From Siderastrea radians (lineage: Eukaryota > Cnidaria > Anthozoa > Scleractinia > Rhizangiidae), in contig CAXHKT010000183.1 in the NCBI GenBank assembly GCA_964017195.1, forward strand, positions 248,001 to 312,000: a stretch of DNA of 64,000 nt, read 5' to 3'. The notes beneath the pieces are model-generated. The model made no database searches, was not told the origin of the DNA, and was given only the letters and a program-made list of their open reading frames with translations. The stretch's first letter is position 1. Every line of letters starts with the position of its first letter. The translations under genes and the position numbers were made by a program. Below are positions 1 through 64,000 of the stretch, piece after piece.

Positions 1-807
1 ATCGCACATATCGCGCTTTTCTACACAGTAAACTTTTTTTTCTGATAGCCCCGAGGGACTTGCGTTATTATTAGGCCAGTGCGCAGCCTTGCGCAGCCTT
101 GCTCAGTCAACAACACTTTTTTTAGCCTCTGGGAAGCCCAAAAATAGGGTTTTTTCTCTAAGGATCGCACATATCGCGCTTTTCTACACAATAAACTTTT
201 TTTTTGATAGCCCCGAGGGATTTGCATTATTATTAGGCCAGTGCGCAGCCTTGCGCAGCCTTGCGCAGTCAACAACACCTTTTTTAGCCTCTGGGAATGC
301 CAAAAATGGGGTTTTTTCCCTAAGGATCGCACATATCGCGGTTTTCTACAATTTAAACTTTTTTTTCTGATAGCCCCGAGGGATTTGCATTATTATTAGG
401 CCAGTGCGCAGCCTTGCGCAGCCTTGCGCAGTCAACAACACCTTTTTTAGCCTCTGGGAAGCCCAAAAATAGGGTTTTTTCTCTAAGGATCGCATATATC
501 GCGCTTTTCTACACAATAAACTTTTTTTCTGATAGCCCCGAGTGATTTGCATTATTATTAGGCCAGTGCGCAGCCTTGCGCAGCCTTGCGCAGTAAACAA
601 CACCTTTTTTAGCCTCTGGGAAGGCCAAAAATGGGGTTTTTTCGCTAAGGATCGCACATATCGCGCTTTTCTACACAATAAACTTTCTTTTCTCATAGCC
701 CCGAGGAATTTGCGTTATTATTAGGCCAGTGCGCAGCCTTGCAAAGCCTTGCGCAGTGAACAACACCTTTTTTAGCCTCTGGGAAGGCCAAAAATGGGGT
801 TTTTCGC
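1..807. repeat. Satellite array A, left remnant
   Basis: About five tandem copies of a ~163-bp unit. Each unit runs from 'aaggatcgcacatatcgcgc' through a T-run, 'gatagccccgaggga', 'ttattattaggccagtgcg', a variable number of a 10-bp subrepeat (GCAGCCTTGC), 'aacaacacc' and 'aaaaatggggt'. The same unit resumes at 19202, so this is the left part of one array split by an 18.4-kb insertion. These copies often read 'cagtcaacaac' where the right part mostly reads 'cagtgaacaac', so the two sides have diverged slightly. Confidence 0.95.
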
Positions 808-810
808 TAA
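808..810. other. Target-site duplication (left, TAA)
   Basis: TAA directly precedes the left terminal repeat. The matching TAA is at 19199-19201. Uninterrupted array units contain this TAA once. Confidence 0.85.
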
Positions 811-836
811 CACAGGACGAAATGGTAGATTTACTT
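811..836. repeat. Left terminal inverted repeat
   Basis: The first 14 bases are a perfect inverted match to 19185-19198. The following 12 match with three or four differences. Confidence 0.9.
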
Positions 837-1255
837 GTCTTTACGAAAAAAATAAAGATCACTTAAAGAATCAAAAGATCTTTAATTTTACAATTAAAGA
901 CTCTTACATTACTTAAAGTTAGTATCATGCTTTAATATGTCTTTAAGAGCATTTAAGATAACTTAAATTTAGTTCACCACCTTACCTGAAAAACCTTGTA
1001 TTTAAGTCTTCCAGTAAAGTTATTTTAAATCGATCAAAACCATTAATAAGCTTTACTTTGGATATTAAAGCTAGGTAAATGTCTTACCAGAATTAAGAGC
1101 CGGCACTTAAATTCCTTAAAGAAACATGTTATTATTTTCCCTTGTAAATCCATTTAATAATCCTTTAAGTTTCCACTTAAAGGCAAGGAAATAAAAAAAC
1201 AATATTTAAGTGACATCACTTAAATCCCATTTAAAGGAAACATATCTTTTCCTTT
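837..1255. repeat. Left subterminal CTTAAAG-rich zone
   Basis: AT-rich sequence packed with CTTAAAG, CTTTAAG and TTTAAG motifs in both orientations, for example around 861, 1101, 1166-1181, 1201 and 1218. It mirrors the zone at the other end of the element. Clustered subterminal motifs are the usual transposase-binding architecture of large DNA transposons. The binding role here is inference. Confidence 0.7.
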
Positions 1256-1479
1256 TCAATTCACTCAGTTGTAGTCGCGTGGTGTACTTTGTTTGTGTGG
1301 CAACAAAATGATCTAAGAAGGTGTCCTAGAGCAAGGCTGTTAACATTACAAGCTGCATGCAATATCACTAAAAGAGTCAACTGAATGTCACCCAAAGACA
1401 AGACAGATAGATTAATAAAAACTCAACAACAACCACTTTCAAAACTAATAATGATAAACAAATTGCAGCCGCAGTGCTT

Positions 1480-1674
1480 TCGGTTTGTCTTGTTTTGTTC
1501 TCGACGCCTCCGCTTCATCCCGTTCATCGTATTTCCTGTGTTTATTCTCGCCATGCTTAACAACGCCAATTTGTTTTTTTTTTGTCTCGTGAAAATCGTC
1601 CACTCATCCATTCTTTGAAGATTCTCTGGCGATTTCTTTGCCTGCTTTGGCGCATTTGGCGCGCTAAATTGCAT
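1480..1674 (-). CDS. Possible N-terminal coding exon (unidentified)
   Basis: A minus-strand frame starting at the ATG at 1674 has protein-like composition: a basic N-terminus with the tracts PKQAKKSPENLQRMDEW and MKRRRREQ. It points away from the plus-strand exon at 1985, so a divergent promoter between them is possible. Only AT-rich subterminal repeat lies downstream, so any gene would be truncated. I do not recognise a family. It may be chance or a captured fragment. Confidence 0.25.
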
Positions 1675-2178
1675 CCGCTGACTGGTTGTGCTGTCGACAT
1701 GCGAATCGACTGTCTAGGGGTGGGACATTAGTCGACCTGTTAAGTCAGTTATGGCTATTTAATGACTTAATTTGCACACTCTTTCATAGTAAAAACATAT
1801 CCTGATAATTTCTTATTTAAAAAAGCTGTAACAATAAACATTTTTGCAAGGCGAGTCCTGATAATAGTACGGTGATGGGATGAACAATTTTCCCCTCCCA
1901 CTCCCGGTGCAGTTAGTATTTTGAGCGCCAAAATACGTTGCATAGATTTAATGCGCGCGCGCCTTAAATCGAATTTTCAAACAGCGAAGTGTTAAGTTCG
2001 CCAACGTTGCTTTGGGAGCTTACGGTGGAGAATGCAGACGTTCTGTTCACTGAGGATCGGAAACTTCGAGTGGAGCTAAAATTCATCGAGAGACACGAGG
2101 AAGAAAACACACATCTTGACTTAAATCTTCCGTACCTTCTGCATCGCAATGTCACGTCCCTCCAACATATCGCGATCG

Positions 2179-3054
2179 GTGAGTATAATATTCGTTATTT
2201 TGACTGACCTTTGGCCTGTTTTACTGTGCATTTAAGCAGACTACCGCCATTTATGGATAAAATCCACACAGCCCCATACATCAGTTATAATTATATTCAA
2301 CTGTTTCCATAAACACAGAGAATGCGGTGTGGTGCTTGAGTCAGAAAATGAAAGTTTATGTAATACCCGTCTAATAGCTCCATCCGGGAATTTTACCTGG
2401 CGATGAGTATAAAGCTGCTCTCTTTCCTCTGAATGACAACAAGCAGAATGAGTGGTAGCTGTTTGCAAGAGATTCAGCCAATGAATTTGCACAAGGTCAC
2501 TGGCTTATATTAAAATAGCCTGGCTGTATCTCTTGTAAACAATCATTCATGTGTACTAGCTATTAATTATTTTACAGAAGGCATATTGAAAGCCATCAAA
2601 TAATCAGTCAGAACCCTTTGACTGCATTTTAAAATTGATTGTTTGGTAGCTGTTGATAAATACATGTACATATAGTTACATGACTTGTATGTGATAACAG
2701 CTTCATTGGTCAATTCATTTACCGATCCTGGGGATGCAGAGTTATTTGCAGAAACAGTTAACCGGTGTGCAATTGCCAATCAGAGAGTTAGAAATTCAGT
2801 GATAATGTTGTAACATAATGTGTGAAATGATTTTGGTGTTCTGTGCATGTAATTAATGTTATGTTATCAAGAGATACCACCTTTTTTCTTGGGTAGGAAA
2901 GCCTTACCTGAGTGAGTGGTAGAAATCAAGGCTGGGCTTAATTGATGAAAATCAGCTGACACACTCAGTGACCTCTGGACTACTTTACGTTTTTAAATTT
3001 AGACATTTAGTGTTACCCCATATTTGTTAAAAATATGTTTCTCACTTTGCAGAG
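2179..3054 (+). other. Intron-like stretch, no other feature seen
   Basis: AT-rich sequence between the donor GTGAGT at 2179 and the acceptor 'gcagag' at 3051-3054. Short open frames here show no recognisable domain. Confidence 0.4.
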
Positions 3055-3090
3055 AAAACAAGATGCTACTGGTGATTCCTTTGGAGAGAG

Positions 3091-3982
3091 GTAAAGATCA
3101 TTGTTATCCCTTGCACTTTAGTCTCCAATAATTATGTGTTGCATGTAATTCTGTATACATGTACATATATTTTATTGAATTGAAAACTGATGAACCGGCA
3201 GTTACCATCTGCTACTAAAAAAACTGTGGGATCTCACTTTACAGACACTTGCTAAATATACGGACACTCATAACAGACGGTAATTGCAATTCTTCTGTCC
3301 CCACTAATACAGTAGCTCACGCATAATTATATATCAGCATGCTCTGTTAGTATGTACAACAGACTGGCCAAAGTGGCAATGTTGCCATAAAAATTTTAAT
3401 GTCACTTGATGGGATTGAACAGTATTCAGTCTGTTTGTCTGAACCTCAAGAGAAAATGTCAGTCAAAAGCAACAGTCTTTTTTTTTTTCTTATTTTAAAT
3501 ATAAAAATAATTCATTTAATTGTGTTCTACTGCTATGGATGATTGATATAGGAGAAAACTTAAATTTTCACTTTGTTCAGAGAAAAGTGTCTGTTGTCCT
3601 CGCCAGCAGGTGTCCATAGAGCATGGTGACATACTGTATGTGTCATGAGCTACTGTAATTAAAAGCTACAATGTGTGTAATTAGTGTCCATAGCAGGTGT
3701 TCATACGGTGTATTGTCATTTAAGAACCAGGGAAAGAGCTAAAACAGTCCAGTCCTGTATACGATTTTCACCAGGAATAGTACAAGTGTGCATGATGTGA
3801 GAACATTTATACTAATTAAATATTGGATTCAGCTTTGAAATTATTAGTTTTGATTGAAAATGCACTTCAGCTTATTACAAAGGCTCAGTTTATAATATAA
3901 GATCTTAGTGCTTATTGTTTGCAGACAAAGGCAAAAACTTGACTGTAATCCTTCCATAATGACAAGGTTTCCTTATTTACAG
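3091..3982 (+). other. Intron-like stretch, no other feature seen
   Basis: AT-rich sequence between donor GTAAAG at 3091 and the acceptor AG at 3981-3982. A T-run lies near 3480. No coding signal was seen. Confidence 0.4.
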
Positions 3983-4417
3983 GTGTACTGGTGACTGAGC
4001 CACTCTGTCTCTCCAGGATTGGGCTTCATTGTTTACATTGTCCCAACACACAGTCATGTAAGAACTTCAAAGAAACACTAGCCTTACCCTCCAGAATTGT
4101 AAGTGTTGAGTTTTTACAACTTTTAAAACCTTTCTTACTTTTGTGCTGCAGAAAATGCCAGGAGGGTTATTGCCTTGGATAAAGCAAAGAAGTGGAGCGC
4201 AAATTTAAAAGGAAAGATGGCAGCTTTACACGTCGTCAGACGAGACAGAAGAAGAAGATTACAAGTTGGTCTTTGTCACCAAAGAAATTCCTTGGGAGAG
4301 CGAGGAGCTTAAGGAAATACAGTATAAATTTAACAAAATTTAAAAACTGTGCAGTCAAGACACTCCCAAAAAAAGGACAGTGAAGAGAGTAATGAGGGAG
4401 GGGCCTTTTTCATGTCT

Positions 4418-7400
4418 TTGAAAGTTACAAGTAGTATAAAAGTTGTATACTTGGGTGACCTGCTGTTTACCTGTACACAGCAGATGCACTGGGGCATTTA
4501 TGTGCCTGTGTGAAGTAACTTTTTAATGATTGTTTGTTTTGAGTGTAAGCGAGCAGCTTCGAAAGTTGTGACGGTGAGTATTGTTTTGTTTCTAATCCAT
4601 CTGTTGTGTACTTGGGTGACCTGTTTACCTGTACACAGCAGATGCACTGGGGCATTTATGTGCCTGTGTGAAGTAACTTTTTAATGATTCTTTGTTTTGA
4701 GTGTAAGCGAGCAGCTTCAAAAGTTGTGTGTATTGTTTTGTTTCTAATCTATCTGTTGTGTACTTGGGTGACCTGTTTACCTGTACACAGCAGACGCACT
4801 GGGGCATTTATGTGCCTGTGTGAAGTAACTTTTTAATGATTGTTTGTTTTGAGTGTAAGCCAGCTGCTTCGAATGTTGTGAGTATTGTTTTGTTTCTAAT
4901 CTATCTGTTGTGTACTTGGGTGACCTGTTTACCTGTACACAGCAGATGCACTGGGGCATTTATGTGCCTGTGTGAAGTAACTTTTTAATGATTGTTTGTT
5001 TTGAGTGTAGGCGAGCAGCTTCGAAAGTTGTGAGTATTGTTTTGTTTCTAATCTATCTGTTGTGTACTTGGGTGACCTGTTTACCTGTACACAGCAGATG
5101 CACTGGGGCATTTATGTGCCTGTGTGAAGTAACTTTTTAATGATTGTTTGTTTTGAGTGTAAGCGAGTAGCTTTGAAAGTTGTGAGTATTGTTTTGTTTC
5201 TAATCTATCTGTTGTGTACTTGGGTGACCTGTTTACCTGTACACAGCAGATGCACTGGGACATTTATGTGCCTGTGTGAAGTAACTTTTTAATGATTGTT
5301 TGTTTTGAGTGTAAGCGAGCTGCTTCGAAAGTTGTGAGTATTGTTTTGTTTCTAATCTATCTGTTGTGTACTTGGGTGACCTGTTTACCTGTACACAGCA
5401 GATGCACTGGGGCATTTATGTGCCTGTGTGAAGTAACTTTTTAATGATTGTTTGTTTTGAGTGTAAGAGTGCAGCTTCGAAAGTTGTGAGTATTGTTTTG
5501 TTTCTAATCTATCTGTTGTGTACTTGGGTGACCTGTTTACCTGTACACAGCAGACGCACTGGGGCATTTATGTGCCTGTGTGAAGTAACTTTTTAATGAT
5601 TGTTTGTTTTGAGTGTAAGCTAGCAGCTTCGAAAGTTGTGAGTATTGTCTTGTTTCTAATCTATCTGTTGTGTACTTGGGTGACCTGTTTGCCTGTACAC
5701 AGCAGATGCACTGGGGCATTTATGTGCCTGTGTGAAGTAACTTTTTAATGATTGTTTGTTTTGAGTGTAAGCGAGCAGCTTCGAAAGTTGTGAGTATTGT
5801 TTTGTTTCTAATCTATCTGTTGTGTACTTGGGTGACCTGTTTACCTGTACACAGCAGATGCACTGGGGCATTTATGTGCCTGTGTGAAGTAACTTTTTAA
5901 TGATTGTTTGTTTTGAGTGTAGGCGAGCAGCTTCGTAAGTTGTGAGTATTGTTTTGTTTCTAATCTATCTGTTGTGTACTTGGGTGACCTGTTTACCTGT
6001 ACACAGCAGATGCACTGGGGCATTTATGTGCCTGTGTGAAGTAACTTTTTAATGATTGTTTGTTTTGAGTGTAAGCGAGTAGCTTTGAAAGTTGTGAGTA
6101 TTGTTTTGTTTCTAATCTATCTGTTGTGTACTTGGGTGACCTGTTTACCTGTGCACAGCAGATGCACTGGGGCATTTATGTGCCTATGTGAAGTAACTTT
6201 TTAATGATTGTTTGTTTTGAGTGTAAGCGAGCTGCTTCGAAAGTTGTGAGTATTGTTTTGTTTCTAATCTATCTGTTGTGTACTTGGGTGACCTGTTTAC
6301 CTGTACACAGCGGATGCACTGGGGCATTTATGTGCCTGTGTGAAGTAACTTTTTAATGATTGTTTGTTTTGAGTGTAAGAGTGCAGCTTCGAAAGTTGTG
6401 AGTTTTGTTTTGTTTCTAATCTATCTGTTGTGTACTTGGGTGACCTGTTTACCTGTACACAGCAGACGCACTGGGGCATTTATGTGCCTGTGTGAAGTAA
6501 CATTTTAATGATTGTTTGTTTTGAGTGTAAGCTAGCAGCTTCGAAAGTTGTGAGTATTGTCTTGTTTCTAATCTATCTGTTGTGTACTTGGGTGACCTGT
6601 TTGCCTGTACACAGCAGATGCACTGGGGCATTTATGTGCCTGTGTGAAGTAACTTTTTAATGATTGTTTGTTTTGAGTGTAAGCGAGCTGCTTCGAAAGT
6701 TGTGAGTATTGTTTTGTTTCTAATCTATCTGTCGGCACTTGGGTGACCTGTTTACCTGTACACAGCAGATGCACTTGGGCATTTATGTGCCTGTGTGAAG
6801 TAACTCTTTAATGATTGTTTGTTTTGAGTGTAAGCGAGTAGCTTTGAAAGTTGTGAGTTTTGTTTTGTTTCTAATCTATCTGTTGTGTACTTGGGTGACC
6901 TGTTTACCTGTACACAGCAGACGCACTGGGGCATTTATGTGCCTGTGTGAAGTAACTTTTTAATGATTGTTTGTTTTGAGTGTAAGCCAGCTGCTTCGAA
7001 AGTTGTGAGTATTGTTTTGTTTCTAATCTATCTGTCGGCACTTGGGTGACCTGTTTACCTGTACACAGCAGATGCACTTGGGCATTTATGTGCCTGTGTG
7101 AAGTAACTTTTTAATGATTGTTTGTTTTGAGTGTAAGCGAGTAGCTTTGAAAGTTGTGAGTTTTGTTTTGTTTCTAATCTATCTGTTGTGTACTTGGGTG
7201 ACCTGTTTACCTGTACACAGCAGACGCACTGGGGCATTTATGTGCCTGTGTGAAGTAACTTTTTAATGATTGTTTGTTTTGAGTGTAAGCCAGCTGCTTC
7301 GAAAGTTGTGAGTATTGTTTTGTTTCTAATCTATCTGTTGTGTACTTGGGTGACCTGTTTACCTGTACACAGCAGATGCACTGGGGCATTTATGTGCCTG

Positions 7401-10400
7401 TGTGAAGTAACTTTTTAATGATTGTTTGTTTTGAGTGTAGGCGAGCAGCTTCGAAAGTTGTGAGTATTGTTTTGTTTCTAATCTATCTGTTGTGTACTTG
7501 GGTGACCTGTTTACCTGTACACAGCAGATGCACTGGGGCATTTATGTGCCTGTGTGAAGTAACTTTTTAATGATTGTTTGTTTTGAGTGTAAGCGAGTAG
7601 CTTTGAAAGTTGTGAGTATTGTTTTGTTTCTAATCTATCTGTTGTGTACTTGGGTGACCTGTTTACCTGTACACAGCAGATGCACTGGGGCATTTATGTG
7701 CCTATGTGAAGTAACTTTTTAATGATTGTTTGTTTTGAGTGTAAGCGAGCTGCTTCGAAAGTTGTGAGTATTGTTTTGTTTCTAATCTATCTGTTGTGTA
7801 CTTGGGTGACCTGTTTACCTGTACACAGCGGATGCACTGGGGCATTTATGTGCCTGTGTGAAGTAACTTTTTAATGATTGTTTGTTTTGAGTGTAAGAGT
7901 GCAGCTTCGAAAGTTGTGAGTTTTGTTTTGTTTCTAATCTATCTGTTGTGTACTTGGGTGACCTGTTTACCTGTACACAGCAGACGCACTGGGGCATTTA
8001 TGTGCCTTTGTGAAGTAACATTTTAATGATTGTTTGTTTTGAGTGTAAGCTAGCAGCTTCGAAAGTTGTGAGTATTGTCTTGTTTCTAATCTATCTGTTG
8101 TGTACTTGGGTGACCTGTTTGCCTGTACACAGCAGATGCACTGGGGCATTTATGTGCCTGTGTGAAGTAACTTTTTAATGATTGTTTGTTTTGAGTGTAA
8201 GCGAGCTGCTTCGAAAGTTGTGAGTATTGTTTTGTTTCTAATCTATCTGTCGGCACTTGGGTGACCTGTTTACCTGTACACAGCAGATGCACTTGGGCAT
8301 TTATGTGCCTGTGTGAAGTAACTCTTTAATGATTGTTTGTTTTGAGTGTAAGCGAGTAGCTTTGAAAGTTGTGAGTTTTGTTTTGTTTCTAATCTATCTG
8401 TTGTGTACTTGGGTGACCTGTTTACCTGTACACAGCAGACGCACTGGGGCATTTATGTGCCTGTGTGAAGTAACTTTTTAATGATTGTTTGTTTTGAGTG
8501 TAAGCCAGCTGCTTCGAAAGTTGTGAGTATTGTTTTGTTTCTAATCTATCTGTCGGCACTTGGGTGACCTGTTTACCTGTACACAGCAGATGCACTTGGG
8601 CATTTATGTGCCTGTGTGAAGTAACTTTTTAATGATTGTTTGTTTTGAGTGTAAGCGAGTAGCTTTGAAAGTTGTGAGTTTTGTTTTGTTTCTAATCTAT
8701 CTGTTGTGTACTTGGGTGACCTGTTTACCTGTACACAGCAGACGCACTGGGGCATTTATGTGCCTGTGTGAAGTAACTTTTTAATGATTGTTTGTTTTGA
8801 GTGTAAGCCAGCTGCTTCGAAAGTTGTGAGTATTGTTTTGTTTCTAATCTATCTGTTGTGTACTTGGGTGACCTGTTTACCTGTACACAGCAGATGCACT
8901 TGGGCATTTATGTGCCTGTGTGAAGTAACTTTTTAATGATTGTTTGTTTTGAGTGTAAGCGAGCAGCTTCAAAAGTTACAAGTGTGTATTGTTTTGTTTC
9001 TAATCTATCTGTTGTGTACCTGGGTGACCTGTTTACCTGTACACAGCAGACGCACTGGGGCATTTATGTGCCTGTGTGAAGTAACTTTTTAATGATTGTT
9101 TGTTTTGAGTGTAAGCCAGCTGCTTCGAAAGTTGTGAGTATTGTTTTGTTTCTAATCTATCTGTTGTGTACTTGGGTGACCTGTTTACCTGTACACAGCA
9201 GATGCACTGGGGCATTTATGTGCCTGTGTGAAGTAACTTTTTAATGATTGTTTGTTTTGAGTGTAGGCGAGCAGCTTCGAAAGTTGTGAGTATTGTTTTG
9301 TTTCTAATCTATCTGTTGTGTACTTGGGTGACCTGTTTACCTGTACACAGCAGATGCACTGGGCATTTATGTGCCTGTGTGAAGTAACTTTTTAATGATT
9401 GTTTGTTTTGAGTGTAAGCGAGTAGCTTTGAAAGTTTTGAGTATTGTTTTGTTTCTAATCTATCTGTTGTGTACGTGGGTGACCTGTTTACCTGTACACA
9501 GCAGATGCACTGGGGCATTTATGTGCCTGTGTGAAGTAACTTTTTAATGATTGTTTGTTTTGAGTGTAAGCGAGCAGCTTCGAAAGTTGTGAGTATTGTT
9601 TTGTTTCTAATCTATCTGTTGTGTACTTGGGTGACCTGTTTACCTGTACACAGCAGATGCACTGGGGCATTTATGTGCCTGTGTGAAGTAACTTTTTAAT
9701 GATTGTTTGTTTTGAGTGTAAGAGTGCAGCTTCGAAAGTTGTGAGTTTTGTTTTGTTTCTAATCTATCTGTTGTGTACTTGGGTGACCTGTTTACCTGTA
9801 CACAGCAGATGCACTGGGGCATTTATGTGCCTTTGTGAAGTAACTTTTTAATGATTGTTTGTTTTGAGTGTAAGCTAGCAGCTTCGAAAGTTGTGAGTAT
9901 TGTCTTGTTTCTAATCTATCTGTTGTGTACTTGGGTGACCTGTTTGCCTGTACACAGCAGATGCACTGGGGCATTTATGTGCCTGTGTGAAGTAACTTTT
10001 TAATGATTGTATGTTTTGAGTGTAAGCGAGCTGCTTCGAAAGTTGTGAGTATTGTTTTGTTTCTAATCTATCTGTCGGCACTTGGGTGACCTGTTTACCT
10101 GTACAGAGCAGGTGCACTTGGGAATTTATGTGCCTGTGTGAAGTAACTTTTTAATGATTGTTTGTTTTGAGTGTAAGCGAGTAGCTTTGAAAGTTGTGAG
10201 TTTTGTTTTGTTTCTAATCTATCTGTTGTGTACTTGGGTGACCTGTTTACCTGTACACAGCAGATGCACTTGGGCATTTATGTGCCTGTGTGAAGTAACT
10301 TTTTAATTATTGTTTGTTTTGAGTGTAAGCGAGCTGCTTCGAAGGTTGTGTGTATTGTTTTGTTTCTAATCTATCTGTTGTGTACGTGGGTGACCTGTTT

Positions 10401-13400
10401 ACCTGTACACAGCAGATGCACTGGGGCATTTATGTGCCTGTGTGAAGTAACTTTTTAATGATTGTTTGTTTTGAGTGTAAGCGAGTAGCTTTGAAAGTTG
10501 TGAGTATTGTTTTGTTTCTAATCTATCTGTTGTGTACTTGGGTGACCTGTTTGCCTGACACAGCAGATGCACTGGGGCATTTATGTGCCTGTGTGAAGTA
10601 ACTTTTTAATGATTGTTTGTTTTGAGTGTAAGCAAGCAGCTTCGAAAGTTGTGAGTATTGTTTTGTTTCTAATCCATCTGTTGTGTACTTGGGTGACCTG
10701 TTTACCTGTACACAGCAGATGCACTGGGGCATTTATGTGCCTGTGTGAAGTAACTTTTTAATGATTCTTTGTTTTGAGTGTAAGCGAGCAGCTTCAAAAG
10801 TTGTGTGTATTGTTTTGTTTCTAATCTATCTGTTGTGTACTTGGGTGACCTGTTTACCTGTACACAGCAGACGCACTGGGGCATTTATGTGCCTGTGTGA
10901 AGTAACTTTTTAATGATTGTTTGTTTTGAGTGTAAGCCAGCTGCTTCGAATGTTGTGAGTATTGTTTTGTTTCTAATCTATCTGTTGTGTACTTGGGTGA
11001 CCTGTTTACCTGTACACAGCAGATGCACTGGGGCATTTATGTGCCTGTGTGAAGTAACTTTTTAATGATTGTTTGTTTTGAGTGTAGGCGAGCAGCTTCG
11101 AAAGTTGTGAGTATTGTTTTGTTTCTAATCTATCTGTTGTGTACTTGGGTGACCTGTTTACCTGTACACAGCAGATGCACTGGGGCATTTATGTGCCTAT
11201 GTGAAGTAACTTTTTAATGATTGTTTGTTTTGAGTGTAAGCGAGCTGCTTCGAAAGTTGTGAGTATTGTTTTGTTTCTAATCTATCTGTTGTGTACTTGG
11301 GTGACCTGTTTACCTGTACACAGCGGATGCACTGGGGCATTTATGTGCCTGTGTGAAGTAACTTTTTAATGATTGTTTGTTTTGAGTGTAAGAGTGCAGC
11401 TTCGAAAGTTGTGAGTTTTGTTTTGTTTCTAATCTATCTGTTGTGTACTTGGGTGACCTGTTTACCTGTACACAGCAGACGCACTGGGGCATTTATGTGC
11501 CTGTGTGAAGTAACTTTTTAATGATTGTTTGTTTTGAGTGTAAGCTAGCAGCTTCGAAAGTTGTGAGTATTGTCTTGTTTCTAATCTATCTGTTGTGTAC
11601 TTGGGTGACCTGTTTGCCTGTACACAGCAGATGCACTGGGGCATTTATGTGCCTGTGTGAAGTAACTTTTTAATGATTGTTTGTTTTGAGTGTAAGCGAG
11701 CTGCTTCGAAAGTTGTGAGTATTGTTTTGTTTCTAATCTATCTGTTGTGTACTTGGGTGACCTGTTTACCTGTACACAGCAGATGCACTGGGGCATTTAT
11801 GTGCCTGTGTGAAGTAACTTTTTAATGATTGTTTGTTTTGAGTGTAGGCGAGCAGCTTCGAAAGTTGTGAGTATTTTTTTGTTTCTAATCTATCTGTTGT
11901 GTACTTGGGTGACCTGTTTACCTGTACACAGCAGATGCACTGGGGCATTTATGTGCCTGTGTGAAGTAACTTTTTAATGATTGTTTGTTTTGAGTGTAAG
12001 CGAGTAGCTTTGAAAGTTGTGAGTATTGTTTTGTTTCTAATCTATCTGTTGTGTACTTGGGTGACCTGTTTACCTGTACACAGCAGATGCACTGGGGCAT
12101 TTATGTGCCTATGTGAAGTAACTTTTTAATGATTGTTTGTTTTGAGTGTAAGCGAGCTGCTTCGAAAGTTGTGAGTATTGTTTTGTTTCTAATCTATCTG
12201 TTGTGTACTTGGGTGACCTGTTTACCTGTACACAGCGGATGCACTGGGGCATTTATGTGCCTGTGTGAAGTAACTTTTTAATGATTGTTTGTTTTGAGTG
12301 TAAGAGTGCAGCTTCGAAAGTTGTGAGTTTTGTTTTGTTTCTAATCTATCTGTTGTGTACTTGGGTGACCTGTTTACCTGTACACAGCAGACGCACTGGG
12401 GCATTTATGTGCCTGTGTGAAGTAACATTTTAATGATTGTTTGTTTTGAGTGTAAGCTAGCAGCTTCGAAAGTTGTGAGTATTGTCTTGTTTCTAATCTA
12501 TCTGTTGTGTACTTGGGTGACCTGTTTGCCTGTACACAGCAGATGCACTGGGGCATTTATGTGCCTGTGTGAAGTAACTTTTTAATGATTGTTTGTTTTG
12601 AGTGTAAGCGAGCTGCTTCGAAAGTTGTGAGTATTGTTTTGTTTCTAATCTATCTGTCGGCACTTGGGTGACCTGTTTACCTGTACACAGCAGATGCACT
12701 TGGGCATTTATGTGCCTGTGTGAAGTAACTCTTTAATGATTGTTTGTTTTGAGTGTAAGCGAGTAGCTTTGAAAGTTGTGAGTTTTGTTTTGTTTCTAAT
12801 CTATCTGTTGTGTACTTGGGTGACCTGTTTACCTGTACACAGCAGACGCACTGGGGCATTTATGTGCCTGTGTGAAGTAACTTTTTAATGATTGTTTGTT
12901 TTGAGTGTAAGCCAGCTGCTTCGAAAGTTGTGAGTATTGTTTTGTTTCTAATCTATCTGTCGGCACTTGGGTGACCTGTTTACCTGTACACAGCAGATGC
13001 ACTTGGGCATTTATGTGCCTGTGTGAAGTAACTTTTTAATGATTGTTTGTTTTGAGTGTAAGCGAGTAGCTTTGAAAGTTGTGAGTTTTGTTTTGTTTCT
13101 AATCTATCTGTTGTGTACTTGGGTGACCTGTTTACCTGTACACAGCAGACGCACTGGGGCATTTATGTGCCTGTGTGAAGTAACTTTTTAATGATTGTTT
13201 GTTTTGAGTGTAAGCCAGCTGCTTCGAAAGTTGTGAGTATTGTTTTGTTTCTAATCTATCTGTTGTGTACTTGGGTGACCTTTTTACCTGTACACAGCAG
13301 ATGCACTGGGGCATTTATGTGCCTGTGTGAAGTAACTTTTTAATGATTGTTTGTTTTGAGTGTAGGCGAGCAGCTTCGAAAGTTGTGAGTATTGTTTTGT

Positions 13401-16400
13401 TTCTAATCTATCTGTTGTGTACTTGGGTGACCTGTTTACCTGTACACAGCAGATGCACTGGGGCATTTATGTGCCTGTGTGAGGTAACTTTTTAATGATT
13501 GTTTGTTTTGAGTGTAAGCGAGTAGCTTTGAAAGTTGTGAGTATTGTTTTGTTTCTAATCTATCTGTTGTGTACTTGGGTGACCTGTTTACCTGTACACA
13601 GCAGATGCACTGGGGCATTTATGTGCCTATGTGAAGTAACTTTTTAATGATTGTTTGTTTTGAGTGTAAGCGAGCTGCTTCGAAAGTTGTGAGTATTGTT
13701 TTGTTTCTAATCTATCTGTTGTGTACTTGGGTGACCTGTTTACCTGTACACAGCGGATGCACTGGGGCATTTATGTGCCTGTGTGAAGTAACTTTTTAAT
13801 GATTGTTTGTTTTGAGTGTAAGAGTGCAGCTTCGAAAGTTGTGAGTTTTGTTTTGTTTCTAATCTATCTGTTGTGTACTTGGGTGACCTGTTTACCTGTA
13901 CACAGCAGACGCACTGGGGCATTTATGTGCCTGTGTGAAGTAACATTTTAATGATTGTTTGTTTTGAGTGTAAGCTAGCAGCTTCGAAAGTTGTGAGTAT
14001 TGTCTTGTTTCTAATCTATCTGTTGTGTACTTGGGTGACCTGTTTGCCTGTACACAGCAGATGCACTGGGGCATTTATGTGCCTGTGTGAAGTAACTTTT
14101 TAATGATTGTTTGTTTTGAGTGTAAGCGAGCTGCTTCGAAAGTTGTGAGTATTGTTTTGTTTCTAATCTATCTGTCGGCACTTGGGTGACCTGTTTACCT
14201 GTACACAGCAGATGCACTTGGGCATTTATGTGCCTGTGTGAAGTAACTCTTTAATGATTGTTTGTTTTGAGTGTAAGCGAGTAGCTTTGAAAGTTGTGAG
14301 TTTTGTTTTGTTTCTAATCTATCTGTTGTGTACTTGGGTGACCTGTTTACCTGTACACAGCAGACGCACTGGGGCATTTATGTGCCTGTGTGAAGTAACT
14401 TTTTAATGATTGTTTGTTTTGAGTGTAAGCCAGCTGCTTCGAAAGTTGTGAGTATTGTTTTGTTTCTAATCTATCTGTCGGCACTTGGGTGACCTGTTTA
14501 CCTGTACACAGCAGATGCACTTGGGCATTTATGTGCCTGTGTGAAGTAACTTTTTAATGATTGTTTGTTTTGAGTGTAAGCGAGTAGCTTTGAAAGTTGT
14601 GAGTTTTGTTTTGTTTCTAATCTATCTGTTGTGTACTTGGGTGACCTGTTTACGTGTACACAGCAGACGCACTGGGGCATTTATGTGCCTGTGTGAAGTA
14701 ACTTTTTAATGATTGTTTGTTTTGAGTGTAAGCCAGCTGCTTCGAAAGTTGTGAGTATTGTTTTGTTTCTAATCTATCTGTTGTGTACTTGGGTGACCTG
14801 TTTACCTGTACACAGCAGATGCACTGGGGCATTTATGTGCCTGTGTGAAGTAACTTTTTAATGATTCTTTGTTTTGAGTGTAAGCGAGCAGCTTCAAAAG
14901 TTACAAGTGTGTATTGTTTTGTTTCTAATCTATCTGTTGTGTACTTGGGTGACCTGTTTACCTGTACACAGCAGACGCACTGGGGCATTTATGTGCCTGT
15001 GTGAAGTAACTTTTTAATGATTGTTTGTTTTGAGTGTAAGCCAGCTGCTTCGAAAGTTGTGAGTATTGTTTTGTTTCTAATCTATCTGTTGTGTACTTGG
15101 GGACCTGTTTACCTGTACACAGCAGATGCACTGGGGCATTTATGTGCCTGTGTGAAGTAACTTTTTAATGATTGTTTGTTTTGAGTGTAGGCGAGCAGCT
15201 TCGAAAGTTGTGAGTATTGTTTTGTTTCTAATCTATCTGTTGTGTACTTGGGTGACCTGTTTACCTGTACACAGCAGATGCACTGGGGCATTTATGTGCC
15301 TGTGTGAAGTAACTTTTTAATGATTGTTTGTTTTGAGTGTAAGCGAGTAGCTTTGAAAGTTGTGAGTATTGTTTTGTTTCTAATCGATCTGTTGTGTACT
15401 TGGGTGACCTGTTTACCTGTACACAGCAGATGCACTGGGGCATTTATGTGCCTTTGTGAAGTAACTTTTTAATGATTGTTTGTTTTGAGTGTAAGCGAGC
15501 AGCTTCGAAAGTTGTGAGTATTGTTTTGTTTCTAATCTATCTGTTGTGTACTTGGGTGACCTGTTTACCTGTACACAGCAGATGCACTGGGGCATTTATG
15601 TGCCTGTGTGAAGTAACTTTTTAATGATTGTTTGTTTTGAGTGTAAGAGTGCAGCTTCGAAAGTTGTGAGTTTTGTTTTGTTTCTAATCTATCTGTTGTG
15701 TACTTGGGTGACCTGTTTACCTGTACACATCAGATGCACTGGGGCATTTATGTGCCTTTGTGAAGTAACTTTTTAATGATTGTTTGTTTTGAGTGTAAGC
15801 TAGCAGCTTCGAAAGTTGTGAGTATTGTCTTGTTTCTAATCTATCTGTTGTGTACTTGGGTGACCTGTTTGCCTGTACACAGCAGATGCACTGGGGCATT
15901 TATGTGCCTGTGTGAAGTAACTTTTTAATGATTGTTTGTTTTGAGTGTAAGCGAGCTGCTTCGAAAGTTGTGAGTATTGTTTTGTTTCTAATCTATCTGT
16001 CGGCCCTTGGGTGACCTGTTTACCTGTACAGAGCAGGTGCACTTGGGCATTTATGTGCCTGTGTGAAGTAACTTTTTAATGATTGTTTGTTTTGAGTGTA
16101 AGCGAGTAGCTTTGAAAGTTGTGAGTTTTGTTTTGTTTCTAATCTATCTGTTGTGTACTTGGGTGACCTGTTTACCTGTACACAGCAGATGCACTTGGGC
16201 ATTTATGTGCCTGTGTGAAGTAACTTTTTAATTATTGTTTGTTTTGAGTGTAAGCGAGCTGCTTCGAAGGTTGTGTGTATTGTTTTGTTTCTAATCTATC
16301 TGTTGTGTACGTGGGTGACCTGTTTACCTGTACACAGCAGATGCACTGGGGCATTTATGTGCCTGTGTGAAGTAACTTTTTAATGATTGTTTGTTTTGAG

Positions 16401-18028
16401 TGTAAGCGAGTAGCTTTGAAAGTTGTGAGTGTTGTTTTGTTTCTAATCTATCTGTTGTGTACTTGGGTGACCTGTTTGCCTGACACAGCAGATGCACTGG
16501 GGAATTTATGTGCCTGTGTGAAGTAACTTTTTAATGATTGTTTGTTTTGAGTGTAAGCAAGCAGCTTCGAAAGTTGTGAGTATTGTTTTTTTTCTAATCT
16601 ATCTGTTGTGTACTTGGGTGACCTGTTTACCTGTACACAGCAGATGCACTGGGGCATTTATGTGCCTGTGTGAAGTAACTTTTTAATGATTGTTTGTTTT
16701 GAGTGTAAGCGAGTAGCTTTGAAAGTTGTGAGTATTGTTTTGTTTCTAATCTATCTGTTGTGTACTTGGGTGACCTGTTTACCTGTACACAGCAGATGCA
16801 CTGGGGCATTTATGTGCCTGTGTGAAGTAACTTTTTAATGATTGTTTGTTTTGAGTGTAAGCGAGCTGCTTCGAAAGTTGTGAGTATTGTTTTGTTTCTA
16901 ATCTATCTGTTGTGTACTTGGGTGACCTGTTTACCTGTACACAGCAGATGCACTGGGGCATTTATGTGCCTGTGTGAAGTAACTTTTTAATGATTGTTTG
17001 TTTTGAGTGTAAGAGTGCAGCTTCGAAAGTTGTGAGTTTTGTTTTGTTTCTAATCTATCTGTTGTGTACTTGGGTGACCTGTTTACCTGTACACAGCAGA
17101 TGCACTGGGGCATTTATGTGCCTTTGTGAAGTAACTTTTTAATGATTGTTTGTTTTGAGTGTAAGCTAGCAGCTTCGAAAGTTGTGAGTATTGTCTTGTT
17201 TCTAATCTATCTGTTGTGTACTTGGGTGACCTGTTTGCCTGTACACAGCAGATGCACCGGGGCATTTATGTGCCTGTGTGAAGTAACTTTTTAATGATTG
17301 TTTGTTTTGAGTGTAAGCGAGCTGCTTCGAAAGTTGTGAGTATTGTTTTGTTTCTAATCTATCTGTCGGCACTTGGGTGACCTGTTTACCTGTACACAGC
17401 AGATGCACTTGGGCATTTATGTGCCTGTGTGAAGTAACTTTTTAATGATTGTTTGTTTTGAGTGTAAGCGAGTAGCTTTGAAAGTTGTGAGTTTTGTTTT
17501 GTTTCTAATCTATCTGTTGTGTACTTGGGTGACCTGTTTACCTGTACACAGCAGATGCACTTGGGCATTTATGTGCCTGTGTGAAGTAACTTTTTAATTA
17601 TTGTTTGTTTTGAGTGTAAGCGAGCTGCTTCGAAGGTTGTGTGTATTGTTTTGTTTCTAATCTATCTGTTGTGTACGTGGGTGACCTGTTTACCTGTACA
17701 CAGCAGATGCACTGGGGCATTTATGTGCCTGTGTGAAGTAACTTTTTAATGATTGTTTGTTTTGAGTGTAAGCGAGTAGCTTTGAAAGTTGTGAGTATTG
17801 TTTTGTTTCTAATCTATCTGTTGTGTACTTGGGTGAGCTGTTTGCCTGTACACAGCAGATGCACTGGGGCATTTATGTGCCTGTGTGAAGTAACTTTTTA
17901 ATCATTGTTTGTTTTGAGTGTAAGCGAGCAGCTTCGAAAGTTGTGAGTATTGTTTTGTTTCTAATCTATCTGTTGTTTACTTGGGTGACCTGTTTACCTG
18001 TACACAGCAGATGCACTGGGGCATGTTT
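4418..18028. repeat. 152-bp minisatellite array with higher-order structure
   Basis: About 89 tandem copies of a 152-bp monomer that reads through 'cttgggtgacctgtttacct', 'gtacacagcagatgcactgg', 'ggcatttatgtgcctgtgtg', 'aagtaactttttaatgattg', 'tttgttttgagtgtaagcga' and 'gcttcgaaagttgtgag'. The first copy (4418-4460) and the last (after 18020) are degenerate. Diagnostic variants recur at 1518 bp (10 monomers), for example a 'tctgtcggcac' deletion variant ending near 6735 and 8253. They recur again at 5925 bp (39 monomers), for example 6297/12222, 7815/13740 and 9911/15836. There are about 2.2 copies of the 5.9-kb block. Because 152 is not a multiple of 3, the 60-residue minus-strand frames in every monomer are not a continuous gene. 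Confidence 0.97.
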
Positions 18029-18029
18029 T

Positions 18030-18055
18030 TGCCATGTGCCATTTGGCACTTATAT
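18030..18055. repeat. Short palindrome at the right edge of the 152-bp array
   Basis: GTGCCA-TT-TGGCAC at 18036-18049 is a perfect 6-bp inverted repeat nested in an imperfect outer TGCCAT...ATGGCA. It sits directly where the last monomer diverges. Confidence 0.7.
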
Positions 18056-18649
18056 GGCATGACCTTGAGCCAAATGTCGTCCCATCTAGCCCTCCCACGC
18101 AGTCAACAAGTGCATAACTTGCAAATTTTAATGTTAAATTTGCAGTATTTGATTATTACTAAGTATTAAGAAAGCTTTTGATTACTTCATCACTGAATTA
18201 GAAATTGTTTGCTGATTTATATACATGTACATCAAAAATAAATTAAAAGGAAATTTTGAATCTGGAATATTTATGAAAGTCCATTTCGAATTTCAATTTT
18301 TATCTAAGGAAATTTGAATCTTGAATATTTTGTTAAAGTCCATTTTAAATTACAATTTTTATCTTATAGAGAAAAAGCTACTGTTGATTGTTAAAATGAT
18401 ATATATTTTACAGAACTCTGATTTTAATGTTACTTGTAGAGAATTTATACCACTTTACAGTGTGTTACGTTCCTTTGTAAAACATTAAGTAGCTTGAAAG
18501 GAAACAATAAAAAGTTTATGTTTGTAAGTGGAAACTTGTTTATGTATTTGTTTTTCTCTCATATGTGGGGGTGATAATTCATTTACATCGAATGTGTAGT
18601 TAATATACAAATTGGCAGTAAATGCAAAACAAGAACAAGAAAATGATGC
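18056..18649. other. AT-rich unique right segment of the TIR element
   Basis: No gene is seen. Two diverged ~57-bp direct repeats lie near 18253-18365 ('aaagtccatttcgaatttca' versus 'aaagtccattttaaattaca'). AATAAA at 18506-18511 on the plus strand could be a 3' end signal for the plus-strand gene remnant far upstream. Confidence 0.5.
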
Positions 18650-19172
18650 TAGAATAATTATGTATTCTGTCCCTTTAATTTGTCACTTAAAGGCGATTAA
18701 ACGGAACTTCCTGTTCATATAATTTCATTTCCTGTCTTTAATTTGAAATTAAAGATACTTAAAGAATACTTTCCTTAACATTTACTTAACATTTAAGGTG
18801 ACATAGCCTCTTAAAGAATTCTATCCTGTCCTTAAAGTTGTCACTTAAAGGGTCTTAAAACACTCTTTACTGGCCCTTTATAATTTCAATTTAAGATGCG
18901 AAAAGGATACTTTCCTTACCATTTACTTAACATTTAAGGAAGCATTTCCTCTTAAAGGATTATATCCTGTCCTTTAAGTTGTCACTTAAAGGATCTTAAA
19001 AAACTCTTTACTGACCCTTTAAGAACACTGCTTAAATGGCATGTAAATGGTTCATTAAGTGTTTTAAGTGAATGTCTTAAAGATGAAGGAAATAAACATT
19101 TAATGTGTTTAAGATACACTTAAAGAAACAGAAAACCGTTCTTTACTCTATCTTTAAGAAACCTTTAAGTGA
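18650..19172. repeat. Right subterminal CTTAAAG-rich zone
   Basis: Dense CTTAAAG/CTTTAAG motifs in both orientations. It includes two ~140-bp direct repeats, each with 'atactttcctta', 'catttacttaacatttaagg', 'tatcctgtcctt' and 'gtcacttaaagg', starting near 18767 and 18908. It mirrors the left subterminal zone. Confidence 0.75.
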
Positions 19173-19198
19173 CATTAAATCTGTCATTTCGTCCTGTG
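19173..19198. repeat. Right terminal inverted repeat
   Basis: Inverted copy of 811-836. The last 14 bases are identical to the left end in reverse complement. It is followed by the TAA target duplication at 19199-19201. Confidence 0.9.
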
Positions 19199-21350
19199 TA
19201 AGGATCGCACATATCGCGCTTTTCTACACAGTAAACTTTTTTTTCTGATAGCCCCGAGGGATTTGCGTTATTATTAGGCCAGTGCGCAGCCTTGCGCAGC
19301 CTTGCGCAGTGAACAACACCTTCTTTAGCCTCTGGGAAGGCCAAAAATGGGGTTTTTTCGCTAAGGATCGCACATATCGCGCTATTCTACACAATAAACT
19401 TTTTTTTCTGATAGCCCCGAGGGATTTGCGTTATTATTAGTCCAGTGTGCAGCCTTGCGCAGCCTTGCGCAGCCTTGCGCAGCCTTGCGCAGCCTTGCGC
19501 AGCCTTGCGCAGCCTTGCGCAGTGAAAAACACCTTTTTTAGCCTCTGGGAAGGCCAAAAATGGGGTTTTTTCCCTAAGGATCGCACATATCGCACCTTCT
19601 TTGTGCTTTTGCACAAAAGGAATTTTTTTCGGATGGTCCCAGAGGGATTGAATGCATTTGGGACCTTTGCGCATGCAGCTGAGAGCGCCAATTAGCTTTT
19701 TTCTGCTTTTTGGGGCTAGTTCAAGCCCTGAAAAAGTGCAGCACTTTTTAGTATCGCAAATTTCGACAAAAATAGTGCCAAATGGAATGTTTTTTGGTGC
19801 CGCAACGGGATCTGGGGTGCTTTTGTGCTGGGGCTGTTGCACCAAAACCAGCACTTTTTTGAGGGACCCACCCCACCCCTCTCAAAACTGAAATTCCCAC
19901 CTTATCGACAAAATCGCAGACTTTGTACACAATAAACTTTTTTTTCTCATATCCCCGAGGATTTGCGTTATTATTAGGCCAGTGCGCAGCCTTGCGCAGT
20001 GAACAACACCTTTTTTAGCCTCTGGGAAGGCCAAAAATGGGGTTTTTTCGCTAAGGATCGCACATTTCGCGCTCTTCTACACAATAAACTTTTTTTTCTG
20101 ATAGCCCCGAGGGATTTGCGTTATTATTAGGCCAGTACGCAGCCTTGCACAGCCTTGCGCAGTGAACAACACCTTTTTTAGCCTCTGGGAAGGCCAAAAA
20201 TGGGGTTTTTTTGCTAAGGATCGCACATATCGCGCTTTTCTACACAATAAACTTTTTTTTCTGATAGCCCCAAGGGATTTGCGTTATTATTAGGCCAGTG
20301 CGCAGCCTTGCGCAGCCTTGCGCAGTGAACAACACCTTTTTTAGCCTCTGGGAAGGCCAAAAATGGGTTTTTTCGCTAAGGATCGCACATATCGCGCTTT
20401 TCAACACAATAAACTTTTTTTTCTGATAGCCCCGAGGGATTTGCGTTATTATTAGGCCAGTGCGCAGCCTTGCGCAGCCTTGCGCAGTGAACAACACCTT
20501 TTTTAGCCTCTGTGAAGGCCAAAATTGGGGTTTTTTCCCTAAGGATCGCATATATCGCACCTTCGTTGTGCTTTTGCACAAAAGGAATTTTTTTCGGATG
20601 GTCCCAGCGGGATTGAATGCATTTGGGACCTTTGTGCATGCAGCTGAGAACGCCAAATAGCTTTTTTCTGCTTTTTGGGGCTAATTCAAGCCCTGAAAAA
20701 GTGCAGCACTTTTTAGTATCGCCAAATTCGATAAAAATAGTGCCAAATGGAATGTTTTTTGGTGCCACAACGGGATCTGGGGTGCTTTAGTGCTGGGGCC
20801 GTTGCACCAAAACCAGCTCTTTTTTGAGGGACCCACCCCACCCCTCTCAAAACTGAAATTCCCACCTTATCGACAAAATCGCACACTTTGTACACAATAA
20901 ACTTTTTTTTCTCATTGCCCCGAGGGATTTGCATTATTATTAGGCCAGTGCGCAGCCTTGCGCAGCCTTGCGCAGTGAACAACACCTTTTTTAGCCTCTG
21001 GGAAGGCCAAAAATGGGGTTTTTTCGCTAAGGATCGCACATATCGCGCTTTTCTACACAATAAACTTTTTTTCTGATAGCCCCGAGGGATTTGCGTTATT
21101 ATTAGGCCAGTGCGCAGCCTTGCGCAGCCTTGCGCAGTGAACAACACCTTTTTTAGCCTCTGGGAAGGCCAAAAATGGGGTTTTTTCGCTAAGGATCGCA
21201 CATATCGCACCTTCTTTGTGCTTTTGCACAAAAGGAATTTTTTTCGGATGGTCCCAGAGGGATTGAATGCATTTGGGACCTTTGTGCATGCAGCTGAGAG
21301 TGCCAATTAGCTTTTTTCTGCTTTTTGGGGCTAATTCAAGCCCTGAAAAA

Positions 21351-21600
21351 TAATAATAATAATAATAATAATAAATAATAATAACGAATTTTTAAACAGG
21401 ATGGCCCTTCAGTACATGCATACTGTTATCAAAGGGGTCCTGTAAAAGAAAAATATATATAACATATAAAATAAAATAGATCATATAAAAGGATAAAAGG
21501 TAAAAAGTTAAAAATCTATTAAATTATGCTTACTTAACCTATAAAAATACTTCGTTTAAAGACTGCCTAAATAAAACCCTACTGCTAGTTTGTCTAGTTT
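21351..21600. mobile_element. ~250-bp AT-rich insert in a long satellite unit, copy 1
   Basis: The long unit is interrupted between 'ccctgaaaaa' and 'gcagcacttttt' by a (TAA)n tract followed by 'aacaggatggcccttcagta', 'caaaggggtcctgtaaaag' and AT-rich sequence. A microsatellite at one edge resembles the 3' tail of a truncated retroelement lying on the minus strand. The family is not identified. Confidence 0.6.
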
Positions 21601-23216
21601 GCAGCACTTTTTAGTATCGCCAAATTCGATAAAAATAGTGCCAAATGGAATGTTTCTTGGTGCCGCAACGGGATCAGGGGTGCTTTTGTGCTGGGGCCGT
21701 TGCACCAAAACCAGCACTTTTTTGAGGGACCCACCCCACCCCTCTCAAAACTGAAATTCCCACCTTATCGACAAAATCGCAAACTTTGTACACAAAAAAC
21801 TTTTTTTTCTGATAGCCCCGAGGGATTTGCATTATTATTAGGCCAGTGCGCAGCCTTGCGCAGCCTTGCGCAGTGAACAACACCTTTTTTAGCCTCTGGG
21901 AAGGCCAAAAATGGGGCTTTTTGGCTAAGGATCGCACATATCGCGCTTTTCTAAACAATAAACTTTTTTTCTGATAGCCCCGAGGGATTTGCGTTATTAT
22001 TAGGCCAGTGCGCAGCCTTGCGCAGCCTTGCGCAGTGAACAACACCTTTTTTAGCCTCTGGGAAGGCCAAAAATGGGGTTTTTTCGCTAAGGATCGCACA
22101 TTTCGCGCTTTTCTACACAATAAACTTTTTTTCTGATAGCCCCGAGGGATTTGCGTTATTATTAGGCCAGTGCGCAGCCTTGCGCAGCCTTGCGCAGTGA
22201 ACAACACCTTTTTTAGCCTCTGGGAAGGCCAAAAATGGGGTTTTTTCGCTAAGGATCGCACATATCGCGCTTTTCTACACAATAAACTTTTTTTTCTGAT
22301 AGCCCCGAGGGATTTGCGTTATTATTAGGCCAGTGCGCAGCCTTGCGCAGCCTTGCGCAGTGAACAACACCTTTTTTAGCCTCTGGGAAGGCCAAAAATG
22401 GGGTTATTTTGCTAAGGATCGCACATATCGCGCTTTTCTACACAATAAACTTTTTTTTCTGATAGCCCCGAGGGATTTGCGTTATTATTAGGCCAGTGCG
22501 CAGCCTTGCGCAGCCTTGCGCAGTGAACAACACTTTTTTTAGCCTCTGGGAAGGCCAAAAATGGGGTTTTTTCGCTAAGGATCGCACATATCGCGCTTTT
22601 CTACACAATAAACTTTTGTTTCTGATAGCCCCGAGGGATTTGCGTTATTATTAGGCCAGTGCGCAGCCTTGCGCAGTGAACAACACCTTCTTTAGCCTCT
22701 GGGAAGGCCAAAAATGGGGTTTTTTCGCTAAGGAACGCACATTTCGCGCTTTTCTACACAATAAACTTTTTTTTTTAAAAGCCCCGAGGGATTTGCGTTA
22801 TTATTAGGCCAGTGCGCAGCCTTGCGCAGCCTTGCGCAGTGAACAACACCTTCTTTAGCCTCTGGGAAGGCCAAAAATGGGGTTTTTTCGCTAAGGATCG
22901 CACATATCGCGCTTTTCTACACAATAAACTTTTTTTTCTGATAGCCCCGAGGGATTTGCGTTATTATTAGGCCAGTGCGCAGCCTTGCGCAGCCTTGCGC
23001 AGTGAACAACACCTTTTTTAGCCTCTGGGAAGGCCAAAAATGGGGTTTTTTCGCTAAGGATCGCACATATCGCACCTTCTTTGTGCTTTTGCACAGAAGG
23101 AATTTTTTTTTGGATGGTCCCAGAGGGATTGAATGCATTTGGGACATTTGTGCATGCAGCTGAGAGCGCCAATTAGCTTTTTTCTGCTTTTTGGGGCTAA
23201 TTAAAGCCCTGAAAAA

Positions 23217-23464
23217 TAATAATAATAATAATAATAAATAATAATAACGAATTTTTAAACAGGATGGCCCTTCAGTACATGCGTACTGTTATCAAAGGGG
23301 TCCTGTAAAAGAAAAATATATATAACAATATAAAATAAAATACATCATATAAAAGGATAAAAGGTAAAAAGTTAAAAATCTATTAAATTATGCTTACTTA
23401 ACCTATAAAAATACTTCGTTTAAAGACTGCCTAAATAAAACCCTACTGCTAGTTTGTCTAGTTT
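23217..23464. mobile_element. ~250-bp AT-rich insert in a long satellite unit, copy 2
   Basis: Nearly identical to 21351-21600 and at the same position of the long unit, 1866 bp further on. The pair therefore arose by duplication of the satellite block after one insertion. Confidence 0.6.
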
Positions 23465-24089
23465 GCAGCACTTTTTAGTATCGCCAAATTCGATAAAAAT
23501 AGTGCCAAATGGAATGTTTTTTGGTGCCGCAACGGGATCAGGGGTGCTTTTGTGCTGGGGCCGTTGCACCAAAACCAGCACTTTTTTGAGGGACCCACCC
23601 CACCCCTCTCAAAACTGAAATTCCCACCTTATCGACAAAATCGCAGACTTTGTACACAATAAACTTTTTTTTCTGATAGCCCCGAGGGATTTGCATTATT
23701 ATTAGGCCAGTGTGCAGCCTTGCGCAGCCTTGCGCAGCCTTGCGCAGCCTTGCGCAGCCTTGCACAGTGAACAACACCTTTTTTAGCCTCCGGGAAGGCC
23801 AAAAATGGGTTTTTTCGCTAAGGATCGCACATATCGCGCTTTTCTACACAATAAACTTTTTTTTCTGATAGCCCCGAGGGATTTGCGTTATTATTAGGCC
23901 AGTGCGCAGCCTTGCGCAGCCTTGCGCAGTGAACAACACCTTTTTTAGCCTCTGGGAAGGCCAAAAATGGGGTTTTTTCGCTAAGGATCGCACATATCGC
24001 GCTTTTCTACACAATAAACTTTTTTTTCTGATAGCCCCGAGGGATTTGCGTTATTATTAGGCCAGTGCGCAGCCTTGCGCAGCATTGCG

Positions 24090-27000
24090 CAGTGAACAAC
24101 ACCTTTTTTAGCCTCTGGGAAGGCCAAAAATGGGGTTTTTTTGCTAAGGATCGCACATATCGCGCTTTTCTACACAATAACCTTTTTTTTCTGATAGCCC
24201 CGAGGGCTTTGCGTTATTATTAGGCCAGTGCGCAGCCTTGCGCAGCCTTGCGCAGTGAACAACACCTTTTTTAGCCTCTGGGAAGGCCAAAAATGGGGTT
24301 TTTTCCCTAAGGATCGCACATATCGCACCTTCTTTGTGCTTTTGCACAAAAGGAATTTTTTTCGGATGGTCCCAGAGGGATTGAATGCATTTGGGACCTT
24401 TGTGCATGCAGCTGAGAGCGCCAATTAGCTTTTTTCTCCTTTTTGGGGCTAATTCAAGCCCTGAAAAAGTGCAGCACTTTTTAGTATCGCCAAATTCGAT
24501 AAAGATAGTGCCAAATGGAATGTTTTTTGGTGCCGCAACGGGATCAGGGGTGCTTTTGTGCTGGGGCCGTTGCACCAAAACCAGCACTTTTTTGAGGGAC
24601 CCACCCCACCCCTCTCAAAACTGAAATTCCCACCTTATCGACAAAATCGCAGACTTTGTACACAATAAACTTTTTTTTCTGATAACCCCGAGGGATTTGC
24701 ATTATTATTAGGCCAGTGCGCAGCCTTGCGCAGCCTTGCGCAGTGAACAACACCTTTTTTAGCCTCTGGGAAGGCCAAAAATGGGGTTTTTTCGCTAAGG
24801 ATCGCACATATCGCGCTTTTCTACACAATAAACATTTTTTCTGATAGCCCCGAGGGATTTGCGTTATTATTAGGCCAGTGCGCAGCCTTGCGCAACCTTG
24901 CGCAGTGAACAACACCTTTTTTAGCCTCTGGGAAGGCCAAAAATGGGCTTTTTTCGCTAAGGATCGCACATATCGCGCTTTTCTACACAATAAACTTTTT
25001 TTTCTGATAGCCCCCAGGGATTTGCGTTATTATTAGGCCAGTGCGCAGCCTTGCGCAGCCTTGCGCAGTGAACAACACCTTTTTTAGCCTCTGGGAAGGC
25101 CAAAAATGGGGTTTTTTCGCTAAGGATCGCACATATCGCGCTTTTCTACACAATAAACTTTTTTTTCTGATAGCCCCGAGGGATTTGCGTTATTATCAGG
25201 CCAGTGCGCAGCCTTGCGCAGCCTTGCGCAGTGAACAACACCTTTTTTAGCCTCTGGGAAGGCCAAAAATGGGGTTTTTTTGCTAAGGATCGCACATATC
25301 GCGCTTTTCTACACAATAAACTTTTTTTTCTGATAGCCCCGAGGGCTTTGCGTTATTATTAGGCCAGTGCGCAGTCTTGGGCAGCCTTGCGCAGTGAACA
25401 ACACCTTTTTTAGCCTCTGGGAAGGCCAAAAATGGGGTTTTTTCCCTAAGGATCCCACATATCGCACCTTCTTTGTGCTTTTGCACAAAAGGAATTTTTT
25501 TCGGATGGTCCCAGAGGGATTGAATGCATTTGGGACCTTTGTGCATGCAGCTGAGAGCGCCAATTAGCTTTTTTCTGCTTTTGGGGGCTAATTCAAGCCC
25601 TGAAAAAGTGCAGCACTTTTTAGTATCGCCAAATTCGATAAAAATAGTGCCAAATGGAATGTCTTTTGGTGCCGCAACGGGATCTGGGGTGCTTTTGTGT
25701 TGGGGCCGTTGCACCAAAACCAGCACGTTTTTGAGGGGCCCATCCCACAGCTCTCAAAACTGAAATTCCCACCTTATCGACAAAATCGCAGACCTTGTAC
25801 ACAATAAACTTTTTTTTCTGGTAGCCCCGAGGGATTTGCGTTATTATTAGGCCAGTGCGCAGCCTTGTGCAGCCTTCCGCAGTGAACAACACCTTTTTTA
25901 GCCTCTGGGAAGGCCAAAAATGGGGTTTTTTCGCTAAGGAGCGCACATATCGCGCTTTTCTACACTATAAACTTTTTTTTCTGATAGCCCCGAGGGATTT
26001 GCGTTATTATTAGGCCAGTGCGCAGCATTGTGCAGCCTTGCGCAGTGAACAACACCTTTTTTAGCCTCTGGGAAGGCCAAAAATGGGCTTTTTTCGCTAA
26101 GGATCGCACATATCGCGCTTTTCTACACAGTAAACTTTTTTTTTCTGATAGCCCCGAGGGATTTGCGTTATTATTAGGCCAGTGCGCAGCCTTGCGCAGC
26201 CTTGCGCAGTGAACAACACCTTTTTTAGCCTCTGGGAAGGCCAAAAATGGGGTTTTTTCGCTAAGGATCGCACATATCGCGCTTTTCTACACAATAAACT
26301 TTTTTTTCTGATAGCCCCGAGGGATTTGCGTTATTATTAGGCCAGTGCGCAGCCTTGCGCAGCCTTGCGCAGCCTTGCGCAGCCTTGCACAGTGAACAAC
26401 ACCTTTTTTAGCCTCTGGGAAGGCCAAAAATGGGGTTTTTTCGCTAAGGATCGCACATAACGCGCTTTTCTACACAATAAACTTTTTTTTCTGATAGCCC
26501 CGAGGGCTTTGCGTTATTATTAGGCCAGTGCGCAGCCTTGCGCAGCCTTGCGCAGCCTTGCGCAGCCTTGCGCAGCCTTGCGCAGTTAACAACACCTTTT
26601 TTAGCCTCTGGGAAGGCCAAAAATGGGGTTTTTTCCCTAAGGATCGCACATATCGCACCTTCTTTGTGCTTTTGCACAAAAGGAATTTTTTTCGGATGGT
26701 CCCAGAGGGATTAAATGCATTTGGGACCTTTGTGCATGCAGCTGAGAGCGCCAATTAGCTTTTTTCTGCTTTTTGGGGCTAATTCAAGCCCTGAAAAAGT
26801 GCAGCACTTTTTAGTATCGCCAAATTCGATAAAAATAGTGCCAAATGGAATGTTTTTTGGTGCCGCAACGGGATCTGGGGTGCTTTTGTGTTGGGGCCGT
26901 TGCACCAAAACCAGCACGTTTTTGAGGGACCCATCCCACAGCTCTCAAAACTGAAATTCCCACCTTATCGACAAAATCGCAGACCTTGTACACAATAAAC

Positions 27001-30000
27001 TTTTTTTTCTGGTAGCCCCGAGGGATTTGCGTTATTATTAGGCCAGTGCGCAGCCTTGTGCAGCCTTGCGCAGTGAACAACACCTTTTTTAGCCTCTGGG
27101 AAGGCCAAAAATGGGGTTTTTTCGCTAAGGAGCGCACATATCGCGCTTTTCTACACTATAAACTTTTTTTTCTGATAGCCCCGAGGGATTTGCGTTATTA
27201 TTAGGCCAGTGCGCAGCCTTGTGCAGCCTTGGGCAGTGAACAACACCTTTTTTAGCCTCTGGGAAGGCCAAAAATGGGCTTTTTTCGCTAAGGATCGCAC
27301 ATATCGCGCTTTTCTACACAATAAACTTTTTTTTTCTGATAGCCCCGAGGGATTTGCGTTATTATTAGGCCAGTGCGCAGCCTTGCGCAGCCTTGCGCAG
27401 TGAACAACACCTTTTTTAGCCTCTGGGAAGGCCAAAAATGGGGTTTTTTCGCTAAGGATCACACATATCGCGCTTTTCTACACAATAAACTTTTTTTTCT
27501 GATAGCCCCGAGGGATTTGCGTTATTATTAGGCCAGTGCGCAGCCTTGCGCAGTGAACAACACCTTTTTTAGCCTCTGGGAAGGCCAAAAATGGGGTTTT
27601 TTCGCTAAGGATCGCACATATCGCGCTTTTCTACACAATTAACTTTTTTTTCTGATAGCCCAGAGGGATTTGCGTTATTATTAGGCCAGTGCGCAGCCTT
27701 GCGCAGCCTTGCGCAGCCTTGCGCAGCCTTGCACAGTGAACAACACCTTTTTTAGCCTCTGGGAAGGCCAAAAATGGGGTTTTTTCGCTAAGGATCGCAC
27801 ATAACGCGCTTTTCTACACAATAAACTTTTTTTTCTGATAGCCCCGAGGGCTTTGCGTTATTATTAGGCCAGTGCGCAGCCTTGCGCAGCCTTGCGCAGT
27901 GAACAACACCTTTTTTAGCCTCTGGGAAGGCCAAAAATGGGGTTTTTTCCCTAAGGATCGCACATATCGCACCTTCTTTGTGCTTTTGCACAAAAGGAAT
28001 TTTTTTCGGATGGTCCCAGAGGGATTGAATGCATTTGGGACCTTTGTGCATGCAGCTGAGAGCGCCAATTAGCTTTTTTCTGCTTTTTGGGGCTAATTCA
28101 AGCCCTGAAAAAGTGCAGCACTTTTTAGTATCGCCAAATTCGATAAAAATAGTGCCAAATGGAATGTTTTTTGGTGCCGCAACGGGATCTGGGGTGCTTT
28201 TGTGTTGGGGCCGTTGCACCAAAACCAGCACGTTTTTGAGGGACCCATCCCACAGCTCTCAAAACTGAAATTCCCACCTTATCGACAAAATCGCAGACCT
28301 TGTACACAATAAACCTTTTTTTCTGGTAGCCCCGAGGGATTTGCGTTATTATTAGGCCAGTGCGCAGCCTTGTGCAGCCTTGCGCAGTGAACAACACCTT
28401 TTTTAGCCTCTGGGAAGGCCAAAAATGGGGTTTTTTCGCTAAGGAGCGCACATATCGCGCTTTTCTACACTATAAACTTTTTTTTCTGATAGCCCCGAGG
28501 GATTTGCGTTATTATGAGGCCAGTGCGCAGCCTTGTGCAGCCTTGGGCAGTGAACAACACCTTTTTTAGCCTCTGGGAAGGCCAAAAATGGGCTTTTTTC
28601 GCTAAGGATCGCACATATCGCGCTTTTCTACACAATAAACTTTTTTTTTCTGATAGCCCCGAGGGATTTGCGTTATTATTAGGCCAGTGCGCAGCCTTGC
28701 GCAGCCTTGCGCAGTGAACAACACCTTTTTTAGCCTCTGGGAAGGCCAAAAATGGGGTTTTTTCGCTAAGGATCGCACATATCGCGCTTTTCTACACAAT
28801 AAACTTTTTTTTCTGATAGCCCCGAGGGATTTGCGTTATTATTAGGCCAGTGCGCAGCCTTGCGCAGTGAACAACACCTTTTTTAGCCTCTGGGATGGCC
28901 AAAAATGGGGTTTTTTCGCTAAGGATCGCACATATCGCGCTTTTCTACACAATTAATTTTTTTTTCTGATAGCCCCGAGGGATTTGCGTTATTATTAGGC
29001 CAGTGCGCAGCCTTGCGCAGCCTTGCGCAGTGAACAACACCTTTTTTAGCCTCTGGGAAGGCCAAAAATGGGCTTTTTTCCCTAAGGATCGCACATATCG
29101 CATCTTCTTTGTGCTTTTGCACAAATGGAATTTTTTTCGGATGGTCCCAGAGGGATTGAATGCATTTGGGACCTTTGTGCATGCAGCTGAGAGCGCCAAT
29201 TAGCTTTTTTCTGCTTTTTTGGGCTAATTCAAGCCCTGAAAAAGTGCAGCACTTTTTAGTATCGCCAAATTCGATAAAAATAGTGCCAAATGGAATGTTT
29301 TTTGGTGCCGCAACGGGATCGGGGGTGCTTTTGTGCTGGGGCCGTTGCACCAAAACCAGCACTTTTTTGAGGGACCTACCCCACCCCTCTCAAAACTGAA
29401 ATTCCCACCTTATCGACAAAATCGCAGACTTTGTACACAATAAACTTTTTTTTCTGATAGCCCCGAGGGATTTGCATTATTATTAGGCCAGTGCGCAGCC
29501 TTGCACAGTCAACAACATCTTTTTTAGCCTCTGGGAAGGCCAAAAATGGGGTTTTTTCGCTAAGGATCGCACATATCGCGCTTTTCTACACAATAAACTT
29601 TTTTTTCTGATAGCCCCGAGGGATTTGCGTTATTATTAGCCCAGTGCGCAGCCTTGCGCAGCCTTGCGGAGCCTTGCAAAGTGAACAACACCTTTTTTAT
29701 CCTCTGGGAAGGCCAAAAATGGGGTTTTTTCGCTAAGGATCGCACATATCGCGCTTTTCTACACAATAAACTTTTTTTTTGATAGCCCTGAGGGATTTGC
29801 GTTATTATTAGGCCAGTGGGCAGCCTTGCGCAGCCTTGCGCAGCCTTGCGCAGTGAACAACACCTTTTTTAGCCTCTGGGAAGGCCAAAAATGGGGTTTT
29901 TTCCCTAAGGATCGCACATATCGCACCTTCTTTGTGCTTTTGCACAAAAGGAATTTTTTTCGTATGGTCCCAGAGGGATTGAATGCATTTGGGACCTTTG

Positions 30001-32607
30001 TGCATGCAGCTGAGAGCGCCAATTAGCTTTTTTCTGCTTTTTGGGGCTAATTCAAGCCCTGAAAAAGTGCAGCACTTTTTAGTATCGCCAAATTCGATAA
30101 AAATAGTGCCACATGGAATGTTTTTTTGGTGCCGCAACGGGATCTGGGGTGCTTTTGTGCTGGGGCCGTTGCACCAAAACCAGCACTTTTTTGAGGGACC
30201 AACCCCACCCCTCTCAAAACTGAAATTCCCACCTTATCGACAAAATCGCAGACCTTGTACACAATAAACTTTTTTTCTGATAGCCCTGAAGGATTTGCAT
30301 TATTATTAGGCCGGTGCGCATCCTTGCGCAGCCTTGCGCAGTGAACAACACCGTTTTTAGCCTCTGGCAGGGCCAAAAATGAGGTTTTTTCGCTAAGGAT
30401 CGCACATATCGCGCTTTTCTACACAATAAACTTTTTTTATGATAGCACCGAGGGATTTGCGTTATTATTAGGCCAGTGCGCAGCCTTGCGCAGCCTTGCG
30501 CAGTGAACAACACCTTTGTTAGCCTCTGCGAAGATCAAAAATGGGGTTTTTTCGCTAAGGATCGCACATATCGCGCTTTTCTACACAATAAACTTTTTTT
30601 TTCTGATAGCCCCGAGGGATTTGCGTTATTATTAGGCCAGTGCGCAGCCTTGCGCAGCCTTGCGCAGTGAACAACACCTTTTTTAGCCTCTGGGAAGGCC
30701 AAAAATGGGGTTTTTTCGCTAAGGATCGCACATATCGCGCTTTTCTACACAATAAACTTTTTTTTCTGATAGCCCCGAGGGATTTGCGTTATTATTAGGC
30801 CAGTGCGCAGCCTTGCGCAGCCTTGCGCAGTGAACAACACCTTTTTTAGCCTCTGGGAAGGCCAAAAATGGGGTTTTTCGCTAAGGATCGCACATATCGC
30901 GCTTTTCTACACAATAAACTTTTTTTTCTGATACCCCCGAGGGATTTGCGTTATTATTAGGCCAGTGCCCAGCCTTGCGCAGCCTTGCGCAGTGAACAAC
31001 ACCTTTTTTAGCCTCTGGGAAGGCCAAAAATGGGGTTTTTTCCCTAAGGATCGCACATATCGCACCTTCTTTGTGCTTTTGCACAAAAGGAATTTTTTTC
31101 GGATGGTCCCAGAAGGATTGAATGCATTTGGGACCTTTGTGCATGCAGCTGAGAGCGCCAATTAGCTTTTTTCTGCTTTTTGGGGCTAATTCAAGCCCTG
31201 AAAAAGTGCAGCACTTTTTAGTATCGCCAAATTCGATAAAAATAGTGCCAAATGGAATGTTTTTTGGTGCCACAACGGGATCTGGGGTGCTTTAGTGCTG
31301 GGGCCGTTGCACCAAAACCAGCACGTTTTTGAGGGACTTACCCCACCCCTCTCAAAACTGAAATTCCCACCTTATCGACAAAATCGCAGACTTTGTACAC
31401 AATAAACTTTTTTTTGTGATAGCCCCGAGGGATTTGCGTTATTATTAGGCCAGTGCGCAGCCTTGCGCAGTGAACAACACCTTTTTTAGCCTCTGGGAAG
31501 GCCAAAAATGGGGTTTTTTCACTAAGGATCGCACATATCGCGCTTTTCCACACAATAAACTTTTTTTTCTGATAGCCCCGAGGGATTTGCGTTATGATTA
31601 GGCCAGTGCGCAGCCTTGCACAGCCTTGCGCAGTGAACAACACCTTTGTTAGCCTCTGGGAAGGCCAAAAATGGTGTTTTTTCCCTAAGGATCGCACATA
31701 TCGCACCTTCTTTGTGCTTTTGCACAAAAGGAATTTTTTTTGGATGGTCCCAGAGGGATTGAATGCATTTGGGACCTTTGTGCATGCAGCTGAGAGCGCC
31801 AATTAGCTTTTTTCTGCTTTTTGGAGCTAATTCAAGCCCTGAAAAAGTGCAGCACTTTTTAGTATCGCCAAATTCGATAAAAATAGTGCCAAATGGAATG
31901 TTTTTTGGTGCCGCAACGGGATCTGGGGTGCTTTAGTGCTGGGGCCGTTGCACCAAAACCAGCACTTTTTTGAGGGACCCACCCCACCCCTCTCAAAACT
32001 GAAATTCCCACCTTATCGACAAAATGGCAGACTTTGTACACAATAAACTTTTTTTTCTCATAGCCCCGAGGGATTTGCATTATTATTAGGCCAGTGCGCA
32101 GCCTTGCGCAGCCTTGCGCAGTGAACAACACCTTTTTTAGCCTCTGGGAAGGCCAAAAATGGGCTTTTTTCGCTAAGAATCGCACATATCGCGCTTTTCC
32201 ACACAATAAACTTCTTTTTCTGATAGCCCCGAGGGATTTGCGTTATTATTAGGCCAGTGCACAGCCTTGCGCAGCCTTGCGCAGTGAACAACACCTTTTT
32301 TAGCCTCTGGGAAGGCCAAAAATGGGGTTTTTTCGCTAAGGATCGCACATATCGCGCTTTTCTACACAATAAACTTCTTTTTCTGATAGCCCCGAGGGAT
32401 TTGCGTTATTATTAGGCCAGTGCACAGCCTTGCGCAGCCTTGCGCAGTGAACAACACCTTTTTTAGCCTCTGGGAAGCCCAAAAATGGGGTTTTTTCGCT
32501 AAGGATCGCACATATCGCGCTTTTCTACACAATAAACATTTGTTTCTGATAGCCCCGAGGGATTTGCGTTATTATTAGGCCAGTGCGCAGCCTTGCGCAG
32601 CCTTGCG
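24090..32607. repeat. 8.52-kb satellite block, copy 1
   Basis: Nearly every variant in this block recurs 8518 bp to the right, for example the long units at 24326/32843 and 28919/37437. Past ~29.6 kb the offset becomes ~8538 because copy 2 has extra 10-bp subrepeats. Confidence 0.85.
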
Positions 32608-35600
32608 CAGTGAACAACACCTTTTTTAGCCTCTGGGAAGGCCAAAAATGGGGTTTTTTTGCTAAGGATCGCACATATCGCGCTTTTCTACACAATAACC
32701 TTTTTTTTCTGATAGCCCCGAGGGCTTTGCGTTATTATTAGGCCAGTGCGCAGCCTTGCGCAGCCTTGCGCAGTGAACAACACCTTTTTTAGCCTCTGGG
32801 AAGGCCAAAAATGGGGTTTTTTCCCTAAGGATCGCACATATCGCACCTTCTTTGTGCTTTTGCACAAAAGGAATTTTTTTCGGATGGTCCCAGAGGGATT
32901 GAATGCATTTGGGACCTTTGTGCATGCAGCTGAGAGCGCCAATTAGCTTTTTTCTCCTTTTTGGGGCTAATTCAAGCCCTGAAAAAGTGCAGCACTTTTT
33001 AGTATCGCCAAATTCGATAAAGATAGTGCCAAATGGAATGTTTTTTGGTGCCGCAACGGGATCAGGGGTGCTTTTGTGCTGGGGCCGTTGCACCAAAACC
33101 AGCACTTTTTTGAGGGACCCACCCCACCCCTCTCAAAACTGAAATTCCCACCTTATCGACAAAATCGCAGACTTTGTACACAATAAACTTTTTTTTCTGA
33201 TAACCCCGAGGGATTTGCATTATTATTAGGCCAGTGCGCAGCCTTGCGCAGCCTTGCGCAGTGAACAACACCTTTTTTAGCCTCTGGGAAGGCCAAAAAT
33301 GGGGTTTTTTCGCTAAGGATCGCACATATCGCGCTTTTCTACACAATAAACATTTTTTCTGATAGCCCCGAGGGATTTGCGTTATTATTAGGCCAGTGCG
33401 CAGCCTTGCGCAACCTTGCGCAGTGAACAACACCTTTTTTAGCCTCTGGGAAGGCCAAAAATGGGCTTTTTTCGCTAAGGATCGCACATATCGCGCTTTT
33501 CTACACAATAAACTTTTTTTTCTGATAGCCCCCAGGGATTTGCGTTATTATTAGGCCAGTGCGCAGCCTTGCGCAGCCTTGCGCAGTGAACAACACCTTT
33601 TTTAGCCTCTGGGAAGGCCAAAAATGGGGTTTTTTCGCTAAGGATCGCACATATCGCGCTTTTCTACACAATAAACTTTTTTTTCTGATAGCCCCGAGGG
33701 ATTTGCGTTATTATCAGGCCAGTGCGCAGCCTTGCGCAGCCTTGCGCAGTGAACAACACCTTTTTTAGCCTCTGGGAAGGCCAAAAATGGGGTTTTTTTG
33801 CTAAGGATCGCACATATCGCGCTTTTCTACACAATAAACTTTTTTTTCTGATAGCCCCGAGGGCTTTGCGTTATTATTAGGCCAGTGCGCAGTCTTGGGC
33901 AGCCTTGCGCAGTGAACAACACCTTTTTTAGCCTCTGGGAAGGCCAAAAATGGGGTTTTTTCCCTAAGGATCCCACATATCGCACCTTCTTTGTGCTTTT
34001 GCACAAAAGGAATTTTTTTCGGATGGTCCCAGAGGGATTGAATGCATTTGGGACCTTTGTGCATGCAGCTGAGAGCGCCAATTAGCTTTTTTCTGCTTTT
34101 GGGGGCTAATTCAAGCCCTGAAAAAGTGCAGCACTTTTTAGTATCGCCAAATTCGATAAAAATAGTGCCAAATGGAATGTTTTTTGGTGCCGCAACGGGA
34201 TCTGGGGTGCTTTTGTGTTGGGGCCGTTGCACCAAAACCAGCACGTTTTTGAGGGGCCCATCCCACAGCTCTCAAAACTGAAATTCCCACCTTATCGACA
34301 AAATCGCAGACCTTGTACACAATAAACTTTTTTTTCTGGTAGCCCCGAGGGATTTGCGTTATTATTAGGCCAGTGCGCAGCCTTGTGCAGCCTTCCGCAG
34401 TGAACAACACCTTTTTTAGCCTCTGGGAAGGCCAAAAATGGGGTTTTTTCGCTAAGGAGCGCACATATCGCGCTTTTCTACACTATAAACTTTTTTTTCT
34501 GATAGCCCCGAGGGATTTGCGTTATTATTAGGCCAGTGCGCAGCATTGTGCAGCCTTGCGCAGTGAACAACACCTTTTTTAGCCTCTGGGAAGGCCAAAA
34601 ATGGGCTTTTTTCGCTAAGGATCGCACATATCGCGCTTTTCTACACAGTAAACTTTTTTTTTCTGATAGCCCCGAGGGATTTGCGTTATTATTAGGCCAG
34701 TGCGCAGCCTTGCGCAGCCTTGCGCAGTGAACAACACCTTTTTTAGCCTCTGGGAAGGCCAAAAATGGGGTTTTTTCGCTAAGGATCGCACATATCGCGC
34801 TTTTCTACACAATAAACTTTTTTTTCTGATAGCCCCGAGGGATTTGCGTTATTATTAGGCCAGTGCGCAGCCTTGCGCAGCCTTGCGCAGCCTTGCGCAG
34901 CCTTGCGCAGCCTTGCACAGTGAACAACACCTTTTTTAGCCTCTGGGAAGGCCAAAAATGGGGTTTTTTCGCTAAGGATCGCACATAACGCGCTTTTCTA
35001 CACAATAAACTTTTTTTTCTGATAGCCCCGAGGGATTTGCGTTATTATTAGGCCAGTGCGCAGCCTTGCGCAGCCTTGCGCAGCCTTGCGCAGCCTTGCG
35101 CAGTTAACAACACCTTTTTTAGCCTCTGGGAAGGCCAAAAATGGGGTTTTTTCCCTAAGGATCGCACATATCGCACCTTCTTTGTGCTTTTGCACAAAAG
35201 GAATTTTTTTCGGATGGTCCCAGAGGGATTAAATGCATTTGGGACCTTTGTGCATGCAGCTGAGAGCGCCAATTAGCTTTTTTCTGCTTTTTGGGGCTAA
35301 TTCAAGCCCTGAAAAAGTGCAGCACTTTTTAGTATCGCCAAATTCGATAAAAATAGTGCCAAATGGAATGTTTTTTGGTGCCGCAACGGGATCTGGGGTG
35401 CTTTTGTGTTGGGGCCGTTGCACCAAAACCAGCACGTTTTTGAGGGACCCATCCCACAGCTCTCAAAACTGAAATTCCCACCTTATCGACAAAATCGCAG
35501 ACCTTGTACACAATAAACTTTTTTTTCTGGTAGCCCCGAGGGATTTGCGTTATTATTAGGCCAGTGCGCAGCCTTGTGCAGCCTTGCGCAGTGAACAACA

Positions 35601-38600
35601 CCTTTTTTAGCCTCTGGGAAGGCCAAAAATGGGGTTTTTTCGCTAAGGAGCGCACATATCGCGCTTTTCTACACTATAAACTTTTTTTTCTGATAGCCCC
35701 GAGGGATTTGCGTTATTATTAGGCCAGTGCGCAGCCTTGTGCAGCCTTGGGCAGTGAACAACACCTTTTTTAGCCTCTGGGAAGGCCAAAAATGGGCTTT
35801 TTTCGCTAAGGATCGCACATATCGCGCTTTTCTACACAATAAACTTTTTTTTTCTGATAGCCCCGAGGGATTTGCGTTATTATTAGGCCAGTGCGCAGCC
35901 TTGCGCAGCCTTGCGCAGTGAACAACACCTTTTTTAGCCTCTGGGAAGGCCAAAAATGGGGTTTTTTCGCTAAGGATCACACATATCGCGCTTTTCTACA
36001 CAATAAACTTTTTTTTCTGATAGCCCCGAGGGATTTGCGTTATTATTAGGCCAGTGCGCAGCCTTGCGCAGTGAACAACACCTTTTTTAGCCTCTGGGAA
36101 GGCCAAAAATGGGGTTTTTTCGCTAAGGATCGCACATATCGCGCTTTTCTACACAATTAACTTTTTTTTCTGATAGCCCCGAGGGATTTGCGTTATTATT
36201 AGGCCAGTGCGCAGCCTTGCACAGCCTTGCGCAGCCTTGCGCAGCCTTGCACAGTGAACAACACCTTTTTTAGCCTCTGGGAAGGCCAAAAATGGGGTTT
36301 TTTCGCTAAGGATCGCACATAACGCGCTTTTCTACACAATAAACTTTTTTTTCTGATAGCCCCGAGGGCTTTGCGTTATTATTAGGCCAGTGCGCAGCCT
36401 TGCGCAGCCTTGCGCAGTGAACAACACCTTTTTTAGCCTCTGGGAAGGCCAAAAATGGGGTTTTTTCCCTAAGGATCGCACATATCGCACCTTCTTTGTG
36501 CTTTTGCACAAAAGGAATTTTTTTCGGATGGTCCCAGAGGGATTGAATGCATTTGGGACCTTTGTGCATGCAGCTGAGAGCGCCAATTAGCTTTTTTCTG
36601 CTTTTTGGGGCTAATTCAAGCCCTGAAAAAGTGCAGCACTTTTTAGTATCGCCAAATTCGATAAAAATAGTGCCAAATGGAATGTTTTTTGGTGCCGCAA
36701 CGGGATCTGGGGTGCTTTTGTGTTGGGGCCGTTGCACCAAAACCAGCACGTTTTTGAGGGACCCATCCCACAGCTCTCAAAACTGAAATTCCCACCTTAT
36801 CGACAAAATCGCAGACCTTGTACACAATAAACCTTTTTTTCTGGTAGCCCCGAGGGATTTGCGTTATTATTAGGCCAGTGCGCAGCCTTGTGCAGCCTTG
36901 CGCAGTGAACAACACCTTTTTTAGCCTCTGGGAAGGCCAAAAATGGGGTTTTTTCGCTAAGGAGCGCACATATCGCGCTTTTCTACACTATAAACTTTTT
37001 TTTCTGATAGCCCCGAGGGATTTGCGTTATTATTAGGCCAGTGCGCAGCCTTGTGCAGCCTTGGGCAGTGAACAACACCTTTTTTAGCCTCTGGGAAGGC
37101 CAAAAATGGGCTTTTTTCGCTAAGGATCGCACATATCGCGCTTTTCTACACAATAAACTTTTTTTTTCTGATAGCCCCGAGGGATTTGCGTTATTATTAG
37201 GCCAGTGCGCAGCCTTGCGCAGCCTTGCGCAGTGAACAACACCTTTTTTAGCCTCTGGGAAGGCCAAAAATGGGGTTTTTTCGCTAAGGATCGCACATAT
37301 CGCGCTTTTCTACACAATAAACTTTTTTTTCTGATAGCCCCGAGGGATTTGCGTTATTATTAGGCCAGTGCGCAGCCTTGCGCAGTGAACAACACCTTTT
37401 TTAGCCTCTGGGATGGCCAAAAATGGGGTTTTTTCGCTAAGGATCGCACATATCGCGCTTTTCTACACAATTAATTTTTTTTTCTGATAGCCCCGAGGGA
37501 TTTGCGTTATTATTAGGCCAGTGCGCAGCCTTGCGCAGCCTTGCGCAGTGAACAACACCTTTTTTAGCCTCTGGGAAGGCCAAAAATGGGCTTTTTTCCC
37601 TAAGGATCGCACATATCGCATCTTCTTTGTGCTTTTGCACAAATGGAATTTTTTTCGGATGGTCCCAGAGGGATTGAATGCATTTGGGACCTTTGTGCAT
37701 GCAGCTGAGAGCGCCAATTAGCTTTTTTCTGCTTTTTTGGGCTAATTCAAGCCCTGAAAAAGTGCAGCACTTTTTAGTATCGCCAAATTCGATAAAAATA
37801 GTGCCAAATGGAATGTTTTTTGGTGCCGCAACGGGATCGGGGGTGCTTTTGTGCTGGGGCCGTTGCACCAAAACCAGCACTTTTTTGAGGGACCTACCCC
37901 ACCCCTCTCAAAACTGAAATTCCCACCTTATCGACAAAATCGCAGACTTTGTACACAATAAACTTTTTTTTCTGATAGCCCCGAGGGATTTGCATTATTA
38001 TTAGGCCAGTGCGCAGCCTTGCGCAGCCTTGCACAGTCAACAACATCTTTTTTAGCCTCTGGGAATTCCAAAAATGGGGTTTTTTCGCTAAGGATCGCAC
38101 ATATCGCGCTTTTCTACACAATAAACTTTTTTTTCTGATAGCCCCGAGGGATTTGCGTTATTATTAGCCCAGTGCGCAGCCTTGCGCAGCCTTGCGGAGC
38201 CTTGCGCAGTGAACAACACCTTTTTTATCCTCTGGGAAGGCCAAAAATGGGGTTTTTTCGCTAAGGATCGCACATATCGCGCTTTTCTACACAATAAACT
38301 TTTTTTTTGATAGCCCTGAGGGATTTGCGTTATTATTAGGCCAGTGGGCAGCCTTGCGCAGCCTTGCGCAGCCTTGCGCAGCCTTGCGCAGTGAACAACA
38401 CCTTTTTTAGCCTCTGGGAAGGCCAAAAATGGGGTTTTTTCCCTAAGGATCGCACATATCGCACCTTCTTTGTGCTTTTGCACAAAAGGAATTTTTTTCG
38501 TATGGTCCCAGAGGGATTGAATGCATTTGGGACCTTTGTGCATGCAGCTGAGAGCGCCAATTAGCTTTTTTCTGCTTTTTGGGGCTAATTCAAGCCCTGA

Positions 38601-41145
38601 AAAAGTGCAGCACTTTTTAGTATCGCCAAATTCGATAAAAATAGTGCCACATGGAATGTTTTTTTGGTGCCGCAACGGGATCTGGGGTGCTTTTGTGCTG
38701 GGGCCGTTGCACCAAAACCAGCACTTTTTTGAGGGACCAACCCCACCCCTCTCAAAACTGAAATTCCCACCTTATCGACAAAATCGCAGACCTTGTACAC
38801 AATAAACTTTTTTTCTGATAGCCCTGAAGGATTTGCATTATTATTAGGCCGGTGCGCATCCTTGCGCAGCCTTGCGCAGTGAACAACACCGTTTTTAGCC
38901 TCTGGCAGGGCCAAAAATGAGGTTTTTTCGCTAAGGATCGCACATATCGCGCTTTTCTACACAATAAACTTTTTTTATGATAGCACCGAGGGATTTGCGT
39001 TATTATTAGGCCAGTGCGCAGCCTTGCGCAGCCTTGCGCAGTGAACAACACCTTTGTTAGCCTCTGCGAAGATCAAAAATGGGGTTTTTTCGCTAAGGAT
39101 CGCACATATCGCGCTTTTCTACACAATAAACTTTTTTTTTCTGATAGCCCCGAGGGATTTGCGTTATTATTAGGCCAGTGCGCAGCCTTGCGCAGCCTTG
39201 CGCAGTGAACAACACCTTTTTTAGCCTCTGGGAAGGCCAAAAATGGGGTTTTTTCGCTAAGGATCGCACATATCGCGCTTTTCTACACAATAAACTTTTT
39301 TTTCTGATAGCCCCGAGGGATTTGCGTTATTATTAGGCCAGTGCGCAGCCTTGCGCAGCCTTGCGCAGTGAACAACACCTTTTTTAGCCTCTGGGAAGGC
39401 CAAAAATGGGGTTTTTCGCTAAGGATCGCACATATCGCGCTTTTCTACACAATAAACTTTTTTTTCTGATACCCCCGAGGGATTTGCGTTATTATTAGGC
39501 CAGTGCGCAGCCTTGCGCAGCCTTGCGCAGTGAACAACACCTTTTTTAGCCTCTGGGAAGGCCAAAAATGGGGTTTTTTCCCTAAGGATCGCACATATCG
39601 CACCTTCTTTGTGCTTTTGCACAAAAGGAATTTTTTTCGGATGGTCCCAGAAGGATTGAATGCATTTGGGACCTTTGTGCATGCAGCTGAGAGCGCCAAT
39701 TAGCTTTTTTCTGCTTTTTGGGGCTAATTCAAGCCCGGAAAAAGTGCAGCACTTTTTAGTATCGCCAAATTCGATAAAAATAGTGCCAAATGGAATGTTT
39801 TTTGGTGCCACAACGGGATCTGGGGTGCTTTAGTGCTGGGGCCGTTGCACCAAAACCAGCACGTTTTTGAGGGACTTACCCCACCCCTCTCAAAACTGAA
39901 ATTCCCACCTTATCGACAAAATCGCAGACTTTGTACACAATAAACTTTTTTTTGTGATAGCCCCGAGGGATTTGCGTTATTATTAGGCCAGTGCGCAGCC
40001 TTGCGCAGTGAACAACACCTTTTTTAGCCTCTGGGAAGGCCAAAAATGGGGTTTTTTCACTAAGGATCGCACATATCGCGCTTTTCCACACAATAAACTT
40101 TTTTTTCTGATAGCCCCGAGGGATTTGCGTTATGATTAGGCCAGTGCGCAGCCTTGCACAGCCTTGCGCAGTGAACAACACCTTTGTTAGCCTCTGGGAA
40201 GGCCAAAAATGGTGTTTTTTCCCTAAGGATCGCACATATCGCACCTTCTTTGTGTTTTTGCACAAAAGGAATTTTTTTTGGATGGTCCCAGAGGGATTGA
40301 ATGCATTTGGGACCTTTGTGCATGCAGCTGAGAGCGCCAATTAGCTTTTTTCTGCTTTTTGGGGCTAATTCAAGCCCTGAAAAAGTGCAGCACTTTTTAG
40401 TATCGCCAAATTCGATAAAAATAGTGCCAAATGGAATGTTTTTTGGTGCCACAACGGGATCTGGGGTGCTTTAGTGCTGGGGCCGTTGCACCAAAACCAG
40501 CACTTTTTTGAGGGACCCACCCCACCCCTCTCAAAACTGAAATTCCCACCTTATCGACAAAATGGCAGACTTTGTACACAATAAACTTTTTTTCTCATAG
40601 CCCCGAGGGATTTGCATTATTATTAGGCCAGTGCGCAGCCTTGCGCAGCCTTGCGCAGTGAACAACACCTTTTTTAGCCTCTGGGAAGGCCAAAAATGGG
40701 CTTTTTTCGCTAAGAATCGCACATATCGCGCTTTTCCACACAATAAACTTCTTTTTCTGATAGCCCCGAGGGATTTGCGTTATTATTAGGCCAGTGCACA
40801 GCCTTGCGCAGCCTTGCGCAGTGAACAACACCTTTTTTAGCCTCTGGGAAGGCCAAAAATGGGGTTTTTTCGCTAAGGATCGCACATATCGCGCTTTTCT
40901 ACACAATAAACTTCTTTTTCTGATAGCCCCGAGGGATTTGCGTTATTATTAGGCCAGTGCACAGCCTTGCGCAGCCTTGCGCAGTGAACAACACCTTTTT
41001 TAGCCTCTGGGAAGGCCAAAAATGGGGTTTTTTCGCTAAGGATCGCACATATCGCGCTTTTCTACACAATAAACATTTGTTTCTGATAGCCCCGAGGGAT
41101 TTGCGTTATTATTAGGCCAGTGCGCAGCCTTGCGCAGCCTTGCGC
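32608..41145. repeat. 8.52-kb satellite block, copy 2
   Basis: Second copy of the block at 24090-32607, differing by few substitutions and subrepeat number. Boundaries are estimated from where rare variants stop matching ('agcattgcgc' at 24082; 'accttctttagcc' at ~41156). Confidence 0.85.
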
Positions 41146-42240
41146 AGTGAACAACACCTTCTTTAGCCTCTGGGAAGGCCAAAAATGGGGTTTTTTCGCT
41201 AAGGATCGCACATATCGCGCTTTTCTACACAATAAACTTTTTTTTCTGATAGCCCCGAGGGATTTGCGTTATTATTAGGCCAGTGCGCAGCCTTGCGCAG
41301 CCTTGCGCAGTGAACAACACTTTCTTTAGCCTCTGGGAAGGCCAAAAATGGGGTTTTTTCCCTAAGGATCGCACATATCGCACCTTCTTTGTGCTTTTGC
41401 AGAAAAGGAATTTTTTTCGGATGGTCGCAGAGGGATTGAATGCATTTGGGACCTTTGTGCATGCAGCTGAGAGCGCCAATTAGCTTTTTCCTGCTTTTTG
41501 GGGCTAATTCAAGCCCTGAAAAAGTGCAGCACTTTTTTGTATCGCCAAATTCGATAAAAATAGTGCCAAATGGAATGTTTTTTGGTGCCGCAACGGGATC
41601 TGGGGTGCTTTTGTGCTGGGGCTGTTGCACCAAAACCAGCACTTTTTTGAGGGATCCACCCCACCCCTCTCAAAACTGAAATTCCCACCTTATCGACAAA
41701 ATGGCAGACTTTGTACACAATAAACTTTTTTTCTGATAGCCCCGAGGGATTTGCGTTATTATTAGGCCAGTGCGCAGCCTTGCACAGTGAACAACACCTT
41801 TTTTAGCCTCTGGGAAGGCCAAAAATGGGGTTTTTTCGCTAAGGATCGCACATATCGCGCTTTTCTACACAATAAACTTTTTTTTCTGATAGCCCCGAGG
41901 GATTTGCGTTATTATTAGGCCAGTGCGCAGCCTTGCGCAGCCTTGCGCAGTGAACAACACCTTTTTTAGCCTCTGGGAAGGCTAAAAATGGGGTTTTTTC
42001 GCTAAGGATCGCACATATCGCGCTTTTCTACACAATAAACTTTTGTTTCTGATAGCCCCGAGGGATTTGCGTTATTATTAGGCCAGTGCGCAGCCTTGCG
42101 CAGCCTTGCGCAGTGAACAACACCTTTTTTAGCCTCTGGGAAGGCCAAAAATGGGGTTTTTTCGCTAAGGATCGCACATATCGCGCTTTTCTACACAATA
42201 AACATTTGTTTCTGATAGCCCCGAGGGATTTGCGTTATTA

Positions 42241-42300
42241 TTAGGGTTAGGGTTAGGGTTAGGTTAGGGTTAGGGTTAGGGTTAGGGTTAGGGTTAGGGT
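42241..42300 (+). repeat. Interstitial telomeric repeat (TTAGGG)n
   Basis: Three TTAGGG, one TTAGG, six TTAGGG, then the T of 'taaaacc'. It replaces the satellite right after 'gcgttattattagg', where the normal unit continues 'ccagtgcg', so the unit's own TTAGG provides microhomology. The G-rich strand reads rightwards, the orientation of a chromosome's right end capping the satellite on its left. The other edge shares 'gggtaa' with the following fold-back. Confidence 0.95.
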
Positions 42301-43221
42301 AAAACCTTACTTTGGCCATTTTAGGGTGATTTTTCCTTTTTTGCAATCTTGGTTGGATAAGTTTCTTGTTTTCTATCGTACAGAAATGGGAATATGAAAG
42401 TAAAGTTGTTCTTGCTTATATTATTTAGCAGTGGGAGCTCCTGGAAACTAGCTTTAAGTGTATTCCCCTGTGTTTTGACATGTCTGCAATGTAGCACAGG
42501 GTACCACTTTAAATGTTAGGCGAACCCCTCAAAACGTTAAAAATTATTTTCAAAAATAAGTAGGGAACTCAACCAGTTAAGTAGGAAAATCAACCGAAAG
42601 ATGTAGGAAACTCAACCTAATTAGGTACATGGTTGACATTCCTACACTGAGGTTGAGTTTCCTACATCTTTCGGTTGATTTTCCTACTTAACTGGTTGAG
42701 TTCCCTACTTATTTTTGAAAATAATTTTTAATGTTTTGAGGGGTTCGCCTAACATTTAAAGTGGTACCCTGTGCTACATTGCAGACATGTCATAACACAG
42801 GGGAATACACTTAAAGCTAGTTTCCAGGAGCTCCCACTGCTAAATAATATAAGCAAGAACAACTTTACTTTCATATTCCCATTTCTGTACAATAGAAAAC
42901 AAGAAACTTACCCAACCAAGATTGCAAAAAAGGAAAAATCAATGAAAATGGCCAAAGTAAGGTCTTACCCTCAACCTAATTAGGTACATGGTTGACATTC
43001 CTACACTGAGGTTGAGGGTAAGACCTTACTTTGGCCATTTTCATTGATTTTTCCTTTTTTGCGATCTTGGTTGGATAAGTTTCTTGTTTTCTATTGTACA
43101 GAAATGGGAATATGAAAGTAAAGTTGTTCTTGCTTATATTATTTAGCAGTGGGAGCTCCTGGAAACTAGCTTTAAGTGTATTCCTCTGTGTTATGACATG
43201 TCTAACCACTTTATATGTCTC
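42297..43221. repeat. Three-arm (+,-,+) fold-back structure
   Basis: Arm 1 (42297-42618, forward) is followed by a 31-bp loop (42619-42649), arm 2 (42650-42977, reverse complement of arm 1), an identical loop (42978-43008) and arm 3 (43009 to ~43221, forward again, shorter). Both loops are bounded by CTCAACCT/AGGTTGAG. Arm 3 lacks about 17 bp around 'gcaatgtagcacagg' and then diverges. Arm 1 carries 'ttttagggtgat' where arms 2 and 3 have a 'ttttcattgat'-type sequence, adding another telomere-like hexamer. Open frames in the arms are repeat-derived. Confidence 0.9.
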
Positions 43222-43276
43222 CAAAACAAATTCTGGGCTATTTAAAATAACAAAAAAAAAACCATGCAAAACTGAC

Positions 43277-46200
43277 CAATAACAAGAAGTCTCCACTCCC
43301 TTCCTCAATTAGCTGTGGGCGAAAGTCCTTGATGTACATTAACAAAATCTTGTAGAGCTCGTGGTCGTTCTGAAAAGAAGCCAATGTAAGGACTGTGAGA
43401 GGTGAACTTTGAAAATATCCACTATTTATTTACAATTGAAATATATGACCCAGTTCACTTCCTCTTACTGAAAACTAAAATTTTCCTTTACACAATTTAA
43501 TGCAATTTGAACATGTAGCTCTACTGTTGAGACTGTAAGAGCTAGACATGAAATGAGACAATTTGAAGTATTTTCTAACCAGAAACAGGGTCTATCAATC
43601 TCACCTCCAAAGTTAGCTCATCCCGTCCAGAGAAACGCTTTGTTTTGTAATTGTGAAAATGCAGTAACACTCTGTCGTCTTTTATCACCAGAAGATTTCT
43701 GTCTTTGAATTGTCTTTGGTCCAGGCTATCAGAGTCTTTAACAATCTCAAGGGTTCTGATCTCGAGGCTGCGAGATGGTGGAATGAAAACGTACAGGCTT
43801 AAAATGACCAGGTCGCAACACTCTCTTGCTTTGGTTTTAGTTGGACCAGCTAATTCGAAACGTTCACGTTGGACACCCACAGAACGAACCACCTCCTCCC
43901 TAGGAAAAAAAAACAGGGTGTATTAATGTTACCGCCACTGTGGAGAAAATAATTTTTTATCACCACAGTCAAATCTGGTATCTTTCTTGCGAACGAGTTA
44001 TTTTCACACCTTTAGCCACCAGCAAATGAAGAAAATACAATAAGATTGCCACTCCAAAAGACATCTTGCTAACTTAAAATACAAGTATAAGGAGGAAATT
44101 AAACAGCGGAGAAATAAACGTAATATTTTTGTTCCTATTACAAGACCATTACCAAATGTAACAAAGATAGTAAGGCATTGAACTTATGCAGAGCGCTAGC
44201 CAGGAAGGTGCGAATGAAAATTAACAAGCTAATAATGACCACAAAAATTGCCACCAAAATTGTCACATCAACTCACCATGGAAGCCAGCGATTTTGCTCT
44301 TCAAAGTCCTCTTTTGTCGACGGTCTCTCAAGATCTCCTTCCTTCTGGAGAAGGGCGGCTTGTACTCTAAGCTGGCGGATTATGGGAACGTTCTTAAATT
44401 CTGGACCATCCTCTCTATGAACAAACTTGATGGGGTAGAGAAGTGAGCTGATGTGATTGGATATCGTTGCTGAGCTGCATTGGCGTTCACCCTGCAATAA
44501 AAGTTATCCCAGTGTGATGTTAACAGTGAAGTACAGAGGAATACAAAAGATGTATGGCCTTAAAAGCTGATAGCACTCTAGATACCGTACTGTCTCGATC
44601 AAATGCTGGGCCTCGAGTAAAGCTCAGGTTCAAATAAACGGCGGGTCAACACAGTCAAATTTGAAACAAACACCCCCGGCGTTTATTCGAGGTACCGGCG
44701 TTTATTTGAGTCTGGGCATTTATTTGAAACTGAACCTTTATGTAGCTGATTCTCATTGAAAGTAAGTCATAGCAATTTCAGCACAATATTGGAATTTATT
44801 TATTCCGCTTGTTCCAGCTAAAGCGAGTTTGAGAAATGTACGCTACACTCTACTTAGCAACCAATTCTCCCGCCCTGTTTTGAATTTTGTCGACAAGAGG
44901 CGAAATTGGTGCCATTTTTCTCCTTTCCTGTTTTCCTTATGTTTTTCCTATATGTTGCTGTAAATTTACTTAACTTACAGCAGTAAAAAAATGATGAAAA
45001 TACCCCTTTTTAATAAATGCCGGGTCTATGAGGTCTAGTTTCAAATAAAGCCCCTTGGCGTTCAATCGAAAGAAAGTACGGTACATGGCCATGTTGCTAG
45101 TGTTAATCAAGGGTTGAATAATAATGACACAGTATTAATATGAATTTATGAAAGTAGACAATTCAGTGTAACTCTTCATAGCTTTTGCTAGCCCTGGCTA
45201 TAAGAATCAGTAAAACATTATAATTTCCCTCGTCACATTAATACAGGAGACTCGAAAGGCTGAGTGTGCAACTGAACAGTAATAAGTTAAATGAATAAAT
45301 GAAATTCATATATTTGAACTGCGGATAATGATAGAATGATAAGTAGTCAAGGTGTTTCAATCTAAGCAGTAGAAAAGAAGAAACCTGAAAAAATTCAGGC
45401 TTGAACGGGAATCGAACCGAATTGTCCGAGAAATATCCTTTAACATCCGAGCATTATCCTTTAAGGAGATATAGGAAAACAAATTCAATGAAATGCAAAT
45501 GGCTATTGAAGTCTAATGTTTACCTTGTCTAAGAACTCGTCAAGTGAAACTGATGCGACCACCCCGAAAGCCGGCCGTCCTAACGCAGTATTTTCATTGT
45601 AGAACGACCGGTTCTGCCGGCAAACGCAGCTATTCATTAACATCCAGCGCTTTCAGCTGGTTCGAGCTTAATTGAGATCAAAGACGGTTCCCTTCTTCTT
45701 CGTGCCTCCAAATAATATGGCGGACATAGCTAAGCGCGGCTGCTAAGCACGGCTGATGTCGCTTTTCGCGCGTGCATGGCACGTGCATATCATTAAAGCG
45801 AATTCGCAGGCTTGCTTCAAGTAACGTTGTATTGTAGGAAGAAATAAAAAGAACGGACTACTTTGGAACTAAGCCATTTTACTAATTGTAAGGGTATGTT
45901 TTCAGCAGTGTCGTTGCGTCGCCTAAACGACGGAAAAAATGCCGCGATGGAGTGGAATGGCGTCTGTAATTTGTTGAATGAAGGTGCGAAAAACGAAACT
46001 TCTCACCTTAAGAAACTCCACATATCCCTCGATCAGAGAAACCCTTAGAAAGCAATCGGCTGTGAGTTGTCGGTCAGACAGCGTGCTGCGTACGTATCCT
46101 AGAAAACCTGAAGGAAAGTTAAGAAAAGTTAGTTGAGAATCGAACGCGGAAAAGGTCAGTTTGCGCCACGCGGCGACGTTGCATTCCGAAAACCCGAAAT

Positions 46201-46655
46201 GACGCCGGTGATAACTGACCAAAACGGACAAGGAAAACAAAGCCCGAACAATCTTTTACTACTGAGTACTTACAAAGCATTCGCTCTTGAGCCTTGTCGT
46301 AGGTTGAGGGTGAAAGTGGAGCCTTCTGTCTTTGCAAGTTAAATTTCTGGGTGAAATAGGTCTTGACGGAATTCAGGAAGGTACGCAGATGTGCTGGTAG
46401 CTGGCTGAGTTCTAGCGCATAGGGATTCCTCCTGTTGGTTGCGCTAGCCGGAATGGAAGGCTGTTGATGAGCGCTGTCTGACTGGTGGGCCTCTTGTCCG
46501 GGAGAGTCACGGTTTGGAGAAGAGGAAGCCCGCACGGCAGCGGAATGCTGAGTTTCAGGAGTTGGCTCTTGGTCTGACTGAAGCTCCACTGTTTCAGGCT
46601 GATCGACCTCGAGGGAGGAGTCTGAGCTGTAATGCACGAGCGGGCAGAAGGCCAT
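43277..46655 (-). CDS. Crypton-like tyrosine recombinase, N-terminal part (broken gene)
   Basis: Six exons on the minus strand: 46655-46274 (ATG), 46107-46007, 45613-45524, 44491-44277, 43899-43605 and 43369-43277. All have GT-AG sites and consistent phases, giving 392 residues. Residues 1-~110 are Ser/Gln/Pro-rich and acidic. Residues ~115-250 form a helical core-binding (SAM-like) region ending in QLRVQAALLQKEGDLERP. The catalytic domain begins at ~264. IPPSRSLEIRTLE places the first catalytic Arg at ~306, and NYKTKRF gives the Lys at ~348. Tyrosine recombinases cut and rejoin DNA through a Tyr, and need RKHRH plus Tyr. Here the reading stops at GDFLLL (residue 392) at a GTCAGT donor. The next 50 bp run into the fold-back and telomeric repeats, so HxxR and the Tyr are absent on this side. 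The matching 3' exons lie at 63494-62407. Crypton assignment is inference; the recombinase fold is well supported. Confidence 0.8.
44585..45081. mobile_element. ~497-bp MITE with TA target duplication
   Basis: Termini CCGTACT...AGTACGG are inverted and flanked by TA on both sides (44583-44584 and 45082-45083). After the first seven bases the inverted match continues imperfectly (TCTCGATCAAA versus TTTCGATTGAA). No coding. A TA duplication suggests a Tc1/mariner-type MITE. It lies in the intron between recombinase exons 3 and 4. Confidence 0.6.
45375..45480 (-). mobile_element. tRNA-derived SINE-like fragment
   Basis: On the minus strand GGTTCGATTCC (45408-45418) matches the RNA polymerase III B-box consensus GGTTCGANNCC. 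It is followed by a small hairpin CCTGAA-AAAA-TTCAGG (45384-45399). No cloverleaf or clear A box was found, so it is not a tRNA gene. It is intronic in the recombinase gene. Confidence 0.45.
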
Positions 46656-46810
46656 TTGGCTTGGGATGGCGTTAGTATTAAAACTTGAACTTTAAAACAA
46701 GAAGGGAAAGAAAGTTTGTGGCGCACGTGTGAACAAGGCGAGATCGAGGGGAAGTGAGGGACCAGGTGAGAAAAGATTGGCGCTTTTGTGTCTGAGGACA
46801 GAGGCTGCGT
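46656..46810 (-). promoter_or_regulatory. Upstream region of the recombinase start
   Basis: Immediately upstream of the ATG on the minus strand, with no clear TATA box. TACTAAC at ~40 bp upstream resembles a branch point, but the only nearby AG gives the wrong phase, so I treat the ATG at 46655 as the true start. Confidence 0.3.
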
Positions 46811-47230
46811 GGGGCTTGGGCCCCAGCTGAGGTGTGATTTTTTTCAGGGGGTTAAAACGAGGCGGGGTCAAGGGCTGAGCCGGAGTAAAACTGTGCCTTT
46901 TGTAGTCTAGATAGTAGACTGCGCGATGGGATAGGTTTCAAGTTTGTGAAAGTGGAGGTGTGTGGTGGAAAAGGGCATGAAAGTCGGTGTTGAGAGAGCC
47001 GGTTGAGGGAGAGAAGACTGGGGGCTTGGGCACTAGTTGAGCTGGTATTTTTGAGGGCTTATTGCGAGGCGGGGTTAAGGGGTGGAGGACAGAAAAACTG
47101 TGCGTAATACGGTACAGGAGGTAGTCTGCGCGTTGGGGGGTGTTTTGAGTGAAGCGGTGTGCAGAGAATGGAAGGAAAGTGGGCGTTGCATGGAGGCTTG
47201 CGTTGCGAGCTTGACCGAGCACGAGCCAGA
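46811..47230. repeat. Two diverged ~208-bp direct repeats upstream of the recombinase
   Basis: Shared landmarks in order: 'ggggcttggg' (46811, 47021), 'gcgaggcggggt'-type, 'aaaactgtg', and 'gactgcgcg'/'gtctgcgcg' (46918, 47124). Spacing is 206-210 bp. GA-rich with no coding frame common to both copies. It could be a duplicated promoter or leader segment of the recombinase. Confidence 0.6.
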
Positions 47231-47450
47231 AGTCTAGGTCGAGCAGCCCAAGATGGCTGCAGCTGAAACTGTGTTTTCTATATCGCTTTGTTGCGTGTGG
47301 TGTGTGGCAGTTTGAGATGGTTTACGAAAGCCACTAGGCATGTGCTGAAGCGAGAAAGCGATTATTTGTGTGTGTCAGCACTGGTTTGGGCTTTTTACGG
47401 AGTGCAGCTCTGAGGAACGGGTAAGGATATGAGGCAACCGTTCAATCTGC
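47231..47450. other. No feature seen
   Basis: Intergenic sequence between the upstream repeats and the inverted-repeat element. No gene or repeat was recognised. Confidence 0.3.
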
Positions 47451-50283
47451 ACGTATTGAGATTTGCCATAATGCATGGTTCAATTTTACCTGTTACCATC
47501 CCCCCCCGGGCAACTCCGGGGACAAGTCCAGCCCTTCGGGCCCAGGGGTGGGGAATTGTTTGAAGCGGTCTTGTCCCGGGGGTGGGGGGGGGGGGGCAAA
47601 TCGAAAATAACTTTTTGTTGTTCTTGTAATTATATTTATAAAGCACGTCACTTCTCAGCCCGGACCGCGTGGAGAAGACTGCCTATTTCCAGGGAAATCT
47701 CTCGAATTTGTAGCAGACTGGTTCGAGAATAATCTCTCAAAGTTAAAATCTGTGTTCGGCGGTTACGTTTGTTATAAATTGTTGAACGAATGTGCGTTTG
47801 ATGCGTACTCGAATGAATGGCGGTCGTCACGAATAAAGAAATATTTCTTCAGTGTGTACATATTTATAATAAGGCGACTTAAATACACTCTATATAAAAA
47901 CGGATGCACAGCTTTATATTAAACAGAGATCTCAGTCCAGTGTTCTTATGAAACAAGCTAAGAAAAACTCCTTTAAATGCTGCCATTAATTTGTTCACGG
48001 GCCTCTTGTGAGTATGCGCTATATTTAGAATAAAACACGTGGCGAAGAATTTCTTTACTCGCCTGCCGTATGTCAGTGTGGTTAGAGGTTTTTCTTGTTT
48101 TCTTTTCCAAATATAGTGTTCATTTTTTTATTATATTATGTATGTAGTGTCCTTCGTTCAATAAACTCTAGAAAAGCGTTTAAGGAGGCTCGCAACAGTT
48201 TTTTTGGCCTTGGAGTGTATCTTTTGAAGTCAAAATTTCGCATAGAAGATAAACTTCGATTTCCTTGATACTACACCACCTTTTCAGCAAATGATCAAAG
48301 TTTATTTTCTCACTGGTTTCCTAGCAACAGCTGTCACCATAGCAACGGTAATGGACAACCCCTCATTTTAAATAATGTCGAATATCTCGAAAACTAGTCA
48401 GACACTTTATGACGAAACTTGAACTATTTGAACTACTCAACCTACACAACTTGTATGCGAAATTAGGGAAAAATCTGTAAGAGCGCTTTCACGTAAATCA
48501 TGATTCATTTTTTACGGGCTGATTTTGGTCATTCCTGCAATTTTCTTCAATATTTCAAGAAAGATAAAACTTAACACTTTCTCTTTTCAGTTGAAGGATC
48601 TTTTATGATGTCAAAACATTCTTAATGTACATTAAGCTTCCTAGGTGGCTGCGATTTTAAGATATTTATATTTAAAAACTGCTAAAATGCAGCACAAATC
48701 AGCCAAAAAGTCCGTAATTTGCATAAATAGAAATATTTCTAAACTGCCCTTACAGATTTTTCTCTTAAATTGATTGACGTTAGAATAATGATTCTTTTTG
48801 ATGTTCCAGCAAGTTTTAGGCTGAATAAGCATTTCGTTTATTAGATAAGAAGGCTGAAACTCGGTCAGGTTTCAGTCGTTATTAACTTTCAACCAGCAAC
48901 AGTATTGTTTTGTTCTTCCTGGTCTATTTCTCGGTTATTCACGTGCAATGAATATTGATACACGCTGCGCTTGTGTCCTCTCGTGCATTTATAATTCCTT
49001 CTCATAATAAGAAAAATTTTTCGTCTTCTGAGCTTCTTCCTGGAGACTCTTTGCCATTATTCTTTAAATACTGACTGACGTTTTAGCCTTTTTAATTACG
49101 GATTGCATACATGTTTTAACAAAAACGCCCACGATGGTATTACACTGGGGCCGAAAAATGACGAGAAACAAGCTCAGAAGACGAATAATTTTTTTTTATT
49201 ATGAGAAGGAATTACACTGAACGCACGAGAGGACACAAGCGCGGCGTGTATCAATATTCATTGCACGTGAATAACCGAGAAATAGACCAGAAAAAACAAA
49301 ATAAAACTGTTGCTCGTTGAAAGGTAATAACGACTGAAACTTGACCAAGATCCAGCCTTCTTATCTAATAACAGAAATGTTTATTCAGCCTAAAACTTGC
49401 TGGGACATCAAAAAGAGTCATTATTCTAACGTCAATCAATTTAAGAGAAAAATCTGTAAGGGCAGTTTAGAAATATTTCTATTTATGCAAATTACGGACT
49501 TTTTGGCTGATTTGTGCTGCATTTTAGCAGTCTTTAAATATAAATATCTTAAAATCGCAGCCACCTAGGAAGCTCAGTGTACATTAAGAATGTTTTGACA
49601 TCATAAAAGATCTTTCAACTGAAAGGAGAAACTGTTAAGTTTTATCTTTCTTGAAATATTGAAGAAAATTGCAGGAATGACCAAAATCAGCCCGTAAAAA
49701 ATGAATCATGATTTACGTGAAAACGCTCTTACAGATTTTTCCCTAATTTTGCATACAAGTTGTGTAGGTTGAGTAGTTCAAATAGTTCAAGTTTCGTCAT
49801 AAAGTGTCTGACTAGTTTTCGAGATATTCGACATTATTTAAAATGAGGGGTTGTCCATTACCGTTGCTATGGTGACAGCTGTTGCTAGGAAACCAGTGAG
49901 AAAATAAACTTTGATCATTTGTTGAAAAGATGGTGTAGTATCAAGGAAATCGAAGTTTATTTTCTATGCGAAATTTTGACTTCAAAAGATACACTCCTAG
50001 GCCAAAAAAACTGTTGCGAGCCTCCTTAAGTTCTTGTCAAAATGTCTGGTTTTGCTATTGTACGGAAATCAATATAGTTATTTATGTTTTGAACACAAAA
50101 CAACGTATTTGTGGTCGATGAGGAGTCCCGGGGGTGGGGAATTGTCTCTTTCTGCGTGCCCGGGGTTGGGGAATAGACTGCCAAGTGAGAAAAAAATTGC
50201 AAATCCCCGGGGGTATGCCCGGGGGGGGGGGATGGTAACAGGTAGAATTGAACCATGCATAAGCGTCAAATCTGAATACACTG
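47451..50283. mobile_element. Outer inverted-repeat element with CCCGGGG-type ends
   Basis: The left end 'gtattgagatttgcc...atgcatggttcaattttacc' is inverted at the right end ('ggtagaattgaaccatgcat...caaatctgaatac'). Both ends continue into G/C runs with copies of 'cccgggggtggggaattg'. It contains a nested TTAA-flanked fold-back (48184-50025). The extra left-hand sequence (47600-48180) has no counterpart on the right. No coding. Confidence 0.6.
48184..50025. mobile_element. TTAA-flanked fold-back transposon with ~850-bp arms
   Basis: Left arm 48184 to ~49036 and right arm ~49168-50025 are reverse complements with few differences, around a ~130-bp centre. TTAA flanks both ends (48180-48183 and 50026-50029). 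The termini are GGAGGCTCGCAACAG and its complement. A TTAA duplication fits piggyBac- or Kolobok-type transposases acting in trans. The ~60-75-codon frames near 48641 and 49341 are the same arm sequence in opposite orientation and are not a gene. Confidence 0.85.
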
Positions 50284-50920
50284 TATTTAAAACCAATTGA
50301 CTGAAATTAGCTGTGGAGTGTAATCGTTGTGCTATCAGATGACCGTTTACAACCCCGATAGAGGGTTGCAATGTTTGCAAGGAAAAGCGAACTGTGGTTT
50401 CGTGATTGACCGGCTGTGGTTTTACCTCGCATCTGATCGGTGGCTAGTCAATTGACCGAGCTTTGTCTTTCTTTGGTTGAAATTATATCGCTTTTTATAT
50501 CGGTTATATCGTTTTTTATATCGTTAATATACCGTTTTGGTCTTAGTCTGCATTTTGTACTGACCGAGTCTGCAATCAATCGTAGTTACTCTGGATAGGA
50601 CTCCCCTTTCTCATGATTGGTGCGTCGTTTATCAGTATTCGATTGTTTTAAGGGACGGACCACTTGACTTTTTTTTTCTTTCTGGCAGATTTTTACAATG
50701 GAAAGATTCAGGTGCAACACCATTGTCGAAAAACAATTTGCCTTGCCACATACAGTGAGCCGGAAAATTTTTTTTACTGCAAGACACTCCTATGGCTGAC
50801 ACAAGTAACGTTACTGACGTTGAAATGGGTGAAATTTTAAGAATATATTAAGGTCATACCCAAGGCTGAGATTTCTTGATGGAAAGTAAAATACAATAAA
50901 ATCACGTGTTTTTTTTTTGG
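50284..50920. other. Intergenic, downstream of gene 1
   Basis: No gene is seen. Contains repeated 'ttttatatcg' motifs (50490-50530) and a T-run at 50909-50918, just past the gene 1 polyadenylation signal. Confidence 0.4.
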
Positions 50921-50927
50921 AAAGAAC

Positions 50928-50933
50928 TTTATT
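50928..50933 (-). terminator. Polyadenylation signal AATAAA of gene 1
   Basis: AATAAA on the minus strand, ~314 bp after the gene 1 stop codon (51247). A genomic A-run follows on the same strand about 9 bp further on. Confidence 0.5.
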
Positions 50934-51246
50934 CAAGGTAAAGCAATGAAGCAGGTGCGCAATGTGACACGATACAGACACCATACAGTTACCATGCAGT
51001 TCTATTCGATAGGCATAGCACCTGAAGTTGTGCAACAAAATCTAAATAGCAGCTGGACGCAATAGTGAATTAAGATTATCCGCAAAGCTGTTAATGAATA
51101 AGTCAGGCACAGTTACTCCGCGCCGGAAAATCTTTAGTCGGTCACTTTGTTTCCAATCTCACTCTGGAAAGAAACAGTGAAAAACGAAAAACAAACACAA
51201 CAAACTGAGGCACACTTTCAACATCAACATGGTAGTTTACTGAAGA

Positions 51247-53400
51247 CTACAAGTCAGGGAGGAACGTTTTTTTCAAAACCTTTTTGAGAGCTGAAACTGA
51301 ACGTCTGGTGGTGAAATACTGTTCATCTATTTAGTTTTGCGTTTAGTTGAACGCAAGTTACATTTGCTCTTTGTTTTCAATATTTTGCTAGACAAGGGTT
51401 TTGGTTTTCGCAGCGGCAATAGTTGTTCTCCTAAGTATGCTAGGAACAGTTTTGGAAGGAGCAACACTGAGAAGCAGCACTACTGGAGTAAGGTCTGTGA
51501 CAAGTTCTAAATGCGACACACCTTGCACTGCAGAAAAAAAAAGATTCATTTTCCGTGGACATAGAATTGAGTGTAAAATCGCTCTTGTTTTGGGAAGAGG
51601 ACTCAGAAAAAAAAAACAAAACAAAACGAAACAAACAATACAAACAGACTGTGCCAAACCGCCCATCGTGAGACGGAGCAAAATGGTGCTGGTTCTCAGT
51701 GGAATGACCTTTTTATCCTCAGATATAAGACATCACTTTTAAATCATTTGGTAACTGAAACGAATTCCACTACGAGACAGCATGTCATCACCTACTCCTC
51801 CACGCTCACAGTTCTCTAAAACTAATAGCGTTATCTTATTTGTAACAGGCCAATTCTTAAACAAAAGACCAAAGTTTAATCAGTTCACGAATTACCGGAG
51901 AATCTTGAAAGAATGGCTTCCTCTTCGGCCGCTCTGTCGGAGGTCAGGAATGCTCTCCAGGGGGAGTCTTGTGGCAATCTTCTCCGAAAGGCGACGAGAG
52001 CTGCAAGCTTAGCCTCGCGGGTTGGTTGGTCGTTTACGGTGCGCGCCACTTTCCTCAGCTGGTCCCAGAAGAGGGCAAAACCGCTGCTCATCTGCACAGA
52101 GAGAAGTTTAGGCACCAGCCGAGCCAGTTCACCGATGTGTCGAAGGCACATTAATCTGTTCCGCTGACAGTCTAACATGGTGCACAATAGTGCCTTGACT
52201 GCGCGCTTCCTCTCCGTTCTTTGAGCGGGGGGCAATTCTCTGGGAACCGCTAGGTTGTATATCTGGTGAACGGCCACTGAACTTGCCAAGCGCTGGCTCA
52301 TCAACTGGCCCCTGCTGCGAGAAGCCCTACCAAGAAGGTTACATAGGCAAAGGTGTCGAGAAAATACACTACAAACTGCGCAGGTGGCATTGTCAGGGCA
52401 GGGTGGCTCTTCTGCCTGGGTCAATTCGACAAAGCGTTCCTCTCCTCCTTCCTTCAGGCGACAGCGCTCCGTTCGACAACTGCAACGCTCGCCGCAAATT
52501 CCGAAGAGGGCGGCCATAGTTTGGCAGACCTGTTGCTTTCTAATCTCGGTGACTTGCCCGCTGATTGCTTCTTGCACCCTCTCGGGATCTCCAGGCCAGA
52601 TATGTGGCGAGGTGCCTGGCAGAGCGGACACTACACGCTGCCGAGGTAAGAACAATCGAAAGGTTCAAGGTTGGAATAGGTCTCGCCTGTCAACACATAC
52701 TAAGTCCAGTCCACGAGGGCTTAACATAACCCGAATCAAGCGGCAAAAATAATAAAAAATAATAAATTAACGCTAAATTAACGTGTAAACAAAAACTAAC
52801 CCTACTAGGAATAATAAGCTTTTCTAAAAAAAAATAGGTCTTAAGTTTAGGTTTAAAAATACTCAAATTGTCACATGAACGGATGTTGTCAGGTAAGCTG
52901 TTCCAAAGGTGACAAAGTTATCCCACGACAACTGACTGCATCTTTAGACATTTTCTTCCCTTCATGCCATTTCATTTCATTCGTTGTTTTTCGGTCCTTC
53001 GTTCGTTCGTTCTTTTCATTCCTTCTGTCTATCTTTCTCGCTCTTTTTCTGGTTTGTTTCCGTTTTTCTTTTGTTGGTCTAATTGAGTTTCCGTGAAACT
53101 ACAGGCTTCGAGAGAGAACCAAAGCGTGCAACCTACCTCTTGGCTCAGCGGCTTGTGATTTTGGAAAAACTCCAACAGGTGCTGCCAGCTCTCCCGATCT
53201 GGGAATTTGTCCTCCCTCATTCCAGGAATACGCAGGCCTTGAAGTCCCCACGTGTCGGCGTCGGCCTCCTGTTCACCTGGGGAAGAAACTGAAGCGCGAC
53301 AAATATGCGCGGGTAAGTAAGCAAACTAGTGATGAAGTTCGAATTCGTCTTTAAAGGTACAATTCTGATCAGCATCAAATTTGTTCTCATCATAATTATA

Positions 53401-53438
<38 letters not shown>

Positions 53439-56400
53439 CCTCATCATCATCCTTATTATTATTATTATTACTTATAGAATTTTAGATAGGTAATAAAATA
53501 CATTCTTTGAAATTTCAATAGATAAGGAAACTTTTGACTAATCTTAACAAAAGGCCTTAAACGATCACCGAGGATGAATTGTCTTGACGTTTAGACGAGT
53601 CCTTCCAGTTAGTCCTCAATGAAATGTATGTAGACCAGTAAGGAGAATTTGTATAATGATACCGGGGCGCAGCCAAGCAAACTGAAGCAACAGCACAATT
53701 CGCGACTTAAGTGTCAGGTTAGGTTTGAAGAAGGAGCCGACAGAAAAGACTTTGCAAACTCCACGAAATCGTAGATTTCAAGGCTTTGCAACCCAGGCAG
53801 CAAGTGCACAATGCAAGTTAGTTGAGTATTTTGCTTGGTATAGAATAGCGTAACTTTGTGACTACTCCCACATTTTAACTGATTGTAAATTTTTTTCACG
53901 AAGCTTTCTTGTAAATAATAATGGTATTTCCAAGTTTTACTGTTCTTTCTGGAGACCTCAAGTTTTTGTCACACAGAGAATTTCAGTATCTGTCTTGAAA
54001 AAAAAAAAGTCTCGCTCACTGAGAATTGTGCTATTGCCCAAATCGTTAATTAAAATTACCTGCGCCACTTTGTTCTGTCCCTGTCTGTTCTCTCCTAGGA
54101 GCCTTGCTGCCCTTCTCACCACCGACCGATGCAGATTTGCTTCTTCTTTTTCTGCCCGCGGAAGGCGCACGTGCACGGCTGGCGCGGGGCGCGACCACCT
54201 CCTCGGCTTGACTACCTTCTAGCTCGGATTCACTGTCACTTGTGTTTAGCTGGGCGAAGTGCGCAAGCATGGTACTGAGGGTTGCGTTGTCGCTCCCTTC
54301 TGCTCCCTGCGTCTCCGCCGAAACATCTCCGGTCTCCGCGCTTTCGCCGGTTTTGCCAATCTGTTGCATGACAGACTGAGAGAAACCGCAAGCTATAAGA
54401 TGCTCTTCGTAACTTTCGCTCGACTCCTCGTTCTCCTCTTCCCTCCATCCCTTGGTTAGACTCGCAGAGAGTGCCTCCAGAGCCTCGACGTCTAGCGGCT
54501 GAAAGGTGGAGAAATTCACTCCGAATTCTACCATTGCTGCCATCAAATACTGTGGAATGTACGTTCGGCGGTGATAGCGGATGGCTGCGTATCTTAGGTT
54601 TAGAAGTCGCGCTTTGCTGAGTCCAGTTCCACTGATAGTACCCCGGCTTACCAGACAGGCTACGTCACACACCGCGAGTCTCCGAAGGCTTAAGTTGCTC
54701 GCTTTAGCTCCTACTGTTATGTTCCCAGGGATAAATCCGCCATGAGCTTCGGCAACCAATCTTCTCGGGAAGCCGTGAATAAATTGCGGGCTCGCCAAGC
54801 TCCAAGACGGTGCGTCCCAGACCATGACATTCTGGTACCTGGAAGACACAACAACCACAAATAAGGAGTCAACACTTCCGCTCTCTACCAGTTGTTAGCG
54901 CAAGAACAGTACCAAACAAATGCCCAATTATTAACGAACAAGTTATGGTCACTTTTTCGACGTCATAGCTTACTTGTTAAAAACACCCCTTATTTTAGGT
55001 TCAAGAGTGGTTAAAACTCAAAAACGAGCGCGCTCTTGTAATCCCCTTTCTTTCTTTTGCGCTTTTGCGCTTTGTGTGTGTGTGTGTGTGTGTTTTGCTC
55101 TCGAATTGCGATCAAGACGTTAACACTTGTTCAAAAATGATAAGGCATTTGGGTGATGACATGATCTGATCATATTGCAAAGTGCTGGAATTACGATCGT
55201 GCGGCCTCACAAGACAAGCCGAGCAGCGCAGGGCAGTGGAAAATCACCAACTTCCTGGCGATCAAAGAACTTTGCCCTACTTGTAGATGTAGTGAAATCG
55301 TTTTCTTCTCGGCCCACCCCCTCCCCCCCCCTTTCAAGCAAGTTTTGTGATAAAATAGAGGCACTGACCACACTTTAAGCAGCATTGCAAACGCACAGAA
55401 CAAAAAATGTCAACCTAAATTACGTCAGTGACAAATGATGGTGAAGTTTCAGGCAAGTCAAAGACGGATGAAATGAACTTTATCAGCTGTAAATAAGGCG
55501 TACTTCAAATAATGCGTCAACCAAACTCACCTGTCTAGGCGAACGTGTTTCAAATTGGCATCAAACGCCTCCTGTCCGCTTTGCAGTGCTTTTGTTAAAC
55601 CTCTCCCGTCTAGGCGGAATAATGTCCATTTGTCGACATCCCGGTGCGAGAGTCTAGCCGATGAAGAGCGCGTCCGGTCTTGGCTACTGGGTCGCGTGTC
55701 CTTCCACCCGCTCTCCAATCGCTCCCTACAGTATTGGATCGCCGAAGCCGGGTCTGCAAAGCTCGTTTCTTGTGCGGGGGAGTCCTCTTGTGCTCCCCTG
55801 GAAACGATGTGCCTCGGCAAAGTTAAAGTGTCCAGCAGAAAGAGATCGAAATTAAAGTCTAGTGGCCGGTCGTCCGAGACAGCGAAAGCCAGAGGAAAGT
55901 AAGGCAATGCGCTTTGTGCGTCACGCTCGCGTAAAATGGCATCGACGCGCCTGTGTTCCGATGGGGTGCTAGCTTCTTCATCGGCGTCGGGGACCAAGAA
56001 TCCATCTCCTTCTTCTTCTTCTCCCTCCTCTTCTTCTTCTTCTTCTTCTTCATCCTGGCTTCCGCCTGCTTCCACCCGCGCTTCATCGTCCAAGAACTCA
56101 CGTGTCCTGGCTGACGGGAGCCGCCTCGTGTTTCCACGCACCGGCCTCGGTGATCCTCCCTCGCTAGCGCTGTCGTCCTCTTCTGTCGCTTGACGGCTAG
56201 GATATAAGGCAGCAAAGCAACTGTCATTGCTGATTACCCGCGGTTGATCGGTTTATTTTATTTCTTCAATAAAGGTTTGTTTTGAGCCTATTGTGATGCC
56301 TAATTTATCTTTTAACCAATTGTGTTTAGTTCAAAAGGCAGAAAGTTTCTTGTCCCGGCCATTCTGCCTTGGAACAAAAGAAAAGCAAAATTACAATTCT

Positions 56401-56924
56401 TAAAATAGTTGCCTTTTTTTTTGTTTTGTTTTGTTTTTTTTCCAGAATCAGGTGTCACTAAAACGAGTAACGCAGTAACGAAAGGGACAAAAATTACAAT
56501 TAAAAAAAAAACGAGTAAGGGGAAAAATTAAAGGGTGAAAATTATACAATAAGCGATTCCGTTAATAATAGGGTTGCCTATCTCAAACCTGGATAATTCT
56601 CCGTAATCAGAGTTTTGCAATGCCCGGCATTTAGTGTCACGAACTTTGTAGTATGCACAAGCTGCTAAAAATTCGTCAAACAAAAAACAAAATTAGTCAG
56701 TTGAATTGCTTGGTAATTCTAAACAAACTTCGAATACTCCCGGGCCGTTTGTCAACTGCAAAACCAAAATGCTTTTCTGAGCCCGCTAGGCAATTCTTAA
56801 CAAATGTCGAACACTTTCAGAACGTTAGCACAAGCCTTTCCTTCGAATTAGTTCGAATCTTTCGGGATTGCCGGGTGTTTAGTCCCGAAACATCCGTACC
56901 CGGCTGCCGAGTATCTCGACACCG

Positions 56925-56972
<48 letters not shown>

Positions 56973-57665
56973 TTGTAATTTTCACCCTTTAAGATTTTTC
57001 CGTTTATATATATTACTTTCCCTTTCAAATTTTGCTCGTTTTTTTACCCTTCGAAAGATTTGTCCGTTTCGAAAGATTTTTACGTAATAAAATTAATTTA
57101 ACAGTGAGTAACAAAACAGTTTTAAAGAACATCAACTCGAAAGAGGCTAAGTTGGTGGAGAGTACTGCAATTTCGCAAGTTTCCAAAAAAGTACAAACAT
57201 CGCGTGCAACTGATTTGGCATGTTGCAATCTTAGACTTTCTACGTTTATATCTCTTGAACTTAATCAGGCATTTCAACTTAAAACTTTTACCATTCGATA
57301 GCTCTTTATTTCCTCTAGTGCGTATGAATTTTTGTCAAAATCGAGAAAAAAATCGGTTTTTTCTCTTCCCTGTATCCTTAGTTGTCATTGAACGCGACTT
57401 CCGCAAAATCGCAAGAATTAATCCCCAGCAAGTAAAAGGAAAATCGCGATCGAGGGGAATAACTGAGTTTGACATGGGTACATACGACTCACCGTCTTCC
57501 GGTCGATCGCTTTTCCCGATGGTGGTGAACCTCAGCCTCTACAGCCCGGACGCTGGGAACGGCACTTGTTTGTTCTCCAGTGTCTCCATCGCGGCCAGAG
57601 GGTTGAGTGCAATAGGAATCCATCGTGGCTTGGCTTCGTTTTCCTGAGACTCTACTGCCGCTCAT
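51247..57665 (-). CDS. Novel six-exon protein, acidic and Cys-rich, 847 residues
   Basis: Exons 57665-57493, 56196-55531, 54838-54060, 53276-53137, 52637-51896 and 51290-51247 have GT-AG sites. Their lengths sum to 2544 bp (848 codons including TAG), and every junction keeps frame. The N-terminus (1-120) is charged, with a poly-Glu run at ~107-120. Residues ~140-415 form an ordered region across exons 2-3 (FPLAFAVSD, DKWTLFRLDG, QNVMVWDAPSW). An acidic Ser/Glu-rich stretch (~420-505) is followed by a nuclear-localisation-like cluster (RKRRSK, ~509). Exon 5 has ten cysteines at ~624, 634, 638, 640, 645, 666, 672, 675, 683 and 685, a likely zinc module, then a helical region with DCQRNRLMCLRHIGELARLVPKLL. 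The 3' exon encodes only ~14 residues. I do not recognise the family. Position between the two recombinase halves on the same strand suggests a partner gene of one element. MDSYC at 57623 is an alternative start. Confidence 0.75.
53402..53470. repeat. (TTA)n microsatellite in gene 1 intron 3
   Basis: About 20 ATT/TTA units interrupted by 'cctcatcatcatcc'. Lies between exons 3 and 4 of gene 1. Confidence 0.95.
55073..55093. repeat. (TG)n microsatellite
   Basis: About ten TG units in gene 1 intron 2. Confidence 0.9.
56925..56973. repeat. (ATT)n microsatellite in gene 1 intron 1
   Basis: About 16 ATT units, uninterrupted. Confidence 0.95.
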
Positions 57666-57702
57666 CGTGCTGATCACTTGTGTGGAAGCGAAAAATGAGC
57701 TC

Positions 57703-57711
57703 CCTTTTATA
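57703..57711 (-). promoter_or_regulatory. TATA box of gene 1
   Basis: TATAAAAGG on the minus strand, ~40 bp upstream of the first ATG (57665) and ~80 bp upstream of the second (57623). With initiation 25-30 bp downstream, the second ATG would have a more usual leader length. Confidence 0.55.
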
Positions 57712-57811
57712 AGCAATTTATTGCGTCATGGAAAGTCCCACTTTGTGATATTTTTAGCTCTGAAAAGTCCCGGGCCTTATCATCGCTATTTTAAGCTCTG
57801 GCAGGGAGAGA

Positions 57812-57845
57812 CTGGGTTTTTGCCCCGTTCGGGGCAAAAACCCAG
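57812..57845. repeat. Perfect 15-bp hairpin upstream of gene 1
   Basis: CTGGGTTTTTGCCCC, spacer GTTC, then the exact reverse complement of the first arm. It lies ~147 bp upstream of the ATG. It could be a regulatory hairpin or a recombinase recognition site (tyrosine recombinases bind inverted arms around a short core, though usually 6-8 bp). Role is unproven. Confidence 0.8.
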
Positions 57846-58980
57846 GCCTCCGCGACCGATGGCTTCAGCAAACATGGAGTTTGAAACGTCGCTCAATTCC
57901 CGTCAACTTCGCTCAACTCAATTCCCCTCCGTTTCATTTCTCTAAGCGCAAATGCATCGTCCACTTCCCACACGAGTTAGACCAAGCACATTGGCGCACT
58001 TTCTAGATTGTATTGCTCACCCGGTCGAATTAATTGTTCTGTCATGTCCAGTAAGCTTAAGCTTATATATTTTTGTAGTCAGTACAAGAACAAACGACCA
58101 ACAACCATTTCTGGGTTTGTCGTACCATGTATTTAGAGGAAGCCGTCTTTGAAGATTTATCGAACACTTAATATATCTAAAGAGCAGCCTTGTGGTGGCC
58201 TTGCCTTATGTTTGATAATTTTGATGACGTCACATGAAACCGCGACCGATTGCCCACACGCAGCACATACAATATTATTATTATTAATGTGGTTAGCTGG
58301 CATTGTACTGTACTTGCATACGGTTCCATCATTTTGGGGATATTTTCTTTTATCGGGTGTATCCAGCCAACTCTGCACAGAAGGGCGTCTTAAAATGACT
58401 TCCATTTTAATATAGTTTTGTTCATACTCGAAATTAGCCCTGATCTAACCTCATTCCTGAACCAAGAAATTCCAGAATGTTTCACTTTGAACCAGACTGA
58501 AGGGTACTAATCTGAATATGAACAAAAGTATTGAAATGGAAGCCAAACTGTTTGGGCTCAGATTTGACAAAATTTGACAAATTTTGCATGGCTATTGCAA
58601 GGAGAAATGAAAAGTTGATCAACAACGAAAACAACATTGTTAAGACTGCTTTATTCAAGTCAAACAAATTAACAAGTGACCTAGCTGCCTCTGGAATTAT
58701 TTGAATACTTGCATGATTTATTATTTTTCCGCGGTGGATAGAAAGGGGGAGTTGGGCAATTGGCTGAACAAATTTACGCTGAGATTGTGTGCTGGAATAT
58801 CTCATTCTCCTAAATGTTTATTGATTCACTTTTTCATAAAATTATTTAAACCGAACAGAGTAATCTTCAGTAATGCTTTCAGGTTGTGGAGAGAATCTGT
58901 GTTTTGGTCGCTTGCGACAAATTGAAGGCGTTTTACAAATATTATTAGTGATTTGCAAATGCACCCAAAGGCATATTCTG
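57846..58980. other. Intergenic, upstream of gene 1
   Basis: No convincing gene on either strand. The frames here lack domain-like composition or splice partners. Confidence 0.35.
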
Positions 58981-58987
58981 CTTAGTG

Positions 58988-59079
58988 TCCTCCATTCATT
59001 TCTTATGGAACTAGTAAGGAGAACTTGTCTAAATATCACTGAGACATATTCTCCTTGGTGATTAATTGCTTTATTCTCC
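58988..59079. repeat. Dispersed ~90-bp repeat, copy 1
   Basis: Contains 'aggagaacttgtctaaatat' and 'attctccttggtgat', matched at 60785-60874. The AGGAGAA/TTCTCCT ends are inverted. Confidence 0.7.
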
Positions 59080-59781
59080 TACATGCATTCTCCTACATAC
59101 ATTCTCAAACATCCATCTTAACTGCAGAGAATTGCCCTGTGTTGATCACAAGTGTGTCCAAAAAACTAACACAAAAGAACCACAGACAGGTCTGTGCTCT
59201 GGCAGGGCTGTAATCATATTGTCCAGTGAGATACACACCCCTGCCACGCCCCCATGGCAAAATAAATGTCTTGAGATCACAGGATAAAAGGACTCACTTG
59301 GATCATTATAAAAATTAACCAAGCTGCTCTCTGTAGTAGTAAGATGGTGTCTTGTTTGAATAGCCCCCATTCTATCAGGAGTAGAAACTAAGAAAAAGAT
59401 TCAAACTTCCTTGTTGCATTTCTCCAGCAATGCAAGCTTAATGCACACCACATATGAAAGTCTCAACTCAAATTTTGAGGCCAATAAATTTTGTCCATTT
59501 AGCTAATCAGATAGGTGGTATCTTGCATAACCCTAACCCTACCCCTCCACAAGGTGGGTCCTCATCGAGTGCACTTGTGAATGACCACTCCCCTAACCCT
59601 TTAGGGCCCAAAACATACAAAATGTGGGAAGCCAAGCATTCTTCAGAGAGAATTGAGCAACCGTATATAACTTTCTTTCAAAATGAAAGCTCAATTCTGT
59701 CTGAAAAAATGCGAGGTTAAACCCCTATTTCCTTTCAGGATTCTGATAGCCCTCGCTATGTAGCTATAACTGTCACTGGAA

Positions 59782-59783
<2 letters not shown>
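59080..59783. other. Intergenic, no gene seen
   Basis: Contains 'aaccctaaccct' at 59529-59540, two CCCTAA telomere-type units, and an 88-codon plus-strand frame (59454-59720) with no recognisable domain. Confidence 0.35.
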
Positions 59784-59822
<39 letters not shown>

Positions 59823-59900
59823 CTTTATTAAGTCACCAAATCAGGGCTTTTCACATCCAATGTACAAAATAAATTAGATAAATTAGTAAATTATTAATTA
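59784..59900. mobile_element. (AAT)n microsatellite with retroelement-tail-like flank
   Basis: About 12 AAT units (59784-59821) followed by 'aaactttattaagtcaccaa'. A trinucleotide tail joined to a fixed sequence suggests the 3' end of a truncated non-LTR retroelement on the minus strand. The microsatellite is certain; the element call is tentative. Confidence 0.45.
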
Positions 59901-60784
59901 GACAAATACAACTATTTGATAAAACACCTAACTAAAAAATATTAGATAAGACTCCTAGACATTGAAATATAAAAACTTTGAAAACAGTAAATCTCCTATT
60001 TAAAGAAAATGTTTCTCAAAGAGAGATTCTCTCAGTTTCTTTTTGAAGTTTCTTCTTGAAAGGCAATGAGAACTGTGAATGTTGATTTAATTTCAACTTG
60101 TCTGCTTCAAATTATGTAAGCTATTTGTTTATAAAAAGCATTTATTCTGGTCCTCTCCGAAATCGCAACCCTGGTGACAAAGGAAGCAATTAACACTTGA
60201 TCCCGTCAGAACGATGAAGATTCCGCGGCAGAGTCGAAAGCGTGTGGGTCCCTTGAGCGTATTACCCTATAACAAGAGATAAATCCAGTTCGAATCCCCC
60301 CCTCCCCAGGCACGATCCACAGTCAAATGCCCGGAAGGAAATGTTGAAGCTTATTGACCGGTACGTAATTCTATGCCTTCAGTTACTGGATAGGAGTTTC
60401 CGGAGGAACAAATAGAAGGGCGACTCCTGATCTAATGTCAAATTCTCCCTTTTATTCATAATAGACAAGACAAATTGCAAGGGGAATCTAGCAGTTTTTA
60501 GAAGTCCTTTGGGGCACCAACGGTCTGCTGAAGAATTGAATGATATATTTCCGAAACAGCTGAAGCTTCAGGAAACTTTAAATCCCTCAAGTCATGTTTA
60601 CCAGCAGGCATAATTTTTCTTTACGGTTTTACATATTTTTTTTTTTTATCTGGAAGAACCTTTATGAGCGCAATTCAATTTTTTATACTTCGAACAGATT
60701 TTGTGTAATTCTTAGCAGCCAAATGAGCAGAAGTTGGGTGTTGTTCCTATTGGCCTGAGATGAAAAGGCATTTTCTTCTTACTT
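59901..60784. other. Intergenic, no gene seen
   Basis: AT-rich. 'actcctgatctaatgtcaaatt' near 60423 recurs near 61336, indicating degenerate dispersed repeats. Confidence 0.3.
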
Positions 60785-60874
60785 TTCTCCATACCTTTCT
60801 TTTGCAACTAGTTAGGAGAACTTGTCTAAATATCAAGACATATCCTCCTTGGTGATCACTTACTATATTCTCCT
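60785..60874. repeat. Dispersed ~90-bp repeat, copy 2
   Basis: Second copy of 58988-59079 with several differences. It shares 'aggagaacttgtctaaatat' and 'ctccttggtgat'. Confidence 0.7.
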
Positions 60875-61535
60875 CACTTGAATGTTTGAAGAGGTAGTGA
60901 TAATGTAAAGAGAATTAGTGACAGCCGCCTTGAGAACAGGGATTTGAGAATCTCCACCCCCTTTAGCTGACAGTTGAATCACACTGTCCCTGAAAGTTCT
61001 TTGTTTTAGCAAGACAGATTTTTCAGGTAACCATGCCTTGTACTAATGAGGTGAATCGGGTAAAGAAAAACTCGCCTATATAGCTGCTCAGACTCTACTG
61101 TAACAAACAAATATAGGAGAGAATAAACATGGAATACATGAGTCAGTAAATAGCTGGACTGGTTTATTGAATTTTTTAAACTGTAGCTTAGTTTCACAAT
61201 CTGCCCACCAATGACTTCCCTTATCTCGCCTTGCTCAAACGTGCACCAAACAACTTCACAGCTAAACTACAACAAAAAATCAAAGGCATTTGTCGAAAGA
61301 ATTAGCTTGTGCATGAAGAAAAGTCATTTCAATAACTCCTGATCTAATGTCAAATTGTCCCTTGATTTACAAACATACACACACAAGGTTAGGGTCACTC
61401 CCTTAATTCTAGTGACTTAGGGCTAAAAGGGTAAACGCGATATGCACGTTGTTGTTTGCTCTGTGAGAACAAGACAAAACCCCATCGCTTTGACTGAATA
61501 AAACATGAACCCTTACTTGTATAAATTATATAACA
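60875..61535. other. Intergenic, degenerate repeats
   Basis: No gene seen. An 'aaagaattagcttgt' fragment near 61296 is a diverged relative of the adjoining tandem repeat. Confidence 0.3.
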
Positions 61536-62391
61536 AAGAATTAGCTTGTTCACCAAGACATGTCATGCTTGGTAAACATTGGTTTGAATCTCACTGAGGT
61601 TCATCTGGTTGAAATAAATTAAACCCTCTGGAAACAAATTAAGCCCTTAAGGCCCAGTATGGAACTGCATCTTCTCCTTACTTGTATGGCATTTCTTGGA
61701 AAGAATTAGCTTGTTCACCAAGACATGTCATGCTTGGTAAACATTGGTTTGAATCTCACTGAGGTTCATCTGGTTGAAATAAATTAAACCCTCTGGAAAC
61801 AAATTAAGCCCTTAAGGCCCAGTATGGAACTGCATCTTCTCCTTACTTGTATGGCATTTCTTGAAAGAATTAGCTTGTTCACCAAGACATGTCATGCTTG
61901 GTAAACATTGGTTTGAATCTCACTGAGGTTCATCTGGTTGAAATAAATTAAACCCTCTGGAAACAAATTAAGCCCTTAAGGCCCAGTATGGAACTGCATC
62001 TTCTCCTTACTTGTAGGGCATTTCTTGGAAAGAATTAGCTTGTTCACCAAGACATGTCATGCTTGGTAAACATTGGTTTGAATCTCACTGAGGTTCATCT
62101 GGTTGAAATAAATTAAACCCTCTGGAAACAAATTAAGCCCTTAAGGCCCAGTATGGAACTGCATCTTCTCCTTACTTGTATGGCATTTCTTGAAAGAATT
62201 AGCTTGTTCACCAAGACATGTCATGCTTGGTAAACATTGGTTTGAATCTCACTGAGGTTCATCTGGTTGAAATAAATTAAACCCTCTGGAAACAAATTAA
62301 GCCCTTAAGGCCCAGTATGGAACTGCATCTTCTCCTTACTTGTATGGCATTTCTTGAAAGAATTAGCTTGTTCACCAAGACATGTCATGTT
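61536..62391. repeat. 164/165-bp tandem repeat, 5.2 copies
   Basis: 'aagaattagcttgttcacca' starts copies at 61536, 61700, 61865, 62030, 62194 and 62358 (last truncated at 'gtcatg'). Copies are almost identical, mainly differing in 'ttggaaag' versus 'ttgaaag'. The array ends 15 bp from the recombinase stop codon, directly in its 3' flank. Confidence 0.95.
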
Positions 62392-62406
62392 TAGGGTTAT
62401 TTATAC

Positions 62407-63494
62407 CTATTTTTCCATAACAGCTTTGTGGATTCTGCGAGGGGAAGTCGTGAGGCGATAAACTCCTGGCCGATTTTTGGCTGCTTTCAGTGAAACTGGG
62501 ACGAGACTTCCAACACCCTCAGTCCATTGCCCGCCACTCAGTTCAAGTTTGTACAAATTTGGGGATATGTTCTTGTACCAGAGAAGCGAAACATCTGCCC
62601 TTCCGACAAACGCATGCAATTGGCCAATCAAAATTTTGGGCGAGCTTAAAGTGCTTCCTTCCTCTACCACTGCAACAAAATCCCCCAATTTAAAAGGACA
62701 GTCATCAGAGGTTTCAGCAGGGCTGTCCTGGGAATTTTCATCCAACTGACCTTCGGCATATTCTCTGGCCAAACTGACGGCAAGCTGCTTTCTCTCGTTG
62801 GCAGTACGCCTATCATAAGTCTTTTGCGCCTGCTGTCTTGTGTGTCTGAGCGCTGATGCAAGTGATGTTTTGAGAGAATCTGTGCAGTCACTGTGTAAAA
62901 TTTAAAAATGCGTATTTTTAATAAACAGCAATTTGGGACTTGACATGGTAGTATTTGAGGCACAAGGTTAAAAGCTACCCACTTAAATCAATGCTTACCC
63001 CTACACCATGTGGTGACTTAAACAGCCTCAAACAGTATAGCTGAGTAATTGATCTAAAATGCTGCTTTATTTGATTTATCACAGACAATTTTCCAGCATT
63101 TTTTCCAAATGGTGTTTGTGAAGAGTCTGCTCCCAAGTATTGTTAATGTTTTCAACTTTGTTGAAAATTGCTAAAAATTCCAAGGAATTGAGGACAAACT
63201 CATTCCATCTCCCCACTAACACTACTGTTGTAGTCAAGCAAAAACAAATGATAAAAACTGACATCACAGAGTCGGCATGACACTATCATAACAACAACAA
63301 TAAAAATTATGAACAATAACGTCCACAAGGTGTAGGAAGTAATAAAATTATCTTACTTACTTCATTCCATATGCCCAGGTTATAAAAGCCGAGCGAAGCA
63401 TATGCACCGAGACCAGCTTCCCAGTTAGTCCAAAGAACAAATTTTTCATGTGTGCGCTGAAGGCAGGTCCAGTGAACCTATAGCCTTTCTTGTT
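62407..63494 (-). CDS. Crypton-like tyrosine recombinase, C-terminal part with SH3/BAH-like tail
   Basis: Two minus-strand exons, 63494-63361 (acceptor 'tttctttgtag', donor GTAAGT) and 62890-62407 (acceptor 'ttttacacag', stop TAG), join at phase 2 and give 205 residues. Exon one contains FTGPAFS and VHMLRSAFITW: the HxxR motif. Exon two contains LRHTRQQAQKTYDRRT: catalytic His, then nine residues later the Tyr nucleophile, the XerD-like spacing. Then comes a charged linker, followed by ~95 residues (GDFVAVVEEG, IGQLHAF, VSLLWYK, GGQWTEG) resembling a BAH- or SH3-like barrel. The upstream intron reaches toward the window end with no 5' exons seen. Exon one starts at phase 0, exactly what the truncated N-terminal part at 43277 needs. 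Joined order would give Arg306, Lys348, His423, Arg426, His453 and Tyr462 in a 597-residue protein. Whether the halves are one permuted gene or neighbouring copies is open. Confidence 0.78.
62891..63360 (-). other. Intron of recombinase C-terminal part
   Basis: 470-bp intron between the two exons. AT-rich, no other feature seen. Confidence 0.6.
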
Positions 63495-63854
63495 CTACAA
63501 AGAAAAAGAAAGCATTGTGTTTGTAACTGCAGAGGGAAAACCAAGAAACAATCAATCCTATTGTGTGAGGGTTAATTTTCTTGAACAATCGCCCTTGGGG
63601 TTGGACTTGCCTAGGCCTGTGGAATGATTTGTAACTAGAAATCACCCCAATGGTTGGCAAAGAGTGAGTTGAATGTCGCAGCCACCCCTAAAAGGGTGAA
63701 ATTTGTGGTACAATCATGAACCAAAAGTGTAATGGGGTGACCTTTTTCGTGCAATTTTGTAAATTTCCCCGTATATACTTGAGTAGTGGTCTAAGCAAAA
63801 CGCCTCTTCAACCCTCCGGTACTTATCTCCGTTCTTTCCAATTGCGTTCTTTAG

Positions 63855-64000
63855 AGAAAAGGCCTGTCGGTTTCTCCTGCCTGGGACTACAGACAAACCT
63901 GCGACCCACTATTTCAAGTTCAAGATAGCGATGGCCTGGAATTTCATGCTTTTGTTGAGGTATGCGACAAAGTGTTTCCTGACATCCCAAGACAAACCAT
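63855..64000 (+). CDS. Possible partial exon at window end (unidentified)
   Basis: After the acceptor-like 'ttgcgttctttag' a plus-strand frame stays open to the window end, with protein-like content (SPAWDYRQTCDPLFQV, LEFHAFVEVCDKVFPD). If real, it belongs to another gene on the opposite strand to the recombinase, so the recombinase intron would be broken within ~360 bp of its exon. Weak evidence; could be chance. Confidence 0.25.

Follow-up and report, generated by a model that had tools for sequence, protein, structure and literature searches.

A recombinase gene with its halves exchanged

The window analysed here is a 64,000-nucleotide stretch of the Siderastrea radians genome (C166:248001-312000 of an 805-Mb assembly), containing one integrated unit of a two-gene tyrosine-recombinase element at 42300-63716 (Table 1). 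The recombinase gene of this unit is divided into two halves in swapped order, both on the minus strand, with the 5' half at 46655-43277 and the 3' half at 63494-62407. These positions, the strand and the phase-0 ends had been given in the original prediction and stood up to a base-by-base check; exon boundaries follow GT/AG, and phase 0 matches where the 5' half ends and the 3' half starts. The prediction also gave the 5' half six exons, where relatives support five, and the sixth (45524..45613, minus strand) is probably spurious. Its 30 residues are absent from P0003-P0005, the relatives covering that place, and 46107-46007 joins 44491-44277 directly and in phase without it; we therefore rejected this exon.

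Table 1. Features of the integrated unit and its immediate surroundings, in window coordinates.
Feature	Coordinates	Strand
Telomeric TTAGGG repeats, one of them short; target DNA at the left end of the element unit	42241..42299	+
Left part of the partitioned intron; TAAAACC starts at the telomeric hexamer	42300..43276	-
E6, last exon of the 5' half, phase-0 donor GTCAGT	43277..43369	-
E5, 5' half, catalytic Arg and Lys	43605..43899	-
E4, 5' half	44277..44491	-
E2, 5' half, presumably the core-binding domain	46007..46107	-
E1, 5' half, start codon	46274..46655	-
ORF2, second element gene, 836 aa, intact, five exons	51885..57665	-
ORF2 exons	57665-57493, 56196-55531, 54838-54060, 53276-53137, 52637-51885	-
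F2, 3' half: His, nucleophilic Tyr, C-terminal domain, stop	62407..62890	-
F1, 3' half, HxxR, phase-0 acceptor	63361..63494	-
Right part of the partitioned intron	63495..63716	-
Neighbouring recombinase ORF, other family, single-exon (L009)	63855..64000, on to 66182	+

When translated and joined, the halves give one tyrosine recombinase of 567 aa (corrected model). Residues assigned by motif place R276 and K318 in the 5' half and H393, R396, H423 and Y432 in the 3' half, so the active-site set is complete only in the joined protein, as had been proposed. The same set (R, K, H/N-x-x-R, H, Y) was found by motif in the joined relatives P0001, P0002 and P0017, and in eight motif-matched relatives the His of HxxR is replaced by N (7) or Q (1). 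The predicted structure has the catalytic-domain fold of the tyrosine recombinase superfamily, with a mean pLDDT of 54 and confidence in the catalytic part only. With E values up to 1 allowed, Pfam Phage_integrase failed to match P0001, P0002 or either half alone, and matched P0017 at E 0.0022 (18.2 bits, below the cut-off of 27.1). Within the same E limit, Phage_integr_3 (PF16795) matched neither of the halves and none of P0001, P0002 and P0017, and a sequence search of the PDB returned weak C2-domain matches only (E 0.58 or worse).

We also considered whether the halves came from two unrelated subfamilies, one of the outcomes that would have undone the prediction. This is ruled out by their similar identities to the joined relatives, 62.8 and 66.3% to P0001 and 56.0 and 55.9% to P0002 for the two halves. 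Trees were weakly resolved, with the sister family (see below) and the neighbouring recombinase on long branches, and hence carry no claim here.

The ORF2 exons had no family match above cut-off, and no ORF2 relative was found in the protein collection at E 0.01 among 7,993 candidates scored. Scans with Rfam and for tRNAs returned nothing informative, and those of viral contigs and prokaryote genomes found no relatives of interest. A search for att-like repeats within the window alone, where the right end of the unit is trimmed, gave nothing above chance.

Unit ends and tandem junctions across the assembly

The 3' half occurs in 12 copies in the assembly (98-99% identity), several of them about 25 kb apart, and units elsewhere measure 22-26 kb. 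E4-E6 with an intact donor were found at 14/14 places read (window counted once, C420 left out). Contig C42 has the halves in normal order: E4-E6 occupy 556119-554896 and are followed by an intron of 3.9 kb, with F1 starting at 550974 and F2 after it. Within this intron are a minisatellite of 116 bp and the sequence CATTTCATGG-TTAGGG-TAAAACC. This junction motif also marks the exact end of the left half in the window, which there leads from a 163-bp satellite through TTAGGG repeats to TAAAACC at 42300, and 42300-43203 is a shortened form of the minisatellite and foldback of the C42 copy. On the right, homology to C42 extends as far as 63716 and falls about 150 bp short of the CATTTCATGG terminus; these 150 bp have apparently been lost by a deletion joining the unit to the neighbouring recombinase ORF, itself apparently 5'-truncated. 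Two of the checks put forward with the original prediction, a comparison of the intron ends and a search for uninterrupted paralogues, gave the expected picture: tandem junctions, of which C42 was read in detail, carry genes with one intron joining the halves.

To find further ends, we searched the assembly for TTAGGGTAAAACCTTACTTTGGCC, a pattern that includes one TTAGGG, so that left ends lacking the hexamer (beyond two mismatches) would escape it. There were 15 exact and 17 two-mismatch sites. All 17 of the latter are the foldback's inner copy, with the sequence TGAGGGTAAGACC, while the 15 exact sites comprise 7 tandem junctions and 8 outer left ends, a count that leaves out the unreadable left end of the second C311 array.

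At 7/7 tandem junctions we found CATTTCATGG-TTAGGG-TAAAACC, identical over 240 bases and located in the intron between E6 and the 3' half, with exactly one TTAGGG joining head-to-tail units whose halves are in normal order. All eight outer left ends found read (TTAGGG)n-TAAAACC, with telomeric hexamers directly attached. Of the five known outer right ends, four show CATTTCATGG-(TTAGGG)n and the other is the trimmed end in the window (the outer right ends of arrays C42, C311 and C328 are left out of this count). The units therefore sit in telomeric repeats, and the flanks expected of a telomere-inserting element, in fixed position and orientation, are present at 8/8 left and 4/5 right ends. At the right end of C270, everything up to the end of the contig, 853 bases, is telomeric tract, made up of 141 hexamers plus three extra T; at that of C311 the tract is degenerate. 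The left flanks represent at least five different surroundings. Some are alike (C42 and C53; C130, C311 and C328) because other elements abut there.

The unit thus begins and ends inside an intron of the recombinase gene that it carries, at a TTAGGG hexamer, in line with the proposal that a circle had been opened inside that intron. The split is not a chance event, since, apart from the window's right end, all the readable unit ends and tandem junctions that we examined share this one intron boundary. The prediction's alternative, adjacent tandem copies of one unit, fits elsewhere in the family, but the window copy is a single unit, with its left end in telomeric repeats and no other copy within 40 kb. 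Across the 144 kb read (the window plus 40 kb on either side), every exon of the family is present just once, and the 40 kb to the right of 64000 holds no 5' half in the same orientation, as simple tandem copies would require. The sole other match in those 144 kb is a distant recombinase just right of the window (28 and 24% identity). The telomeric target and the att-like hexamer go beyond anything in the original prediction.

A sister element with an unsplit gene

The assembly also contains a sister family, whose F2 is about 51% identical and whose arrays are of about 28.7 kb; it serves as a natural control. Its recombinase gene is unsplit in 8/8 fetched loci, where E5, E6 and F1 follow in order within 1.6 kb without TTAGGG (E6 being a weak match, E 0.014). 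In C53, the whole sister gene lies on one strand and a homologue of ORF2 (27-34% identity) on the opposite strand; past ORF2, the sister DNA stops at TTAGGG repeats that hold a unit of the window's family. A sister tandem junction in C94 reads CCGG-GTTAGGG-TACTTTT and is located outside the gene (one junction read). Telomere insertion and a single-hexamer junction are therefore common to both families, and of the two, the window's family alone places the junction within its recombinase gene. As the sister element shows, telomere insertion needs no gene splitting.

Relatives in other cnidarians

Relatives were drawn from the best 7,997 candidates by shared words, with a length range for the joined query that covers full-length relatives. 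Nine carry NCBI names, eight from stony corals and one from a sea anemone, and none of these gene models is joined (0/9); each has one half or part of one. The four 5'-half relatives are from Montipora capricornis (two), Acropora millepora and A. palmata (one each). One of these models ends exactly at the junction, and the other three overrun it by 5, 13 and 40 residues of unrelated letters. The five NCBI-named 3'-half relatives have the 3' half, or the last exon or part of it only, without a 5' half. These other corals are represented here by gene models only, and genes may come out split in an annotation for unrelated reasons. Such split models in coral annotations may nevertheless be real biology rather than errors.

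The joined relatives, P0001 (1,972-base contig), P0002 (2,071-base contig) and P0017 (2.7-Mb contig), are without an intron at the position of the split. The source label of P0001 and P0002 is lgn, which we take to be an assembly of public reads, and P0017 is probably a retrocopy of a spliced message.

A proposed mechanism and its alternatives

The fixed ends and the intronic tandem junctions suggest that integration at a telomere-like hexamer in its own intron permutes the gene; in tandem arrays the normal order is restored. We consider it highly probable that the window holds a single integrated copy of a telomere-repeat-specific two-gene element, whose intronic site splits the gene on integration and whose circle or tandem form restores it. 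The recombinase would act on a circle, using as attachment site the putative core GGTTAGGGTA in its own intron, a sequence that matches 9 bases of the telomere repeat. Recombination with telomeric GGTTAGGGT would insert the circle and divide the gene, leaving the 5' half, the expected bearer of the promoter, on one flank and the 3' half on the other. The full enzyme could then not be made from a lone integrated copy; a second unit landing in tandem would restore the gene, as, we infer, would the circle. The attachment site would be spliced out of the message with the intron. Tandem arrays might also grow by unequal recombination.

Several other explanations for such a gene order were considered. 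Telomeres recombine readily, and a circle might recombine with a telomere or telomere loop through a short TTAGGG match, making the element a passenger in homologous recombination at a telomere-like motif; the sequence shared with the target is indeed only 9-10 bp of telomere repeat. However, the eight left and four untrimmed right ends lie at the same base, despite other TTAGGG hexamers inside the unit. The GGTTAGGGTA junction is also common to two recombinase families of this genome, and the unit encodes a recombinase with the complete motif set, making the passenger explanation unlikely. It is still harder to believe that the window shows no more than two neighbouring ordinary tandem gene copies, one by its 3' end and the other by its 5' end, meeting at an unremarkable boundary. 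Arrays of about 25-kb units with the halves in normal order do exist, yet the window unit is the sole family copy in the 144 kb read, and the single units C53, C270, C311 and C420 are bounded at both ends by telomeric repeats at the same intron position.

Base-exact ends recurring in several unrelated surroundings, and coral gene models of other assemblies that break at the same intron, likewise leave very little room for an assembly artefact at repeats. Assembly is nevertheless difficult in telomere tracts and satellites, the small contigs that carry the copies look unplaced, and some stretches are unreadable. Finally, broken chromosome ends might have been healed by telomerase at an intronic TTAGGG, with TTAGGG running outward at the right ends as in a healed end. 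Healing would give CCCTAA at the left ends; these instead read TTAGGG on the same strand as the right ends, with a CCCTAA count of 0 in 300 bp at 8/8 left ends, and other DNA lies beyond the telomeric tracts. The repeat orientation therefore refutes telomerase healing of left ends, and healing as an explanation of the units is barely conceivable.

A broader reading is reasonably likely: that this is a self-splitting eukaryotic recombinase, old and shared across stony corals, in which the intronic site ties enzyme production to the arrangement of copies. Circles and tandems would express the enzyme and single copies could not, so that a unit would remain trapped in the telomere for as long as no other copy has joined it. 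The persistence of "suicidal" elements then becomes testable by comparing single units with tandem arrays, and the sister with its whole gene is available in the same genome for comparison.

Comparison with known systems

In the SSV-type "suicidal" integrases (SSV1, SSV2, pTN3, pT26-2), the attachment site is in the integrase's own gene, integration halves that gene, and excision would need a complete gene elsewhere, as outlined in part of PMC8371274. A 2021 review treats recombinases that break their own gene at integration as exclusive to archaea. The coral element resembles these integrases in having its integration site within its own gene, which is partitioned when integrated. It differs in its spliceosomal-intron site, telomeric target, tandem restoration and animal host. 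As there was no PF16795 match, we do not file it as an SSV-type member and say only that it works alike. It would nevertheless be an animal element with the logic of the archaeal gene-breaking recombinases, in which the intron keeps the attachment site outside the coding sequence. Among the papers listed by searches of the open-licence literature, no title or abstract opening describes a eukaryotic recombinase whose gene is divided by an attachment site in an intron, and PMC12440569, on Troyka retroelements, proved irrelevant.

The element would also add a telomere-dwelling recombinase to animal telomere biology, where the endogenous nimaviruses (majaniviruses, pemoniviruses and some whispoviruses) provide a parallel. 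As described in portions of PMC10871703, these viruses of crustaceans are recombinase-bearing and inserted in host telomere repeats, (TAACC)n, and reads suggest concatemers or episomes; majaniviruses measure 278-401 kb. The coral element likewise bears a recombinase and sits in telomere repeats, but has units of 21-26 kb with two recognised genes and no recognised viral gene. The same portions of PMC10871703 do not mention a gene split, and the likeness drawn here is one of description. By analogy, we would thus describe the element as working like the SSV-type integrases and targeting like the nimaviruses, while filing it with neither, nor with the Cryptons. The latter are DNA transposons with a tyrosine recombinase that have been proposed to move as circles; in animals they lack a C-terminal domain, and terminal repeats were not found, according to the excerpts of PMC3212892 cited here. 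In the coral element, the tandem junctions may hint at a circular intermediate too. Compared by description with CryptonA, the coral element differs in its size of about 25 kb, second gene, C-terminal extension, telomere target and split gene.

Neighbouring recombinases and apparently stacked units

The unit, an integrated two-gene tyrosine-recombinase element, is bordered on its right by a recombinase ORF of a third family, which shares ~28% identity with the 5' half of the window's split gene. Searching with the 3' half listed 18 similar 3' parts in the assembly (27-28% identity, E ~1e-11), with weaker ones besides; 17 of the 18 lie in frames of 882 aa. On contig C53, one of the listed 3' parts is preceded by (TTAGGG)n-TAAACCCGG. 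Beyond the left ends of the unit copies on C42, C53, C130, C311 and C328, units of different families appear to be stacked serially in telomeric repeats, with short TTAGGG tracts parting them. C130, C311 and C328 have their left flank in common.

Features in and beside the window
Feature	Window position	Remarks
Third-family recombinase ORF	63855-64000, on to 66182	single exon; head to head with unit
ORF2, second element gene	51885-57665	836 aa; N-terminal part acidic
163-bp satellite	1-804, 19983-42245	plus 40 kb further left
152-bp satellite	4442-18024	filled throughout

ORF2, family range and repeats

The long exons of ORF2 matched nothing above the cut-off in Pfam, and a search of the protein collection gave no relative (E 0.01, 7,993 candidates scored). 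A homologue is carried by the sister element, a related telomeric family with a whole recombinase gene. The recombinase family itself extends beyond stony corals, since P0050, which is related to the 3' half, comes from a sea anemone (Actinostola).

Between the element's two genes lies a 1.85-kb inverted repeat (48180-50029; arms 92% identical). The 163-bp satellite region contains a duplication of ~8.5 kb, with the ORFs at 24144-25026 recurring at 32662-33544.
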